64,000 bases of DNA from Flavobacteriales bacterium (GTDB lineage Bacteria > Bacteroidota > Bacteroidia > Flavobacteriales > Flavobacteriaceae), in assembly GCA_011524905.1 (NCBI GenBank), contig WTJI01000048.1, forward strand, positions 1 through 64,000, in the 5' to 3' direction. Position numbers and translations under genes: made by a program. The notes beneath the pieces are model-generated. The model was not told the origin of the DNA. It searched no databases and was given only the letters and a program-made list of their open reading frames with translations. Of this stretch, positions 1 through 64,000 are shown one piece after another. How positions within the stretch are numbered: the stretch's first letter is position 1; each line of letters begins with the position of its first letter.

Positions 1-399
1 ACCCAAGGCGAGCATGTAAAAGCCGAGGCTTTTTTATCGGTTTGTCAACAAATGCAAGCCAAATTCCCTAAGGCTAAAAAAATTATCACAACACTACGTG
101 GTTCTATATCTGCCTCGCACAATACTTGGGCGGGCGTTTTGTATGATGGTGAAACAATGTTCAAAAGTAATGAATATCAAATCACACATATTGTTGATCG
201 TGTTGGTGGAGGTGATTCCTTTATGGGGGCTTTGATTTATGGTTTAATCCACTATCCTAATGACGATCAAAGAGCCCTTGACTATGCTGTGGCAGCTTCC
301 TGTTTAAAGCATACTATTAAAGGTGACGCCAACTTGGTGACCATTCCAGAAATTGAAAAATTAATGAGTGGCGATGCTTCAGGGCGGGTTGCCAGATAA
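1..399 (+). CDS. kdgK: PfkB-family sugar kinase, probable 2-dehydro-3-deoxygluconokinase (3' part)
   Basis: This is the C-terminal part of a ribokinase-like (PfkB) kinase; the frame is open from base 1 and the start lies outside the window. The PfkB signature is visible as VGGGDSFMGALIYGL at about bases 211-255, with the anion-hole glycines and the catalytic Asp. The gene ends in TAATG, sharing one base with the KDPG aldolase start. That pairing suggests the substrate is 2-keto-3-deoxygluconate, phosphorylated to KDPG for the aldolase, as in uronate/alginate or gluconate degradation. The substrate call is an inference from the neighbour; the family call is secure. Confidence 0.85.
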   Translation, partial: TQGEHVKAEAFLSVCQQMQAKFPKAKKIITTLRGSISASHNTWAGVLYDGETMFKSNEYQITHIVDRVGGGDSFMGALIYGLIHYPNDDQRALDYAVAASCLKHTIKGDANLVTIPEIEKLMSGDASGRVAR

Positions 400-1076
400 T
401 GATTATGGGACAGTATTCACGTATCGAAGTCGTTCAACAAATGGAAACATCGGGGATGGTTCCATTATTTTTTCATTCTGATATAACAACAGCGAAAGCT
501 GTTCTAAAAGCCTGTTACGATGGTGGTGCCCGGCTGATGGAATTTACCAACAGAGGGGATTTTGCCATTGAAGTATTTAAGGTATTGATCCAATATGCTC
601 AAGCTGATCTTCCAGGAATGATCCTTGGTGTTGGTTCCGTTACTGACGCTGCGGCTGCCTCTCAATATATGCTTTACGGTGCTAATTTTGTTGTAACTCC
701 AGTGTTTAGGGAAGATATTGCCATAGTTTGTAACCGAAGAAAAGTCCTTTGGTCTCCTGGCTGTGGTTCACTTTCAGAAATTGCGCGAGCAGAAGAAATG
801 GGATGTGAACTGGTCAAGCTCTTTCCAGGAAGTATTTATGGGCCAGAATTTGTTAAAGCGATTAAAGGTCCGCAACCCTGGACTTCAATTATGCCTACTG
901 GTGGGGTTTCTATGGAAGAATCCAACCTTAGGGGATGGTTTGAAGCCGGTGTGACTTGCGTAGGGATGGGCTCAAAATTGATTAGTAAAGAATTACTAGT
1001 AAACAAAGATTATAATCAATTGACCCACAACGTTAACAAAACATTACAACTCATTAAAAAAATAAGAAATGTGTAA
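399..1076 (+). CDS. eda: KDPG/KHG aldolase (bifunctional 4-hydroxy-2-oxoglutarate / 2-dehydro-3-deoxyphosphogluconate aldolase)
   Basis: This class I aldolase splits 2-keto-3-deoxy-6-phosphogluconate into pyruvate and glyceraldehyde-3-phosphate. The 225-residue length fits the family. Visible signatures are MEFTNRG, holding the conserved catalytic Glu of the TIM barrel, SPGCGSLSEI, and VKLFPGS, holding the Schiff-base Lys. The first ATG (399) overlaps the kinase stop by one base; a second in-frame ATG follows at 405 and could also be used. The kinase and aldolase form the last two steps of the 2-keto-3-deoxygluconate route. A terminator follows at 1126. Confidence 0.93.
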   Translation: MIMGQYSRIEVVQQMETSGMVPLFFHSDITTAKAVLKACYDGGARLMEFTNRGDFAIEVFKVLIQYAQADLPGMILGVGSVTDAAAASQYMLYGANFVVTPVFREDIAIVCNRRKVLWSPGCGSLSEIARAEEMGCELVKLFPGSIYGPEFVKAIKGPQPWTSIMPTGGVSMEESNLRGWFEAGVTCVGMGSKLISKELLVNKDYNQLTHNVNKTLQLIKKIRNV

Positions 1077-1125
1077 AGAAAATTAAAGTTCATTTTAGCA
1101 AACTATCCTCTTTATATTTTTTCTA

Positions 1126-1153
1126 AAACCCCGAGATAATCGGGGGTTTTTTT
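1126..1153 (+). terminator. Rho-independent terminator after the kinase-aldolase operon
   Basis: The arms AAAACCCCGA and TCGGGGGTTTT around a GATAA loop form a GC-rich hairpin followed directly by a T run. One extra G leaves a small bulge or mismatch. It lies 50 bases after the aldolase stop. Confidence 0.85.
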
Positions 1154-1228
1154 ATACACGTTACGCTAGTAACTAAATATTTCACTGTTTTTTGTAATTT
1201 GGAGGTAATAACCATAAACCTCTAATTC

Positions 1229-1960
1229 ATGAGACAACTTTTCAATTATCTTTTTTGTATGCTTTTCTGTGTGACGGCTTTTGCACAGGTAGCTATTTTT
1301 CATCCTGTAAAAATTCATCCAGACGATGTTGAAAATCTAATTCAGCTGGAAAAAAAATTTAGTAAGAAAATGGCCCAAGATGCAGTTGCTAAAGGCGACT
1401 TAGTCTGGTGGGGATTTTTGCAAACTTTCAATGCCACTGCAGATGATTACAATTTTATGTTTGTCAATGTTTACAAAGATATCGATGCTGCGGTGTCTCC
1501 AAAAGCCAATTGGTGGAACAATGCCAAGCAAGTGATAGGTGTAGAACCCTCAGTATTAATGGATGCTTGGGTAGAAGATGCAATTTTTGATCGACGCTAT
1601 TTTTATCAAATCAGACAGCAAATCAATTCAGACCAGCAAGGTAAATTTCTGATCTTCAACTTTGGAACCCCTGCTAGCATCGACCGTGTTTTGGCAAGCA
1701 ACGAAAAACATATCATTCCCGCTTTTAAAAAGAATCTAAAAAAGTCAGGAATGACGGGTTGGGGTGCTGCGACAAAAATTACACCACAAGGGGCTGATTA
1801 TTCAACGTTTATGACCTATGATGCGTTTGATTCGATGGCCAATTTGATGAAGCATCTCAGCGGCGACGGCGCTGCTATTAAAGGTATTGATCTATCCAAA
1901 ATTGAACCCTTGACTTTTGAAGCTAGGTATGTCTTTGAAGTTCTTGCGTCAACGGATTGA
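1229..1960 (+). CDS. Secreted protein of unknown function with an apparent internal duplication
   Basis: I do not recognise this 243-residue protein. It begins with a signal peptide (about residues 1-19, ending AFAQ), so it should reach the periplasm or beyond. The mature part seems to contain two similar halves: each has a helix starting near a Glu-Lys pair, then a strand with a GW/WWG-type turn (DLVWWGFLQ; GMTGWGAAT), then an aromatic strand with an acidic turn (NVYKDIDAA; TYDAFDSMA). This resembles a duplicated ferredoxin-like alpha-beta barrel fold, but that is only an inference. It is a single-gene unit bracketed by terminators on both sides. Confidence 0.75.
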   Translation: MRQLFNYLFCMLFCVTAFAQVAIFHPVKIHPDDVENLIQLEKKFSKKMAQDAVAKGDLVWWGFLQTFNATADDYNFMFVNVYKDIDAAVSPKANWWNNAKQVIGVEPSVLMDAWVEDAIFDRRYFYQIRQQINSDQQGKFLIFNFGTPASIDRVLASNEKHIIPAFKKNLKKSGMTGWGAATKITPQGADYSTFMTYDAFDSMANLMKHLSGDGAAIKGIDLSKIEPLTFEARYVFEVLASTD

Positions 1961-1983
1961 GCTTGCTTAATGTTATAAAAATT

Positions 1984-2012
1984 AAACCCTCCCGATTTTG
2001 GAGGGTTTTTTT
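1984..2012 (+). terminator. Rho-independent terminator after the 1229-1960 gene
   Basis: A perfect 9-bp stem, AAACCCTCC paired with GGAGGGTTT, has a 7-base loop and runs into seven T residues. It sits 23 bases after the stop. The opposing gene ends at 2033, so the hairpin may serve both strands. Confidence 0.9.
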
Positions 2013-2032
2013 GTTCTACCGAGATTTTATTG

Positions 2033-3334
2033 CTATTTACTTTTTATAAATACCTCACGAGCTCTTTGATCTTCTTTACTTTTTCTGACTTCAATCAATG
2101 CCTCGATTCGAGTTTCTGCTTTTATTTTTTGATTGAGTAAAAGAATCAATTTGCGGGTTTTTACTTTGATGGTTTCAAAGTTTAGGTTTTTATCAAAATA
2201 AGTTCCAATGGTTTTAAATGATACAGCATTAGGGTATTCTTTAAGAAGGTCGTCTATAAGCTGGATTTCATTTTTGGAAAGAATTTGAATTTTTTGATTT
2301 CTGAAATGAATCAAAACAGATCGATTGTTGCGTTTACTTTGCCGGAACAAATAATAGATCAATAGGATTACCGCAAGAAAAAGTACTAGAAATAAAACTT
2401 GTACGGCAAGGGATTTGTCTTTAACTAGAATATTTCCCGATTGTAATTTTTTGGAAAACAAATATTCTTGTTTTACTCGAATTAGTTCGAGGGTGTTTCC
2501 ATTGCTCTGAGAAAGAATGAAGTAGGTTTTTCCAATTTTTTGCATACCTCTAAGTTTGGATTTGATTGAGGTAATATCTTGAAACTCCTCCCATGTGTTA
2601 TTTTCAAAGTCAATTAACAGCGTGGTGTCAAAAGATGTTCTGGCATAATACTGATTGCCGATGTTGTAAAAATGATTGATTTTATTCTTGAAGGCATCCA
2701 AAAAATCATAGCTGCCAAGCTGTTTCCATTGTCTGGTTACAAAGGAAAACCCCCATATATCTGGTTTTAAGATATTATTGGTTTGAGTTCCATAGTCAGC
2801 CTCCCCATAGAGTCCGGCAATAAGGAGTTGATCTTTGGTTATTGCAAAAAACTCTGGTGCCGCATTCGGCGGCTTAATTTTGTTATTGGAACTATAAGGG
2901 TAGTATTCCCAAGTGTTTAGGTTAGAATCATAAAAAATGAGATCATTTTTGTGAGAGAAATTACCATAGCCGCCAAATTGATATATTGTATCCTGACGGA
3001 TAAAAGAAGCTGATTGGAAAAAAGACTGCTCCATATTGGGTTTGTCTACAATTTTTTCAAACTGATACTCATGATTCATCTTGAAAAGGGTTCCCCCCCC
3101 TGCAATTTGAAAAATAGAATCCTCTATTATTCGTAGATCTTTTTTTTCAAAGCGATCTGTTTGATGCTTCTTAATTTCACCTTTTGTTAAAATATATACA
3201 CTGTCGTCAACAAAAAAATGAATCTCATTTGATATTCGATGAAAATCATAGTTATTATAATCGGAAACGGATAGAATAATCTCCTGTCCAAAGCCTATGA
3301 ATGGCAAGCAAAATAGGAAAATGCGTAATCTCAA
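2033..3334 (-). CDS. Membrane-spanning kelch-propeller protein with cytoplasmic, possibly DNA-binding, tail
   Basis: The 433 residues read as a signal peptide (1-16, ending GFGQ), an extracytoplasmic region of about 290 residues with kelch-like beta-propeller features (for example IYQFGGYGN), one strongly hydrophobic segment at about 308-330 followed by RQSKRNNR, and a cytoplasmic tail. The tail (about 343-405) contains LSKNEIQLIDDLL and FETIKVKTRKLI, which look like the helices of a winged-helix or LuxR-like domain. I infer a one-component transmembrane regulator sensing something outside the membrane; no family match was tested. It is divergent from the DUF1800 operon across 83 bases. The reading frame opens with TTG and no ATG fits, so the start is uncertain. 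Confidence 0.75.
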   Translation of the reverse strand: MRLRIFLFCLPFIGFGQEIILSVSDYNNYDFHRISNEIHFFVDDSVYILTKGEIKKHQTDRFEKKDLRIIEDSIFQIAGGGTLFKMNHEYQFEKIVDKPNMEQSFFQSASFIRQDTIYQFGGYGNFSHKNDLIFYDSNLNTWEYYPYSSNNKIKPPNAAPEFFAITKDQLLIAGLYGEADYGTQTNNILKPDIWGFSFVTRQWKQLGSYDFLDAFKNKINHFYNIGNQYYARTSFDTTLLIDFENNTWEEFQDITSIKSKLRGMQKIGKTYFILSQSNGNTLELIRVKQEYLFSKKLQSGNILVKDKSLAVQVLFLVLFLAVILLIYYLFRQSKRNNRSVLIHFRNQKIQILSKNEIQLIDDLLKEYPNAVSFKTIGTYFDKNLNFETIKVKTRKLILLLNQKIKAETRIEALIEVRKSKEDQRAREVFIKSK

Positions 3335-3403
3335 AATAGGAAGTGTTTTGGGTAATATACTAATTATGTAGTGTAATTTATATCTTACTGCGTAAATTTA
3401 AAT
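3331..3403. promoter_or_regulatory. Putative shared control element, copy A (kelch / DUF1800 divergent promoter)
   Basis: This AT-rich interval holds, in order on the plus strand: TCAAAATAGGA, 8 bases, GGGTAAT (3350-3356), 3 bases, CTAATT, 26 bases, GTAAATTTAAAT (3392-3403). The same blocks recur in the same order and nearly the same spacing at 8668-8741, upstream of the Rieske gene. It occupies the whole gap between the divergent kelch and DUF1800 genes, so it probably carries promoters and an operator. No exact TAnnTTTG is present here. Confidence 0.5.
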
Positions 3404-3417
3404 CAAGAATTTAAGTG

Positions 3418-5256
3418 ATGAAGAACCAAAACTTGCAACTCGATTTGGTCAAAATGTTCTATGATCAAGAAATCGATCATAAAACGCTTGAAATTGCTCT
3501 TGATCAAAGACAGAAAACGGCTAAACAAATTACAAATTTGAGTTTGGCACCCTACCAAGGCGATTTTGATGAATCAGCTCAAAAGCACTTGCTTAATCGC
3601 GTATTGGTTGGTTACAGCAAAAAGCACCTAGACGATATAGCAGGCTTATCGCTTTCTGAATCTCTAGACCTCATCTTCACAGCAGAGGAGTTACAGGAGC
3701 CGGTGAATTTGTATTATTGGAAAATGAACGCTTCCCAATACCAGGAGCGTTACGAATCTGAAGATGTTGGACCCAATGAACCTTTCATCAATAGAACCTA
3801 CCGGCCGCTTCGTCCTACTTTTGAGGAACAATTTGGGCAAGAGCGTAATCGTTCTGTGAAGTCTATCGTCTACGATGGCATGTATCGCCAGCAAACCTCC
3901 ATTCATTGGAAGCTATTTTTATTTCTACATAATTTGGTGCCTACACGCGCCTTTGACACCATAGGGCACAAAGGGGGGTACAACTACATTAAGCTCTTAT
4001 TTGATTCTTGTTTTGGGAACTATAAAGACTTTATCTATAATATCACATTAGATGGGTCAATGTTAATTTTTCTAAATCTGGCCTTAAGTCAAAAAGATAC
4101 ACCAGATGAAAATTATGCTAGAGAGGTGCAAGAGCTTTTTACTGTTGGCAAGCGACCTTTTGCCCAGTTTACTGAGGATGATGTTCGTGAAATCGCACGT
4201 GCTCTAGTAGGCTGGAACTATGACTATGACAGCATTGTATATAAAGCTGGCCACGAAAATATTCCTATGTTCCAAGAGTGGAACCACGATACAGGTGATA
4301 AGTTTTTCTCTAGTTTTTACAACAACAAAGTGATTCGTGGAAAAGAAGGACCTGAGGGGGCCGAAGAGCTACAAGAAGTCATCGACATGCTTTTTGAAAC
4401 TGATGAGAGTGCCATTTATATTGCTCGAAGACTGTATCAATTTTTTGTGTACCCTGTTACTACAGCTGAAATAGAAGAACAGATCATCAAACCACTATCA
4501 GTTCTTTTTAAAGACAATAATTATTCACTTATAGTTCCATTAAAAGTATTGTTGCAGAGCGAACATTTTTATGATGTTCACTTACGACATTCACAAATCA
4601 AATCCCCAATTGAGTTTCTCAATGGTATATTTAAGTCCCTAGACTTTTTATCGGGTTTTCCACAATATTGGGATGGAAGTAACGAATGGCTGGGTAATTT
4701 TGAGCCCGATTTTTTCACTGACCAAGAGAAAGACCTTTCTTGGTACAAATACCGTTATACCAACGAGATGAGTTGGCGTTCCTCCAACATGGGAATGGAT
4801 ATACTCAATCCTCCCAGTGTATCGGGTTGGCCTGCCTATTACCAAGAACCAGTTTATGACTTGTTTTGGATTAATTCTTCGACAATAAAAGCACGAAACG
4901 ACATTCAAGGGGTAATCAAATGGGGGATGTGGCTCAATATTGAAAGAGATCCTAATCAGTATACCAACCTACGATATGATTTTCACGCCTTTTTAAATTC
5001 ATTTTCAAACCCGAAAAATATTTCATTATTCATTGATGAATTATTGGCGCGTTTTGTCACTTTGTCCGTACCAACAATTACAAAAACACGCATACGAAAC
5101 GCTTTGATTAACGACATAGACGCCATGCATTGGGAAGAACTTGCCACAAAAATATTGGATCAGAATGCAGAACCTTGGGAGTATAATAATCTTCACTATC
5201 GGGTTTCAGATGCTATTGCCAGTATCATAATTTTAGGAGAATTTCAATTGCAATAA
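3418..5256 (+). CDS. DUF1800 domain-containing protein
   Basis: DUF1800 proteins are large, mostly helical proteins of unknown activity that are often encoded beside DUF1501 proteins, as here (2 bases between genes). Family features include QKHLLNRVLVGYS near the start, the REVQELFTVGK and FTEDDVREIARALVGW region in the middle, and ILNPPSVSGWPAYY towards the end. The protein is 612 residues if the ATG at 3418 is used; a GTG lies one codon earlier. Unusually, no signal peptide is visible, whereas its partner has a twin-arginine-type leader. It may therefore stay in the cytoplasm or be exported together with the partner. Confidence 0.88.
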   Translation: MKNQNLQLDLVKMFYDQEIDHKTLEIALDQRQKTAKQITNLSLAPYQGDFDESAQKHLLNRVLVGYSKKHLDDIAGLSLSESLDLIFTAEELQEPVNLYYWKMNASQYQERYESEDVGPNEPFINRTYRPLRPTFEEQFGQERNRSVKSIVYDGMYRQQTSIHWKLFLFLHNLVPTRAFDTIGHKGGYNYIKLLFDSCFGNYKDFIYNITLDGSMLIFLNLALSQKDTPDENYAREVQELFTVGKRPFAQFTEDDVREIARALVGWNYDYDSIVYKAGHENIPMFQEWNHDTGDKFFSSFYNNKVIRGKEGPEGAEELQEVIDMLFETDESAIYIARRLYQFFVYPVTTAEIEEQIIKPLSVLFKDNNYSLIVPLKVLLQSEHFYDVHLRHSQIKSPIEFLNGIFKSLDFLSGFPQYWDGSNEWLGNFEPDFFTDQEKDLSWYKYRYTNEMSWRSSNMGMDILNPPSVSGWPAYYQEPVYDLFWINSSTIKARNDIQGVIKWGMWLNIERDPNQYTNLRYDFHAFLNSFSNPKNISLFIDELLARFVTLSVPTITKTRIRNALINDIDAMHWEELATKILDQNAEPWEYNNLHYRVSDAIASIIILGEFQLQ

Positions 5257-5258
5257 GA

Positions 5259-7355
5259 ATGAAGAGAAGAGATTTTTTACACAATTTAAGTCATGCTACG
5301 GCAGCTGGATTGATGCTGCCAGCCTTTGCCAGAACGATGAACCTTAGCGATTCTAATTCTTATTTAGCACAAACTTATTCTAGAGGAAAAATATTGGTTC
5401 TGATAAAACTCAATGGTGGCAATGATGGCTTGAATACAGTCATTCCACTAGATCAATTAAGTCCTCTGAGCTCAGCGAGGCCTCATGTTATTCTTCCTGA
5501 AAATAAGATTTTAAATCTCAATTCAAATGATTTGGGATTGCACCCCGAATTGACTGCTTTTCAAAACCTGTTTAATGAAGATCGTTTGAAAATCATTCAA
5601 AATGTAGGATATGATGTGCCTGATTTTTCACATTTCCGTTCTATGGATATTTGGGAGTCAGCATCGGATTACAATCAATTTATTACTTCGGGCTGGATGG
5701 GGCGCTATATCGAAAATCAACACCCCAACTATCCTGAAAGCTATCCCAACACAAATTATCCACATCCTTTATCTATCGAATTGGGCTCTCCTTCTTTGTT
5801 GTTAACCGGAAAAAAAGCATTCACGAGTTTTGTGGCTCGAGATCCTGAAAATTTTCAAGAAATCATCAATGAATTTGACAACAATTATGATACATCCTCC
5901 TATGCCGGCACCAAATTGGATTATATTCAGTTGGTAGGCAAACAGTCAAATATATACGGTGAGATTTTAAGGGATGTATACAATAATGGTCAAGCAGCCA
6001 ATGCTTTTAACAATTCAGATTTTAGTCAGCAACTGGAAATCGTCACCAAGCTGATCAGTGGCGGACTCAATACTCGGATTTATATGGTAGAACTGGGCGG
6101 TTTTGATACTCATGATACACAAGTAGATATAAATGATCATACGCTAGGTAACCACTCGGTTTTACTCAAGCAACTTAACGACGGAATTGCAGCATTTATG
6201 GCTAATATGGATGCTATTGGACGCAGTGACGACGTTTTGATGATGTCCTATTCCGAATTTGGAAGAACCATAGTGTCTAATGGGTCACGGGGGACAGATC
6301 ATGGTACTGCTGCGCCCTTATTCGTTATTGGTAATAAAGTGGATCCAAGTATTCTTGGGGATAACCCTGTCATACCAGCCAATGCCGAATGGCAAGATAA
6401 TTTGGCTACTGAATTTGATTTTCGTCAGGTTTATTCATCGGTCATGAACCAGTGGCTGACCATAAACCCGACCACAGAAGAAGATGTATTGTTTAGAAAA
6501 TTCGATCAATTACAGATAATCCAACCAAAATATATAGATACTGATGGTGACGGAGTAAGTGATGATCGTGATCAATGTAACAGTACTCCTGCTGGTTCTT
6601 TAGTTGATATAAACGGTTGCGCAATATTTTCTTTATCGCCCTCAAACTATACGATTCAATCCAATGGTGTGTCATGTCCTGGAAACAACAATGGTCGAAT
6701 TACTATCGGTGTGAGTCGAACAGATTTAGTCTACCAATTGAACATTGCTGAGATTAATGCAGACTATACCCTCGGCAGTGCCAACGAACACAGCGTTCAA
6801 ATTGACGACCTAGCTATCGGAGAGTATACTTTGGTGTTTACAGTAGATGGGGAAGATACCTACAATCAAATATTCAAGGTAGGAATACAAGAACCCGAAA
6901 CCTTTACGGCTAAAACCCACTTAAATAGAGGGACTAAAACCTTATCAGTTACAGCAGACGGATCGTCTATTTTTTATGCTATTGTCAATGGTGAGCAGCA
7001 GGAGTTTCGACAGCCCCATTTTTCTTTAATGCTAAAACCAGGTCGCAATAGTATCCAGATTAGCACTCCACAACCTTGTCAGGGCACTCATTATCAGGAG
7101 GTCTTTTTGTCGGAAAAAGTACAATTCTATCCCAATCCTGTTGAAACGGAATTAAATTTAATAATTCCAGGGACTGATACTGATGTTCAGATTGGTATTT
7201 ACAATCGTGCTGGGGTACTAGTCGAAAAAATGACCCGAACCATTCCCAGTTCTCGAGTTGTACAATTGGATGCCCAAAAACTTCGTTCGGACATCTACAT
7301 AATAAAACTAAATGGAGTAACCGTAGAAACCTCCATCAAAATACAGAAAAAATGA
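5259..7355 (+). CDS. DUF1501 protein with Tat-type leader, calcium-binding repeat and T9SS type A sorting domain
   Basis: DUF1501 is related to the sulfatase/alkaline phosphatase fold; its reaction is not established. The protein (698 residues) starts MKRRDFLHNL, a twin-arginine-type motif, followed by a short hydrophobic stretch. The DUF1501 domain spans about 40-420 (KLNGGNDGLNTVIPL, ELGGFDTHD, YSEFGRT, GTDHGTAAP). At about 427-450 comes a thrombospondin type 3-like repeat (DTDGDGVSDDRDQC), then Ig-like material, and at about 621-698 a type A sorting domain (VQFYPNPVETELNL to the end). It should cross the inner membrane by Tat and be exposed on the cell surface by T9SS. It overlaps the following lipoprotein gene by 4 bases. 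Confidence 0.9.
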   Translation: MKRRDFLHNLSHATAAGLMLPAFARTMNLSDSNSYLAQTYSRGKILVLIKLNGGNDGLNTVIPLDQLSPLSSARPHVILPENKILNLNSNDLGLHPELTAFQNLFNEDRLKIIQNVGYDVPDFSHFRSMDIWESASDYNQFITSGWMGRYIENQHPNYPESYPNTNYPHPLSIELGSPSLLLTGKKAFTSFVARDPENFQEIINEFDNNYDTSSYAGTKLDYIQLVGKQSNIYGEILRDVYNNGQAANAFNNSDFSQQLEIVTKLISGGLNTRIYMVELGGFDTHDTQVDINDHTLGNHSVLLKQLNDGIAAFMANMDAIGRSDDVLMMSYSEFGRTIVSNGSRGTDHGTAAPLFVIGNKVDPSILGDNPVIPANAEWQDNLATEFDFRQVYSSVMNQWLTINPTTEEDVLFRKFDQLQIIQPKYIDTDGDGVSDDRDQCNSTPAGSLVDINGCAIFSLSPSNYTIQSNGVSCPGNNNGRITIGVSRTDLVYQLNIAEINADYTLGSANEHSVQIDDLAIGEYTLVFTVDGEDTYNQIFKVGIQEPETFTAKTHLNRGTKTLSVTADGSSIFYAIVNGEQQEFRQPHFSLMLKPGRNSIQISTPQPCQGTHYQEVFLSEKVQFYPNPVETELNLIIPGTDTDVQIGIYNRAGVLVEKMTRTIPSSRVVQLDAQKLRSDIYIIKLNGVTVETSIKIQKK

Positions 7356-8116
7356 AGTATTCGTTAACCCTTATCCTATTGATTTTTGGATTGGTTTTGT
7401 CTTGTAGTGCAGAAGATGACGGGAGCAGTAATAATCCAACTCAAGCTTCGTCTTCTCCACAGTCAACCACCCCTGATGTGCCAGATCCTGGAAAACCCGC
7501 TTTGTCAAGTCCAACTGACAACGAAGTTTGCCAAGAAGGAGAGTTGGTAGATGCAGAACGCTCTCGGGTCAATTTTAGTTGGAATGCTGCACCAAACACC
7601 GACAGTTATGATTTAAGGGTAATTAATTTGGGAACCAATGAAATTATTGATATTGGAGGAATAACAACCACTTCAAATGAATTAACACTATTTCATGATG
7701 TTTCATACCGCTGGTATGTTACTGCTAAATCCGACGGTACCGCGGCTACCAACCAATCTGAAGTGTGGCATTTTTACTTGGCAGGTGATGGTCAAGAAAA
7801 TCAAGTACCTTTCAGTGCTGTTCCACTCTATCCTAGCCCTGGAGCAACGGTTGATGCCAGCAGTGGAACCCTAGAGTTGCAATGGGAAGGATCTGATCCC
7901 GATACCCAACAAGCATTGACTTATACTGTTTATCTGGATACACAGTTTGAAAACATACACAACCTGACCCTAGCCGCTAACGAAGACTTTATTAATCTTG
8001 AAGAGGGTCGCTTGGAAGTTGAGGTTTTAAATGAAACCACCTATTTCTGGAGAATAGAAACTTCTGATGGCATAAGCAGTTCTTTTACGCAGGTTTTCTC
8101 ATTCTACGTCAATTAA
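7352..8116 (+). CDS. Lipoprotein with fibronectin III-like domains
   Basis: The 254-residue protein has a lipoprotein signal (hydrophobic stretch then LVLSCSAEDDG, lipidated Cys at about 18) and a Ser/Thr/Pro-rich linker. Two similar domains follow, each with the W....D.D.Y and TYFWRIET / SYRWYVTAK pattern typical of fibronectin type III-like folds (about 70-145 and 150-254). The ATGA overlap with the DUF1501 gene implies translational coupling. I infer a surface or periplasmic binding partner for the DUF1800/DUF1501 pair. Its stop shares the palindrome TTAA with the convergent Rieske gene. Confidence 0.85.
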   Translation: MKYSLTLILLIFGLVLSCSAEDDGSSNNPTQASSSPQSTTPDVPDPGKPALSSPTDNEVCQEGELVDAERSRVNFSWNAAPNTDSYDLRVINLGTNEIIDIGGITTTSNELTLFHDVSYRWYVTAKSDGTAATNQSEVWHFYLAGDGQENQVPFSAVPLYPSPGATVDASSGTLELQWEGSDPDTQQALTYTVYLDTQFENIHNLTLAANEDFINLEEGRLEVEVLNETTYFWRIETSDGISSSFTQVFSFYVN

Positions 8117-8622
8117 CTTGACAAATCAATAGTAACGATATCTTTGTTCCGCTCGGTAGGATATTGTTTGAGTTGCCCCGAGTTTCTACCAGAGCTGCAA
8201 CCCGAAAATCCATTGAGACCGCTTGTGCCATAACTGTTACCATGATTCCCGCAACGAAATTTTGATCCGTCATAACTCCACTGGTTGATTGTTCCAAGAT
8301 GGGGACAACAGTTACTATTGGCAACGATTTCTTCAACAGACTTTCTCAAAATTAAAATGTAGTGTTCCAAATCATTAACAAACTCACCAACTGTTTGAAG
8401 TTGACTATATTTTTCGTGTGTCAGATCAATGGATAATGTTTTCCCTTCAAGATGAAATCCAGTTTCTTTTGTTTTATTTTTTAAGTCAAGGTAGGCGAGT
8501 TCTGCTTCGCTTAACTCAGGGGCTACAAATTCTGTCTCTTTACAGGCGATAAATAGGCTGGGAGTTATTGCCAATAGGCCAAAACCAGATTGAAACAATC
8601 CTAAAAATCTTGATCGATTCAA
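8113..8622 (-). CDS. Small Rieske [2Fe-2S] lipoprotein
   Basis: The protein has 169 residues. Residues 1-26 form a signal with lipobox LFIAC (Cys27), so it is probably membrane-anchored. The Rieske cluster ligands are clear: C106-P-H108 and C124-G-N-H127, in CPHLG and RCGNHG, with 15 residues between the two motifs. The tail keeps the usual Gly-rich and LKQYP ending of the domain. This is an electron-transfer protein whose partner is unknown. The frame starts with TTG at 8622; an ATG five bases upstream is out of frame and closes at once, so a homopolymer indel or true TTG use are both possible. It is convergent with the lipoprotein gene and shares its stop palindrome. Confidence 0.85.
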   Translation of the reverse strand: MNRSRFLGLFQSGFGLLAITPSLFIACKETEFVAPELSEAELAYLDLKNKTKETGFHLEGKTLSIDLTHEKYSQLQTVGEFVNDLEHYILILRKSVEEIVANSNCCPHLGTINQWSYDGSKFRCGNHGNSYGTSGLNGFSGCSSGRNSGQLKQYPTERNKDIVTIDLSS

Positions 8623-8667
8623 AACATTTTAATTTAAGAATACGAATCCAAAATAAACAAATTATCT

Positions 8668-8741
8668 ATCAAAAATAGGATAGATATCGGGTAATGCCCT
8701 AATTTAAAATGAATACTTAACCGTATTGAGTAAATTTAAAT
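8668..8741. promoter_or_regulatory. Putative shared control element, copy B (Rieske gene upstream region)
   Basis: The plus strand reads TCAAAAATAGGA, 8 bases, GGGTAAT (8689-8695), 3 bases, CTAATT, 25 bases, GTAAATTTAAAT (8730-8741), matching copy A at 3331-3403. On the minus strand the first block contains TATTTTTG (8670-8677), an exact TAnnTTTG promoter element pointing at the Rieske gene 48 bases away. The more distal blocks then fall where an activator or the -33 region would bind. Confidence 0.5.
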
Positions 8742-8828
8742 AATGGAATTTAGTAATCCATAAACCAATTGATTAGAGGCTTTTCATTTTGAATATAGGT
8801 AACGAAGCTAAATTCCATTTTTTCTATT

Positions 8829-9032
8829 ATGATTGAACATGTACAGGGCGAATGCAAAGATCAACGTGGCAATACCATAGAATTTGACTTGCACTATGAT
8901 TTCACCAAAAAAGAAATTGTGGCCTATAAAAAAATCGTTCGTAATCGCGACATTCGAATTCTGCCAAATGATTCTATTGTCAGCGATATAAAAGAATGTA
9001 TTCACAAAAAATGGAATTGTCCTTCCAACTGA
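8829..9032 (+). CDS. Small hypothetical protein (67 aa)
   Basis: The reading frame encodes a hydrophilic 67-residue protein with a plausible amphipathic pattern and two Cys near the end (IKECIHKKWNC). I recognise no family. Support is only coding-like composition and its place in a 550-base gap between the Rieske and SDR genes; the opposite strand also has an open frame, but that one is Phe/Asn-rich and looks like a shadow. No exact promoter element is seen. Confidence 0.4.
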   Translation: MIEHVQGECKDQRGNTIEFDLHYDFTKKEIVAYKKIVRNRDIRILPNDSIVSDIKECIHKKWNCPSN

Positions 9033-9173
9033 GCACACACAAGAGATCTTTTGTTTTTTAAGCTGGCCGTTTGATCTTAATCCTGCATCAGTTGTTCAAT
9101 TCAATCCTTCTTCCTATTTTTCATGAATAAACCTTCATGTCGAACCGATTTGACCTGGAGATAGATTTACCGA

Positions 9174-9941
9174 ATGAAACGTAAAAATATATTAATTACA
9201 GGGGCCAGTTCTGGATTGGGTATGGGCATGGCCAAAGAATTTGCCAAACAGGGCTGCAACTTGGCCTTATGCGCCCGAAGAACAGACAAGTTAAAAACCT
9301 TGATGGCTCAATTAGAGCACATCAGTCCAGCATCAAAAGTTTTTATCCGTCAATTAGATGTCAATGAGACGAAAGCTGTTTTTGATACATTCCATGCATT
9401 TCAAAAAGACTTTGAATCGATAGGAGGTACACTCGATCGCATTATCGTCAATGCAGGAATTGGCCGAGGTGGCTCGCTTGGTAAGGGACTGGAAAGGCCC
9501 AATCAGGAAACTGCAATGACCAATTTTGTTGGTGCACTCACACAAATGGAAGCCGCTATGCAAATATTTAGAGCACAAAATCACGGCCATCTTGTGGCAG
9601 TGTCTTCTATGTCTGCTTTCCGGGGTTACCCGGGTTCTTTAAATGTGTACGCAGCCACAAAAGCGGGTCTGAAGAGTTTGGCACAAGGTGCACAAATGGA
9701 GGTGTTAAACAAGCCCATTAAAGTAACTACCCTTTTCCCTGGATTTATTCAATCAGAAATGACGGACTCAATTGGCAAACGCCCTCCCTTTATGATATCT
9801 TTAGACAAAGGTGCCCGCTTACTAGTTCGCGCCATCAATAAAGAGAAAAAATCGGCTATTGTACCCTACTGGCCTTGGCGATTGATCAAAGCCTTAACAA
9901 CAAATATGGGACCAAGAACCTATCGTAAATTATTTGGTTGA
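9174..9941 (+). CDS. Short-chain dehydrogenase/reductase (SDR)
   Basis: A classical NAD(P)-dependent oxidoreductase of 255 residues. It has the cofactor motif TGASSGLGMG at the N-terminus, ARR after the second strand (favouring NADP), NAG at about residue 94, and the catalytic VSSMSAF and YAATK (Tyr-x-x-x-Lys). It is the first gene of a tight three-gene operon with an acyl-CoA dehydrogenase and an APH-type kinase. The likely substrate is therefore a hydroxy/keto acid or its CoA ester; this is inferred from context only. Confidence 0.9.
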   Translation: MKRKNILITGASSGLGMGMAKEFAKQGCNLALCARRTDKLKTLMAQLEHISPASKVFIRQLDVNETKAVFDTFHAFQKDFESIGGTLDRIIVNAGIGRGGSLGKGLERPNQETAMTNFVGALTQMEAAMQIFRAQNHGHLVAVSSMSAFRGYPGSLNVYAATKAGLKSLAQGAQMEVLNKPIKVTTLFPGFIQSEMTDSIGKRPPFMISLDKGARLLVRAINKEKKSAIVPYWPWRLIKALTTNMGPRTYRKLFG

Positions 9942-9943
9942 TT

Positions 9944-11182
9944 ATGGATTTTACCCCTACTGCGCGCGCCCAAGACTATCTGGAACGCCTAAAATCGTTT
10001 ATGAAAGATAAGGTGTATCCTGTTGAAGCCATTTATAGAGATCACCACAAAACAAACAATAGCCACCCTCGTTGGCAAGAGTGGACGGAATGTCCCGAAT
10101 TTGAAGCGCTAAAAGAAGATGCACGCAAAGCGGGTTTGTGGAATTTATTTTTGCCAGACGAAAAATTGGGCGCTGGATTGCGTGTTACCGAATATGCCCT
10201 ATTGGCTGAGGAAATGGGACGCGTTTACAATGCCGCTGAAATCTTTAACTGCAATGCACCCGATACAGGTAATATGGAAGTTCTGTATCATTTTGGTAGT
10301 ATAGCCCAGAAAGAGAAATGGTTGCATCCCTTACTAGCTGGTGAAATCAAATCGGTTTTTTCGATGACAGAACCCCAAGTAGCTTCTTCGGATGCAACCA
10401 ATATTGAAACCTCTATCTTACCAGATGGGGATCAAATTGTGGTAAACGGGAAAAAATGGTGGTCAACTGGTTTGGGACATAGCCAAGCCAAAATAGCTAT
10501 TGTATTAGGGAAAACAGATGCCAACCAGCCCCGTCACCAACAGCATAGTATGGTACTTGTACCTCTCGATAGTCCTGGTGTCAAAATCGAGCGTATGCAA
10601 AATACTTTTGGCGCTTACGACCCTCCTGGGGGGCACGGTCAAGTACATTTTGACAATGTCCGCGTACCCAAAGCCAATTTAATTCAAAATTTTGGTGCTG
10701 GGTTTGCCATAGCGCAAGGGCGACTTGGGCCTGGACGTATTCATCATTGTATGCGCTGTATTGGCGCTGCTGAGCGTGCCCTTGAGTTGGCTATACTTCG
10801 GAGTGGCACCAGAGTCGCTTTTCAGAAACCACTAGCTCGCTTGGGTGGCAATGCAGAGCGTTTTGCCAAGGCCCGAATCGCTATTGATCAGGCCCGGCTC
10901 TTGACACTTTACGCAGCTTGGAAAATAGATAACAAAGGGGTCAAAGCTGCCATGACTGAAATTGCGGCGATCAAGGTTGTGGCACCCAACGTATTACAAG
11001 AAGTCACCGATATGGCTATGCAAATTCATGGTGGGGCAGGAATATCTGACGATTTTCCCCTGAGTAGCTTTTTTATGCAAGCCCGTGCGTTGCGTTTAGC
11101 CGATGGTCCCGATGAGGTGCACCTTGGGAGTGTGGCCAAACTTGAATTCAAAAAATACTTACCTAAAGATGACCGTGGTTAA
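9944..11182 (+). CDS. Acyl-CoA dehydrogenase, ACAD10/11-like
   Basis: A FAD-dependent acyl-CoA dehydrogenase. The start is taken at ATG 9944, two bases after the SDR stop, in preference to a TTG two codons earlier that overlaps the SDR gene. Features are the FAD/substrate motif MTEPQVASSDATN in the middle domain, RIHHCMRCIGAAERAL in the C-terminal helical domain, and the end motif ADGPDEVHLGSVAK. This variant, linked to an aminoglycoside-phosphotransferase-like kinase, matches the ACAD10/11 subgroup, known to act on phosphorylated 4-hydroxyacyl-CoA. Its end overlaps the kinase gene by 14 bases. Confidence 0.92.
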   Translation: MDFTPTARAQDYLERLKSFMKDKVYPVEAIYRDHHKTNNSHPRWQEWTECPEFEALKEDARKAGLWNLFLPDEKLGAGLRVTEYALLAEEMGRVYNAAEIFNCNAPDTGNMEVLYHFGSIAQKEKWLHPLLAGEIKSVFSMTEPQVASSDATNIETSILPDGDQIVVNGKKWWSTGLGHSQAKIAIVLGKTDANQPRHQQHSMVLVPLDSPGVKIERMQNTFGAYDPPGGHGQVHFDNVRVPKANLIQNFGAGFAIAQGRLGPGRIHHCMRCIGAAERALELAILRSGTRVAFQKPLARLGGNAERFAKARIAIDQARLLTLYAAWKIDNKGVKAAMTEIAAIKVVAPNVLQEVTDMAMQIHGGAGISDDFPLSSFFMQARALRLADGPDEVHLGSVAKLEFKKYLPKDDRG

Positions 11183-12230
11183 GGACTTGGAAGATGTGCA
11201 ACGATCTGGTGAGGAACTCAATTTAGATCAATTGTTGCCTTGGTTGCAACAGCACTTTCCTAGTTTGACAGATCAACCCAAGATAACCCAGTTTGCTGGT
11301 GGTGCGTCAAACTGGACCTATCGATTACAATTTGCGCATCAAGAATTAATTTTAAGACGCGCCCCTTTGGGTAAAAAGGCCAAAGGAGCGCACGACATGT
11401 TGCGGGAATTCAATCTCCAAAAAAGTTTAAAGCCCCATTACCCAATGGTCCCCAAAATGTTTGTTTCTTGCGAGGACACATCCATTTTAGGTTCCCCTTT
11501 TTATATAATGGAGCGTCTTGAGGGCTTGATTCTACGAAAAAACTTACCCAGGCAATACCAATGGGATAGTGCCATGACTCAAGCTGTTTGTCATGCTTTT
11601 TGGGACAAGCTTATTGAATTACACCAGGTTGATTATCAAAAAGAGGGATTGCAAAATTTGGGTAAAGGAGCAGGCTATGTAAAGCGACAAATATCGGGTT
11701 GGAATCAACGCTACGCCCAAGCGGTTACCTGGAACGTTCCTTCAGGTAAAAAAGTCATGCAATGGCTCGAAACACATTGCCCTGAAGATTCTCAACTGTG
11801 TTTGATTCACAACGATTATCGACTTGACAATGTGGTGCTTGATCCAAAGCAACCCCAGAAAATTCTTGGTGTTTTGGATTGGGAAATGGCGACAATTGGC
11901 GACCCTCTTATGGATTTGGGAAATAGCTTGGCTTACTGGATAGAAGCTAAAGATGATTTTTTTATCAAACGAATGCGACGTCAACCTTCTCATTTGCCAG
12001 GTATGCTTACTAGGGAAGAATCCATCGCCTACTATGCTCAAAAAATGGGTATTGAAGTACATGATTTTAGCTTTTACCGTGTTTATGGTTTATTCCGTTT
12101 AGCAGGTATTGTTCAACAGATTTATTACCGTTATTCAAAAGGGTACACCCAAAATAAAGCCTTTAAAAATATTTGGATGTTGACCACTTATCTGGTCAAA
12201 ACCTGTGAAAACATTATTCGGAAATCTTAA
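11169..12230 (+). CDS. APH-family phosphotransferase, possible 4-hydroxyacyl-CoA kinase
   Basis: A kinase-like protein of 353 residues. The ATG at 11169 was chosen because it gives the normal N-terminus; the frame extends further upstream only into the dehydrogenase gene. The APH catalytic loop LIHNDYRLDNVVLD and the metal-binding GVLDWEMATIGDP are intact, as is the nucleotide-binding start (FAGGASNWTYRL). In the mammalian ACAD10/11 and Pseudomonas levulinate systems such kinases phosphorylate the 4-hydroxyl of acyl-CoA so that the paired dehydrogenase can remove it. I infer the same here. It is not expected to be an antibiotic resistance enzyme. Confidence 0.88.
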   Translation: MTVVKDLEDVQRSGEELNLDQLLPWLQQHFPSLTDQPKITQFAGGASNWTYRLQFAHQELILRRAPLGKKAKGAHDMLREFNLQKSLKPHYPMVPKMFVSCEDTSILGSPFYIMERLEGLILRKNLPRQYQWDSAMTQAVCHAFWDKLIELHQVDYQKEGLQNLGKGAGYVKRQISGWNQRYAQAVTWNVPSGKKVMQWLETHCPEDSQLCLIHNDYRLDNVVLDPKQPQKILGVLDWEMATIGDPLMDLGNSLAYWIEAKDDFFIKRMRRQPSHLPGMLTREESIAYYAQKMGIEVHDFSFYRVYGLFRLAGIVQQIYYRYSKGYTQNKAFKNIWMLTTYLVKTCENIIRKS

Positions 12231-12237
12231 ACGAAAC

Positions 12238-12900
12238 TTAGTTTGGGAAAAATTGGGTTATTTTATCACTGGCAATAGCAGAAAAGTCTTGAATTACCAT
12301 ATCAGCCAGTTGATAATCCTGATTGTGTGAATGCTGACTTTTATAGGCCACACAAAAAATACCAGCTGCATGCGCTGCTTTAATGCCATTGGTGGAATCT
12401 TCAATGACCATACAGTTTGATCTTTCGAAACCGCTGGCCTCGGCAGCTTTAATAAATATTTCTGGGTGGGGTTTGGATGCTGGCAGATCTCCACCACTTA
12501 GTTTGGCAACAAAATATTGATCCAATTCAAAACGGTTGAAAATTTGATTGATGTTGGACATGGAGGCCGAGGAGGCTAAAACCAATTGAAGTCCTGCATC
12601 GTAATAATCTTGTATGCGTTCACGTACGCCTGGAATCAACTCAAGGGCACTATCATTTTCAAAAAATTCCTTGAAATAATGACGCTTTCGACTTACCATT
12701 TCTGCTGGATGTTGAGGCAATTCAAACGTTTGACACAGTTTTTCGCATATGGCTAAGGTCGCTTGACCAGTAAAAGAGTTGTAGTGTGCTGGTGATACTT
12801 CTAACCCAAAGTCAGCAAACATTTGATTGTAGGCCTTGCGGTGGAGGGGTTCACTATTGACAATAACACCATCCATATCGAAAAGTACAGCTTTTAACAT
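12238..12900 (-). CDS. HAD-superfamily phosphatase (beta-phosphoglucomutase-like)
   Basis: This is a haloacid dehalogenase hydrolase with motif I FDMDGVIVNSEPLH, motif II LASSAS, and motif III/IV KPHPEIF plus VIEDSTNGI, so it is catalytically complete. The 220-residue length fits sugar-phosphate phosphatases or phosphomutases. The start is ATG 12900: a perfect TATTTTTG promoter element at 12914-12921 lies just upstream, so an upstream in-frame start at 12945 can be excluded. The substrate is unknown. It is convergent with the kinase gene (7 bases between the stops). Confidence 0.9.
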   Translation of the reverse strand: MLKAVLFDMDGVIVNSEPLHRKAYNQMFADFGLEVSPAHYNSFTGQATLAICEKLCQTFELPQHPAEMVSRKRHYFKEFFENDSALELIPGVRERIQDYYDAGLQLVLASSASMSNINQIFNRFELDQYFVAKLSGGDLPASKPHPEIFIKAAEASGFERSNCMVIEDSTNGIKAAHAAGIFCVAYKSQHSHNQDYQLADMVIQDFSAIASDKITQFFPN

Positions 12901-12913
12901 TAAAAGTTTTAAA

Positions 12914-12921
12914 CAAAAATA
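12914..12921 (-). promoter_or_regulatory. Bacteroidota promoter -7 element for the HAD gene
   Basis: TATTTTTG on the minus strand matches TAnnTTTG exactly and ends 13 bases before the ATG at 12900. It decides the start of that gene. Confidence 0.6.
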
Positions 12922-13009
12922 CCAAGTAAAACAGTTATCCGTCATTTAAATCATTGCTATTTTAAAAGGAAAAGACTCTTATATTAGCGAGACAAAATTC
13001 AAATCAGTT

Positions 13010-16000
13010 ATGAAAAAGGTATTTCTGTGGCTAGCCCTGGCTTCTATGACCTGGGTTAATGGACAACAATCAGCGGAATTATTCAAAGAATTTAAAGCAC
13101 GTAATATTGGTCCTGGTGGAATGAGTGGAAGGATCACGGCGATTGATGCGGTTCATGACAACCCAAATATAATTTATGCGGGCTCTGCTTCGGGTGGTCT
13201 GTGGAAATCAACCAGTGGAGGTATTCGTTGGGAGCCTTTGTTTCAAGATCAGGTCACCGCTTCGATTGGTGCAGTGGCAATTCAACAATCCAATCCCGAT
13301 GTGATTTGGGTGGGAACGGGTGAGGGTAATCCTCGGAATAGCCTCAACGGAGGGTATGGGATTTTTAAATCTCTTGATGGAGGTAAAACATGGAAATCGA
13401 TGGGTTTAGAAAAAACACGTCATATCCATAGAATTATCATTGATCCTTTGGCTCCAGATACGATTTATGTTGCTGCAATTGGCTCACCTTGGGGCGAACA
13501 CAGCGAACGGGGTGTCTACAAATCAACAAACGGAGGAAAAACCTGGAAAAAAATCCTTTCTGGGAATAAAAAAACTGGTGCGGCCGACTTGGTTATGGAT
13601 CCTAGTAATCCAAACAAACTCATAGCCGCCATGTGGGAACACAAACGCGACCCATGGTTTTTTAAATCGGGCGGTGCTGGTAGTGGTTTGCATTTGAGCC
13701 ATGACGGCGGGGCCACATGGAAAAAGCTGACCTCAGCTGATGGTCTTCCCAAAGGCGATTTGGGAAGAATTGGCTTGGCAATTGCTCCCAGCAATCCCAA
13801 TCGGGTATACGCCTTAATCGAAGCGAAAAAAAATGGCTTATATCGCTCTGATGATGGAGGACAAAAGTGGACCCTGATCAACGATAAAAAAGAAATTGGT
13901 AACAGACCTTTTTATTACTCTGATATTGCTGTAGATCCTCAAAATGAAAATCGAATTTATTCTATTTTCACCTATGTCAATGTTTCAGAGGATGGTGGGA
14001 AAAGCTTTAAAGAATTAATGCCTGCTTATAATGTTAACAACGGTGTCCATCCCGATCATCATGCTTGGTGGATACATCCCAATGATGGGAGTTATATGAT
14101 AAATGGAAATGATGGTGGACTTAATATTACCCGAGATCGTGGAGCCAGTTGGCGTTTTGTAGGTAATATTCCCGTAGGACAGTTTTATCACATCAATACT
14201 GATATGGATTTCCCTTATAACGTTTATGGCGGAATGCAAGACAACGGATCTTGGAAAGGCCCAGCTTATGTTTGGCGCGACCAGGGTATCCGTAATGCCT
14301 ACTGGCAGGAAATTCTTTTTGGAGATGGTTTTGACGTCGTTCCTAATGCAGCCAATTCTAGATTTGGTTTTGCCATGAGCCAACAAGGTAATGTTTCACG
14401 TTATGATGCAGAAACAGGCAATAACTATACAATCAAACCTACCCATCCCGACCCCAATATACGACTTCGATTTAATTGGAATGCCGCCATCGCTGCTGAT
14501 CCTTTTGACAAGAGCACCCTTTATTTTGGAAGTCAATTTGTCCATAAAAGTACAGATGAAGGGCTGACTTGGTCCATCATTTCTCCTGACCTAACAACCA
14601 ATGACAAAAGCAAACAAAAACAGAGTGAGAGTGGGGGATTGACCCTTGATGCAACTGGAGCTGAAAATTTTTGTACGTTATTGGTTATTGAACCCTCAAC
14701 TTTAGAAAAAGGTATGCTATGGACGGCCTCAGATGATGGACGGGTTCATTTTACCCAAAATGGTGGTAAAACTTGGACCGAGGTGACCCAAAATATCAAA
14801 GGATTACCCGAGGGTAGTTGGATACCTCAAATCAAAGCTTCTTCCTATCAAAAAGGAGCTGCTCTTTTAGTAGCCAATGATTACCGCAGGTTTAATTACA
14901 CTCCTTATGTTTACCGGACTACTAACTACGGTAAAAGCTGGGAGCGGATTGTTGATAGTAAAGATGTAGCTAGTTATGCTTTATCGATTATTCAAGACCC
15001 AGTTTCACCCAATCTCCTTTTTTTAGGAACTGATGATGGACTCTACTTTTCTATTGACGGGGCGAAGAGCTGGGAAAAGATGCCTGCTTCCGTGTTTCCA
15101 ACTGTTTCAACCAAGGATTTGGTTATTCACCAGCGGGAACCCGATTTGATCATCGGAACTTTTGGTCGCGCTATCTGGGTTTTGGATGACATTGAAGTTT
15201 TGCGTGAATGGGCCAAAAATTCAACTTTTTTAAATCAATCGATTCACTTGTTTGATGCCCCCACAGCCTATCATGCTGCTTATCAGCAACCAAATGGCAC
15301 CCGTTTTGGCGGTGATGCCTTATTTCAAGGTGAAAACCGACCCGAAGGTGGACGATTTACCTTCTTTTTTGACCCAGGAAAGACAGCTCAAGCGTCAGAT
15401 TCACTCAAATTGATATTTTACCGAGAGGGTAAAGAGATTAAATCCCTGGAGAGAAAAGCCCCGAAAGAAAAGGGGATTTATCGGTGGATTTGGGATTTGA
15501 CGGAAGAGGCTGTACCAAGACCACAACGAAAAAAATCAAAAAAGAAAACGGAACGTAGAGGGAAGCAAGCCCTGCCAGGCACCTATGAAGTAATCCTCAG
15601 TCACAAAGATAATAGGTCAAAAGCCAAAATTGACCTCGCCTTGGATCCTCGTGGTTTGACTACAGAAGCTGCCTTTGTTGCTGCACATAAACAAATTGAG
15701 GAATTAGAGCAAATGACGGCCCTAGCAGCGCAAGCTGTAAGTCAGTTAATGGAAAGTAAAAAGCAGATTCAAGACTTAAAAAATCGCTATAAAGAGCATA
15801 AACTTCCGGAGGACATGGATTCAATAGCCAGGTTAATGGAAAAGGAAATCGAAGAAAAAGTAGCTTTATTTCTAGGAAAAGAAGACAAACGTCAGGGTAT
15901 TGTTCGTAATCCTACCCCGCATGTTATGACAAGGATTAGTCGTGCAGGTTATTATATCAGAACACGTCCCAAAGGGTTAACTGCAACAGAGATTGAATTG

Positions 16001-16144
16001 GTTCAAAAAGCGAAAAATCAGTTGGATGCAGCCTTGGAAGCCGTCAATTCTTTCTATGAAAGCCAATGGCCCAATTATCTCTTTGCTGAAGATGCATTGC
16101 CTGCATTACCTAAGCCAGAAATAAAAAAGTTTACCCGGCAATAA
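13010..16144 (+). CDS. Secreted Asp-box/VPS10-like beta-propeller protein
   Basis: A 1044-residue exported protein (signal peptide 1-18, ending WVNGQ). Residues about 20-740 carry some eleven Asp-box or sialidase-type turns of the form S-x-D-x-G-x-x-W, for example KSLDGGKTWKSM, LSHDGGATWKKL and FTQNGGKTWTEV, predicting one or two seven- to ten-bladed propellers like those of sortilin or xyloglucanases. The remaining part has an Ig-like segment and a Lys/Glu-rich helical, probably coiled-coil, region (about 890-980). No T9SS tail is present, so it is periplasmic or released. Relatives are often labelled glycosyl hydrolases, but no catalytic pair can be assigned here. It is a single-gene unit. 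Confidence 0.85.
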   Translation: MKKVFLWLALASMTWVNGQQSAELFKEFKARNIGPGGMSGRITAIDAVHDNPNIIYAGSASGGLWKSTSGGIRWEPLFQDQVTASIGAVAIQQSNPDVIWVGTGEGNPRNSLNGGYGIFKSLDGGKTWKSMGLEKTRHIHRIIIDPLAPDTIYVAAIGSPWGEHSERGVYKSTNGGKTWKKILSGNKKTGAADLVMDPSNPNKLIAAMWEHKRDPWFFKSGGAGSGLHLSHDGGATWKKLTSADGLPKGDLGRIGLAIAPSNPNRVYALIEAKKNGLYRSDDGGQKWTLINDKKEIGNRPFYYSDIAVDPQNENRIYSIFTYVNVSEDGGKSFKELMPAYNVNNGVHPDHHAWWIHPNDGSYMINGNDGGLNITRDRGASWRFVGNIPVGQFYHINTDMDFPYNVYGGMQDNGSWKGPAYVWRDQGIRNAYWQEILFGDGFDVVPNAANSRFGFAMSQQGNVSRYDAETGNNYTIKPTHPDPNIRLRFNWNAAIAADPFDKSTLYFGSQFVHKSTDEGLTWSIISPDLTTNDKSKQKQSESGGLTLDATGAENFCTLLVIEPSTLEKGMLWTASDDGRVHFTQNGGKTWTEVTQNIKGLPEGSWIPQIKASSYQKGAALLVANDYRRFNYTPYVYRTTNYGKSWERIVDSKDVASYALSIIQDPVSPNLLFLGTDDGLYFSIDGAKSWEKMPASVFPTVSTKDLVIHQREPDLIIGTFGRAIWVLDDIEVLREWAKNSTFLNQSIHLFDAPTAYHAAYQQPNGTRFGGDALFQGENRPEGGRFTFFFDPGKTAQASDSLKLIFYREGKEIKSLERKAPKEKGIYRWIWDLTEEAVPRPQRKKSKKKTERRGKQALPGTYEVILSHKDNRSKAKIDLALDPRGLTTEAAFVAAHKQIEELEQMTALAAQAVSQLMESKKQIQDLKNRYKEHKLPEDMDSIARLMEKEIEEKVALFLGKEDKRQGIVRNPTPHVMTRISRAGYYIRTRPKGLTATEIELVQKAKNQLDAALEAVNSFYESQWPNYLFAEDALPALPKPEIKKFTRQ

Positions 16145-16149
16145 AAAAG

Positions 16150-16223
16150 GAGTCAGGCTGCCTATTGAAGTGCAAATCACCAGCTATTAAGTAGTTGGGT
16201 CATGCCGATTGTCAGCCCGACTC
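16150..16223. repeat. Nested inverted repeat downstream of the Asp-box gene
   Basis: Outer arms GAGTCAGGCTG (16150-16160) and CAGCCCGACTC (16213-16223) pair over 10 of 11 positions. Inside, CCAGCTA (16180-16186) and TAGTTGG (16192-16198) form a second hairpin. The structure begins 6 bases after the stop and may act as a terminator or an RNA-stabilising 3' end. There is no strong T run, so a transposon remnant cannot be excluded. Confidence 0.45.
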
Positions 16224-16271
16224 ATTTTATGAAAGTTGACGTAAAAATAGTTTTTCACCCAGTTCTTTTAG

Positions 16272-16289
16272 GGCAACATTTAAGTTGCC
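16272..16289. terminator. Weak hairpin in the 16145-16819 gap
   Basis: GGCAAC and GTTGCC form a 6-bp stem with a 6-base loop, extended by a G-T and an A-T pair and followed by TTTC. It may be a weak terminator. The rest of this 675-base gap holds the nested repeat at 16150-16223, a decayed regulator gene (16348-16552) and the AT-rich promoter region of the adhesin; nothing else was recognised. Confidence 0.3.
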
Positions 16290-16347
16290 TTTCAATTCTA
16301 TAGGACTCATTACATTCTTTAAAATCTTAGAATAGAAGAGCTTTACA

Positions 16348-16552
16348 ATGAACTACACTACAAAAATATAGGTAACCGAATTAGTGTTTTGAAAAAACAA
16401 AGGGACTTGTCATGAAGTGACTTTGGGGCTAATACCGACTTAGAAAATCCGCTGTACAACGAATCGAAAGAGGATGTAATTCAACCTTGAAAACCTTGCT
16501 TCAATCGGCTACTGTTTTTTAATTGTCTTTATCTGATTTGTTAACGCTGTAA
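16348..16552 (+). pseudogene. Decayed XRE-family helix-turn-helix regulator
   Basis: Read with one frameshift, this stretch gives a recognisable XRE (HTH_3) domain. From 16368 the frame reads IGNRISVLKKQRDLS, then a TGA stop at 16413-16415, then SDFGANTDLE. A one-base deletion near 16445 moves the frame, which continues KSAVQRIERG, STLKTLLQSATVF, a TAA stop at 16520-16522, LSLSDLLTL and a final stop at 16550-16552. The order of helices and the RIERG, TLKTLL and SLSDLL motifs are those of intact XRE regulators in Bacteroidota. Two internal stops and a frameshift make it a pseudogene. The ATG at 16348 is in another frame, so the original start is uncertain. Confidence 0.75.
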
Positions 16553-16765
16553 CCAGACAAATCAAACCCAACATGGCCCCCTATTCAATATGAAGCGGGA
16601 ATTACATACCAATTGTACCTTTTTTCAATACAAAATAGCTATTTATTTATTACTAAAAAGTGTCACTTTATATAGGATTGTTGATTTGATACAAGTAAAA
16701 TAAATTTACTTTCAAGGTTAGAGTATTTTGTAAGTTATTGAAAAAGAGCAAATAAAAATTATTTG

Positions 16766-16773
16766 TAACTTTG
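16766..16773 (+). promoter_or_regulatory. Promoter -7 element of the adhesin operon
   Basis: TAACTTTG matches TAnnTTTG exactly and lies 46 bases before the ATG at 16820. A TTG at 16738-16740 could be the -33 element, but the spacing (25 bases) is longer than usual. Confidence 0.5.
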
Positions 16774-16819
16774 TCTTACAATATTATAATTAATTTTGAG
16801 GCCAGAGTGGGACAGCCTG

Positions 16820-19800
16820 ATGAAAAAAATAGTAACCTTTACGTTATTCTTTTTATTTCCTATCGGGCTGTGGTCTCAAGATCCAGATGCAGATGGTATT
16901 CCTTCAGCAAGTGACAATTGCCCCACTGTTTTCAATCCTTTGCAAACTGATACAGATGGAGACGGCATTGGAGATATGTGTGATCCTGACGACGACGGCG
17001 ACGGTATTTTAGATGTCAATGAAGGATATTCGGTTTCTTTTGAAAACTTTGAAAGTATAGCTGCCAATACTGCTGTATCCTCTGGAACACTATCTATTTC
17101 TTCAACTGTAATTGATGCTGCTTACTGGAATTTTAATAGTAATACAGAAGGTGCAACCAAAGTAGGCACTTTTATTAGCAGCACGACTCACACAGGTAGT
17201 AATACTTTAGTATTTGATCAGAATAATAACGGTTTTCCGTCAGAAGACGAAAACATGACCTCATTGGTGAGTACACCAACCAATTTATTGACTCCAGGAG
17301 TCAGAATTCAAATAAGCGCAGATTTCAGAAATGAAAACACGGCTCAAGCTTGTTGCAACGAATATGGGGTTGTCCTATCGGCTCCCAACCAAGACCCTAT
17401 TTGGCAGGATGATGTATCTCCTGGTCAAGATGCAATTTTAGTTTATGGCTTTGGAGATGGATTGAAGCGGCATCCCAATAGCTCCTTTACTTTTAACGGC
17501 TATACCCGTGAGGCAGGATGGTTCCATCAGCAAACGACATTTTATGTCCGAACTGCTGGCGGGTCTTCTACTTTGTTTATGGACAACGCCACCTCTAAAT
17601 ACACCAGCGGGTTGACTGGAACCCAAACCGATACGTTGGTCAATTTAGGGCCCACCACGGATTATCCCTGGCTAAATAACGCTGTTGTGGGAGTGGCGGT
17701 AGATACTTTTGTCGATAATATTCGTCTGGAGACCAGCTTAGATAGTGACAATGATGGCATTCCAAATCATCTGGATACTGATAGTGATAATGATGGTTTG
17801 AGTGATGGGGATGAACAAACCATTGGTACAGATCCGAATGTATTTGAAGACAATGATTCGGATGGTATTGCAGATCATTTTGATTCAGACGATGACAATG
17901 ATGGCATATTGGATTTTTTGGAATGTGGCAATCCCAATGGTGGAATTATAAATGGCGGTTTCGAAATGAATTCAGCTTGCAATGGTCAATATTTACAAGC
18001 TAATGTGGAAGGTTGGTCAACAACAGCTTCCGATGAATTGATAGAGATTTGGTGTAGTCCTAGAACATTAGGATCGGACACTTATAGCTCCAATTCTGGA
18101 ACAAGATTTGCTGAAATAAATGCTACTCAAATAGCAGCACTTTATCAGGACATGGCTACGACCCCAAGCCAATATATGATTTGGTCCTATTCACTTCAAG
18201 GGCGATATAGTGGGGAATCTATGCGGGTTAGAGCAGGATTAACAACCTCTACGGCTGTGGCTTTAGATTCATTAAATGCAATAAAACAAGTATGGCAAAG
18301 GCAAACTGGAATCTATTTGGTTCCAAGTGGTCAAACAACTACTGTATTTCTGTTTGAATCAATCACCGGTGGGGGAACAGGTAACTTAATCGACGATATC
18401 TCCTTTGATAGGCCCGCTAATGCCTGTACTTTGGATACAGATGGCGATGGGATTCAAAACAGTTTTGATTTAGATAGTGATGGTGACGGTTTTTTAGATA
18501 GTGTCGAACTAACAGGGGACGATGATGGCGATGGGATTATGAATTTTTTAGATCCGACTGATTTTGGATTCACTGTAACGCCCACTTTCATTACTGTATC
18601 CGAGTCTCCCACTTCACAATCATTTACCGTGGTATTGGATCGGATTCCAAGCTCAGATGTTGTCTTATCACTTGTTGTGTCTGACAGTACCGAGATTAGT
18701 TTGAGCACGGCTACCCTTACGTTTACTACGAGTACTTGGTCGGCTACACAGACAGTAACAGTCACAGGGGTTGACGATGCCATTCGGGATGGAGATGTTT
18801 TGCAAGACCTTGTTATTACTGTTGTGGATAGCTTATCTGATGACAATTATGATACAGTTTCTGATACGCTAATCAGTATAAGAACTCAGGATAATGATCC
18901 AGAATTGTGTGCTACAATTCCGTTTAATGTCATGGATTTTAATTTTGTTAATAGTGCAACTTCAACACTTGCAAACGAACTTTCTTTGACACAAACAGCG
19001 ACAAGTCTTTCTGGTTCAGCTTGGTATACTCGTAGGTTTGATCTTAGAGTAGACTTTACCTTAAATTTTGAAATCTACTTAGGAGATTCAGATAATCCAG
19101 GTGCAGATGGTTTGGCTTTTGTTATTCAAAATATTGATACTGGTCAAGGCGGTTTAGGTTTGGGTATTGGTTATGGCGGCATATCCCCTTCATTTGCAAT
19201 AGAAATCGATACTTATGCCAACCAATATTGGGATCCTCCTTTTTCTGGTTCCGTAGCAACTTTTCAGGGGTATAGTCTAGATCACCTTGCCTTTGTTCCC
19301 AATGGCCAGGCTTCTTCAACAGCTTATTCGTCTGATATAAATGATGTCAACAACCTTGAAAACGATGATTGGCATGGATTAGAAATTTCCTGGAGCCCTA
19401 GCACAAATGAACTATCTTACAAACTCACCCATAGTGATTCAAGTATTTACACGGCAACAAAAACTGTTGACCTTATAAGTACCATTTTAAATAGTGATTT
19501 TGCATATTGGGGATTTACATCTGGAACTGGAGGACAATTCAATCATCACTTAGTCCGATTTACATCCTCTTCAACAATCTGCGTGGCCAACGAAATACTA
19601 CCGCCTACAGGTAGTAATACCCAAACTTTCTGCTTGGCTGATGCGCCAACACTCAATGATATTGTTTTATCGGTTGAAAATGATTCAGGCGGAATTCCCT
19701 ACAATGTGGTATGGTTTACTACTGCTTCGGGTAGTGTAAATTTACCCCTGAGCACGCCACTGGTAGAAGGAACGACCTATTATGCAGAAGCGGCTAATTT

Positions 19801-22800
19801 TTCTGATCCTAGCAATATTTATTATCGGGAAAGTGAAACTCGGATTCCAGTCCTGATCAATCTGATTGATCCCGGCATAGCGATCAGTTCTTCCACTTTG
19901 ACCCTAACAGAGGGGGGTATCAGTAAAACGATTTCTTTCGCTTTGACTGACCAACCGAGTAGTACTGTGGTAGTGAATTTGACGAGTTCCCAAGCCTCTG
20001 ATGTGACCCTCGGAACAACGAGTTTTACCTTTACTAATTCCAATTGGAATGTTTCTCAAACAGTGACACTTTCAATGGCTGACGATAGTATCGCTGAGGG
20101 TACCGAAACGGCTAGTTTAACCTTTCGTATTGTCGATGGACTGAGCGATGACTGTTACGATCCCCTGGCCGATCAAACGGTTGTTTTAACCCTTCAAGAC
20201 AATGAAATTGCTGGTTTCTTGGTCAGTACTATCAGTGGCACCCTAGCAGAAAATAATTCCGCTACGCAGACGCTGTCGATCCGGTTAAGTGTTCAGCCCA
20301 GCACAGACGTTATAATTGACCTGACCAATACCGATGCCACTGAATTGAGCCCGGATGTCGTCAGCTTGACTTTTACCGCCTTAAATTGGAACGTTTCCCA
20401 GACTGTTGTTTTGGCTTCGGTAGATGATTTTGAAACAGACGGTACCCAAACTAGCACTTTGATTTTTGAAGTTAATCCATCATCGGCTGCTTTGTTCACC
20501 AGTTTGGCGAGTCAAACGCGGTCTATTGCTACATTAGACGACGATAGTGCTGGACTATTATTGAGCCCCGTCCAGGGAACACTAACAGAAGCCAATGCGC
20601 AGACAGCAAGTTTTACAGTTGCCCTGCAATCAATCCCAACGGGAACTGTTACTGTGAATTTAAGTTTGAGTGAAGCCACCGAAGCCGCTTTGGTATCTAC
20701 TAGCCTTGTATTTGATGCTGGTAATTGGAATGTGAGTCAGACAGTGGTTTTGAATAGTGTTGATGATAGTTTATTAGATGGATCACAAAGCACTACGGTA
20801 ACCTTAGCTATTGCTCCAGGCGCCCCTTCGCTTTATGCTGCCTTACCCAGTTCTCAGGTTAGCGTAACTACCCTGGATAACGAAACAGCAGGATTCTTTG
20901 TTAGTACCATAAGCGGCACATTAACGGAAAATAATCCAACAACCCGATCTGTTGCGCTTCGATTGACAGTTGCTCCCACTGCTGATGTAATTTTTGATTT
21001 GATTAATGGCGATACAACTGAAGTAAGTCTTAGTGTGACCAGTTTAACATTTACACCCTCTAATTGGAACGTAACTCAAACAATAACACTTTCGGCAGTA
21101 GACGACTTTGCCACAGATGGTACTCAAACCAGTACTTTAGATTTTCAAATAAACCCTGCTTCATCTCCCTTATTTGTAGGTTTGACTAGTGTGTCACGTA
21201 CCATTGCTACACTAGATGATGACAATGCGGGTTTATTGATCTCAAGTATGCAAGGAACATTAACTGAGGCAGATACGACAACAGCTAGCTTTACAGTTTC
21301 CTTGCGATCAATTCCAGCTGGAATCGTGACACTTAGTTTGAGTTTAAGCGAAGCCACCGAAGCCGCTTTGGTATCAACCACCCTTGTTTTTGATGCTGCA
21401 AATTGGAATGTGAGCCAGACAGTTGTATTGAATAGTGTAGACGATAGTTTACTCGATGGCTCTCAAATTACAACTGTTACACTGGTTATAGCTCCAGGTG
21501 CGCCACCACTCTATGCCGCCATACCTAGTTCTCAAATTGCGGTAACGACGCTTGATAATGAAACTGCTGGTGCCATCATCAACATGGTGGATAATACAAC
21601 AGGTGAAAATGGAGATACAGGTAGTTTTACGATTCGATTAACATTTATGCCGTCGGCTGACGTAACTATTCGATTGGCATCGTCTGATTTGGGGGAGGGT
21701 AGTGTCCAATCTTCTGTAACTTTTACACCAAGCAATTGGAATATTGACAAAAATATTACGGTATATGGAGTTGATGACTCACCACCCATTGTTGACGGTG
21801 CAGAGCCATTTTCAATTATAACTGGCAATGTCATCTCTACGGATCCCTTCTATAATATTTTGGATGGTTCTACCATTTCGGATTTGGTATTTACCAATCA
21901 AAACGACGATGGGCCAGGGATTGTAGTTACAGCATTTAACAATGATTTTGCTACAGATGAGAGAGGCGATACAGCTACGCTTCAATTCGAATTACTCACC
22001 CAACCGCTTGGAGGTGCTGATGTAACAGTTCCTTTGGCTTTGGGTATAAATTCTGATGAAGTACTATTAGCAACCAACACCTTAACGATACAGAATGGGA
22101 ATTGGAATAACCCTTCGGTTAATGCCGTACTTATTACTGGTTTGGATGATAATATAGCCGATGGCGATCAAAATATAACTGTCATAACCGACTCCCCAAT
22201 ATCTTCAGACCCCCTTTACAATGGTTTGTTGGCTTCCGATGTAGCGGATCCTGTCATCACGAACAAAGACGACGAGGTTGCTGGTTTACTATTATCAGTA
22301 CCTGGAACTGTTAGTGAGGATGGACAATCAACAACACTTCTGGTTTCTTTGACAACTGATTTACTTCAAATTGTAGCGTTGAATATCACAGTTGTCGATG
22401 AAACTGAACTTGATGTGACACCCAAAACGCTCACCTTCAATACAAGCGATTGGAATGTATCAAAGCCTCTTCAAATCGTTGGGGTGGATGACCTAGAAGT
22501 GGACGGGACAGTGACTTCAAACCTAATTATATCAGTAGCACCTTCCACTACAGCGGTCAGCTATCAAACTTTGGCTGATGTCATTATCGCAGTAGCCAAT
22601 TTAGATAATGATGTCCTCGCGGAACCAACAGAAACAGTAACCAACACCCTAACTGATTCTGAATCAAACCAGCCCTCCGATTCGAGTTCTGGGAGCGAGA
22701 CCTCCGAAATTGAATCCAATCCACCTTCAGAGACAGCGACCACCACCTTGCCTACTTCCATACCTGACCCAAGTCAACTTGATGCCGCCACTTATGAAAA

Positions 22801-23101
22801 CTTAGTACGAGAGTCAATCGAGATTCCCTCTGCTTTCTCACCCAATGGCGATGGTAATAATGACGGTTGGGTCATCGAAGGAATTGAAAATTACCCCAAT
22901 AACCGCTTGGAAATTTGGAATCGTTGGGGGCTGAAGGTTTATGAAAAATCAAATTATCAAAATGAATGGATAGGGCAAACTTCTGTTGGTTTTCGGGTTG
23001 GAAGCACAGAGGTGTTACCAGAAGGAACTTATTTTTTTAAACTACTTGTTAATGATAGGGTCCTCTTTCAAGGTTATATATATCTAAAACGCGTGCAATG
23101 A
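16820..23101 (+). CDS. Giant T9SS-exported adhesin: TSP3 repeats, jelly-roll, L-type lectin, nine Calx-beta-like repeats, type B sorting domain
   Basis: The 2093-residue protein starts at ATG 16820, directly before the signal peptide ([11 protein letters not shown]). Regions in order: Asp-rich thrombospondin type 3 calcium repeats (about 22-65, again about 305-370 and 535-575); a jelly-roll carbohydrate-binding-like domain (about 375-530); one Calx-beta-like repeat (about 581-695); an L-type lectin-like domain (about 700-920, with DGLAFVIQN and AIEIDTYAN); eight more Calx-beta-like repeats (about 1018-1932); a Ser/Thr/Glu-rich linker; and a gliding-associated type B sorting domain (about 2000-2093, [16 protein letters not shown] to the end). 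It should be displayed on or released from the cell surface as a calcium-stiffened adhesin. The PorP/SprF-like gene overlaps its stop by 4 bases and is the expected partner for a type B tail. Confidence 0.92.
19871..21565 (+). repeat. Five consecutive 339-base (113-codon) tandem repeats inside the adhesin gene
   Basis: Unit starts fall at 19871, 20210, 20549, 20888 and 21227, and the next related unit starts at 21566, so the period is exactly 339 bases five times. Units 20210 and 20888 resemble each other (type [20 protein letters not shown]), as do 20549 and 21227 (type [21 protein letters not shown]). This gives an ABAB pattern with a 678-base higher-order period. A 26-base stretch at 20672-20697 is identical to 21350-21375. 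Confidence 0.9.
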
Positions 23102-24045
23102 GAAGAAAACACATCTTTTATTTAGGAATATTATTTTTGAGTTGTTTTCCTTTCTTTAGGGGCTTCAGTCAACAAGAGGCAACTTTTTCTCAGTTTATGT
23201 TTGCCCATCAGTTGTTAAATCCAGCGTACGTTGGATCAAAAATGTATACGAATGCTACTGCTCTTCATCGCGCGCAATGGTTGGGTTTTGAAGGCGCCCC
23301 TGTGACACAAGCACTTGCAGTAAATGGACGTGTTCAAGATAAACAGCTAGGCTGGGGAGTACATGTTTTGAATGACAAAATTGGACCTATAGTAAACACT
23401 GTTTTCAATATTGACGGTGCTTATCATTTGACTTTAAATGAGAAAGGGCACCAGCTGGCATTAGGTGTTAAAATGGGAATTCACAACTATAATCTCAATG
23501 CCGATTTGATCCGAACCCTCACTCCTGGTGATGTGGCTTTTGACATAGGAACTAATTTTGATATATTACCCAATATCGGATTCGGATTGTATTATCATCA
23601 GCCCAAATTTTACATGGGATTTTCCATTCCTAGAATGCTGAGCAACGATCGGTACCAGATATCTAGGCACGGTTATTTAGTAATGGGTGGTATGTTATCA
23701 ATTACTCCAGCATGGACCATCAAACCCAATATCTTATTCAAACAATCTGAGGGGTCGCCTATGGGCTTTGATTTTAGTGCACTATTAATTTATGAAGACC
23801 GTTTTTGGTTAGGGCCACAAGTGCGAAGTGCGGTAGAATCTCTTTTCCCTAATGACAGACTGGGAGGAGCCTATGGCATGATGGGGGGGATTCATCTCAA
23901 TGCGAATTGGAGTGTGGGTTATGCCTACAGCACTGGTTTGGGGGATTTAAATGCGGCCTTTAATACAGGGACTCATGAGATTATCCTTCGATTTGATTTT
24001 AATATAAAAGACCTCGCAGCGTTGCGGTCACCAAGAATATTCTAG
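23098..24045 (+). CDS. PorP/SprF-family type IX secretion protein
   Basis: A 315-residue outer-membrane barrel protein with a signal peptide (about 1-24). The family N-terminus is visible as [23 protein letters not shown], with the usual FSQ and NPAY motifs quoted here in short form, followed by alternating aromatic/glycine strands up to a C-terminal strand ending near [10 protein letters not shown]. PorP/SprF proteins attach to the type IX machinery or assist export of proteins with type B tails; they are typically encoded just after such cargo. Its ATG overlaps the adhesin stop (ATGA), implying coupled translation and a dedicated role for this adhesin. Confidence 0.92.
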
Positions 24046-24046
24046 T

Positions 24047-26194
24047 ATGAAAAAATGGGTTTTAATTGTAGTAGTTGGCTTGTGCAATCAAGGCTTTGCC
24101 CAGGTTAACAATGGGAACTGGGCAGATTATTATTTTTTTAACCAGAATTATACAAAAGCGATTGCGCAGTATGAGAAGGTATTCAATTCACTGTCTTTAA
24201 AGCAACAGCAAAATTTAGCAAGAGCTTACTTGAAGCTAGAGCAAAATGAAAAAGCCAAACTAGTTTTTCAGGAAATTGTAGATGACCCAATGGCTGATTT
24301 AGAAGATTATTTCTTGTATGCCACTTTGCTAACCGACAATCCAAAACTAGCCAATGAATATCGAGAAAAAGCCAATAAACTTCCCATTTTTTATCAAAGT
24401 TTATGGAGCGAAGACAGCCTTTTGTACAAGAAAAGATTCAGAGAAGAAAACAGCCAAACGCTCAACGCATTACGCATTAATACAGAAATGGCTGAGTTTG
24501 CACCTCTCATTATAGCCTCTGATTCGGTGCAGCAACCTGAGTTGTGGTATGTAACTGCACAAAAAATGAAGGGTGAAAAAAAGACGCTGAAACGGATTCA
24601 ATCTGATTACCCTGTTTATAATCTGGCTAAAGCCCCATTATTGACCCAACAACAGGTGGGTACACCAGAAATATTGCAATTGGGCTTGAATACTATTTTA
24701 CAAGATGGTCCTATTTCATATGATCCGCAAACACAAACCCTATATTTAACTCGATCAGCAGCACAGCCATCACCCAATAAAATCATTCATTTGGACCTTT
24801 ACAAGACCACCTATCCCCTTGTGTCTGAAAAAGTAGCTGTGCCTTTGTCGATCAATATGGAAGGTACATCGACATTACACCCAACTTTTGATGCAACCCA
24901 TCAACGTCTTTTTTTTAGTAGCGATCGTCCGGGAGGCTTTGGTGGCTTTGACTTGTATGTGGCAAAAAGAAAGCCAGATGGTAGTTTTTCTAAGCCAATA
25001 AATTTGGGGAAAGACGTCAATACACCAGCGAATGAAGTTTTCCCAAATTGGACATCGGGTCTGTTGTCTTATGCCTCAAATAGTTCAGAGGGTGTTGGTG
25101 GTTTAGATATTTGGCTAGCCGAGGAAGTGATGACCAACCGCTGGGAGCGCAGCCTTCTTGGTGCACCATATAACTCAAATAGAGATGATTTTGGATGGAC
25201 CTATCGGCAAACTTTAAAAATGGGTCTGCAAACTTCAAATCGTGAAGGCGGTCGTGGTGACGACGATCTCTACACCTTTGAGCCGCAACCTCAGCTCAAA
25301 GGAGTTGAAGATTCCTATGACTACATGGCGATAGACACTCTTGTAGTATCCAGTAGGGGCGTGCATCAAAACGATGAAGAACTGCTTCTGCAGCGTGACC
25401 CTATGCATCGTTTTTTTAAAAGACGGTATGTTTTGGAATCGCAACCCGATGGAAACTTGGTGTGGAATCAAAATGGTTCTTTTCTTTACACCAACCCGAT
25501 CATGACACTATCTCAAGATTCCTTTTACTATCGCATTGTAACTGATTATGGGCGATCGGAACCCATCAAGGTTTTGTTAACACAACAGATTCCTTCTCTT
25601 GATGACTTGCCCCGTGATGTTCAGACTACTTTCGATCCGATTTATTTTGACTACGATAGAGCTAATTTGCTGGTTCAGTACAAAGACCGCTTGGATCGTG
25701 TTGTTGCTGCCTTACGCGACTATCCAAACATGATTGTCCGGGTTAGTTCTTACACAGATAGTAGGGGAAGGGCCTCTTACAATTATAAATTATCCGAACA
25801 ACGACAAAAAACAATGATCGCTTATGTGGAACAAGCACTTGGTGAAAAAGGACGCATAGTAGGAATTGCATTTGGGGAAACCAAAGTTCCTGGAAATGAC
25901 AAACAGAATTTCGTTCTCAATGCAGGTAGTTATGGGGATAAAAAAAATGCAGAAAAAGTTGTTAAAGACCTAATCAAACTTGGACTAAAACCACAAATAT
26001 TCACTACAAAGCAATCTTTATTTCGAGTCATTGTAGGCACATATGAAAGTATGACTACTGCCCAAAAAGACCTTGCTAAATGGAAAGGAGAAATTGATTT
26101 TGAGTTGTGGATAGACGACAGTCCAGTTAACAAATTACCCGAAAGCTTTCACAGCAAACAACGTCGTGTCGAATTTGAGGTATTGACATTTTGA
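24047..26194 (+). CDS. OmpA-family protein with TPR, PD40 propeller and a SPOR-like insertion
   Basis: The 715-residue protein has a signal peptide (1-18), TPR-like helices (about 20-130), a WD40/PD40-like propeller (about 215-420, with FFSSDRPGGFGGFDLYVAKR), an Ig/cadherin-like stretch (about 425-515) and a C-terminal peptidoglycan-binding OmpA domain starting at about 529 (IYFDYDRANL, SYTDSRGRASYNYKLSEQR). The OmpA domain is interrupted: after FGETKVPGND a SPOR-like segment of about 75 residues (about 618-692, FVLNAGSYGDKKNAEK, FRVIVGTYESMTTAQ) comes before the closing QRRVEFEVL. It probably anchors the adhesin/PorP complex to the cell wall. It starts one base after the PorP/SprF stop. Confidence 0.9.
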   Translation: MKKWVLIVVVGLCNQGFAQVNNGNWADYYFFNQNYTKAIAQYEKVFNSLSLKQQQNLARAYLKLEQNEKAKLVFQEIVDDPMADLEDYFLYATLLTDNPKLANEYREKANKLPIFYQSLWSEDSLLYKKRFREENSQTLNALRINTEMAEFAPLIIASDSVQQPELWYVTAQKMKGEKKTLKRIQSDYPVYNLAKAPLLTQQQVGTPEILQLGLNTILQDGPISYDPQTQTLYLTRSAAQPSPNKIIHLDLYKTTYPLVSEKVAVPLSINMEGTSTLHPTFDATHQRLFFSSDRPGGFGGFDLYVAKRKPDGSFSKPINLGKDVNTPANEVFPNWTSGLLSYASNSSEGVGGLDIWLAEEVMTNRWERSLLGAPYNSNRDDFGWTYRQTLKMGLQTSNREGGRGDDDLYTFEPQPQLKGVEDSYDYMAIDTLVVSSRGVHQNDEELLLQRDPMHRFFKRRYVLESQPDGNLVWNQNGSFLYTNPIMTLSQDSFYYRIVTDYGRSEPIKVLLTQQIPSLDDLPRDVQTTFDPIYFDYDRANLLVQYKDRLDRVVAALRDYPNMIVRVSSYTDSRGRASYNYKLSEQRQKTMIAYVEQALGEKGRIVGIAFGETKVPGNDKQNFVLNAGSYGDKKNAEKVVKDLIKLGLKPQIFTTKQSLFRVIVGTYESMTTAQKDLAKWKGEIDFELWIDDSPVNKLPESFHSKQRRVEFEVLTF

Positions 26195-26237
26195 GGAAAA
26201 AAATAAATCACTTTGATAAAGTTTTTTTTACCTCAAA
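26190..26237. terminator. Long imperfect hairpin after the adhesin operon
   Basis: TTTGAGG plus seven A residues (26190-26203, overlapping the stop codon) can pair with eight T residues, an A and CCTCAAA (26222-26237), leaving one bulged base. Inside, ACTTT-GAT-AAAGT forms a small hairpin directly before the T run, as in a weak terminator. The SCP2 gene converges from the other side. Confidence 0.5.
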
Positions 26238-26347
26238 GCCGTTTAACGATAAAATGGAGATCAATATCAGGTCACAACAAGAACCCCGTCTACTTCATTT
26301 AAATAAACAGGATCCAAGCTTGTATCGGTTTACAATACAATAGATGC

Positions 26348-26641
26348 TTATCCGAGTAGCGATTGTACTTTCATGGCAAGACCCATATCACCACTAATTT
26401 TGACCTGGCCGCCCATAACTGCCATCATAGGATTGAGCTCACCATCACGAAGTTTTTCAAGTACTTCTTGGCTCACGCTGATACTACAGTCTGCTTCGTT
26501 GTCATCTGCAGAAATTTTGTTAGCATCGCCCGTACCGTCAATAAAAACTATTGTATCATCGACTACAAATTTGAGGGTACCCCCAATAGGTCCTGCATTA
26601 TCGGCGCGTTCTTTCAGCTGGTCGTAAACGTGTTGATTCAT
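26348..26641 (-). CDS. SCP2 sterol-carrier-like protein
   Basis: A stand-alone SCP2 domain of 97 residues. Typical features are IGGTLKFVVDD at the first strands, DCSISVS, the helix LEKLRDGELNPMMAVMGGQVKISGDMG (quoted here as the G-x-L-x-P and GKIKI-like motifs), and a closing amphipathic helix ending VQSLLG. These small proteins bind lipids or acyl-CoA in the cytoplasm. It is transcribed away from the beta-oxidation operon that begins 89 bases further on, which suggests a role in acyl-CoA handling. Confidence 0.9.
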   Translation of the reverse strand: MNQHVYDQLKERADNAGPIGGTLKFVVDDTIVFIDGTGDANKISADDNEADCSISVSQEVLEKLRDGELNPMMAVMGGQVKISGDMGLAMKVQSLLG

Positions 26642-26730
26642 AGGTGTTTTATTTTGTTATCAAAAATAATAAAAAAAGTGACGGTATGTCATTTTTTTCA
26701 TATTTTCGTTTTTAAACAAAGATTAATCGA

Positions 26731-29130
26731 ATGAGTTATCGAATTAAAAAAGTGGCTGTTTTAGGTTCTGGGGTTATGGGATCTGGAATAGCTTGTCATT
26801 TGGCCAATGTAGGCATGGAAGTTATCATGTTGGATATACTTCCATTCGATCTAGACCCAAGTGAGACCCATCCCGAAAAGCGTAACCGAATTGCCGATCA
26901 GGCTTTAATGCAGGCAATCAAATCCAAGCCTGCAGCTTTATTTGACAAAAAATTTGCGCAACGTATTACTACTGGTAATTTCGAAGACGATTTCGATAAA
27001 ATAGCTGAAGCTGACTGGATTATTGAAGTAGTAGTTGAAAAGCTAGATATCAAGCAATCTATTTTTGAAAGGGTTGAAAACCACAGAAAAGCGGGAAGCC
27101 TTATTAGTTCAAACACCTCAAGTATCCCTATCCATTTGCTGGCCGATGGTCGTTCGGCAGACTTTAAAAAGCATTTTTGTGGCACGCACTTTTTTAATCC
27201 ACCACGATATCTCAGACTGTTAGAAATTATACCTATCCCTGAAAGTGATCCTAAAATGATCGACTTTTTTATGGAGTTTGGGGATATTTATCTGGGTAAG
27301 CAAACTGTTTTGTGTAAAGACACGCCTGCATTTATTGCCAACCGCATCGGAGTGATGTCGGGGGTGCGCATGATTGAATTGACCCAAGAGTATGGTATGA
27401 CAGTAGAGGAAGTCGATGCAATCACTGGACAACTCATCGGTAGGCCCAAAACCGCAACTTTCAAATTGCAGGACTTGGTGGGGATAGATACGGGTGAGAA
27501 AGTCACTAATTTTGTTCGTGACAATGTAACCAACGATAGTTTTTTTGATAGCCAAAAAGGAAAAGAAGATCCCAAATTCATGCGGTTTTTGGTCGATAAT
27601 CAGTTCTTTGGCAACAAATCTGGTAAAGGCTTTTACGAACGGACAAAGAAAAAAGACGATAAAGGTCGGACTATTGTGAATGTCCTCAACCTTGAAACGC
27701 TTGAGTATGAACCAACAATCCGGCCTAAGCTACCCATAGTAAAAGCAGCCAAAGGGATTGATTTGATGTCAAAGCGTTTTGCTATGCTGATCGACGGAGA
27801 AGACAGAGAGAATAAATTTTTACGCAATTACTTTGCATCCTTATTATCCTACACAGCAAACCGAGTTCCTGAAATTGCAGATGAGGTTTTTTTGGTTGAC
27901 GATGCCATGCGTGCAGGGTATGTTTGGGACTATGGTCCCTTTGAATATTGGGATCTGCTCGGCTTGACAGCAGGCATAGAATTGGTTGAATCCTGTGGTT
28001 GGACCATCCCTTCTTGGGTACAGCAGATGCAAACAAATGGAATTGAAACATTCTATAAATTTGAAGGGGGTGTCAAAAAATATTACAGTCTGACCACCCA
28101 AAAATATGAGGCTGTTCCCAGTACCGATGGTCTAATTATTTTGGACAGTTACCGTGAAAATAAACCGATTATCAAAAACAGCGAATGTACCGTTCACGAC
28201 ATTGGTGATGGGGTCATGTGTTTGGAATTTACCAGTAAAAGTAATTCCATAGGCGAGGGTATAGGTCGTGGAATAGTCGAAGCAATAGAACTGGCAGAAA
28301 AGGAGAACTGGAATGGTATTGTCATTGGAAACAACGCCAAACAGTTTTCTGTGGGCGCTAATCTGATGAATGTTGGCATGCTGGCAATGCAAAAAAAGTT
28401 TGATGATCTCAATCAAATGGTCAAAGATTTTCAAGACATTAATATGCGTATTCGCACCTCTAAAATCCCAGTAGTTGTAGCAACGCAAGGCTACGTATTT
28501 GGTGGAGGTTGCGAAATATCCATGCATTGTGATGCAGGAATCTTCGCAGCTGAATCTTATATCGGCCTGGTCGAAGTTGGGGTCGGACTATTACCTGGTG
28601 GGGGTGGAACCAAAGAATTTGCCTTGCGCGCCTCGGATGCTTTTTTTGAGGGAGATGTTAAAATCCCAACACTAATTAGTCACTTTAAAAATATTGCCAC
28701 AGCGGCTGTAGCTACTTCCGCCTCTGAAGCTTTTAATTTGCATTATCTGCAGGAAGGCCGAGATACCGTTTGCTATAATACCCCAAGAAATATTGGCGAT
28801 GCCAAAGCAAAAGTTTTGGAGCTAGCAGCCAACTACGTACCACCATCTGTAAGAACGGATATTGAAGTACTCGGTAGACAAGGAATCAGTGCCTTGCAGA
28901 CAGCCATCAATGAGTTTAAATTGGGTGGCTACATGTCTGACTACGACGTTGTCATTGCCCGGCAGATTGCCCATGTAATATGTGGTGGCGACCTAACCAG
29001 TCCACAAAAAGTAGATGAGCAATATCTACTTGATATCGAACGCGAAGGATTTTTGACCCTTCTAGGGAACCAGAAAACCCAAGACAGAATTCAAAATATA
29101 TTAATGTACAACAAGCCCTTAAGAAACTAA
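26731..29130 (+). CDS. fadN: 3-hydroxyacyl-CoA dehydrogenase / enoyl-CoA hydratase fusion (FadN-like)
   Basis: The 799-residue enzyme carries out the hydration and second oxidation steps of fatty-acid beta-oxidation. The NAD-binding dehydrogenase comes first (VAVLGSGVMGSGIACHLANVG region at 6-26, quoted in part as GSGVMGSG; then ISSNTSSIP and FNPPRYLRLLEI), followed by the crotonase domain (about 500-690: GYVFGGGCEISMHCDAG region, LVEVGVGLLPGGGGTKEFA region). This order is the reverse of E. coli FadB/FadJ and matches the FadN group. The thiolase gene follows after 5 bases. The final 110 residues are a helical extension typical of this group. Confidence 0.93.
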   Translation: MSYRIKKVAVLGSGVMGSGIACHLANVGMEVIMLDILPFDLDPSETHPEKRNRIADQALMQAIKSKPAALFDKKFAQRITTGNFEDDFDKIAEADWIIEVVVEKLDIKQSIFERVENHRKAGSLISSNTSSIPIHLLADGRSADFKKHFCGTHFFNPPRYLRLLEIIPIPESDPKMIDFFMEFGDIYLGKQTVLCKDTPAFIANRIGVMSGVRMIELTQEYGMTVEEVDAITGQLIGRPKTATFKLQDLVGIDTGEKVTNFVRDNVTNDSFFDSQKGKEDPKFMRFLVDNQFFGNKSGKGFYERTKKKDDKGRTIVNVLNLETLEYEPTIRPKLPIVKAAKGIDLMSKRFAMLIDGEDRENKFLRNYFASLLSYTANRVPEIADEVFLVDDAMRAGYVWDYGPFEYWDLLGLTAGIELVESCGWTIPSWVQQMQTNGIETFYKFEGGVKKYYSLTTQKYEAVPSTDGLIILDSYRENKPIIKNSECTVHDIGDGVMCLEFTSKSNSIGEGIGRGIVEAIELAEKENWNGIVIGNNAKQFSVGANLMNVGMLAMQKKFDDLNQMVKDFQDINMRIRTSKIPVVVATQGYVFGGGCEISMHCDAGIFAAESYIGLVEVGVGLLPGGGGTKEFALRASDAFFEGDVKIPTLISHFKNIATAAVATSASEAFNLHYLQEGRDTVCYNTPRNIGDAKAKVLELAANYVPPSVRTDIEVLGRQGISALQTAINEFKLGGYMSDYDVVIARQIAHVICGGDLTSPQKVDEQYLLDIEREGFLTLLGNQKTQDRIQNILMYNKPLRN

Positions 29131-29135
29131 AAAAC

Positions 29136-30305
29136 ATGGAAGCATACATAGTAAAAGGCTATCGCTCAGCGGTAGGAAAAGCAAAAAAAGGAGGGTTTAA
29201 AAACTACCGTTCCGATGATTTGGCGGTTGACGTTGTTCGACATCTTGTTGCCTCAGTTCCCGAATTAGACCCCACTACAGTTGATGATGTGATTGTTGGC
29301 TGTGCCAATCCAGAAGGTGAACAGGGCCTGCAAGTAGGGCGTTTGATTGCTGCTCGAGCCCTCGGTAAAGAAGTGCCGGGGATTACCATCAATCGCTATT
29401 GTGCATCGGGCTTGGAATCTATTTCTATGGCCGTCGGCAAAATAAAGGCGGGCTTCGGCGATATTTATATTGCTGGTGGAACAGAGAGTATGAGTTTGCT
29501 CCCCATGACAGGCTACAAACTCTCACCGAGTTACATGGCCAATCAAGAAAACATAAACTATCATGTTAGTATGGGTGCTACGGCAGAAGCGGTTGCTGCA
29601 AAATATAATATCTCAAGAGAAGCTGCTGATGCGTTTTCTGTTGCCTCACACCAAAAAGCGGCCAAAGCTATTGATGCTGGTTTTTTCACAGAAGAGATTG
29701 TACCAGTAACCATTGAGGAAGTTTTTGTGCAAAATGGCCAAAGACAGACCCATACGCATACGGTGTCTCAAGACGAAGGCGTGCGTCGGGAAACGAGCCT
29801 TGAAGGCTTGGCTCGCTTGCGACCTGCATTTAAACAAGGCGGTGTTGTAACTGCTGGTAATGCTTCACAAACCTCCGATGGCGCTGCGTTTACCTTGGTG
29901 ATGAGCGAAGCCAAAGTCAAAGAATTGGGCTTGGAGCCAATTGCTAGGCTTGCAGCTTGCACAGTTGGTGGTGTAGATCCTCTTTACATGGGTATAGGGC
30001 CTTGTGTCGCCATTCCTAAGGCACTTCAAAAAGCAGGCCTACAGCTCAAAGATATTGAGCAAACAGAGCTTAATGAAGCTTTTGCTGTCCAGGCTTTAGC
30101 TGTGATCCAAGAAGCTGGACTCAATCCAGAAACGGTAAATGTCAATGGCGGTGCCATTGCTATGGGACACCCTCTTGGTTGTACCGGTGCCAAGTTGAGT
30201 ATCCAATTACTCAATGAAATGAAACGCCGTGACCAACGGTATGGTATGGTCACTGCTTGTGTTGGCGGTGGACAAGGCATTGCTGGAATCTTCGAACGCT
30301 TATAA
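29136..30305 (+). CDS. fadA: Acetyl-CoA C-acyltransferase (3-ketoacyl-CoA thiolase)
   Basis: This degradative thiolase performs the last step of beta-oxidation, releasing acetyl-CoA. At 389 residues it has normal length. The nucleophilic Cys89 lies in NRYCASGLES; the C-terminal active-site motifs NVNGGAIAMGHPLGCTGAK (His and the second Cys) and the closing CVGGGQGIAGIFE are complete. It is the second gene of the fadN-fadA-tetR operon. The TetR gene starts 7 bases after its stop. Confidence 0.95.
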   Translation: MEAYIVKGYRSAVGKAKKGGFKNYRSDDLAVDVVRHLVASVPELDPTTVDDVIVGCANPEGEQGLQVGRLIAARALGKEVPGITINRYCASGLESISMAVGKIKAGFGDIYIAGGTESMSLLPMTGYKLSPSYMANQENINYHVSMGATAEAVAAKYNISREAADAFSVASHQKAAKAIDAGFFTEEIVPVTIEEVFVQNGQRQTHTHTVSQDEGVRRETSLEGLARLRPAFKQGGVVTAGNASQTSDGAAFTLVMSEAKVKELGLEPIARLAACTVGGVDPLYMGIGPCVAIPKALQKAGLQLKDIEQTELNEAFAVQALAVIQEAGLNPETVNVNGGAIAMGHPLGCTGAKLSIQLLNEMKRRDQRYGMVTACVGGGQGIAGIFERL

Positions 30306-30312
30306 GTATACC

Positions 30313-30900
30313 TTGAGCGTTAGAGAAAATAATAAATTGAAAATTCGTGAAGCCCTCTTTTCTGAGGGCTTGCGATTGTTCTCTGAAAAAGGGTTGCAGC
30401 ATACAACTGTGAGTGATATCGTTCAGGCGGTTGGAATTGCCCGTGGTACTTTTTACAACTATTACGACGATGTGCAAAGTTTGTTTGAAGCCTTGATTCA
30501 GTCAATCAACAACACCATACAAGAAGATATAAAGAGCAAACGCAAAGCTGCCACCTCTGTATATGAATATCTTTATACCACATTTAAGGGTTATTTTGAT
30601 TTTGTTACCGCTCCACAAATGAAATCCTTTCATACCAAAAACCAGGCAGCTATTCGGCAAAGCACCTACCAGAGTGAGCAAATTAGAGCGGTGATTCGGG
30701 ATATCAATCGCGATTTACGGAAAGATCCCAACATCAACGCTTTTGATGAAAACTATGAGTTTTTACTGTTGAGTATTATGTTGGTCGGAGCTCCTCCTGA
30801 ACTTTTTTTGGCTACTCATTCTTCTGCTGCAGAATTCTCAAGCGAGCAACTCGCCTCTTTTTTGGCAACTACTTTCCATAGGGTCTTGGTCAAGGAATAG
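30313..30900 (+). CDS. TetR/AcrR-family regulator, probable control of fatty-acid degradation
   Basis: The N-terminal helix-turn-helix is clear: REALFSEGLRLFSEKGL, then TTVSDIVQAVGIARGTFYNYY, followed by a helical ligand domain. The start is set at TTG 30313, which gives 195 residues and the usual length before the first helix; an in-frame GTG/ATG further upstream would fall inside the thiolase gene and add an unrelated tail. By position it is a candidate repressor of this beta-oxidation operon responding to acyl-CoA, like other fad-linked TetR proteins; no operator was identified. Confidence 0.88.
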   Translation: MSVRENNKLKIREALFSEGLRLFSEKGLQHTTVSDIVQAVGIARGTFYNYYDDVQSLFEALIQSINNTIQEDIKSKRKAATSVYEYLYTTFKGYFDFVTAPQMKSFHTKNQAAIRQSTYQSEQIRAVIRDINRDLRKDPNINAFDENYEFLLLSIMLVGAPPELFLATHSSAAEFSSEQLASFLATTFHRVLVKE

Positions 30901-31093
30901 GACTTGGCTTTTATCAAACAGGACGTGTAAATTAAGGATTCAACTGATTAATTGACAATTTCAGGTCGGATACTGCAGTATTATCAAAAAACGGCTCTTT
31001 TTTATTTTTCAGCTTGCGTAACTCTCGATTTGCTTTATCGTCCTAGCACAGTAATTTCGAACAGACAGATTCTAAGCGGTGATTTTAGTTGTT

Positions 31094-31525
31094 TCACACC
31101 TTTTTCACGACGTAGGTGACCACACCCCATATTTGTAGCTGGTTGTCTTCGGTCACCTTGATGGGCTGGTACCGTGGGTTTTCAGGCATCAAGTAAACAC
31201 AGTCCTTTTCAACTTTTAGGCGTTTGACGGTAAACTCACCGTCAACAAAACAAACAGCAATAGCTTTGTCTTGGGGTTCTTGACTTCGGTCGATAACCAG
31301 AAGGTCTCCATCGTCCAAACCAGCCCCTTGCATAGATTGACCTGATACACGCGCATAAAACGTAGCTTCTTCATTTTTGACGACCTCTTGGTCAATACTG
31401 ATTCGCAATTCTTTAAAGTCATCGGCTGGCGAGGGAAAACCCGCCGAAATCCCCTCTTGAGCGAGGTGCAGCATTTTTCGGGTTTGAGCATTGGGTTTAA
31501 AAAAAGAGAGTCCGGAGTCCTGCAT
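31094..31525 (-). CDS. umuD: UmuD-like self-cleaving subunit of DNA polymerase V
   Basis: An S24-family protein of 143 residues. The Ala-Gly cleavage site is seen in SAGFPSP at about residues 27-33; the nucleophile Ser lies in VSGQSMQGAGLDDGD and the general-base Lys in EFTVKRL. There is no N-terminal DNA-binding domain, so it is UmuD rather than LexA. After cleavage the product joins UmuC for mutagenic lesion bypass. It starts two bases after the umuC stop, giving the order umuC-umuD, opposite to the usual umuDC. Confidence 0.92.
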   Translation of the reverse strand: MQDSGLSFFKPNAQTRKMLHLAQEGISAGFPSPADDFKELRISIDQEVVKNEEATFYARVSGQSMQGAGLDDGDLLVIDRSQEPQDKAIAVCFVDGEFTVKRLKVEKDCVYLMPENPRYQPIKVTEDNQLQIWGVVTYVVKKV

Positions 31526-31527
31526 GA

Positions 31528-32787
31528 TTATTTTACTTTGATGATGTCAGATAGGGCAGTGGTATAGCGTTTGGATAGGTGTTCTTGTCGCATTTTCCAA
31601 GTCCTACGCAGGTCTTGATTGGCCAGTTTCATCTGATAGGGGCCATAGCGTCGGTGGATTTTGTCGATGGCTTGCATTAACGCTTTGTGTTTGCCTACAT
31701 GAGATTCGAACAGGGTCAACTGCCTTGTTTCTGCTGGAGCCAAACCCATCACAATCACCCCTGCTTTTTTGAAAGCCACCCCTTTTCTAAACATGCTTTT
31801 GGCAGCAGCCACGGCATATTTACTTAAATCCAAGCTGGAGTTAGAGGCATGGGGTAGGGTAATGGTGCAACTGCTACGGTAGGGCTTAACACCTTTTTTG
31901 TGGGGATCGCTTCGCACAAACACATAAAGCGCACTACACGTACTTTGTTGCTTTCGAAGCTTTTCGGCACAGCTAACGGCAAAGGTAGCCACCCGTTCTT
32001 CTAAGTCAGACCATTGGCAAACGGTTCCTTCAAAACTACGAGTGGTAGCAATCGATTTTTTGGGAGGGATGCTCTCTTCAAGCTGAATAAAAGGCAGACC
32101 TAATAGGTCTTTTTTGAGTCGCAGTCCTAAAATGCTCATGTTCTTTTTGACCCAGTCGTCAGGAAGTAGTACAAAGTCATAAGCCGTTTGCACACCCATA
32201 AGTTCCAAGCGTAATTTGTGTTGCCGGCCAATGCCCCAAACATCGCCAATAGCGGTCCACTTCAAGGCTTTGACTCGTTTTTCTTCGTTATTGATGCAAT
32301 AAACGCCTTGGGTTCTGTCAGCAAATTTTTTGGCAATTTTGTTGGCGATTTTGGCTAGGGCTTTGCTGGGCGCTAAGCCTACCGAAACGGGGATGCCAGT
32401 CCACTGTTTTACCTGCCGTTTCATTTGCTGGCATTCAGCTTCCAAATCAAAAAGTTCAAAACCTTTAAATTGCAAAAAGGCCTCATCGATACTATAGATT
32501 TCCACATTCGGAGTGTAGCGTTCTAAAACTTTCATCACTCGATGACTCATGTCTCCGTAGAGTGCATAGTTGGAAGAAAATACACGGATATTTTGGCGTT
32601 GGAATTGGTCCTTGTATTGAAAAGCAGGGGCACCCATAGGAATACCCAGGGCTTTGGCTTCGTTACTACGGGCAATGACACATCCGTCGTTGTTGGATAG
32701 TATGACGATGGGTTGCCCCTCATATTGCGGCTGAAATACCCGCTCGCATGAAGCATAGAAATTATTACAATCGACTAGTGCAAACAC
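31528..32787 (-). CDS. umuC: UmuC-like Y-family DNA polymerase
   Basis: The catalytic subunit of an error-prone translesion polymerase (419 residues). Motifs: LVDCNNFYASCERVF with the first metal-binding Asp, YSIDEAFL with the catalytic Asp-Glu, the helix-hairpin-helix region WGIGRQHKLRLE, and the C-terminal little-finger and DUF4113-like end. The start is GTG (32785-32787); no in-frame ATG lies upstream. I could not see a LexA/SOS operator in the 178 bases shared with the divergent sucA gene. Confidence 0.93.
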   Translation of the reverse strand: MFALVDCNNFYASCERVFQPQYEGQPIVILSNNDGCVIARSNEAKALGIPMGAPAFQYKDQFQRQNIRVFSSNYALYGDMSHRVMKVLERYTPNVEIYSIDEAFLQFKGFELFDLEAECQQMKRQVKQWTGIPVSVGLAPSKALAKIANKIAKKFADRTQGVYCINNEEKRVKALKWTAIGDVWGIGRQHKLRLELMGVQTAYDFVLLPDDWVKKNMSILGLRLKKDLLGLPFIQLEESIPPKKSIATTRSFEGTVCQWSDLEERVATFAVSCAEKLRKQQSTCSALYVFVRSDPHKKGVKPYRSSCTITLPHASNSSLDLSKYAVAAAKSMFRKGVAFKKAGVIVMGLAPAETRQLTLFESHVGKHKALMQAIDKIHRRYGPYQMKLANQDLRRTWKMRQEHLSKRYTTALSDIIKVK

Positions 32788-32965
32788 AATTCAAAATTCT
32801 GAAAAAATCCCCGAATCTCCTCTACTCGTATGCTGTTATTTTCTTTAGAAATTATCGCTTTTTTGTCGAATTATTTCACAGGGTAAACTTCTTGTGTTAT
32901 TTCATATTTCACCGTGTTGCTGTTGGGAAAAATTGTATTTTTACCATTGATTTAGAAAGGACCAA

Positions 32966-35722
32966 ATGGATAACTATTCGTTTTTAAACGCTGCGCATAC
33001 GGCTTACTTCTCAGCACTTTACGATCAATACTTACGAAATCCTGACCAAGTAGAACCCAGTTGGCGAGCCTTTTTTCAAGGCTTTGATTTTGGTATGGAA
33101 AATGCACAAGGCGCCAATGCAGTAGTTGAAGTCCCCGAATCTGTACGTAAAGAATTTCAGGTTGTCAAACTGATTGATGGCTACCGAAGTCGCGGTCATT
33201 TATTTACCAAAACCAATCCTGTCCGTGATCGTCGCAAGTACACTCCAGATTTGGCCATCGAAAACTTTGGTCTTGAAACAGCTGATTTAAATACGATATT
33301 CAATGCAGGGTCAATTATGGGGATTGGACCGACCACTCTTGCCAATATTATTGAACACTTAAAAGCAATTTATTGCGATTCTATTGGGGTTGAATACATG
33401 TATATCCGAGATCCTGAAAAAGTCAATTGGATTCAACAACGCTTAAATATCAATAACAACCATCCTCAATTTAGTCCCGAACAGAAAAAACACATCCTCA
33501 GAAAATTAAACCAGGCCGTAAGTTTTGAAAACTTTTTACATACTAAGTATGTCGGACAAAAACGTTTTTCACTTGAAGGTGGCGAATCTCTTATTCCTGC
33601 TTTGGATGCCGTGATAGAATCTGCTGCAGAACAAGGGGTGGAGGAGTTTATTATGGGGATGGCCCACCGGGGTCGATTGAACACGTTGACCAATATCTTT
33701 GGGAAGTCGCCTCGCGATATTTTTAGCGAATTTGATGGGAAAGATTATGAAGAGGTTGTCTTTGATGGGGATGTCAAATACCATTTGGGATGGACTTCGA
33801 AACGAACCACGGACACAGGGAAACAAATCAATATGAATATTGCTCCCAATCCATCACATTTGGAAACAGTTGGCGCTGTAGTACAGGGGATTACGCGCGC
33901 TAAACTTGAAAAGCAATTTGATGGGGATACTTCCAAAGTCCTACCCATATTAGTACACGGTGATGCTGCCATAGCAGGCCAGGGGCTACCTTACGAAATT
34001 GTACAAATGGCACGATTGAAAGGTTATGGAACTGGTGGAACTGTCCATATTGTTGTCAATAACCAAGTCGGATTTACGACTAACTACCTTGATGCAAGAT
34101 CAAGTACTTACTGTACAGATGTTGGTAAAGTCACACTTTCCCCCGTGATGCATGTCAATGCTGATGATGCTGAAGCTGTTGTTCACGCTACTTTGTTTGC
34201 GTTGGATTTTCGGATGACCTTTGGGCGTGATGTTTTCATTGATTTGCTCGGCTACAGGAAATATGGGCATAACGAAGGTGATGAACCTCGCTTTACCCAA
34301 CCACAACTCTATAAAATGATTGCTAAACACAAAAATCCTAGAGATATTTATGCAACGCAATTATTAGCACAGGGTATTATCGATACTTCCTATCTAAAGC
34401 AACTTGAAGTTGACTATAAGAATAGTCTTGAGGAAAATCTGGAAGATTCCAGAAAGGTTGAAAAAACAATTATTACACCTTTCATGCAAGACGAATGGGA
34501 AGGCATTCCTAGAGTGGATGAATCTCAGATGTTGGAGGATGTTGCAACTGCTTTACCATACAATCAATTAGAAATCGTTGCGCAGGCTTTATCGGACTTA
34601 CCTAAGGACAAAAAATTTCTTCGTAAAACCGAAAGATTGATTGCCGATCGGAAAAAAATGTTCTTCGAAACCAAAAAGCTAGATTGGGCCATGGGTGAAC
34701 TGCTAGCTTATGGAACCTTGTTATTGGAGGGACACGGCGTTAGGATTTCTGGTCAGGATGTAGAACGAGGTACTTTTTCCCACCGTCACGCAGTTCTAAA
34801 AGCTGAAGCGTCGGAGGAAGAATTGATTCAACTAAATACCCTGTCAACAGAGCAGGGAAAGTTTTCTATCTACAACTCCCTGTTGTCGGAATATGGGGTT
34901 TTGGGTTTTGACTATGGTTATGCAATGGCGAGTCCCAACAACCTAACCATTTGGGAAGCTCAATTTGGAGACTTTTCCAATGGGGCACAAATCGTTATTG
35001 ATCAATATATTTCAGCAGCAGAAGATAAATGGAAAACGCAAAATGGAATCGTTTTGTTATTGCCACATGGCTACGAAGGCCAAGGAGCAGAACATTCCTC
35101 TGCTCGTATAGAACGTTACTTGCAACTGTGCGCCAAGGACAATATGTTTGTGGCCAATTGTACCACACCAGCCAATATGTTTCATTTATTGCGTCGCCAA
35201 GTCAAAGCTCAATATAGAAAGCCTTTGGTGGTCTTTACCCCCAAAAGTTTACTCCGATTACCCCAAGCGGTTTCTACCCCAGAAGAATTGTGTGCTGGAA
35301 ATTTCCAAGTAGTAATTACAGATGAAATCGTAACTCCTAAAGACGTAAAAACACTTGTTTTTTGTTCAGGGAAATTTTATTACGATCTGTTAAAAGCGCG
35401 TGAAGAAAAGAAGCGAACCGACGTTGCTCTAGTTCGTATCGAGCAGCTTTTCCCATTACCCGAACAAGCAATAAATAAGATTTTAGAACAATTTTCAAGA
35501 GCAGAAGATGTCGTTTGGGCGCAAGAAGAGCCTCGAAATATGGGCGCATGGGGTTATTTGCTATTGCAATATCCAACTGCTGGTCAATGGCGTTGTGCCT
35601 CTAGACGGCCTTACAGTGCACCTGCGGCTGGAAGCGCGACCCGTTTTCAACGCCGACATCTTGAAGTTATCGAATATGTTTTCGATGCGAAGAAAAATAA
35701 CCAAATTCGAAATACAAAGTAA
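32966..35722 (+). CDS. sucA: 2-oxoglutarate dehydrogenase E1 component
   Basis: A thiamine diphosphate-dependent enzyme decarboxylating 2-oxoglutarate in the TCA cycle (918 residues, normal length). Seen are the E1 N-terminal segment (YFSALYDQYLRNPDQVEPSW), the MAHRGRLN and VHGDAAIAGQGLPYE motifs of the active site, the cofactor-binding region near DVFIDLLGYRKYGHNE, and the transketolase-like C-terminal half (EAQFGDFSNGAQ, LLPHGYEGQG). The E2 gene follows after 12 bases; an E3 gene is not in the window. Confidence 0.97.
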   Translation: MDNYSFLNAAHTAYFSALYDQYLRNPDQVEPSWRAFFQGFDFGMENAQGANAVVEVPESVRKEFQVVKLIDGYRSRGHLFTKTNPVRDRRKYTPDLAIENFGLETADLNTIFNAGSIMGIGPTTLANIIEHLKAIYCDSIGVEYMYIRDPEKVNWIQQRLNINNNHPQFSPEQKKHILRKLNQAVSFENFLHTKYVGQKRFSLEGGESLIPALDAVIESAAEQGVEEFIMGMAHRGRLNTLTNIFGKSPRDIFSEFDGKDYEEVVFDGDVKYHLGWTSKRTTDTGKQINMNIAPNPSHLETVGAVVQGITRAKLEKQFDGDTSKVLPILVHGDAAIAGQGLPYEIVQMARLKGYGTGGTVHIVVNNQVGFTTNYLDARSSTYCTDVGKVTLSPVMHVNADDAEAVVHATLFALDFRMTFGRDVFIDLLGYRKYGHNEGDEPRFTQPQLYKMIAKHKNPRDIYATQLLAQGIIDTSYLKQLEVDYKNSLEENLEDSRKVEKTIITPFMQDEWEGIPRVDESQMLEDVATALPYNQLEIVAQALSDLPKDKKFLRKTERLIADRKKMFFETKKLDWAMGELLAYGTLLLEGHGVRISGQDVERGTFSHRHAVLKAEASEEELIQLNTLSTEQGKFSIYNSLLSEYGVLGFDYGYAMASPNNLTIWEAQFGDFSNGAQIVIDQYISAAEDKWKTQNGIVLLLPHGYEGQGAEHSSARIERYLQLCAKDNMFVANCTTPANMFHLLRRQVKAQYRKPLVVFTPKSLLRLPQAVSTPEELCAGNFQVVITDEIVTPKDVKTLVFCSGKFYYDLLKAREEKKRTDVALVRIEQLFPLPEQAINKILEQFSRAEDVVWAQEEPRNMGAWGYLLLQYPTAGQWRCASRRPYSAPAAGSATRFQRRHLEVIEYVFDAKKNNQIRNTK

Positions 35723-35734
35723 ATACTGTCCATC

Positions 35735-36949
35735 ATGATACTAGAAATGAAAGTTCCATCACCCGGAGAATCCATTACAGAAGTGGAAATAGCACAATGG
35801 CTCGTTCAAGACGGGGACTATGTGGAAAAAGACCAGGCCATAGCAGAAGTTGATTCAGACAAAGCTACCTTGGAATTACCGGCAGAAGTTGGTGGCACCA
35901 TTACCTTAAAAGCTGAAGAGGGCGATGCTGTAGCTGTTGGACAGGTTGTGTGTTTGATCGACACAGAAGGCACCCCTGTTGCAGATAGTGCGAAGCCATC
36001 TGATGCGGTAGCCGCTCCAGCTGCAGCAGAAGCACCCAAGCCTGCAACAGTAACACCGACAACATCTTATGCCAGTGGAAGTGCTAGCCCAGCAGCAAAA
36101 AAAATCATGGCAGAAAAGGGTTTGGATCCGCAAACCATTCACGGTACAGGGCGTGATGGGCGTATTACGAAGGCCGATGTCATAAAAGCGACACCGGCCA
36201 TGGGAACCCCACCTGCACATGGATCAAGAGGTGAAGACAGAAAGAAAATGTCAATGCTTCGCCGCAAAGTGGCTGAAAGGCTTGTGAGTGTGAAAAATGA
36301 AACAGCGATGTTGACAACATTTAATGAGGTGGACATGGCTCCTATTTTTGCATTACGTAGTCAATACAAAGAAACATTTAAAGACAAACACCAGGTTGGG
36401 CTTGGATTTATGAGTTTCTTTACCAAGGCTGTAGTTCGTGCACTACAGCTTTATCCAGATGTAAACTCTATGATTGATGGAGACCACCAAGTAAAGTTTG
36501 ATTATTGCGATATAAGTGTGGCCGTTTCGGGTCCCAAGGGACTCATGGTGCCTGTTGTTCGCAACGCAGAAGCTTTAACTTTTCGTGGGATTGAAAGTGA
36601 AATTAAGCGTTTGGCGATTCGAGCTCGTGAAGGTCAGATTACGGTTGACGACATGACAGGTGGAACATTTACGATTTCCAATGGGGGTGTATTTGGGTCT
36701 ATGCTATCTACACCTATTATCAACCCTCCACAGTCAGCCATTTTGGGTATGCACAATATCATTGAACGTCCCGTAGCTGTAGATGGTAAAGTTGAAATCC
36801 GTCCTATGATGTATGTAGCCCTATCCTATGACCACCGCATCATTGATGGTCGTGAGTCGGTAGGATTTTTGGTGGCTGTCAAAGAGGCATTGGAAGACCC
36901 AACCACATTACTCATGGACAACAACCCACAGACTGCGCTAGAACTGTAA
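35735..36949 (+). CDS. sucB: Dihydrolipoyllysine succinyltransferase (2-oxoglutarate dehydrogenase E2)
   Basis: The core of the 2-oxoglutarate dehydrogenase complex (404 residues). Residues 1-77 form the lipoyl domain with lipoylated Lys43 in [11 protein letters not shown]; an Ala/Pro/Thr-rich linker follows; the E1/E3-binding domain lies at about 110-148 ([28 protein letters not shown]); and the acyltransferase domain ends with the catalytic His in [11 protein letters not shown]. It is co-transcribed with sucA. Its 3' end overlaps the convergent protease-like gene by 12 bases. Confidence 0.97.
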
Positions 36950-37351
36950 TCGAAGTTCTGCTTTTTGGTAGTCAATTTGAGCTTGCCCATTTTGGAGAAG
37001 TTCAGCGCCTAGAATGCCATCAATGGATGGTGCATCGTTTTTGGCCAAGCTACTATTGATGGGTTCCAAGTCTAAAACCATCCATGGTAGTTCGGTTAAT
37101 AGTTGACCCGTTACAGTTTCCAAAACCCCTTTATCCGTTTTTTGCGCGGTCAGTTTTTCATGACCAGCCCCAGCAGCTTCGACTACTTTTTTATTAAGAT
37201 GAAGATCAAAAAAATCAACCCGATGCTGGCCTACACAGCTATTACTCGCACCCGTATCTACCAATAGGAAAATGGGTTTCCCATTGAGAACCAGTCGGCA
37301 GCAAATATGAGCTGTTGTGAGTCGTTCTAATGGAATGGATATGCTAGTCAT
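36938..37351 (-). CDS. Retropepsin-like aspartic protease domain protein
   Basis: A 137-residue protein with a single pepsin/retropepsin half: [13 protein letters not shown] carries the catalytic Asp-Thr-Gly, and [10 protein letters not shown] is the matching flap/Ile-Leu-Gly motif. Such single-domain proteins need to dimerise to be active. No signal peptide is visible, so it is probably cytoplasmic. ATG 37351 is preferred to a TTG ten codons upstream. It overlaps the sucB end tail to tail. Substrate unknown. Confidence 0.82.
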
Positions 37352-37393
37352 GTCAACCCGGTTTGTAAGCTTTAGTCTCAATCACAAAAATAC

Positions 37394-37401
37394 TACTTTT
37401 G
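37394..37401 (+). promoter_or_regulatory. Promoter -7 element of the TatD gene
   Basis: TACTTTTG matches TAnnTTTG exactly. It ends only 4 bases before the ATG at 37406 and 10 bases before the in-frame ATG at 37412, so the mRNA is leaderless or the second ATG is the true start. Confidence 0.55.
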
Positions 37402-37405
37402 CAGC

Positions 37406-38173
37406 ATGTCCATGATAGACTCCCACACGCATTTATACGTAGAACAATTCGATGAGGACCGAGCCATTGTTTTACAAAGAGCAATAGACCAAGGCATCTC
37501 TGATTTCTTAATTCCAGCTATTGATTCTAGCTATATGAAAAGGATGAAAGAACTGAAAGCGATGGCCCCAGAACACATCCACTTGATGATGGGATTACAT
37601 CCAACCCATGTTAAAGAGAATTATATAGAGGAACTGTCTTGGGTGGCAGCCGAACTAGCCAAAGGCGGATATTGTGGTGTTGGTGAAATTGGGATAGATT
37701 TATTTTGGGACAAAAGCTATTTAAAACAACAAAGAGAAGCATTTGCTCAGCAAATTCAGTGGAGTATTGACTACCAATTGCCGATTGCCATTCATTGTCG
37801 AGAAGCGTTTGATGAGGTTTTTGCGGTTTTAGATGATTTTAATTGTTCCCAAATCAGCGGTATTTTTCATTGTTTTACAGGTACCAAAGCAGATGCAATG
37901 AAAGCGATTGAGCGAAATTTATTATTGGGTATTGGAGGTGTTGTTACATTTAAAAATGGTAAAATTGATCAATTTCTTGCAGAATTACCCATTGAAAAGC
38001 TTGTTTTAGAAACCGATGCACCTTATTTGGCACCTGCACCACATCGAGGCAAACGGAATGAAAGTGCTTTTTTGACTTTGGTAGCCGAAAAGGTAGCCAG
38101 TCTCTATCAACTCCCTACCATGCAGGTGGCAGAAATTACTTCGGCTAATTTACGTCGTGTGTTTAGCCTATAA
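37406..38173 (+). CDS. TatD-family metal-dependent hydrolase/DNase
   Basis: A TIM-barrel metallohydrolase of 255 residues (253 from the second ATG). Metal ligands: IDSHTHLY (first His pair), GVGEIGIDLFWD with the Glu, PIAIHCREAFDE, IFHCFTGT and the late Asp in VLETDAPYLAP. Family members are 3'-5' DNases or D-aminoacyl-tRNA-type hydrolases; the exact substrate cannot be read from sequence. The second ATG at 37412 gives the start usual in relatives and fits the promoter spacing better. Confidence 0.93.
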   Translation: MSMIDSHTHLYVEQFDEDRAIVLQRAIDQGISDFLIPAIDSSYMKRMKELKAMAPEHIHLMMGLHPTHVKENYIEELSWVAAELAKGGYCGVGEIGIDLFWDKSYLKQQREAFAQQIQWSIDYQLPIAIHCREAFDEVFAVLDDFNCSQISGIFHCFTGTKADAMKAIERNLLLGIGGVVTFKNGKIDQFLAELPIEKLVLETDAPYLAPAPHRGKRNESAFLTLVAEKVASLYQLPTMQVAEITSANLRRVFSL

Positions 38174-38253
38174 GTATAAAGGGAGGCTACTTGATATTTT
38201 TTATCAAAAGACAGGATAAAACTTATTTTTTTTGTTTCTTTCGGGACAAAATT

Positions 38254-38341
38254 AGAGAGGTGGCCGAGTGGTCGAAGGCGCACGCCTGGAAAGTGTGTAT
38301 ACGTCAAAAGCGTATCGAGGGTTCGAATCCCTTCCTCTCTG
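38254..38341 (+). tRNA. tRNA-Ser (anticodon GGA)
   Basis: An 88-base cloverleaf with a long variable arm. The acceptor stem AGAGAGG pairs with CCTCTCT, followed by discriminator G. The D-arm region is GCCGAGTGGTCGAAGGC; the anticodon stem CACGC/GTGTG encloses CTGGAAA (anticodon GGA, reading UCC/UCU). The variable arm pairs ATACG with CGTAT, and the T arm contains GGTTCGAATCC. CCA is not encoded. No integrase or attachment repeat adjoins it. Confidence 0.97.
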
Positions 38342-38414
38342 CTAAAAAAAGTAGGTTACTAGCTATTTTTTTTTAACTTTAGAAACTTTTAAAACAGACA
38401 AAAATTCTAACACA

Positions 38415-39206
38415 ATGAAAAGAGTACTGATGGCCCTCGTTTTGATGGGTGTTTTTATGACAACAGCTAACACGTATGCAAACGCTACAGCAGTAGACGA
38501 AAATACAGTAGTTAGCGTTCAAGATCAAGAAATGGCAGACGAAGCTATGGCAGAGGAAGAAATGCCTGCAGCCTCGGCTTCTTTTACACAAGAACTGAAA
38601 AAGCGCTTTATCGAAGGTGGCCCTGGATTTATGGGAATCGTTTTGATTTGTTTGATTCTTGGTTTGGCCATTGCCATTGAGCGAATCATTTTTCTCAATC
38701 TTTCGACTACCAACACAGCCAAGTTAACTTCTGGTGTAGAAGATGCACTCGCATCTGGTGGGGTAGAAGCTGCTAAAGAGCTTTGCCGAAATACCAAAGG
38801 ACCTGTGGCTTCTATTTTCTACCAAGGTCTTGACCGTGTTGATGAAGGTGTAGAAAATGCAGAAAAAGCAGTTGTTGCTTATGGTGGTGTTCAGATGGGA
38901 CAATTAGAAAAAAATGTTTCCTGGATATCATTGTTTATTGCTTTGGCACCCATGCTCGGATTTATGGGAACAGTAATCGGGATGATCCAAGCATTTGATA
39001 AAATTGAAGCTGCTGGTGACATGCAACCTTCTCTTGTTGCTGGGGGTATCAAAGTAGCACTTTTGACGACAGTATTCGGTTTGATTGTTGCTATCATTTT
39101 GCAGATTTTTTACAACTATATCGTTGCCAAAATCGATAGCATTGTCAATGATATGGAAGATGCTTCTATTACATTGATCGATATTTTGGTCGCACACAAA
39201 AAATAA
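38415..39206 (+). CDS. exbB: MotA/TolQ/ExbB proton channel protein
   Basis: An inner-membrane channel subunit that uses proton flow to energise outer-membrane transport through TonB or similar (263 residues). It has a signal-like first hydrophobic segment (1-23), an acidic Ala/Glu-rich stretch, a membrane segment at about 75-95 (FMGIVLICLILGLAIAIE) and the conserved channel pair of helices (LFIALAPMLGFMGTVIGMI; ALLTTVFGLIVAIIL). First of four genes encoding the channel; intergenic gaps are 25, 6 and 5 bases. Confidence 0.93.
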   Translation: MKRVLMALVLMGVFMTTANTYANATAVDENTVVSVQDQEMADEAMAEEEMPAASASFTQELKKRFIEGGPGFMGIVLICLILGLAIAIERIIFLNLSTTNTAKLTSGVEDALASGGVEAAKELCRNTKGPVASIFYQGLDRVDEGVENAEKAVVAYGGVQMGQLEKNVSWISLFIALAPMLGFMGTVIGMIQAFDKIEAAGDMQPSLVAGGIKVALLTTVFGLIVAIILQIFYNYIVAKIDSIVNDMEDASITLIDILVAHKK

Positions 39207-39231
39207 TTTTTGACCCAAATATTTTTAGACA

Positions 39232-39681
39232 ATGAATATTCAAAATATCATCAAAATAGTCAGCGGGGTTCTAGGTGTATTGGGAGTCATATTCCTCTTT
39301 AGAATCATAAGTCTGGGCGATGAAGAAATCAAGTTAGCTGCCAGTATGGGCGACTACGGTGCTGTATCTCCATTAGTAAGTTTGGCTTTAACCATCTTTG
39401 GAATAGCAGTAGTTATTACCTTGGTATTTTCATTGGTTGGATTAGCATCTGACGGTAAAAAATTGAAAAAAGCCCTCATCTCTGTAGGTTTGTTCATTGC
39501 TGTAGTGGTTTTGGGTTATGCCCTTTCTACAGGAGTGGAAACCCCACTTAAAGATGGAGAAGTTCTTTCTGCTAGCGGTTCACGTTGGGTTGGTGCAGGC
39601 TTGCGTGTATTCTACATGCTCGCTTTCATTGCCATTATTGCAATGGGACTTTCTGGTGTTCAACGAATTTTAAAAAAATAA
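39232..39681 (+). CDS. Hypothetical four-helix membrane protein of the exb operon
   Basis: 149 residues with about four hydrophobic segments (roughly 7-24, 47-70, 80-100 and 122-142). It has no recognised domain. It lies between exbB and the first exbD with tight spacing, an arrangement I know from other flavobacterial exb operons, so it is probably an accessory inner-membrane subunit or assembly factor. The function is unknown. Confidence 0.8.
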   Translation: MNIQNIIKIVSGVLGVLGVIFLFRIISLGDEEIKLAASMGDYGAVSPLVSLALTIFGIAVVITLVFSLVGLASDGKKLKKALISVGLFIAVVVLGYALSTGVETPLKDGEVLSASGSRWVGAGLRVFYMLAFIAIIAMGLSGVQRILKK

Positions 39682-39687
39682 AATACT

Positions 39688-40311
39688 ATGGCAAAAAGAG
39701 CCGCACCTGAAGTAAATGCAGGTTCCATGGCGGACATAGCCTTCTTGTTGCTGATCTTCTTCCTTGTGACTACAACGATTGAAACCGATAGCGGTCTCAA
39801 TCGTAAATTGCCACCCATGGATGAACAAGAACAAGAAGACATCATCATCCGTCAGCGAAATATTTTTACTGTGGTTGTCAACAAATACAATCAATTGCTT
39901 GTCGAAGAAGAACCAACTGAATTGAAAGACCTCCGGCAAATGGCTGTTGCGTTCTTAGATAACGGTGGTGGACAAGGCGAGGAAGCTTGTGACTTTTGTC
40001 AAGGTGAAAAAGATCCCGCTTCGTCAGACAATCCGCAGAAAGCGATTATTTCATTGAAAAACGACAGGGAAACCTCTTATAAGGTTTACGTTGCTGTACA
40101 AAATGAATTGGTTGCTGCTTATAACGAATTGAGAGATAGAGAGTTCCAGCGGTTGAATCCTATGACGGGAATGAGTTTTGTTGAAGCCAATAAGACCTAT
40201 AATGACCCTAGAACCTCCCTGGATGAGAAGGCAAGGTTAAAACCTATGCTAGATGAAGTAAAAAATCTTTTTCCACAGAAGTTATCAGAAGCGGAGCCTA
40301 ATAAAAAATAA
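39688..40311 (+). CDS. exbD: ExbD/TolR-family protein, first copy
   Basis: A biopolymer transport protein of 207 residues. The N-terminal cytoplasmic start (AAPEVNAGSMADIAFLLLIFFLVTTTIETD, in short: the MADIAFLLLIFF membrane helix with its proton-carrying Asp) is typical. The periplasmic part is long and includes a Cys-containing loop (EACDFCQGEKD) that the second copy lacks. It works with ExbB; two different ExbD copies suggest a heteromeric periplasmic part. Confidence 0.93.
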   Translation: MAKRAAPEVNAGSMADIAFLLLIFFLVTTTIETDSGLNRKLPPMDEQEQEDIIIRQRNIFTVVVNKYNQLLVEEEPTELKDLRQMAVAFLDNGGGQGEEACDFCQGEKDPASSDNPQKAIISLKNDRETSYKVYVAVQNELVAAYNELRDREFQRLNPMTGMSFVEANKTYNDPRTSLDEKARLKPMLDEVKNLFPQKLSEAEPNKK

Positions 40312-40316
40312 TAGAC

Positions 40317-40799
40317 ATGTCAAAGTTTAAAAAGAAAAAGAGTGGAGATTTACCAGCCATTTCAACGGCTTCTCTACCAGATATTGTTTTTATGTTGTTG
40401 TTCTTCTTCATGGTTGCCACTGTGATGAGAGATAGTACATTGATGGTTACGAATACCCTACCGGCTGCAGACCAAGTACAGAAACTGGATAAGAAGGATA
40501 GAATTATGTACATCTACGCTGGGAAACCATCAAGTCGCTATGTTGATAAGTATGGTTCTGGCGCGCGTATCCAGCTTAACGATAAGTTTGCTACTGTTGA
40601 GGAAGTAGGTGCCTTTATTTTGGCCGAACGTGCTTCTAAGCGTCAAGAGCTGCAAAATGTTTTGACAACAGCGCTTAAGGTTGATGGGGAGACTAAAATG
40701 GGTTTGGTTAGCGATATCAAGCAAGAACTACGTAAAGTAAATGCCTTGAAAATCAACTACACAACACGTATTGGTGGCTATCAACAAAACATGAATTAG
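40317..40799 (+). CDS. exbD: ExbD/TolR-family protein, second copy
   Basis: 160 residues with the same plan: a basic start (SKFKKKKSGDLPAIS), one membrane helix with the conserved Asp (SLPDIVFMLLFFFMVATVM), and a short periplasmic domain. It is 47 residues shorter than the first copy, the difference lying in the periplasmic part. It starts 5 bases after the first exbD and ends the operon, followed by a strong terminator. Confidence 0.93.
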   Translation: MSKFKKKKSGDLPAISTASLPDIVFMLLFFFMVATVMRDSTLMVTNTLPAADQVQKLDKKDRIMYIYAGKPSSRYVDKYGSGARIQLNDKFATVEEVGAFILAERASKRQELQNVLTTALKVDGETKMGLVSDIKQELRKVNALKINYTTRIGGYQQNMN

Positions 40800-40822
40800 T
40801 TATCTTTTTTCATTGTATACAC

Positions 40823-40855
40823 AAAATGCCTCTTAGTTAGAGGCATTTTTTTTTA
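40823..40855 (+). terminator. Rho-independent terminator of the exb operon
   Basis: A perfect 11-bp stem, AAAATGCCTCT with AGAGGCATTTT, has a 5-base loop and continues into a run of T residues. It lies 24 bases after the second exbD stop. Confidence 0.93.
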
Positions 40856-40866
40856 ACTTCCAGTCA

Positions 40867-41502
40867 ATGAAAACAATGCAATGCCTTTGGTTTTTCACAG
40901 TTGGATTAATCACTTTTCCATCGCTTTGGGCACAAAAAGGTGAAACAGAAGCCATTTTTTATAGGGAAGATCAATTGTATTTTGGATTAAATTATCTGGT
41001 GGTACAAAGCCAAACCAGCGCCTTTGAATTGCAGGGGCTTTCCAGTCAATTTCAGTTTGGCGTACTTCGTGATATTCCACTGCATGCCAACGGAAGGTGG
41101 GCTGTTGCTTTGGGATTGGGCTTTGAACGCACCAATATTAGGTCTAACAGTCAATGGGAAGGGACTACTTTGCGTTATACACCCAATGCCTACCGCACTT
41201 ATTCATATCAAGGTCTTAGTATTCCTATCGAGTTTCGTTGGCGCAGTTCAACACCAACCAAGTACGCTTTTTGGCGAATATACAGTGGGGTTAAGTGGAA
41301 ACGGAATTGGGCAGTAGGCGGCGCCACACCCAGTGATGTTCTTCGACCTTGGGTACCTTCTGTTTATACCGCTATTGGGTATAATACTTGGAACCTGTAC
41401 TTTTCTACTACACTTCAATCGATTTATCGCACCGAAGCGCTAATAGTGGACCAAGGTGATATAGGTTATTTGGCCCTTGGGCTTGTTTTCTTCCTATTTT
41501 AA
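40867..41502 (+). CDS. Outer-membrane beta-barrel protein, possibly PorT-like
   Basis: A 211-residue protein with a signal peptide (about 1-22, ending LWAQ), followed by alternating aromatic strands (YFGLNYLVV, WAVALGLGFE, LSIPIEFRW, YTAIGYNTWNLYFS) and a last strand IGYLALGLVFFLF typical of barrel proteins. Relatives between exbD and rpoN in flavobacteria are annotated as porin-like or PorT/SprT; the specific family is uncertain. Its stop shares the palindrome TTAA with the convergent rpoN gene. Confidence 0.75.
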   Translation: MKTMQCLWFFTVGLITFPSLWAQKGETEAIFYREDQLYFGLNYLVVQSQTSAFELQGLSSQFQFGVLRDIPLHANGRWAVALGLGFERTNIRSNSQWEGTTLRYTPNAYRTYSYQGLSIPIEFRWRSSTPTKYAFWRIYSGVKWKRNWAVGGATPSDVLRPWVPSVYTAIGYNTWNLYFSTTLQSIYRTEALIVDQGDIGYLALGLVFFLF

Positions 41503-42941
41503 ATCTGTTTTCGTAACCGAGCTACAGGAAGTTCAAGTTGTTCCCTGTATTTGGCTACCGTTCGTCGTGCAACAGGGTAGCCTTTTTCTTTCAATAATTG
41601 AGACAGTTTACTATCCGTCAAAGGCTTTTTCTTATCCTCTTTGGCAATCAGATTTTCCAATATTTTTTTAATTTCAATGGTGGATACGTCTTCTCCATCC
41701 TCATTTTTCATGCCCTCAGAAAAGAAACTTTTCAATAATTTGGTGCCATAGGGGGTATCGATATATTTACTATTGGCCACCCGAGAAACAGTAGATATAT
41801 CCATTTGAATGGTATCGGCTATATCTTTTAAAATCATTGGCTTTAAATGCTTTTCATCTCCGCTTAGAAAATAAGCCTTCTGATGCGCTACAATGGCATT
41901 GATGGTCATATATAAAGTATTGTACCGTTGTTCAATAGCTTCAATAAACCATTTGGCTGCATCTAATTTTTGTTTGATAAATAACACTGCTTCCTCTTGG
42001 GATTTATTTTTTGTAGGGGCTTCTTTATAGCCTGCGAATAATTCCTTGTAAGCATTTGAAATTCTAAGTTCTGGTGCATTTCTACGGTTGAGCTCAACAG
42101 TTACTTGCCCGTTTTCTATGGTAAGAATAAAATCAGGAACAATGTGTGTATTTTGCGTTGAAGCATTAAGCGCGCCACCAGGTTTGGGATTCAATCGGGC
42201 GATGGTTGTAAAAATTTCTTTTAGCTGATCCTCTTCTATACCAAAGCGATCCATGAGCTTCTGATAATGCTTTTTTGTCAATTCGTCAAAAGCAGATTTG
42301 ACGATTTCAAGTGCCAGCTGGGTTGTTTTGTTGGGTTGTTTTTTGCGCTCCAGTTGCAACAGTAAACATTCTTGTAAAGAGCGAGCTGCAACACCTGGAG
42401 GATCTAATTGTTGTACTTTTTTTAAGACGCGTAGGACGGCATCTTCGGTGACAAAAAGATTTTGAGTAAAGGCCAAGTCATCAACAATTTCAGGAACTGT
42501 TCGCCGGATATAACCACTGTCATCAACGCTACCTACTAAAAAAGTCGCAATGTCTTCCTCTTCTGGTTGGAGAATCAAATTTTGCAGCTGGGCACTTAAC
42601 ATTTGATGAAAACTAATTCCCCCAGCCAATGGCACATTTTTTTCCTCTTGATTAGAACTGTAATTAGATATCTGAGTTCGATACGCTGGGATATCGTCAT
42701 CACTCAAATAACTATCTATATCAATATCCTGTGCGTCTATAGTTTGACTGTCTTCAAAATCATCCGGATCCGTTTCTTGATTGCTGAGTTCTCTGCCATT
42801 TTCTAAGGCAGGATTTTCTCCAATTTCAGCTTGAATTTTTTGTTCCAGTTCTTGGGTAGATAACTGAATCAACTTCATCAACTGGATTTGTTGAGGCGAG
42901 AGTTTTTGTGCTAGTTTTAATTGGAGCTGCTGCTTTATCAT
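41499..42941 (-). CDS. rpoN: RNA polymerase sigma-54 factor
   Basis: The alternative sigma factor for enhancer-dependent promoters (480 residues). Region I is the Gln/Leu-rich start (QLQLKLAQKLSPQQIQLMKL, followed by an acidic region II), the core-binding and HTH regions lie in the middle, and the C-terminal RpoN box reads ARRTVAKYREQL. No activator with an AAA+ domain is in this window. A perfect TATCTTTG promoter element (42958-42965) lies 16 bases before the ATG. Confidence 0.97.
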   Translation of the reverse strand: MIKQQLQLKLAQKLSPQQIQLMKLIQLSTQELEQKIQAEIGENPALENGRELSNQETDPDDFEDSQTIDAQDIDIDSYLSDDDIPAYRTQISNYSSNQEEKNVPLAGGISFHQMLSAQLQNLILQPEEEDIATFLVGSVDDSGYIRRTVPEIVDDLAFTQNLFVTEDAVLRVLKKVQQLDPPGVAARSLQECLLLQLERKKQPNKTTQLALEIVKSAFDELTKKHYQKLMDRFGIEEDQLKEIFTTIARLNPKPGGALNASTQNTHIVPDFILTIENGQVTVELNRRNAPELRISNAYKELFAGYKEAPTKNKSQEEAVLFIKQKLDAAKWFIEAIEQRYNTLYMTINAIVAHQKAYFLSGDEKHLKPMILKDIADTIQMDISTVSRVANSKYIDTPYGTKLLKSFFSEGMKNEDGEDVSTIEIKKILENLIAKEDKKKPLTDSKLSQLLKEKGYPVARRTVAKYREQLELPVARLRKQI

Positions 42942-42957
42942 AGCTTTTGTGCTAGCT

Positions 42958-42965
42958 CAAAGATA
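42958..42965 (-). promoter_or_regulatory. Promoter -7 element of rpoN
   Basis: TATCTTTG on the minus strand matches TAnnTTTG exactly, with 16 bases to the rpoN ATG. The same octamer at the same distance precedes asnS. Confidence 0.6.
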
Positions 42966-42992
42966 CGAATTGCGGTAAAAATGTATAAATCT

Positions 42993-44423
42993 TTAAAAAG
43001 AAGCATTTTGTGGTGTACGAGGGAAAGGAATCACATCGCGGATATTTCCCATGCCGGTAGTAAACTGAACCAAGCGTTCAAAACCTAAACCAAATCCAGA
43101 GTGGGGAACCGTTCCATATCTTCGAAGATCCAAATACCATTCTAATTCTTTTGGATCAATTCCTTGTGCATCCATCCGGGCTTCAAGAACGTCTAAGCGT
43201 TCCTCTCTTTGTGAACCGCCTACCATTTCACCTATTCCAGGAAACAAAATATCCATAGCACGAACTGTTTTCTGATCTTCATTTAAGCGCATATAAAATG
43301 CCTTGATCGTAGCGGGGTAGTCAAATAAAATAACAGGGCATTTAAAGTGCTTTTCGACTAAATATCGTTCATGTTCGCTCTGTAAATCAACGCCCCATTG
43401 GTCAACAGGAAATTTAAATTTTTTCTTTTTGTTGGGTTTAGAGTTGCGTAAAATCTCTATTGCATCGGTGTAAGGAATGCGTTTAAATTCATTGTCAATA
43501 ATGAATCGAATTCTATCGATAAGCCCTAATTCACTTCGTTCTGCTTGGGGTTTGGTTTTCTCTTCTTGTTCCAAGCGTTGGTCGAGAAAGTTTAAATCTT
43601 CCTGGCAATGATCCAGTACGTAACCTAAAACACTTTTGATAAAAGCTTCCGCCAAGTCCATATTGTCCTCTAATTCATAGAAAGCCATTTCTGGTTCGAT
43701 CATCCAAAATTCTGCTAAGTGTCGTGTAGTATTTGAATTTTCGGCCCGAAAGGTTGGACCAAAGGTGTAGACATTACCAAGACCAAGGGCGTAGGTTTCT
43801 GCCTCTAGTTGTCCTGAGACCGTCAGATTGGTTTCTTTGGCAAAAAAATCGGCCTTATAATCTACAGCTCCCTCCTCTGTACGCGGTGGGTTGTCCGCAT
43901 CCAAAGTAGTTACCCGAAACATTTCACCTGCTCCTTCGGCATCGCTACCAGTGATGATGGGGGTGTGAACATAAGAAAATCCTTCATTTCTAAAGAACTG
44001 ATGAACTGCAAAAGCTAAGGCAGAACGAACTCGCATTACGGCACTAAATGTGTTGGTTCGTATGCGTAAATGGGCTTGTTCACGTAAGAATTCAAAGCTG
44101 TGTTTTTTGGGCTGAATTGGGTACTTGTCTGGGTCAGCTGTACCCAAAACAACTACCTGATCTACTTGTACTTCGACCGACTGTCCTTTTCCCTGACTTT
44201 TAACCAACGTACCGACCAGTGATAGTGCTGCGCCTGTAGTGATTTGTTTTAAGATTTTTTCTTCAAGATTTTCAAAATCAACAACGCATTGTAGGTTGTG
44301 CAAGCTAGAACCATCGTTTAGGGCTATAAACCGGTTAGCCCGGAAAGTGCGTACCCAACCCTTGACCGCTACCTGTTTTCCTACATATTCGGTCTCATTT
44401 AAGAGCGTTGTTATTTTAATCAT
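42993..44423 (-). CDS. asnS: Asparagine--tRNA ligase
   Basis: A class II aminoacyl-tRNA synthetase (476 residues). It has an N-terminal OB-fold anticodon-binding domain ([22 protein letters not shown] region), motif 2 around [21 protein letters not shown], and motif 3 near the end ([14 protein letters not shown]). The absence of an Asp-specific insertion and the EFWMIE motif favour AsnRS. It is transcribed alone from a TATCTTTG element. Confidence 0.97.
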
Positions 44424-44439
44424 TTTCCAAATTTTGCAG

Positions 44440-44447
44440 CAAAGATA
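44440..44447 (-). promoter_or_regulatory. Promoter -7 element of asnS
   Basis: TATCTTTG on the minus strand, an exact TAnnTTTG, with 16 bases to the asnS ATG. Confidence 0.6.
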
Positions 44448-44476
44448 AAGCTAATTCTTTTGTTTGAGCACCAAGG

Positions 44477-46861
44477 TTAAGACTGTTGTTGGCGCTCTAC
44501 GATTTTGATTTTAGGTTCTTTCAGTACCCTTTCGTTACTAAAACTGTCTGCTAAGGATATCAATAATGAGGGCAATAAAATTAAGTTGGCTAGCATGGCA
44601 AATAATAGGGTAACCGCTACTAAACCTCCAAGAGCACGAGTTCCTCCAAAATTAGAGCTCATAAAAACAATGAAACCAAAAAACAACACAACTGAAGTAT
44701 AAAACATACTAATGCCTGTCTCTTTCAGTGCGGCATAAACCGATCGTTTGATTTTCCAATTTGATGCAATAAGTTCTTGCCGGTATTTAGCCAGAAAGTG
44801 AATGGTGTCATCAACTGAAATACCAAAAGCAATACTAAAAACTAAAATGGTGGAGGGTTTAAGGGGAATTCCAGTAAAGCCCATTACACCCGCAGTAATA
44901 ATTAAGGGTAACAAGTTTGGCAACAACGAGACAACAATCATTTTAAAAGAACGGAACATATAGGCCATAAATAATGCGATCAAGACAATAGCCAATAAGA
45001 GTGATAAAAATAAATTCTTGATTAAATAATGCGTTCCTTTCAAGAAAAGCAAAGATTTACCAGTAAGTTCAACGGCATATCTGCTATCGGGAAAAATCCT
45101 TTTAATGGCTTTGACCAGTTCACTTTCAATTTCTTCCATTCGGTCTGTAGGAACGTCGCGCATAAAGGTTGTAAGTCGCCCAATTTGCCCTGTAATGTCA
45201 ACATAATTGGCCAGTAGATCTCCATCTCCAGAAGCATTGTTGATGTAGGGGAGTATAAATCTATTTTCTTGGACTGTAGGTAATTGGTAGTAATTCACAT
45301 TTCCGTTATAGTAGGCTTGCTTGGCATATTTGTAACCATTGACTACAGAAATAGGCTGAGACAATTCTGGGATTTCTTGAATGACTTCATGCAAACGATT
45401 GATTCGTCGAAGTGTTGACAAACTGTATATCCCATTAGGGCGCTGGGCATCTATACTAATTTCGAGCGGGACTATTCCATTAAATTGATCTTCGAAAAAC
45501 AGTATATCTTCAAAAAAAGCCGCTTTTTTGGGCATGTCTTCAATAATACTGCCTGAAATCTGAACTTGATAAATACCAATAATTCCTAAGATCAAACCAA
45601 TGAGCGATACGGTATAGACACCAATTTTTTTATGCCGTACAATGGATTCCATTGTTTTAACAATCTGATCGATCCATTTGTTTTTTAAATGTTTTAGATG
45701 TTTGGCGTTGGGGCGTGGTAAAAAACTATAGATGATCGGAATCATAAACAAAGACAGTAAGAAAATTCCAATGATATTGATGGAAGCTACAATTCCAAAT
45801 TCTTTTAAAATTTTGCTGTTGGTCAGGATAAAGGTGGCAAAGCCCGAAGCAGTCGTTAGATTGGTCATGAGGGTTGCATTCCCAATTTTTGTGATAACAC
45901 GCTGTAATGACTTGGCTTGATTGCCGTGTTTGGCAACTTCGAGTTGGTATTTGTTGATCAAAAAAATGCAGTTGGGTACCCCAATGACAATAATCAATGG
46001 TGGAATTAGGGCCGTAAGTACGGTAATTTCGTATCGTAAAAAGCCAAGCACCCCAAAGGCCCACATCACACCAATAAGAACGACCAGCAGGGAAATAAAT
46101 GTAGCTCGAAATGAACGAAAAAATAGAAAGAAAATTAAAGAGGTCAACAAGGTGGCGAAAAGAACAAATAGTCCAATTTCATCGACAATATTTTGTGCAT
46201 TTAGGGTCCGAACATAGGGCATGCCCGATATTCGAAGATCAGTTTTATTTTCCGCCTCAAAGTTTTCAATGGTAGGAATCAATTCTTGAAATATAAAATC
46301 TTTACGACGGGCCGTATTGACTATGTCCTTTTTCATATACACCAGAGAACGAATCGTTTCTGTTTGCGGATTAAAAAGAAGGTCTTTATAAAATGGGAGC
46401 TCTAAAAACAGTTTTTGTTTGAATTGATCCAATTGTTGCTGATTGACCTTTCCTTTTGGGAGTAGTGGAGAAAACTCAAATTTTTTCGCCGTAGTGTTTT
46501 TTGTCAGTTCCTTTAGGTTTTCGACAGATAGGACACTTTCAATTTCAGGGAATGCTGTAATTTTTTGATTAAAGGCCTGCCACGCCTCTATATTTGTAGG
46601 ACTAAAAAAACCACTGTCTTGTAAGGCAATAACAATCAAATTGCCTTCTTCGCCAAAAGTTGACAAGAATTTTTGATAACGTTGATTTTCAGGATGTTTG
46701 TCAGGTAATAGGTTAGCTTCCGTGTAGGTGAATTGCATGTGTTTCCACTGTGAAGCCCAGAACAAGGTGGTACCCAAAACCCCTAGTAAGATCAGGATAC
46801 GGTTTCTGAGGATAAAACGTGCAATGCTTCCCCAAAAATCAAACTGCTTTTTCTTTTTCAT
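44477..46861 (-). CDS. RND/MMPL-family transporter
   Basis: A large inner-membrane exporter of 794 residues. The start is ATG 46861 (MKKKKQFDFW); a TTG five codons upstream is less likely. It shows the RND plan twice: one N-terminal helix, a periplasmic loop, and a group of five or six helices (for example FLFFRSFRATFISLLVVLIG and LYMAYMFRSF-like segments, with GISVDDTIHFLAKYR in the second half). In relatives it moves lipids or hydrophobic compounds; the substrate is unknown. It follows frr on the same strand after 27 bases. Confidence 0.9.
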   Translation of the reverse strand: MKKKKQFDFWGSIARFILRNRILILLGVLGTTLFWASQWKHMQFTYTEANLLPDKHPENQRYQKFLSTFGEEGNLIVIALQDSGFFSPTNIEAWQAFNQKITAFPEIESVLSVENLKELTKNTTAKKFEFSPLLPKGKVNQQQLDQFKQKLFLELPFYKDLLFNPQTETIRSLVYMKKDIVNTARRKDFIFQELIPTIENFEAENKTDLRISGMPYVRTLNAQNIVDEIGLFVLFATLLTSLIFFLFFRSFRATFISLLVVLIGVMWAFGVLGFLRYEITVLTALIPPLIIVIGVPNCIFLINKYQLEVAKHGNQAKSLQRVITKIGNATLMTNLTTASGFATFILTNSKILKEFGIVASINIIGIFLLSLFMIPIIYSFLPRPNAKHLKHLKNKWIDQIVKTMESIVRHKKIGVYTVSLIGLILGIIGIYQVQISGSIIEDMPKKAAFFEDILFFEDQFNGIVPLEISIDAQRPNGIYSLSTLRRINRLHEVIQEIPELSQPISVVNGYKYAKQAYYNGNVNYYQLPTVQENRFILPYINNASGDGDLLANYVDITGQIGRLTTFMRDVPTDRMEEIESELVKAIKRIFPDSRYAVELTGKSLLFLKGTHYLIKNLFLSLLLAIVLIALFMAYMFRSFKMIVVSLLPNLLPLIITAGVMGFTGIPLKPSTILVFSIAFGISVDDTIHFLAKYRQELIASNWKIKRSVYAALKETGISMFYTSVVLFFGFIVFMSSNFGGTRALGGLVAVTLLFAMLANLILLPSLLISLADSFSNERVLKEPKIKIVERQQQS

Positions 46862-46888
46862 AGCCTTGGAGAGCAACCCAAATTGGGT

Positions 46889-47443
46889 TTAAACCGTTAG
46901 GATTTCTTTTTCCTTTTGCAGGAAAATCTGATCTACTTTTTTAATATATGTATCAGTGAGCTCTTGGATATCGACTTCGAAATTTTTTTGAATGTCTTCT
47001 GAAGCATCAACTTTTTTGATCTCTTGATTAGCATCTTTACGAACCGAACGGATACTTATTTTACTGTTTTCCGTTTCTGCTTTGGCCAGTTTAACCAGTT
47101 CTTTCCGACGTTCTTCTGTCAAAGGGGGAATTGAAATGATAATACTTTCCCCGTTGTTCATCGGAGTAAACCCAAGGTTAGCGACCAAGATAGCTTTTTC
47201 AATGTCTGCCAGCATAGTTTTTTCCCAAGGTTGAACGCTTAGGGTGCGTGCATCTGGAGTGTTGATGTTGGCAACTTGACTCAAGGGGGTCTGAGAGCCA
47301 TAATAATCAACCTGGACTGTTGAAAGCATTACTGGATTGGCTTTTCCTGCGCGTATATTGAGTAGTTCTTTTTCTAGATGCTCAATCGATTGTTCCATTC
47401 GTTCTTTAGATGTCGCAACGATAAATTCAAGTTCTTCATTCAT
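46889..47443 (-). CDS. frr: Ribosome recycling factor
   Basis: It splits the post-termination ribosome together with EF-G (184 residues from ATG 47443; a TTG three codons upstream is less likely). Family motifs: LLNIRAGKANP, VDYYGSQTPLSQVANI, RTLSVQPWEK, IPPLTEERRKELVK and KADANQEIKK-like helix. It lies 12 bases after pyrH, the classical pyrH-frr pair. Confidence 0.97.
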   Translation of the reverse strand: MNEELEFIVATSKERMEQSIEHLEKELLNIRAGKANPVMLSTVQVDYYGSQTPLSQVANINTPDARTLSVQPWEKTMLADIEKAILVANLGFTPMNNGESIIISIPPLTEERRKELVKLAKAETENSKISIRSVRKDANQEIKKVDASEDIQKNFEVDIQELTDTYIKKVDQIFLQKEKEILTV

Positions 47444-47455
47444 AATTTGCAAATT

Positions 47456-48163
47456 TTATAAAAAGACTCGGGTACCAATATTTTCACCTTGAACGATCTT
47501 TTTTAGATTCCCACGGGTGTTCATGTCAAAAACGATAATGGGTAATTCATTTTCTTGGCTCAATGTAAAAGCAGTTGTATCCATTACTTTTAAGCCTTTT
47601 TGGAGAACATCATCAAAGGATAAAGTATCGAATTTGATGGCACTTTTATTTTTTTCAGGGTCTTCGTTGTAAATACCATCAACACGGGTGCCTTTGAGAA
47701 TCACATCCGCATTAATTTCTACAGCACGCAAAACGGCTGCTGAATCAGTGGTGAAATAGGGGTTTCCGGTTCCTGATCCAAAAATCACAACCCGCCCTTT
47801 TTCGAGGTGTCTGGTCGCCTTTCTTTTGATAAAAGGTTCTGCAATGGCTTCAATCTTAATGGCCGTTTGCAATCGTGTAGGAATCGCATTGTTTTCTAAG
47901 GCGCTTTGGAGCGCTAGTCCATTAATTACGGTGGCCAGCATCCCCATGTAGTCGGCTTGTACACGATCCATTCCCTTGCTGGCACCCGACACGCCACGAA
48001 ATATATTTCCACCACCAATCACGATAGCGATTTCGATTCCCATCTCATGTAATCCTTTTATTTCCTTGGCATAGTCATCTAAGCGTTGGGGATCGATTCC
48101 ATGGCTTTGATTACCCATAAGGGCTTCTCCACTTAATTTGAGTAAAATTCTTTTGTATTTCAT
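47456..48163 (-). CDS. pyrH: UMP kinase
   Basis: It phosphorylates UMP to UDP in pyrimidine synthesis (235 residues, amino-acid-kinase fold). Motifs: [39 protein letters not shown] and [16 protein letters not shown]. It is the first gene of pyrH-frr(-RND). A TATATTTG element at 48181-48188 lies 17 bases before the ATG. The 290 bases further upstream (48164-48453) hold no gene that I can recognise. Confidence 0.97.
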
Positions 48164-48180
48164 TGGCCCGAGCGTTCGAG

Positions 48181-48188
48181 CAAATATA
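48181..48188 (-). promoter_or_regulatory. Promoter -7 element of pyrH
   Basis: TATATTTG on the minus strand matches TAnnTTTG exactly; a TTG sits 16 bases further upstream (48205-48207) as a -33 candidate. The distance to the ATG is 17 bases. Confidence 0.6.
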
Positions 48189-48453
48189 CGTAATCAAACA
48201 AGATCAAGGAAATGAGGTTATATGATTACACAGCCAGACTTTTGGAACAAGATTTATTTTGTCAAAGTATTTTACACAAAAGCCACCTCTATTTTATTTA
48301 CACTCTTGTTGTGGCTTCATATTGATTGGATCTATGGGTGATTGAGACAAATTATTTGAAAAGACAGGCGGTATACGTCTGATATTACAGCTCGTTATTT
48401 AGATTCTATGGCTATGCCATTTTGGTAAAATAAATCTTCTACTAAACTGCTAC

Positions 48454-49164
48454 TTATTGTGCAGTAAGTTCATCTATCAATGCTTGCAAATTGTAAGCGT
48501 CCTCCACAGTGTATTTGCCAATTTTTGTCCGTCTGAGTTGTGTCAGGTGTGCTCCAGATTGAAGTTTTTGTCCAAAATCGTGGGCCAAGGAACGGATATA
48601 GGTTCCTTTACTACAATTGACTTTAAAGGCTATTTCAGGAAAAGCGGAGCTGTCGATTTCAAATTTATTGATTTGGATTTTCCTTTCTGGCACAGCTACT
48701 TGGTTTCCCTTTCTGGCGTGTTCGTATAATCGTGTTCCTTCTTTTTTAATAGCTGAAAATACGGGCGGTTTTTGAAGTAGATCACCTAAAAATTGTTTTT
48801 GGATTTGGACTAAATCTTCTTTTTTGATGTGTGCTGTTGGAAAGGTTTTATCGATATCGGTCTCTAAATCATATGAAGGGGTAGTGGCACCCAGCAAAAA
48901 GCAGCCCGTATATTGCTTTTCCATGCTTTGATAGGAATCAATTTTCTTCGTCCATTTTCCGACGCATAGGATCAAAAGTCCTGTGGCCAGCGGATCTAAA
49001 GTTCCGGCATGTCCTACTTTTATTTTTTTGAGGCCAAGTCTTTTCTTCAAGGCCCAACGTACCTTATTGACAACCTGAAATGAAGTCCAATGTAAGGGTT
49101 TATCAACCAAGAGGAACTGGCCCTTGAGCCATTGTTCTTGGGTAAGACTAGCCAACGAATCCAT
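48454..49164 (-). CDS. truB: tRNA pseudouridine-55 synthase
   Basis: It converts U55 of the tRNA T loop to pseudouridine (236 residues). The start motif LLVDKPLHWTSFQVV and the catalytic KVGHAGTLDPLATGLL with its Asp are intact, as are TPSYDLETD and KGTYIRSLAHDFG. Its start overlaps the uppP end by 17 bases. Last gene of ftsX-DUF3098-uppP-truB. Confidence 0.96.
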   Translation of the reverse strand: MDSLASLTQEQWLKGQFLLVDKPLHWTSFQVVNKVRWALKKRLGLKKIKVGHAGTLDPLATGLLILCVGKWTKKIDSYQSMEKQYTGCFLLGATTPSYDLETDIDKTFPTAHIKKEDLVQIQKQFLGDLLQKPPVFSAIKKEGTRLYEHARKGNQVAVPERKIQINKFEIDSSAFPEIAFKVNCSKGTYIRSLAHDFGQKLQSGAHLTQLRRTKIGKYTVEDAYNLQALIDELTAQ

Positions 49165-49939
49165 ACAACAGTGCCAAGGTGCCTACCACGAAACAGTAGT
49201 AAGCAAAATACTTAAGTTGGCTGTTTTTGACCAGCGCTATCATCCAACGACAGGCAAAAATTCCCGTTAACAAAGCTGTTGTAAAGCCAAGCGTTAAAGG
49301 AAGTAAATCTATGGTAATTGCTGTGCTTTCAGCATCGAGGATGCTCTTTGATAAACTACCAAAAATCAATGGGATGACCATAAGAAATGAAAAACGCGCA
49401 GCATTTTCACGACTAATTCCCAATAAAACAGCAGATGCGATAGTAGCACCACTCCGCGAAACCCCTGGCAAAATGGCAATGGCCTGTGCGATACCAATCC
49501 AAAATGCATTTTGACTGTTGAGTACTTTTTTTGTATCCACGGGTCTATCTGCCAAATGCAGAAGAAAACCGGTTGCTAATAGAGCACCACCAACCAAAAA
49601 TAGATTGCCATCGAATAAGGTCGCAATTTTTTCTTCAAAAAATAGTCCGATAAAGGCAGCAGGAATCATTGAAATAATGATGTGTAAAGTAAAAAGCCAA
49701 CTGTTACTTTTCTTAACAAGCAAACCCGTGAGTATCTCCCCTATGTCTTTTCGAAATACAATTAGCGTACTTAGTGCTGTTGCCGTATGAAGTACGATGG
49801 TCAGAATTAAACCTTCTTCAGGACCTGTATGTCCTAGAATTACTTTGGCAAGCTCCAAATGCCCGCTCGAGGATACGGGTAAAAATTCCGTTAAACCCTG
49901 TACCAAACCCAGTAAAATGGCTGAGAGAATCTCCATCAT
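49148..49939 (-). CDS. uppP: Undecaprenyl-diphosphate phosphatase
   Basis: It recycles the lipid carrier of peptidoglycan synthesis (263 residues, about eight membrane segments). Signature motifs are GLTEFLPVSSSGHLEL near the start and LPGVSRSGATI in the middle. Two adjacent ATG codons are possible starts; the first overlaps the DUF3098 stop by 4 bases, which fits coupled translation. Confidence 0.96.
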   Translation of the reverse strand: MMEILSAILLGLVQGLTEFLPVSSSGHLELAKVILGHTGPEEGLILTIVLHTATALSTLIVFRKDIGEILTGLLVKKSNSWLFTLHIIISMIPAAFIGLFFEEKIATLFDGNLFLVGGALLATGFLLHLADRPVDTKKVLNSQNAFWIGIAQAIAILPGVSRSGATIASAVLLGISRENAARFSFLMVIPLIFGSLSKSILDAESTAITIDLLPLTLGFTTALLTGIFACRWMIALVKNSQLKYFAYYCFVVGTLALLYGFVG

Positions 49940-50172
49940 TTTTCGGATTTGACTAGAATGGAATAAATAGCTATCCCAAAGCCAAGGAGAACCAAAGAAG
50001 GGGCAAGGCGTATCCGGCGGAAACTAAAAATTTCTGGATTAAATACGGTGGGATCTTCACTACCCCCACCAGCCATGAGGATAAAACCGAGGGCAATCAC
50101 GGCTATCGCAATTCCTAGAATCTGGTAATTCTTTTTGTCGAAAATGAAAGTTTTTTTCTTTTTTGTCTCCAT
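49936..50172 (-). CDS. DUF3098 membrane protein
   Basis: 78 residues with two membrane helices (about 17-35 and 56-74) and a Lys-rich start (METKKKKTFIFDKKNY). The linker carries EDPTVFNPEIFSFRRI, typical of DUF3098. Its constant position between ftsX and uppP in flavobacteria suggests a link to cell-envelope synthesis or division; the function is unknown. Confidence 0.9.
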   Translation of the reverse strand: METKKKKTFIFDKKNYQILGIAIAVIALGFILMAGGGSEDPTVFNPEIFSFRRIRLAPSLVLLGFGIAIYSILVKSEK

Positions 50173-50181
50173 AAATAAAGC

Positions 50182-51060
50182 TTAATAAACAGCATCGGTT
50201 TTTAAGTTGAGGTACATCTGTGTCGCAAAAAAAGTACTGAAGTAAGTAATACTAACACCAAGGACTAAAACGACAACCAATACTGTGACAGGTTCTTGTG
50301 GATTTTGAAGAATACGTAACTCAGGAAAACGTTCATTTAATTCCCAAACCACAGCTGCTATTCCTACAGTGGCGATTAGTGAGGCGATTAATCCTAAAAG
50401 AACATGGGTGCGAATAAAGGGCTTGCGTATAAAACGTTTGTGAGCGCCCACCAGTTGCATCGTCTTGATGACAAAACGCTTTGAGTGAATTGATAATCGT
50501 ATTGAGCTATTAATCAGTAACATAGCAACAATAACGAACACCACAGTAGCAAATAGTAACCAATATGAAATTTTCTCAATGTTGGTATCTAGTAAATCCA
50601 ATAACGGACGATCATAGCTTATTTCATTGATGAAGGTATATTTTTCGAAAGACTGACTTATATTTTGAACATAATCAGGTGTTGCATAGGCGGCATTGAA
50701 ATATATATCTACAGAAGCCAGCAAGGGGTTATAACCCAAAAACTCCATAAAATCTTCTCCAATTTCACGGGTGTGAATGACAGCGGCTTCTTCTTTTGTA
50801 ATCCAAATCGCTTTTTTAGTGGCTGGGTTGAGTTGTAAGGTTTTTACCAGTTGTTGAATTTCGATTTCTTTGGCATCATCCTTAATGTAGAGGGTCAAGG
50901 CAATTTGCTCTTTGAAATGATCGGCTACCTTTTTAGAATTAAGTAGCAAGGTTCCGAGTATCCCAACAAGAAATAAGACCAAAGAAATGCTGATAACAAC
51001 TGAAAAGTAGGTATTCCTTAAACGTCTTTTTTGAAATCGTTCTTCAGCGGATTTTTGCAA
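50182..51060 (-). CDS. ftsX: Cell division protein FtsX-like permease
   Basis: An ABC-type permease subunit that, with FtsE, controls peptidoglycan hydrolases at the septum. It has a first membrane helix (YFSVVISISLVLFLVG), a periplasmic domain, and three further helices near the end. The start is set at TTG 51060 (reading MQKSAEERFQKRR), giving 292 residues and the N-terminus seen in relatives. ATG codons at 51135/51141 would add an atypical tail and reach into the leuS promoter. FtsE is not in the window. Confidence 0.9.
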   Translation of the reverse strand: MQKSAEERFQKRRLRNTYFSVVISISLVLFLVGILGTLLLNSKKVADHFKEQIALTLYIKDDAKEIEIQQLVKTLQLNPATKKAIWITKEEAAVIHTREIGEDFMEFLGYNPLLASVDIYFNAAYATPDYVQNISQSFEKYTFINEISYDRPLLDLLDTNIEKISYWLLFATVVFVIVAMLLINSSIRLSIHSKRFVIKTMQLVGAHKRFIRKPFIRTHVLLGLIASLIATVGIAAVVWELNERFPELRILQNPQEPVTVLVVVLVLGVSITYFSTFFATQMYLNLKTDAVY

Positions 51061-51151
51061 GGCACAAATTTTATCCCGTAAAGGTAAAAAAAACAATAGA
51101 CAGCTAGTGCTTTTGAGTCTTTCAAACTTTTTCATTCTCACTTCAGAATCC

Positions 51152-51159
51152 TATTTTTG
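51152..51159 (+). promoter_or_regulatory. Promoter -7 element of leuS
   Basis: TATTTTTG matches TAnnTTTG exactly and lies 20 bases before the GTG at 51180. It argues against the longer frames of both leuS (GTG 51159) and ftsX. Confidence 0.5.
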
Positions 51160-51179
51160 TGTTTTTTAAAAGTAAGAGC

Positions 51180-53993
51180 GTGAGCTATAATTTTAAGGCA
51201 ATTGAAACCAAATGGCAAGCCAATTGGTCGGAACAACAGACCTACCGAGCCGAAAATCAAAGCAGTAAACCCAAATACTATGTATTAGATATGTTTCCAT
51301 ACCCATCTGGTGCGGGCTTGCATGTTGGCCATCCATTGGGCTATATTGCAAGTGATATAGTTGCGCGTTACAAACGCCATAAAGGGTTTAATGTATTGCA
51401 TCCACAAGGCTATGATTCCTTCGGGTTGCCAGCAGAACAATATGCCATCCAAACAGGACAACATCCAGCAACAACCACTCAAAAAAATATCAAGCGGTAT
51501 CGTGAGCAATTGGACCGGCTGGGCTTTTCTTTTGACTGGAGCCGAGAAGTACGAACATCGGATCCTGCCTATTATAAATGGACACAATGGATTTTTTTGT
51601 TATTGTTCGATCACTACTATTGCTTGGATAATAATAAGGCCCAACCCATTAGCCAACTTGTAAGACAGTTTGAAGAAAGTGGTAATCAAGCAGTCAATGC
51701 AGTTTGCGATGCCGATACCCCCCTATTTTCTGCTACCGATTGGAAAGCTTTTTCAGTAGAAGACCAACAACAATTGTTACTTCATTATCGTCTGACGTAT
51801 TTGGCAGAATCAGAGGTCAATTGGTGCCCAGCCCTTGGAACAGTTTTGGCCAATGATGAAATTGTTAATGGAGTTTCAGAAAGGGGTGGACATCCAGTGA
51901 CTAAAAAAAGTATGAAGCAATGGAGTATGCGGATTGGTGCTTATGCTGAAAGACTGCTTCAAGGATTAGATGGTATTGACTGGCCTGATTCACTCAAAGA
52001 AATGCAGCGTAACTGGATAGGGAAATCTGTTGGTGCGAATGTGTATTTTGATGTAGAAGGTCACGATGCTACAATAGAAGTTTTTACCACCCGTCCTGAC
52101 ACTCTTTTTGGTGTGAGCTTTATGACTTTGGCTCCAGAGCTCGCATTGGTACAGGAGATTACTACGAAAGCCCAAAAAGCGGAAGTAACGGCATATGTAG
52201 AAAAGACAAAACAAAGGTCTGAACGAGATCGACAAGCCGATGTAAAGAGCATCACGGGCGTATTTACAGGGGCCTTTGCCATTCACCCGTTTACACAAGA
52301 AAAAGTACCTATCTGGATAGGGGATTATGTTTTGGCTGGTTATGGAACAGGAGCTGTGATGGCTGTTCCATGTGGAGATCAACGCGATTATGATTTCGCT
52401 AAGTATTTCAATCTTCCGATACCCAATATTTTTGAAGGGGTTGATATATCGCAGGAAGCTTATGCCGAAAAAGGCCAAACGCCACTTTGTGATTCAGATT
52501 TTTTGAATGGCATGGCTTATCAAGAAGCGATGCAAAAAGTGATTGAAGCTTTGGAATCTTCAAAAAAAGGAAAGGGTACAGTCACTTATCGTCTGCGCGA
52601 TGCCATCTTTAGCCGTCAGCGCTACTGGGGCGAACCCATCCCGGTATATTATAAAAATATGCTTCCATTTCCCTTGTCCATAGAAGATTTGCCGCTAGAA
52701 CTACCAGAAGTGGAAAAGTATCTGCCTACTGCTGAAGGGAATCCTCCGTTGGGTAATGCCAAACAATGGGGCTGGGATTTAGCCCATAGAAAAGTAGTCT
52801 CTTCAGATCGTATCGATCATCAAAATGTATTTCCATTAGAGTTAAATACCATGCCAGGTTGGGCAGGTAGTTCATGGTATTTCAATAGGTATATGGACGC
52901 CAAAAACGATACGTCTTTTGCTGGGGAGGAAGCGCTCAACTATTGGCAAGATGTTGATTTATATCTTGGCGGAAGCGAACACGCCACAGGGCACTTACTG
53001 TATTCACGCTTTTGGCAACATTTTCTATTCGACCTAGGTTTGGTACCTGTCTCAGAATATGCCAAAAAACTGATTAATCAAGGAATGATCTTAGGTGAAT
53101 CGACTATTGCCTACCGAAAAACAGGGACCAATACATTTGTTTCAAAAGGGTTGGTTAATGACCAGACTGTTGAGTCTATCCGAGTAGATGTCAATTTGGT
53201 AAACAGTTCTTATGAATTGGATATTGAAGCCCTGCGTCAATGGCAGCCCCAATTTGCCGATGCAACATTCGAGTTAGAGGATGGGAAATACTTTGTAGGG
53301 ACAGAGGTAGAAAAAATGTCTAAATCCAAGTACAATGTCGTCAATCCAGATGCAATATGCGATCAATACGGGGCTGATACTCTACGGATGTACGAAATGT
53401 TTTTAGGACCTTTGGAACAAGCCAAACCGTGGAATACGGCTGGTATTTCTGGGGTGCATTCTTTTCTAAAAAAAATGTGGCGGTTGTTTCACGAAGGAGA
53501 TCAATGGCGAATTACCGAAGACGACCCTAGCCCAGAAGCATTAAAAAGTTTACATGCCGCAATTAAAAAGGTGACAGCCGATATAGAACAGTATGCGTTT
53601 AACACCTGTGTGAGTACTTTTATGATTTGCGTAAATGAACTGAGTGCAATCAAATGCAATAATCGGGCTATTTTGGAGCCTTTGGTTGTTCTTTTGGCAC
53701 CTTTTGCCCCACATTTGGCGGAAGAATTGTGGGAAAAATTAGGGCATACAAATTCTGTGACCCAGGTCGCTTATCCGATTCATGAAGAAGTATATTTGAC
53801 AGAAACTGTAAAATCCTATCCGATTTCATTTAATGGAAAAATGCGATTTACCCATGATTTTCCACTGGATATGGATCGAGCGGCTATTGAAAAAGAGATT
53901 TTATCAGCCCCACAAACCCAAAAATATTTGGAAGGAAAGATCCCTAAAAAAATTATTGTTGTACCTGGAAAAATCATCAATATTGTAGTGTAA
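51180..53993 (+). CDS. leuS: Leucine--tRNA ligase
   Basis: A class Ia aminoacyl-tRNA synthetase (937 residues). HIGH-type motif GLHVGHPLGY at about 45-54, editing (CP1) domain in the middle with TTRPDTLFG and GTGAVMAVPCGDQRD, and KMSKS as EKMSKSKYN at about 711. GTG 51180 was chosen as start because it gives the family N-terminus (SYNFKAIETKWQ) and leaves room for the promoter at 51152. The stop overlaps the following gene by one base (TAATG). Confidence 0.97.
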   Translation: MSYNFKAIETKWQANWSEQQTYRAENQSSKPKYYVLDMFPYPSGAGLHVGHPLGYIASDIVARYKRHKGFNVLHPQGYDSFGLPAEQYAIQTGQHPATTTQKNIKRYREQLDRLGFSFDWSREVRTSDPAYYKWTQWIFLLLFDHYYCLDNNKAQPISQLVRQFEESGNQAVNAVCDADTPLFSATDWKAFSVEDQQQLLLHYRLTYLAESEVNWCPALGTVLANDEIVNGVSERGGHPVTKKSMKQWSMRIGAYAERLLQGLDGIDWPDSLKEMQRNWIGKSVGANVYFDVEGHDATIEVFTTRPDTLFGVSFMTLAPELALVQEITTKAQKAEVTAYVEKTKQRSERDRQADVKSITGVFTGAFAIHPFTQEKVPIWIGDYVLAGYGTGAVMAVPCGDQRDYDFAKYFNLPIPNIFEGVDISQEAYAEKGQTPLCDSDFLNGMAYQEAMQKVIEALESSKKGKGTVTYRLRDAIFSRQRYWGEPIPVYYKNMLPFPLSIEDLPLELPEVEKYLPTAEGNPPLGNAKQWGWDLAHRKVVSSDRIDHQNVFPLELNTMPGWAGSSWYFNRYMDAKNDTSFAGEEALNYWQDVDLYLGGSEHATGHLLYSRFWQHFLFDLGLVPVSEYAKKLINQGMILGESTIAYRKTGTNTFVSKGLVNDQTVESIRVDVNLVNSSYELDIEALRQWQPQFADATFELEDGKYFVGTEVEKMSKSKYNVVNPDAICDQYGADTLRMYEMFLGPLEQAKPWNTAGISGVHSFLKKMWRLFHEGDQWRITEDDPSPEALKSLHAAIKKVTADIEQYAFNTCVSTFMICVNELSAIKCNNRAILEPLVVLLAPFAPHLAEELWEKLGHTNSVTQVAYPIHEEVYLTETVKSYPISFNGKMRFTHDFPLDMDRAAIEKEILSAPQTQKYLEGKIPKKIIVVPGKIINIVV

Positions 53994-54253
53994 TGACAGA
54001 TTGGGAAATAGAAATCATAGGCTTAGCAGCTGCTTTCTTGACCACCTTTGGGTTTGTACCACAAGCACTTAGGATGATCAAGACGAAAGATGTTTCAGGA
54101 ATTTCTTTGAGTATGTATTTGGTCTTGGTTTCTGGGGTTATCTGCTGGCTGATTTATGGAATACTCCTTGAACGCATTGCTATTATATTGGCGAATTCTG
54201 TTTCAATGTTGCTTCAGATTTGTATTATTCTGATGAAGTTAAAACACCGTTAA
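53993..54253 (+). CDS. SemiSWEET-type sugar transporter (PQ-loop)
   Basis: An 86-residue protein with three membrane helices, the size of a bacterial SemiSWEET, which dimerises to form a sugar pore. The PQ-loop is seen in FGFVPQALRMIKTKDVSGIS. It is coupled to leuS by TAATG. The transported sugar cannot be told from sequence. Confidence 0.88.
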   Translation: MTDWEIEIIGLAAAFLTTFGFVPQALRMIKTKDVSGISLSMYLVLVSGVICWLIYGILLERIAIILANSVSMLLQICIILMKLKHR

Positions 54254-54300
54254 AATCAATGGTATGACTAGGCCTTAGTTGTACATTTAAACAAAAAAAT

Positions 54301-54990
54301 ATGACCTATTGGGTAATCATTCTTGCCACTGCCGGATTTAGTATGTGGGTGAGTAACACGCTAAAAAGTAAGTTTCGAAAATATGCCAAGCAGCCACTTC
54401 AGAGTGGAATGTCTGGAAAAGAAATTGCTGAAAAAATGTTAACGGACCATGGTATCCGCGATGTAAAAGTTGTATCAACTCCTGGTATGCTAAGTGATCA
54501 TTACAATCCACGTACGAAAACTGTAAATTTAAGCGAAGGGGTCTTTAGTCAGTGTTCAGCTGCTGCCGCGGCAGTAGCTGCTCATGAGTGTGGTCATGCT
54601 GTTCAGCACGCTACTGGCTACGAATGGTTGCAGATGCGCTCCACTCTTGTTCCCGTTGTCAGTGTTGCTTCAAATTTATCAATGTGGGTTATTTTTGGCG
54701 GTCTAGCTGTGATGCAAACCATGCCACTTGGACAGACTGTTGCCATGATAGGCGTTGGTATGTTCGCATTAGGGACGCTATTTAGTTTTATCACTTTACC
54801 TGTTGAGTATGATGCGAGTAACCGTGCTCTAGCATGGCTACAGCGCAAACAGATTGTGACGCAAAGAGAAATGGAAGGTGCCCAAGATGCATTGAAATGG
54901 GCTGCCCGTACCTATGTTGTTGCCGCTATTGGGTCTTTGGCTACTTTGGTTTATTTTGCTTTGCGCGTTGCCGGGAATAGCCGTGATTAA
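54301..54990 (+). CDS. Membrane zinc metallopeptidase (YugP-like)
   Basis: A 229-residue membrane protein with a zinc-binding HECGHAVQH motif (His95, Glu96, His99) between an N-terminal membrane segment and later hydrophobic helices (about 120-160 and 205-222). This is the DUF/YugP group of neutral metallopeptidases, thought to act in membrane protein turnover. The stop abuts the stop of the convergent Lrp/AsnC gene (TAATTA). Confidence 0.9.
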   Translation: MTYWVIILATAGFSMWVSNTLKSKFRKYAKQPLQSGMSGKEIAEKMLTDHGIRDVKVVSTPGMLSDHYNPRTKTVNLSEGVFSQCSAAAAAVAAHECGHAVQHATGYEWLQMRSTLVPVVSVASNLSMWVIFGGLAVMQTMPLGQTVAMIGVGMFALGTLFSFITLPVEYDASNRALAWLQRKQIVTQREMEGAQDALKWAARTYVVAAIGSLATLVYFALRVAGNSRD

Positions 54991-55464
54991 TTACAGTTGT
55001 ATTTGACGTTGAATTTGTTGTTGTAGGGAAATATAGGTCTCTGTCCTGGAAATGCCCTCTATAGTTTGAATTTTCTGATTCAAAACTTCCATCAAGTGTG
55101 CATTATTTTTGCATAGTATCTTGACGAGAACACTCCAGTTTCCAGTCGTATAATGACATTCAGTAACTTCAGGTATTTTTTCAAGCTGTCTTACGGCCTC
55201 CATATTTCGCATGGCCTTATCCAGATAAATGCCTATAAATGCTAGGGTACGATAGCCTAACACGGTCGGATCAATTAATACTTGAGATCCCTTAATCAAC
55301 TTTGTTTTTTCCAATTTTTTTAGTCGCTGGTGTACTGCTGTCCCAGAAATACCAACTTCTCTTGCTATACTGTTGACAGGACAGCGTGCGTCTTCCATAA
55401 GACGCTTTAAAATTTTTTTGTCAATACCATCGAGTTGGATGGTTGCATCGTTTTGTGCTGTCAA
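54991..55464 (-). CDS. Lrp/AsnC-family transcriptional regulator
   Basis: 157 residues with the usual plan: an N-terminal HTH (LDGIDKKILKRLMEDARCPVNSIAREVGISGTAVHQRLKKLE, in short the VNSIAREVGISGTAVHQR helix-turn-helix) and a C-terminal RAM domain that binds amino acids (EVTECHYTTGNWSVLVKI). It is divergent from DUF423 and convergent with the peptidase. The regulated genes are unknown. Confidence 0.94.
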   Translation of the reverse strand: MTAQNDATIQLDGIDKKILKRLMEDARCPVNSIAREVGISGTAVHQRLKKLEKTKLIKGSQVLIDPTVLGYRTLAFIGIYLDKAMRNMEAVRQLEKIPEVTECHYTTGNWSVLVKILCKNNAHLMEVLNQKIQTIEGISRTETYISLQQQIQRQIQL

Positions 55465-55538
55465 GAGATTTGTTTTTGTGCTGATATAAAATTAGTATTT
55501 ATTCATGGAATTGATACTTTCGTAAGAAATAAAAGGAA

Positions 55539-55925
55539 ATGGAAAAAAGCTATCTCATATCAGGAGCGGTATTTGTCATGACAAGTATAATTTTGGGTGC
55601 TTTTGGGAGTCATGCTTTACGTCCTTTACTATCTGAAAATTCATTTTATGGCTACTCAGTAGCAACTACGTATTTGAGTTTTCAAGGAATAGGATTATTG
55701 CTGCTGGGTCTTATACAGTTACAGACAGGTAGCTTTCCGAACAGCATTTATTACTGTTTATTTATCGGTACGATTGTTTTTAGTGGAAGTATTTTGTTAC
55801 TGACAATAGGAAAATTATACGACTGGCCACTCTCCTTTATTGGACCACTAACACCCATCGGTGGGCTACTGCTAATTATAGGATGGGCACTAATGATCAA
55901 GCAATTATTGCCCCTAAAGTTTTGA
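55539..55925 (+). CDS. DUF423 membrane protein
   Basis: 128 residues with four membrane helices and the family motif LGAFGSHALRPLL in the first. DUF423 proteins are widespread inner-membrane proteins of unknown role. A near match to the promoter element (TACTTTCG) precedes it. It ends one base before the stop of hemD on the other strand. Confidence 0.9.
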   Translation: MEKSYLISGAVFVMTSIILGAFGSHALRPLLSENSFYGYSVATTYLSFQGIGLLLLGLIQLQTGSFPNSIYYCLFIGTIVFSGSILLLTIGKLYDWPLSFIGPLTPIGGLLLIIGWALMIKQLLPLKF

Positions 55926-55926
55926 T

Positions 55927-56670
55927 TTATTTACCTATTTGACTAATATACTTTTCAATAGCCATCGTCATTGAAGGTGTCTCTGGTGTGGGTGCTTTGA
56001 TATCAACTCGCAGCTTGGCTTGGTCTGCCGCTGCAATAGTAGAATTTCCATAAACGGCAATCCGTGTATTGTTTTGTTCAAAATCAGGAAAGTTTTTAAA
56101 CAATGATTCGATACCCGATGGACTGAAGAAAACAAGAATATCGTAATAAACATCTCTGAGGTCTGACAAATCACTAACAACTGTTTTATAGAGCTGGGCT
56201 CTTGTCCAGTCGATGTTCATTCTATCCAGTGCACTCGGTAATGAAGGTTTTAAAATATCAGAAGTTGGGAGAAGGTATTTCTCTTTCGCATATTTTTTGA
56301 AAGTACTTTCCAAGTCTTCGATTGATTTTTCTCCCACATAAATTTTACGTTTTCTGTACACTACATACTTCTGCAAATAATATGCGACAGCTTCAGACTG
56401 ACAAAAATATTTGGTTGAATCTGGAACCTTGTAGCGCATTTCTTCTGTTAATCTGAAAAAGTGATCAACCGCATTACGACTAGTTAAGATGATGTTATCA
56501 AAGTGGCTGAAGTCAATTTTTTGTTGACGAACTTCTTTGGCTTCGACACCTTCTACATGAATAAAGGGGCGGAAATCAATCTTGAGTTTATGTTTTTCTT
56601 TGAGACGCTGATAGGGCGATTTTTCTGTGGCGGGTTCTGGTTGTGATACCAAAATTGACTTTACTTTCAT
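55927..56670 (-). CDS. hemD: Uroporphyrinogen-III synthase
   Basis: It closes the tetrapyrrole ring in haem synthesis (247 residues). HemD is poorly conserved; support comes from the ILTSRNAVDHFF motif, FFSPSGIESLFKNFP, IAVYGNSTIAAA and the two-domain Rossmann-like pattern. The ATG at 56670 is preferred over a GTG three codons upstream. It follows the DUF4271 gene by 14 bases, an arrangement typical of flavobacteria. Confidence 0.9.
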   Translation of the reverse strand: MKVKSILVSQPEPATEKSPYQRLKEKHKLKIDFRPFIHVEGVEAKEVRQQKIDFSHFDNIILTSRNAVDHFFRLTEEMRYKVPDSTKYFCQSEAVAYYLQKYVVYRKRKIYVGEKSIEDLESTFKKYAKEKYLLPTSDILKPSLPSALDRMNIDWTRAQLYKTVVSDLSDLRDVYYDILVFFSPSGIESLFKNFPDFEQNNTRIAVYGNSTIAAADQAKLRVDIKAPTPETPSMTMAIEKYISQIGK

Positions 56671-56684
56671 AAGGGTCACTTTTG

Positions 56685-57350
56685 TTAGATTAGGGTAGTA
56701 TGAATGACTTTATATACCCAAATCCAAGGAGCTATTTTCGAAATGCAAATATACAAAAACAAATAGAAAGTGTTTCTAGGATTTCTTTTAATAGCCCAAA
56801 AGTAGGAGTGGATTTGAATAAGCAAATTAGGAATCAAAAAAAGTCCCAAACCAAGTTTAAACAAGAAATTTTGATTATCAAATACACCGTATACAAAAAT
56901 CAAACAAATACCAAATACAACTAGAGCTAAACTTGCGTAGTAAGAAAGTGTGCGGAACAAGATTCCTTGCATTACAGATTGTATATCAAAAAGCCATCCT
57001 ATGAAACGAGCCAATAAATATCGACTTAATGTTATAAGCAGGATACATCCTAAAGCGAGTATAAAGACACGACTTGAATAGACTGACTCCGTGTAAAATG
57101 CAACCAGGATGCAACTAAAGAGACTGTAGATAAAAATGGAAAGCAAGTACAAGCCCAAAGAGAAAGACCTAACAAAAGAAATATCACGGTCGTTGCCGTA
57201 GATGCGCAGATAAGATGAGAAATCAAAAAAACGGATAAAATAATTGGCTTCGGCTTTATTCTTTAGGTACAACTGACGAATGCCAAAAAAGACTAACAAA
57301 AAAAGTAAGAATATCCAAACCGTATTATTATATGACTTTTCGATCCACAT
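56685..57350 (-). CDS. DUF4271 membrane protein
   Basis: About 221 residues from ATG 57350 (MWIEKSYNN), with six to seven membrane helices. The first conserved motif reads FDFSSYLRIYGND. DUF4271 is a Bacteroidota family of unknown function nearly always beside hemD. The open frame extends 15 codons upstream to another start, but those codons reach towards the promoter of the divergent gene. Confidence 0.87.
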   Translation of the reverse strand: MWIEKSYNNTVWIFLLFLLVFFGIRQLYLKNKAEANYFIRFFDFSSYLRIYGNDRDISFVRSFSLGLYLLSIFIYSLFSCILVAFYTESVYSSRVFILALGCILLITLSRYLLARFIGWLFDIQSVMQGILFRTLSYYASLALVVFGICLIFVYGVFDNQNFLFKLGLGLFLIPNLLIQIHSYFWAIKRNPRNTFYLFLYICISKIAPWIWVYKVIHTTLI

Positions 57351-57405
57351 GAAAACAAAAATAAAGCTTTCCGCTGACCCAATAGGCGAAATCAATCGAA
57401 CTCAT

Positions 57406-57413
57406 TACTTTTG
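57406..57413 (+). promoter_or_regulatory. Promoter -7 element of the polyprenol glycosyltransferase operon
   Basis: TACTTTTG matches TAnnTTTG exactly and ends 5 bases before the ATG at 57419. Transcripts starting at the usual distance would be leaderless. Confidence 0.5.
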
Positions 57414-57418
57414 GACCG

Positions 57419-58132
57419 ATGAATAATTATTTGGTTATCGTACCGACATATAATGAAGCGGATAATATTGAGTCTTTTTTGAAGACAGTTTTAGTGCTTC
57501 CCGAACACTATGCGGTATTGGTTGTTGATGATGGGTCACCAGATGGTACAGCCCAAATAGTATCAACTTTACAAAAAAAATATCCTCAGCGTCTTTTTTT
57601 GGAAAATAGAACTAAAAAAGAAGGCTTAGGCCGAGCCTATCTTCATGGTTTTAAATGGGCTCTCGCTGCTGATTATGATTTTGTAATCCAGATGGACGCT
57701 GATTTTTCTCACAACCCTGTCTCACTAAAAAAGTTTATCCAAGCTTTTGAAACAGGACATGATTTGGTAGTAGGCTCAAGGTATTCAAATGGGGTTTCGG
57801 TTGTCAATTGGCCTATCAGCAGGATTCTTCTTTCCTATTTTGCTTCAAAATATGTTCAATGGATAACGCAATTACCCATAAAAGATCCTACTGCTGGTTT
57901 TGTAGGTTATCGTCGAAAAGTACTGGATTCACTGAATCTAGATGCAATCCAGTATGTTGGTTATGCTTTTCAGATTGAAATGAAATACAAAATTTGGAAA
58001 AAGGGATTCTCTTGGATAGAAATCCCGATTATTTTTAGAAACAGAACACAAGGGCAATCAAAAATGAGTGGGTCAATCATTTGGGAGGCCTTGATTGGGG
58101 TTTTATTTTTACCCTTCAGAAAAGAAAAGTAA
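57419..58132 (+). CDS. Polyprenol-phosphate mannosyltransferase-like glycosyltransferase (GT2)
   Basis: A 237-residue GT2 enzyme like dolichol-phosphate mannose synthase. Motifs: VPTYNEADNIE, VVDDGSPDGTA, QMDADFSHNP (metal-binding Asp-x-Asp), VGSRYSNG and PTAGFVGYRR. It has no large membrane domain, only a weak hydrophobic end. It probably loads a sugar onto a polyprenyl carrier for protein or lipopolysaccharide glycosylation. The pyrC gene follows after one base. Confidence 0.92.
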   Translation: MNNYLVIVPTYNEADNIESFLKTVLVLPEHYAVLVVDDGSPDGTAQIVSTLQKKYPQRLFLENRTKKEGLGRAYLHGFKWALAADYDFVIQMDADFSHNPVSLKKFIQAFETGHDLVVGSRYSNGVSVVNWPISRILLSYFASKYVQWITQLPIKDPTAGFVGYRRKVLDSLNLDAIQYVGYAFQIEMKYKIWKKGFSWIEIPIIFRNRTQGQSKMSGSIIWEALIGVLFLPFRKEK

Positions 58133-58133
58133 A

Positions 58134-59471
58134 ATGGAAAGTATTTTAATTCAAGGCGCCACAGTAGTCAATGAAGGTCAAACTAAGTCTGTGGATGTTC
58201 GGATTGAAGGGGAGCGAATTACCCAAGTGGCTCAACATATTGATCCAAAAGAAAAAGACAAATTGATCGATGCAAAAGGATTGCACTTATTACCGGGGTT
58301 GATTGATGATCAAGTACATTTCCGTGAACCAGGTCTCACTCATAAAGCAGATATCGCTTCCGAATCTCAAGCCGCCATTGCAGGTGGTATTACTTCATTT
58401 ATTGAAATGCCCAATACCCAACCACAGACTACATCTGTTCAGGCCATGAATGAAAAATTTCAATTGGCTTCGGGTAGAGCAGCTGCCAATTATTCATTCA
58501 TGTTTGGTGGTACCAACGACAATCTGAACGAAATTCTTAATGTTGATCCTACCCAAGTGGCAGGTTTGAAGTTATTCTTAGGTTCCTCAACAGGCAATAT
58601 GTTGGTAGACCAACCTGAGGTGCTGGAGAAAATTTTTTCAAGTACCAATTTGGTGATCTCCGTTCATTGTGAGGACGAACAAACCATTAAAGAGAATACA
58701 GCTCACTACAAATCCATTTATGGAGAAGATATTCCTGTAGAACTTCATCCTCTCATCCGAAGCGAAGAAGCCTGCTATCTTTCTTCATCACAAGCCATTG
58801 CTTTAGCCAAAAAAACAGGTGCACGTTTACATGTTTTTCATTTGTCTACAGCTAAGGAAACGGATTTATTTGACAACAGCATTCCCCTCGAGGAAAAGAA
58901 AATAACAGCTGAGGTTTGTGTTCATCATTTGTGGTTCTCTGATAAGGATTATGCCGATAAACAAACACGAATTAAATGGAATCCAGCTGTAAAAACCCAA
59001 GCTGATCAAGATGGTTTGTGGGCAGCGCTAAATGATGATCGAATTGATGTGTTGGCTACTGATCATGCACCTCACACATTAGTTGAAAAGCAAAATCCAT
59101 ACACCCAAGCTCCCTCTGGCGGACCATTAGTCCAACACGCACTACTTGCCTTACTTACTGCTGCTAAAAACGGTAAAATATCTCTTGAAAAATTAGTTCA
59201 AAAAGCCTGTCACAATCCTGCTATTTTATTTGATATTAAAGATCGCGGCTTTTTAAGACCAGGTTATTATGCTGACATGGTATTGGTAGATCTACAAGGA
59301 AAAACGCATGTTACCAAAGCTAACTTACTTTATAAGTGTCAGTGGTCACCTTTTGAAGGGACTGTTTTTGATGCTAGAATTCACAGTACTTTTGTCAATG
59401 GAACGCTTGCTTACGCTGACGGAAAAGTTTTAAATGTAAATGCAGGAAAAAAATTAGAATTTGACCGATGA
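58134..59471 (+). CDS. pyrC: Dihydroorotase
   Basis: A zinc amidohydrolase of pyrimidine synthesis (445 residues from ATG 58134; the frame upstream lies within the glycosyltransferase gene). Motifs: DDQVHFREPGLTHKAD, EMPNTQPQT, LKLFLGSSTG with the carboxylated Lys, VHCEDEQ, HVFHLSTA and ATDHAPHTL. In the first motif the usual D-x-H-x-H reads D-D-Q-V-H, so the first metal-binding His is Gln; this may be a group trait. It overlaps the DUF4296 gene by 4 bases. Confidence 0.93.
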   Translation: MESILIQGATVVNEGQTKSVDVRIEGERITQVAQHIDPKEKDKLIDAKGLHLLPGLIDDQVHFREPGLTHKADIASESQAAIAGGITSFIEMPNTQPQTTSVQAMNEKFQLASGRAAANYSFMFGGTNDNLNEILNVDPTQVAGLKLFLGSSTGNMLVDQPEVLEKIFSSTNLVISVHCEDEQTIKENTAHYKSIYGEDIPVELHPLIRSEEACYLSSSQAIALAKKTGARLHVFHLSTAKETDLFDNSIPLEEKKITAEVCVHHLWFSDKDYADKQTRIKWNPAVKTQADQDGLWAALNDDRIDVLATDHAPHTLVEKQNPYTQAPSGGPLVQHALLALLTAAKNGKISLEKLVQKACHNPAILFDIKDRGFLRPGYYADMVLVDLQGKTHVTKANLLYKCQWSPFEGTVFDARIHSTFVNGTLAYADGKVLNVNAGKKLEFDR

Positions 59472-59839
59472 TGAAAATACGTCTGTTTTTGGTGGTTTTT
59501 ATGGCGCAACTTTGGGGACAATGTGCAACTGAGTTGATCGCCAAACCAGATAATTTGATTCCTGAAAAGCAAATGATTGGAATCCAAGTTGACCTCGGAT
59601 TGATGGAAGTCATTCAAAAGCAGTATCGCGGTGAGATTCGTAATGACTCATTATTGGGCTTACCGTATATTTATCAGAAGTATAAGATTGACTGTCTTCA
59701 GCTTCTTAATTCAGAAGCTTACTATGCCCAAAATCCAAAGAAGTACGCTCGAATCTACTTGCAAATCAAACATGCGCTTGACAAGAAAGTTGATAGTCTC
59801 AACCGTGTAATTCAGCAGACAAAGAAAAAATCAAACTAG
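59468..59839 (+). CDS. DUF4296 lipoprotein
   Basis: 123 residues. A short signal with MAQLWGQC gives a lipidated Cys at about 19. The DUF4296 pattern is clear: KPDNLIPEKQM, then YIYQKYKIDCLQLLNSEAYYA, then a helical end (YLQIKHALDKKVDSLNRVIQ). The function is unknown. The ATGA overlap ties it to pyrC. Its stop shares the palindrome CTAG with the convergent gene. Confidence 0.9.
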   Translation: MMKIRLFLVVFMAQLWGQCATELIAKPDNLIPEKQMIGIQVDLGLMEVIQKQYRGEIRNDSLLGLPYIYQKYKIDCLQLLNSEAYYAQNPKKYARIYLQIKHALDKKVDSLNRVIQQTKKKSN

Positions 59840-60831
59840 TTGGATTTCCTTAACAATTGAGACAGCTCTTTTTCTAAATCATCATACGTAAAATCTTTAC
59901 TGGTTTCAGTAATCTGGTTTCCGTTGTAGATGGACGTTGCACTCAAGCTATGAATCAATGCCCGAGAAAGTCTTCGTTTGCGGCCGAATAAACGCAAAAG
60001 TTGTTCTAACTTATAAATAAGCCAAAGCTGTTTCTGGGATAGTTTTTTTATTTTAGGCGGGTGCGATAAATTTTTGGATATTTTTTCAAAAAACTGTTGG
60101 TAGGTCCAATTTTCTGAAACTAAGATAAAACGTCTTTTGTGAATACTGTCATCATAAATCCAATGTGCTGCTCTCACTACGTCATTAATGGAAACAAAGC
60201 CTGTACTACCCGAACTTACAAAAGTTCTCGGACCCTTGGTATGAGAAAGTATTTGTTGGAGCGGACTTTGATAATGCTCTAAACCCAAAATCACCCCAGG
60301 ATTTAATATCGCGCCTCGAAGTCCTTCTTCCATAGCTTTCCAAACCTCAAGTTCAGCTAGGTGCTTGGTATAAGCATAAGCTGTATGCGTTTCGTCTTTA
60401 TTCCAGGTGTGGTTTGTGTCGATTGTTTTGCCCTTGTTCGCATTACCCAATGCAGCAATGGAACTGATGTAGCCAAACCATTCTATTTTATTTTTCTGGG
60501 CTAGATTGAGCATTTGTATGGTACCATTAACATTGGTCGCCATCATTTTTTCTTCTCTCCCAGGGAAAAGAGACACCAACGCAGCACAATGAAAAACTTT
60601 TGTAACACCTTGATAAGCTTCCTCCAGGGATGCCCAGTCATTTAGGTTGGCCTTTCGCCATTTGATGTCTTGCAAGTGTTTGGGAGTTAAGGATTGGTTT
60701 TCCAGAAAAAACACTGTTTCTTCTTTTTTCTTTTCATTGCGATAAATAGCAATGATAGGTTGATTCGAATGGAGAAAGGAAGCTAGCAAATGCCGCCCAA
60801 CAAATCCAGTCGCTCCTGTTATCATTAGCAT
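59836..60831 (-). CDS. NAD-dependent epimerase/dehydratase (extended SDR)
   Basis: 331 residues from ATG 60831, with a second ATG two codons later. Cofactor motif TGATGFVGRH, then HCAALVSLFP, SSIAALGN and the catalytic YAYTK (Tyr-x-x-x-Lys). It resembles dihydroflavonol-4-reductase-like or sugar/steroid dehydrogenases; the substrate is unknown. It lies between pyrC-DUF4296 and tyrS, as in other flavobacteria. Confidence 0.9.
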   Translation of the reverse strand: MLMITGATGFVGRHLLASFLHSNQPIIAIYRNEKKKEETVFFLENQSLTPKHLQDIKWRKANLNDWASLEEAYQGVTKVFHCAALVSLFPGREEKMMATNVNGTIQMLNLAQKNKIEWFGYISSIAALGNANKGKTIDTNHTWNKDETHTAYAYTKHLAELEVWKAMEEGLRGAILNPGVILGLEHYQSPLQQILSHTKGPRTFVSSGSTGFVSINDVVRAAHWIYDDSIHKRRFILVSENWTYQQFFEKISKNLSHPPKIKKLSQKQLWLIYKLEQLLRLFGRKRRLSRALIHSLSATSIYNGNQITETSKDFTYDDLEKELSQLLRKSN

Positions 60832-60882
60832 CCCCAAAACTAAGGAAATAAAGTGGTGGTTTTTTCTTTGCGCCTATAAATC

Positions 60883-60890
60883 TATCTTTG
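60883..60890 (+). promoter_or_regulatory. Promoter -7 element of tyrS
   Basis: TATCTTTG matches TAnnTTTG exactly, with 17 bases to the tyrS ATG: the same octamer and nearly the same distance as for rpoN and asnS. Confidence 0.6.
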
Positions 60891-60907
60891 CTTTTCAAAA
60901 AGATATC

Positions 60908-62203
60908 ATGCCGTACAATTTTGTAGAAGCATTGCGTTGGAGAGGACTCATCCACGACATCATGCCTGAGACAGAAGACTATTTGAATGCCAACCAAGTA
61001 ACGGGTTACATCGGATTTGATCCAACTGCAGATTCCCTCCACATTGGTAGTTTGGTGCAAATCCTTATTCTTATGCACTTTCAAAAAGCAGGGCACCGAC
61101 CTGTGGCTCTTGTCGGTGGCGCTACAGGTATGATTGGTGATCCGTCTGGAAAATCAGATGAACGAAATCTCTTAGATACTGAAACTCTTCAAAAAAATTG
61201 TGCAGGGATTCAACGACAACTCGAGCGTTTTTTGGATTTTGATAATCAATCAGAAAATGCTGCCGTCTTGGTAAATAATTACGATTGGATGAAAGACTAC
61301 AGCTTGATTGACTTTTCACGGGACATTGGAAAACACTTGACAGTCAACTATATGATGTCTAAAGACTCGGTAAAAAAACGCCTCGGTTCTGATGCCAAAG
61401 TGGGCATGTCATTTACTGAGTTTACATACCAATTGCTACAGGGTTATGATTTTTTGTATTTGTATGAAAATATGAACTGTAAAATTCAAATGGGTGGAAG
61501 TGATCAGTGGGGTAACATTACAACGGGAACCGAACTCATCAGAAGAAAATCAAGCGGTAAGGCTTTTGCAATAACTTGCCCTTTAATTACCAAGGCAGAT
61601 GGTACTAAGTTTGGCAAGACTGAAGGGGGTAATATTTGGTTGGATAAAAAAAGAACTTCTCCCTACAAATTTTATCAATATTGGCTCAATACTTCGGACG
61701 AAGATGCAAAGAATTATATCAAAATTTTCACCTTTTTATCTCAAGCGGAAGTAACTACCATGATAGCGCAGCACGAAGAAAAACCGCACTTTCGATTGCT
61801 CCAAAAGCAATTGGCTGCTGCTGTGACAGCGTTAGTTCACGGGAAAGAAGAACTTGAAAGTGCTGAAAAAGCTTCTGCTATTCTATTTGGTAAATCGACC
61901 GAAACAGATCTCAAAGCCTTAGATTCTCAAACTTTTTTGGATATTTTCGAAGGGGTGCCACAAGCGGAGATTCCCGTAGCTGATTTTGAAACTGGAATGG
62001 ATATGATTGCTGCACTGGCAGGTCAATCTCAGTTTTTGACATCTAATGGTGAGGCAAGAAGAGCATTGAAAGAAAATTCAATCTCAGTCAATAAGAAAAA
62101 AGTAACAGAAGATTATCGTATTGGAAAAGAAGATATGATTGCCGATCAGTATGTTCTGTTACAACGTGGTAAAAAGAACTACTTTATTCTCCGTGGTGTG
62201 TAG
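60908..62203 (+). CDS. tyrS: Tyrosine--tRNA ligase
   Basis: A class Ic synthetase (431 residues). The HIGH-type motif is DSLHIGSLVQ, the tyrosine-binding region is GGSDQWGNITTG, and the KMSKS-type motif is KFGKTEGG. The C-terminal S4 RNA-binding domain contains NGEARRALKENSISVN. Its end overlaps the convergent LuxE-like gene by 20 bases. Confidence 0.97.
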   Translation: MPYNFVEALRWRGLIHDIMPETEDYLNANQVTGYIGFDPTADSLHIGSLVQILILMHFQKAGHRPVALVGGATGMIGDPSGKSDERNLLDTETLQKNCAGIQRQLERFLDFDNQSENAAVLVNNYDWMKDYSLIDFSRDIGKHLTVNYMMSKDSVKKRLGSDAKVGMSFTEFTYQLLQGYDFLYLYENMNCKIQMGGSDQWGNITTGTELIRRKSSGKAFAITCPLITKADGTKFGKTEGGNIWLDKKRTSPYKFYQYWLNTSDEDAKNYIKIFTFLSQAEVTTMIAQHEEKPHFRLLQKQLAAAVTALVHGKEELESAEKASAILFGKSTETDLKALDSQTFLDIFEGVPQAEIPVADFETGMDMIAALAGQSQFLTSNGEARRALKENSISVNKKKVTEDYRIGKEDMIADQYVLLQRGKKNYFILRGV

Positions 62204-63191
62204 CAGCTCCAGCCATCAAATTACACCCTCTAATTTCGGCTGTATCGAACCGGCCCAATACGTCGAAATTTCCAGTCCCACTTCGTTTACCGAGGTCTTG
62301 GGTAGCGATGAAAGCGCAACTGTTTTGGTTGGCTAAATCAATAATATTCAATCCGCCCGTTTGCCCATTTGGCAGTGTAGAAAAAGGATCTGACGGGTCG
62401 CGTATCACAACTTGCATCCATGGGGGTGGGACAAATTTACCCGCAATTTGAGCATAGGCTTGCGACAGTAGTTCGGTCATACCGTATTCTGAGTGAATGT
62501 TGCGGCAACCTAAGTTGTCTTTTAAAACAGTATGTAATTCACTACGAACCATTTCTTTCTTACGACCTTTCATCCCACCAGTTTCTATGACAGTTGTATA
62601 GTGGAGAGACTGGGGAAAGGCGGCCGCAAAATCAAGTAAGGCAAATGAAACACCAATGAGTAATGTCGGTTGTTGTTGGGCTTCCAACTGTTTTATTTGA
62701 TCTGATAGGGCTTGAAAATTATCTAAATAAAACCCACTTTCAGTCCGTCGACTTTGACGAATCAAATCAGAAACCATATAAACCAAAGAGGCATCATTTC
62801 TCTCTAAGTAAGAGGGAAGGAGTGCTAGGATAACCCAGTCCTTTGGTGAGCCGTATTGTCTTTTGAAAGCTGATCTAAAACTATTTTGGTACAAACTTAA
62901 ATCAGATATGAAATGTTGTGCTGATGCCTGGGCAGTGGTTTGACTGGATCGAAAAACCATTTCAATTTCTTTTTCTTGTGTTAAAATACGACGTGATTTG
63001 AACAAAGATATAGGTAGAAAAGGAAGATTTTCTATACTCGTTACAGCACTCGGTGGGCGGTTGATCAGGTCACAATAGGCTCGAAAAACTGAATTATTGT
63101 CGTATTGATATGTTAGCGTATAATGGACAGCATCTTCAAAAATATCTTGAGAGGAAATGGTATCGAGAGCAGAAAAAGGGAGTGGATTCAT
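62184..63191 (-). CDS. LuxE-like acyl-protein synthetase / acyltransferase
   Basis: 335 residues related to LuxE and phenylacetate-CoA-ligase-like adenylating enzymes. Seen are FLPISLFKSRRI, VFRSSQTTAQ (phosphate-loop-like Ser/Thr stretch), LIGVSFALLDF, ETGGMKGRKKEM and SEYGMTELLSQAY, the usual adenylation motif (Y-G-x-T-E). It could activate an acyl or aryl acid in the cytoplasm; the acceptor is unknown. It starts directly after the T9SS mini-protein stop. Confidence 0.85.
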   Translation of the reverse strand: MNPLPFSALDTISSQDIFEDAVHYTLTYQYDNNSVFRAYCDLINRPPSAVTSIENLPFLPISLFKSRRILTQEKEIEMVFRSSQTTAQASAQHFISDLSLYQNSFRSAFKRQYGSPKDWVILALLPSYLERNDASLVYMVSDLIRQSRRTESGFYLDNFQALSDQIKQLEAQQQPTLLIGVSFALLDFAAAFPQSLHYTTVIETGGMKGRKKEMVRSELHTVLKDNLGCRNIHSEYGMTELLSQAYAQIAGKFVPPPWMQVVIRDPSDPFSTLPNGQTGGLNIIDLANQNSCAFIATQDLGKRSGTGNFDVLGRFDTAEIRGCNLMAGAATHHGE

Positions 63192-63542
63192 TTATTTGAC
63201 AACGAGCCTTTGAATCCCTGTTTTTTGGTCTTGTGTGACCTGAAACAAATAAATACCCGTTTTCAACTGATCAAGATGAATCATTTTCTCTTGGGTTGTC
63301 AATTGATATTCAACTTCGCCCATAATATTATAAATGATAATCTCCTTTGGACTGGTACTGGGACATTTTAAAAATAATGGTCCTTGGTCATATGGATTGG
63401 GATAAATAGAAAATATTAACTGGGGCTGCTTATCTGTAGGAAGGGGATTGTTTTCGAGCGATATAGCGGCGTCTAAAGGAGGAGCGAAAGCAAGCCAACC
63501 TAGCAAGAAAAAAATATAAGATTTGATTTTAAGATATTTCAT
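63192..63542 (-). CDS. Minimal T9SS type A sorting-domain protein
   Basis: 116 residues: a signal peptide (1-25, ending LDAA), a short linker, and a type A sorting domain from about 43 to the end (FSIYPNPYDQGP, IIIYNIMGEVEY, LDQLKTGIYLFQV). There is no room for a separate cargo domain. It may be a small surface peptide, a decoy or competitor for the T9SS, or a signal to the cell. It stands directly before the LuxE-like gene and divergent from the response regulator. Confidence 0.85.
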   Translation of the reverse strand: MKYLKIKSYIFFLLGWLAFAPPLDAAISLENNPLPTDKQPQLIFSIYPNPYDQGPLFLKCPSTSPKEIIIYNIMGEVEYQLTTQEKMIHLDQLKTGIYLFQVTQDQKTGIQRLVVK

Positions 63543-63631
63543 GAGGCAATATTCAATCTAAAATAAGATTTTTTAGGTTTAGATAAGTTTATTTTTCTCT
63601 TAAATTTAAAGATTAGGTAACATTCATGTAG

Positions 63632-63639
63632 TACATTTG
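63632..63639 (+). promoter_or_regulatory. Promoter -7 element upstream of the response regulator
   Basis: TACATTTG matches TAnnTTTG exactly. It lies 161 bases before the ATG at 63801, leaving a long leader that contains the inverted repeat at 63668-63700. Confidence 0.4.
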
Positions 63640-63667
63640 AGACAATACGTAAGATTTTGAGATTCGT

Positions 63668-63700
63668 TAAGCGTTCAATACAGTTGGGATCAAACGCTTA
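63668..63700. repeat. 8-bp inverted repeat in the leader of the response regulator gene
   Basis: TAAGCGTT (63668-63675) and AACGCTTA (63693-63700) are perfect inverted copies separated by 17 bases. This may be an operator for a dimeric regulator or an RNA hairpin. No T run follows. Confidence 0.4.
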
Positions 63701-63800
63701 CAAAGCTCAAAAATCATATTGTGAAATATCTATATTCTGTTGTCGGACAATGGATTTAAACTTTGATATTCTCATCTGATTGGCGTAAAAAAAATAATGG

Positions 63801-64000
63801 ATGAAAAAAAGTGATATAAAAATACTTTTGGTTGATGACGAACCGGATATTCGGGAGATAATTGGTTACAACCTTTCTAATGAAGGCTATCAGGTTTATG
63901 AAGCCTCAGATGGAGAAAAAGCGGTAAAGAAAGCAGAAGAAATCATACCCCATCTCATTATAATGGATATTATGATGCCAAATTTGGATGGAATCTCGGC
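63801..64000 (+). CDS. Response regulator (N-terminal part, cut by window end)
   Basis: The first 66 residues of a receiver domain: KILLVDDEPDIRE with the acidic pair at 12-13, then IIMDIMMPNLDGIS with the phosphoacceptor Asp at 56. The sequence fits an OmpR/PhoB-type regulator, but the output domain lies beyond base 64000. A PorX-like output cannot be excluded. A cognate kinase is probably next. Confidence 0.92.
   Translation, partial: MKKSDIKILLVDDEPDIREIIGYNLSNEGYQVYEASDGEKAVKKAEEIIPHLIIMDIMMPNLDGIS

Follow-up and report, generated by a model that had tools for sequence, protein, structure and literature searches.

A putative cell-surface cassette of DUF1800, DUF1501, lipoprotein and Rieske genes in a Flavobacteriales bacterium

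Do the genes around a DUF1800-DUF1501 pair in a Flavobacteriales bacterium (GCA_011524905.1) form a surface redox system, and which of them belong to it? The question is raised by a five-gene locus in the window, by which we mean the whole stretch of DNA analysed (64,000 nucleotides, positions 1 to 64,000 of contig WTJI01000048.1). All five open frames are present where a sequence-only reading had placed them, and four match Pfam families (Table 1). The tight DUF1800-DUF1501-lipoprotein operon which that reading described is borne out: 2 bases separate the first two genes, and the DUF1501 and lipoprotein genes overlap by 4 bases. The Rieske gene closes the locus as described, converging with the lipoprotein gene and sharing its stop palindrome, the TTAA at 8113-8116; no open reading frame of at least 80 aa is listed in 8623-8741. 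The kelch and DUF1800 genes are divergent, with 80 bases between them. The sequence-only reading was silent on three points: the T9SS tail of DUF1501, the absence of a signal peptide from DUF1800 and a kelch tail that may bind DNA. The reading we favour, tentatively and at slightly under an even chance, is that four of the genes form a cassette, present or absent as a whole, which would build a cell-surface complex exported by Tat and T9SS, docked by the lipoprotein and supplied with electrons by the Rieske protein, with the kelch protein as a bystander.

Table 1. The five genes of the locus and the layout of two of their products
Feature	Coordinates	Strand	Start codon	Length	Layout
Kelch protein	3334..2033	-	TTG	433 aa	signal; propeller; one transmembrane helix; possible winged-helix tail
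DUF1800 protein	3415..5256	+	GTG	613 aa	
DUF1501 protein	5259..7355	+		698 aa	MKRRDFL signal; core about 40-430; TSP3/Ig-like spacer; T9SS sorting domain 624-692
SusE/fn3-like lipoprotein	7352..8116	+		254 aa	
Rieske [2Fe-2S] lipoprotein	8622..8113	-	TTG	169 aa	

The window was compared with 151 other DUF1800 neighbourhoods; DUF1800 is present in 72 of 198 relatives, and 30 short loci (L002-L031, with 1.5 kb flanks) were left out of all counts. DUF1800 lies immediately 5' of DUF1501 in 146 of the 148 pairs measured, with 50 nt or less between the two genes in 133 of those 146, both counts being uncorrected for relatedness, and this arrangement is more than chance. Since loci L168-L247 were picked with the patterns P[DN]EN[YF]ARE and [QL]ELFT[VI][GL]K[RG], the conservation of DUF1800 from P230 to about R247 is partly a product of that choice.

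DUF1501 carries the clearest indications of what the pair might be. The window protein matches PF07394 with 77.6 bits (cut-off 27), and the family is recognized at E up to 0.001 in all 60 aligned homologues; no solved relative was found by sequence. In an AlphaFold2 model of the whole chain (mean pLDDT 78.2, pTM 0.63), the core resembles the phosphodiesterase 7cba_A (VIA Z 18.4, rmsd 3.5 Å, 253 residues aligned) and PafA (VIA Z 17.3), and a Foldseek search of the core against solved structures reached an E of 2.2e-7. As modelled, the core is an alkaline-phosphatase-superfamily fold. Residues D56, S124, H125, D283, H285, R336, D347, H348 and D387, candidates for the two-metal ligands and the nucleophile, are each kept in 60/60 homologues of the alignment, and the TDHG motif fits the superfamily pattern. 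The protein may well be a metallo-hydrolase-like enzyme. An alkaline-phosphatase fold needs no electrons, which speaks against an electron role at this locus.

Both ends of DUF1501 bear export signals. An RRxF motif is found in 138/148 homologues versus 3/605 control ORFs with hydrophobic N-termini (counts uncorrected for relatedness), and within MKRRDFL the first arginine, R3, is kept in 60/60 and R4 in 57/60 aligned homologues. At the C-terminus, Por_Secre_tail (PF18962) scores 34.0 bits against a cut-off of 27 and TIGR04183 24.1 against 23, and 56 of 60 DUF1501 proteins show a T9SS tail with an E of 0.001 or lower. TatC was found in all nine genomes tested (G000 among them), and SprA in all six, the window's own genome included. 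DUF1501 is therefore a predicted Tat substrate, by its twin-arginine signal and the TatC of the genome, and a predicted T9SS cargo of type A, by a sorting domain over the cut-offs. Tat entry is unusual for T9SS cargo. That the DUF proteins form an exported enzyme, as had been proposed, gains support for DUF1501 from its predicted fold, its twin-arginine signal and its T9SS tail.

If the enzyme reaches the surface, what holds it there? The lipoprotein scores 22.4 bits against SusE (PF14292), below the cut-off of 25.2. Its homologues in the fetched loci, seven distinct members, all lie directly 3' of a protein with the DUF1501-type C-terminal region; five of these carriers are DUF1501 proteins, one is a GH81 glucanase and one a reprolysin protease. 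Because the lipoprotein tracks this region even on a glucanase or a protease, we read it as probably a surface dock for DUF1501 residues 426-698 (about 272 residues), a reading drawn from domain swapping across three unrelated catalytic domains; it agrees with the earlier suggestion that the lipoprotein holds the enzyme. In two loci (L253, L254) the C-terminal region is present and the adjoining lipoprotein absent.

The DUF1800 partner is more elusive. Its family assignment is firm (PF08811, 214.2 bits against a cut-off of 26.1, E 4.7e-63), and its AlphaFold2 model is mostly helical (mean pLDDT 86.6, pTM 0.89). Structural comparison of the model turned up no clear solved match (lowest Foldseek E 1.6; no VIA Z above 3.8), which does not show a new fold, and the DUF1800 profile gave two weak matches among solved sequences (best E 0.39) that we take as chance. 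A possible kinship comes from gene order: in 16 of 19 Bacteroidota loci a DUF1501 gene lies directly 3' of a PSD1-family gene, and 14 of these 16 DUF1501 proteins carry RRxF. CxxCH occurs in 20 of 21 such PSD1-type partners as opposed to none of 78 DUF1800 proteins. Direct comparison is faint, as the window DUF1800 has no match to PSCyt2 or PSD1 (PF07583/PF07587) at E up to 1, a first DUF1800-PSD1 profile comparison gave a probability of 2.5% against 2.1% for DUF1800-DUF1501, and with larger alignments the best hhalign probability for DUF1800-PSCyt2-PSD1 was a weak 7.7%. Four segments are collinear; their chain score, a measure devised in this analysis, is 108.9, whereas none of 34 other families scores above 42.9. 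The comparison took in 35 families built from the fetched loci, one of them a second PSD set, and the two largest (166 and 156 members), presumed to be DUF1501 and DUF1800, stayed outside the null. The DUF1501-DUF1800 comparison yielded a single 30.2. From these profile comparisons, DUF1800 may be distantly related to the PSCyt2-PSD1 proteins, though without their haem motifs. This likeness, together with the CxxCH motifs, lends indirect support to a redox link.

Whether the Rieske protein belongs with the pair can be judged from presence and absence. In another genus, one genome (G619) has a 5.3 kb block between the kelch gene and a murF-like gene where a near relative (G611) has 54 bases, the flanks being 93% and 88% identical; the cassette is present in the one and cleanly absent in the other. 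Five of 12 genomes of that genus carry the DUF-linked Rieske, exactly those with the close-type DUF1800, and in G613 and G614 the Rieske-DUF1800-DUF1501 unit sits among different flanking genes. The presence of a Rieske neighbour requires 4 changes on the DUF1800 tree, a count reached by 26 of 500 shuffles, and 2 changes on the DUF1501 tree, reached by none of 500. The Rieske, DUF1800, DUF1501 and lipoprotein genes are a real cassette, apparently inherited as a unit.

The Rieske protein itself matches PF00355 (25.0 bits, cut-off 20.3) with its cluster ligands CPH and CGNH intact, and stays under the NCBIfam cut-offs for bc1 or b6f Rieske subunits (21.3 versus 250; 15.9 versus 97.4). It falls in a clade of six DUF-linked members (95/93), within which it groups with L149, L251 and L252 at 98/95. 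These DUF-linked proteins are without the full twin-arginine pair that is present in 11 of 14 relatives, which is hard to reconcile with an Fe-S protein leaving by Tat. One further Rieske gene beside a pair, in L163, was considered as an extra linked case and is counted as a neighbour rather than as support, because it groups with a generic Rieske protein (96/99) outside the DUF-linked clade and the spacing of its second ligand pair is altered. The linkage of the Rieske protein to the pair, which the sequence-only reading had assumed, is thus upheld by its own clade, by the shared genomes and by the four-gene block. As to co-occurrence beyond close relatives, which that reading had expected for both the kelch and the Rieske genes, the outcome of the neighbourhood survey is divided: two genomes of another genus (L149, L251) have all five families side by side, in a different order, but outside one DUF1800 clade neither the kelch gene nor the DUF-linked Rieske type was found beside the pair in the neighbourhoods examined, the generic-type Rieske of L163 being the one case there.

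These data also bear on the strongest alternative, which we consider unlikely: that the pair acts as an ordinary hydrolase at the surface, phosphodiesterase- or sulfatase-like, and that the Rieske protein of the cassette has a separate task such as oxidant protection or sensing, without supplying the pair with electrons. The hydrolase fold of DUF1501 suits it, and most pairs are without a Rieske neighbour. No Rieske gene is seen in 145 of the 152 neighbourhoods examined, some of which end early at contig ends, and in genus g306 nine genomes with a close-type pair have no Rieske gene adjoining it (in L262 the upstream side is missing), so that the pair does not need the Rieske protein. Generic Rieske lipoproteins, moreover, are present in genomes with no DUF1800 match, e.g. 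G002; DUF1800 matches are absent from G001-G003, which belong to the window's own genus. Against this, one Rieske clade is closely co-inherited with the pair, and analogous DUF1501 partners carry CxxCH motifs. In the four-gene reading, which we retain, the Rieske lipoprotein would pass electrons to or from the pair, taking the place of the haem motifs of PSCyt-PSD1/DUF1501 modules.

How DUF1800 would leave the cell is a further question. The window protein has one Cys and no CxxCH, and its N-terminus is not hydrophobic, as is true of 139 of 148 pairs and untrue of 9 by a rough hydrophobicity measure used in place of a signal-peptide predictor, uncorrected for relatedness. From this lack of a hydrophobic N-terminus we reason that DUF1800 probably exits together with DUF1501: it would bind DUF1501 in the cytoplasm and be co-exported through Tat, and the T9SS tail would then move the pair across the outer membrane, in keeping with the Tat and T9SS marker genes. 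The same N-termini, the helical fold and the position of the gene beside that of a Tat-signal protein would also suit a TorD-like cytoplasmic chaperone for DUF1501 which is never exported, with DUF1501 and the lipoproteins outside; this we regard as improbable. Known Tat chaperones are much smaller than the 613 aa DUF1800. In L032-L037, moreover, the N-terminus of DUF1800 is itself Sec-like; two DUF1501 proteins scanned there have no T9SS tail, and the one next-gene product scanned has it. Furthermore, the apparent relatives of DUF1800, PSCyt2-PSD1, have CxxCH motifs, and the attachment of c-type haem takes place outside the cytoplasm.

The kelch protein was the proposed sensor, a role that the comparisons do not sustain. 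It matches Kelch_6 (27.8 bits, cut-off 25.3) and Kelch_4 (24.4, cut-off 21.6); its tail matched no Pfam family, and weakly matched a transcriptional regulator (2k4j, E 0.0076), TcaR (0.064) and, from 0.21, unrelated kinases among PDB profiles. The proteins form a multi-copy family in the other genus, with members in 10 of 12 genomes; 6 of these 10 have no DUF1800 match, and the double dissociation of G611 (kelch, no cassette) and G617 (cassette, no kelch) rules out a dedicated sensor there. That all five genes form one system with a dedicated sensor is very improbable: the kelch gene does adjoin the cassette in the window, G558 and G619, diverges from DUF1800 at close range in the window and is lacking along with DUF1800 from G002 (97% complete), but apart from that dissociation its closest copies in G613 and G614 lie on other contigs, gene order differs, and the window kelch does not group with those of the other clusters in a weak tree. 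The kelch protein is probably a mere neighbour, outside the cassette; it may be a membrane regulator that lies there by chance.

A wider scheme, more speculative than the cassette itself and one we think unlikely, would place DUF1800 and PSCyt2-PSD1 in one superfamily which partners Tat-exported DUF1501 in redox-coupled surface enzymes, with haem c on the partner in one branch and a separate Rieske lipoprotein here instead, exit by Tat with a signal-less hitchhiker and then by T9SS, and docking by a lipoprotein dedicated to the C-terminal region. The DUF1501, DUF1800 and PSCyt/PSD families are common; should they prove to be a single type of two-part enzyme, Tat-exported and redox-linked, one testable model would cover several large dark families. 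The cassette offers a natural pair of genomes with and without it, and puts forward candidates for the electron partner and the surface dock.

Several known systems invite comparison. SusR-like and other membrane one-component regulators have periplasmic beta-propellers, and the layout of the kelch protein is similar, its winged-helix assignment being weak. SprB-SprF is a T9SS cargo with a dedicated partner gene; here too the gene for the cargo is directly followed by that for a putative surface partner, but the partner is a SusE/fn3-like lipoprotein and the tail of the Por_Secre_tail type. In PSCyt1-PSCyt2-PSD1 (DUF1549/DUF1553) plus DUF1501 modules, the gene for the large partner comes first, as in DUF1800-DUF1501, and the partner has CxxCH, unlike DUF1800. 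In the available text of two papers, the domains of these modules are termed planctomycete-specific (PMC5615132, PMC2754498), and one of them counts PSCyt2 and PSD1 41 times each in one planctomycete genome (PMC2754498). The literature searched (full text) gave no known function for the DUF1501, DUF1800 and PSCyt/PSD families, and no tested function or Rieske or T9SS link for the pair. DUF1800-DUF1501 pairs occur, among other places, in bacterial chitin synthase operons, where the available text describes the same two Pfam families as adjacent and notes a twin-arginine motif on DUF1501 (PMC5122149). In the Bacteroidota neighbourhoods surveyed here, no gene for chitin synthase came to notice. 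To such pairs the cassette described here adds a T9SS tail, a putative dock lipoprotein and a Rieske lipoprotein.

The sequence-only reading had placed five genes at this locus, and ORFs and family matches confirm them as described. The DUF1800 stop codon is separated from DUF1501 by 2 bases, and the DUF1501 and lipoprotein genes overlap by 4 bases. The stop sequence said to be shared was borne out, the convergent lipoprotein and Rieske genes having TTAA in common. A T9SS sorting domain forms the C-terminal end of the window DUF1501. In the window genome (1.98 Mb in 63 contigs, with the window on contig C14), the window gene is the sole DUF1800 match in a 90% complete assembly. Hereafter, the Rieske, DUF1800, DUF1501 and lipoprotein genes are called the cassette, and the kelch gene its neighbour. 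Elsewhere in the window, a 243-aa protein that looks secreted and matches no Pfam family shares 43% identity with a protein near the cassette of the relative G617. A 2101-aa protein bearing TSP3-like repeats is encoded ahead of PorP/SprF-like and TPR-like genes (by eye), an arrangement that resembles a further T9SS cargo-partner set.

Coordinates of features in the window and in retrieved loci (L numbers; G numbers are genomes of relatives)
Feature	Source	Position	Strand
KDPG-aldolase-like gene	window	399-1076	
243-aa protein	window	1229-1960	
Kelch	window	2033-3334	-
DUF1800	window	3415-5256	+
DUF1501	window	5259-7355	+
Lipoprotein	window	7352-8116	+
Rieske	window	8113-8622	-
2101-aa protein and downstream genes	window	16796-26194	
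Relative of 243-aa protein	L252 (G617)	13372-14100	
Kelch homologue near KDPG-aldolase-like gene	L095 (G028)	7098-10766	
GH81 glucanase, followed by lipoprotein	L267 (G613)	3-6079	
Reprolysin-type protease, followed by lipoprotein	L269 (G619)	3774-8311	
Extra Rieske protein	L268 (G619)	7586-8563	
Extra Rieske protein	L269 (G619)	17-994	

DUF1800 was found in 72 of 198 relatives. Its neighbourhoods, 152 in all, comprise the window and sets of 40 (L032-L071), 20 (L148-L167), 80 (L168-L247), 4 (L251-L254) and 7 (L256-L262), with flanks mostly of 8-10 kb, shorter at contig ends; counts across them are not independent, because the sample holds at least two duplicate genome pairs (L148/L168 and L043/L223) and several near-relative loci. 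DUF1501 adjoins DUF1800 in 40/40 loci of the first set and in 77/80 of L168-L247, the other three all lying at contig ends. DUF1800 comes first in 146 of the 148 measured pairs, and in 133 of these 146 the two genes are no more than 50 nt apart. A Rieske gene is present in seven of the 152 neighbourhoods (window, L149, L163, L251-L254), a lipoprotein directly 3' of DUF1501 in five (window, L149, L169, L251, L252) and a kelch gene in three (window, L149, L251).

The motif RRxF[LIVMF] is carried by DUF1501 in 138/148 pairs, as compared with 3/605 other ORFs with hydrophobic N-termini and 16/1508 of all control ORFs, and DUF1800 has a hydrophobic N-terminus in 9/148. TatC is encoded in 9/9 genomes tested and SprA in 6/6, and 56 of 60 DUF1501 proteins bear a T9SS tail. 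At L032-L037, DUF1800 itself has a Sec-like N-terminus; no T9SS tail was found on the DUF1501 of L032 and L034, the two scanned in this group, and the next-gene product of L033, the only one scanned, has a T9SS tail and a weak F5/8 domain just under the cut-off. From these results, we infer that DUF1800 probably works outside the cell, usually riding out on the signal of DUF1501.

By structure comparison (VIA), the DUF1501 fold resembles a phosphodiesterase (Z 18.4; 3.5 Å, 253 residues) and PafA (Z 17.3); Foldseek gave E 2.2e-7 to glycerophosphoethanolamine phosphodiesterase. Nine residues, D56, S124, H125, D283, H285, R336, D347, H348 and D387, are each present in 60/60 sequences and, by analogy, would be the metal ligands and the nucleophile. 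The DUF1800 model is helical and confident, and its comparison with solved structures gave no clear match.

The region spanning residues 426-698 of the window DUF1501, a T9SS end of 272 residues, is also carried by a GH81 glucanase with CBM6 and by a reprolysin-type protease, and the same lipoprotein family lies directly 3' of both. All seven distinct lipoproteins among the retrieved loci directly follow a protein with this DUF1501-type region, and five of seven distinct DUF1501 proteins with the region are directly followed by the lipoprotein (exceptions L253 and L254). We propose that a two-part DUF1800-DUF1501 enzyme would leave by Tat and then T9SS and be docked by the lipoprotein, with the Rieske lipoprotein as its putative electron partner, the least certain step.

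Among the DUF1800 proteins found, those most similar to the window protein (41-58% identity over best segments, where compared with it) belong to genus g282 (G558 and its kin G617, G619, G613 and G614), genus g306 and a Cytophagaceae MAG (L169). The full set of five is present in G558 and G619, arranged as kelch, Rieske (reverse), DUF1800, DUF1501, lipoprotein. G617 carries the four cassette genes but no kelch, and in G613 and G614 a Rieske, DUF1800 and DUF1501 set sits among different flanking genes. Next to the close-type pair of nine g306 genomes (L150 broken, L262 cut by a contig end), no Rieske, kelch or lipoprotein gene was found. Close-type DUF1800 occurs in 5/12 g282 genomes, and the DUF-linked Rieske type (E ≤1.5e-46) in the same five; the other seven, some incomplete, have generic Rieske proteins only (five genomes, strongest E 1.4e-29) or none (two). 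The flanks of G611 and G619 match at 93% up to the kelch end and at 88% from a murF-like gene onward; between these lie 5.3 kb with the four cassette genes in G619, versus 54 bases in G611.

In the Rieske tree, six DUF-linked proteins form one clade (95/93), within which the window protein groups with those of G558, G617 and G619 (98/95); the second Rieske protein of the window genome falls outside it. The window is closer to g306 in the DUF1800 tree (100/99), but closer to g282 and L169 in the DUF1501 tree (98/98), with long branches. A Rieske neighbour requires four changes on the former (26/500 shuffles as low) and two on the latter (0/500). Since these trees and their change counts disagree, the history of the cassette is not simple.

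Several further observations concern Rieske proteins. G619 encodes two extra proteins of the DUF-linked type with inserts; the copy in L268 shows InlB-like repeats and precedes a 786-aa InlB-repeat protein, near a 31-residue DUF1800 remnant. DUF-linked Rieske proteins (window, L149, L251-L254) have RxxF or RKxF before the lipobox, versus RRxF in 11/14 relatives. Generic flavobacterial Rieske lipoproteins (L099, L100, L109-L111) sit in small recurring clusters with YceI-like, thioredoxin-like and ApbE-like genes (by eye).

The suggestion that the kelch protein senses for the system fails in g282, where either occurs without the other. Kelch adjoins the murF-like gene, with the cassette absent, in G611, G385, G612 and G615 (the last broken and partly masked); conversely, the cassette-bearing G617 (61% complete) showed no kelch at the position seen in G619 and no match elsewhere. 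The family occurs in 10/12 g282 genomes, often in multiple copies, and six of these ten have no DUF1800 match. The window kelch shares 22-27% identity with other kelch proteins and, in a tree with few well-supported branches (118/500 shuffles as low), forms no group with the G558 and G619 proteins. The family tail is weakly similar to winged-helix proteins (2k4j, E 0.0076); the window protein's own tail matched no Pfam family. We read the kelch protein as a membrane one-component regulator, not a dedicated cassette sensor. G028 resembles the window in having a KDPG-aldolase-like gene close to a kelch homologue (by eye); this may be an ancient synteny of kelch, unconnected with the cassette.

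A parallel is offered by the PSCyt/PSD proteins, whose PSD1 genes occur in 11/148 genomes of the phylum. Twenty of 32 listed places were sampled and, with L284 (a 4 kb contig) lacking a usable gene, gave 19 loci. DUF1501 is the next gene after PSD1 in 16 of these, with RRxF in 14 of the 16 and RK in two; L278, L279 and L287 were counted as lacking it, the next gene of L287 (833 aa) lying outside the domain scan. Pfam recognised PSCyt1, PSCyt2 and PSD1 domains together in two proteins checked. CxxCH is found in 20/21 PSD proteins versus 0/78 DUF1800. In hhalign comparisons of DUF1800 with PSCyt2-PSD1, single hits were weak (best probability 7.7%), but four segments were collinear and two further matches were not. 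The segments pair the DUF1800 start with the PSCyt2 start; the FSSFYNN stretch beside invariant H291 with the AFFxN stretch that follows the CxxCHDHK motif, whose His does not align with H291; the LYxFF...LLxSxHF region with PSD1; and the C-terminal parts with each other. The long-type alignment by itself likewise yields four collinear segments, and the short-type alignment two. The chain score was 108.9, and a PSD set assembled independently reached 85.4, against 42.9 for the top scorer among the 34 other families. The highest single score was 35.0, against 25.9, and 30.2 for DUF1501. A distant kinship, likely but not proven, is what these alignments suggest between DUF1800 and PSCyt2-PSD1.
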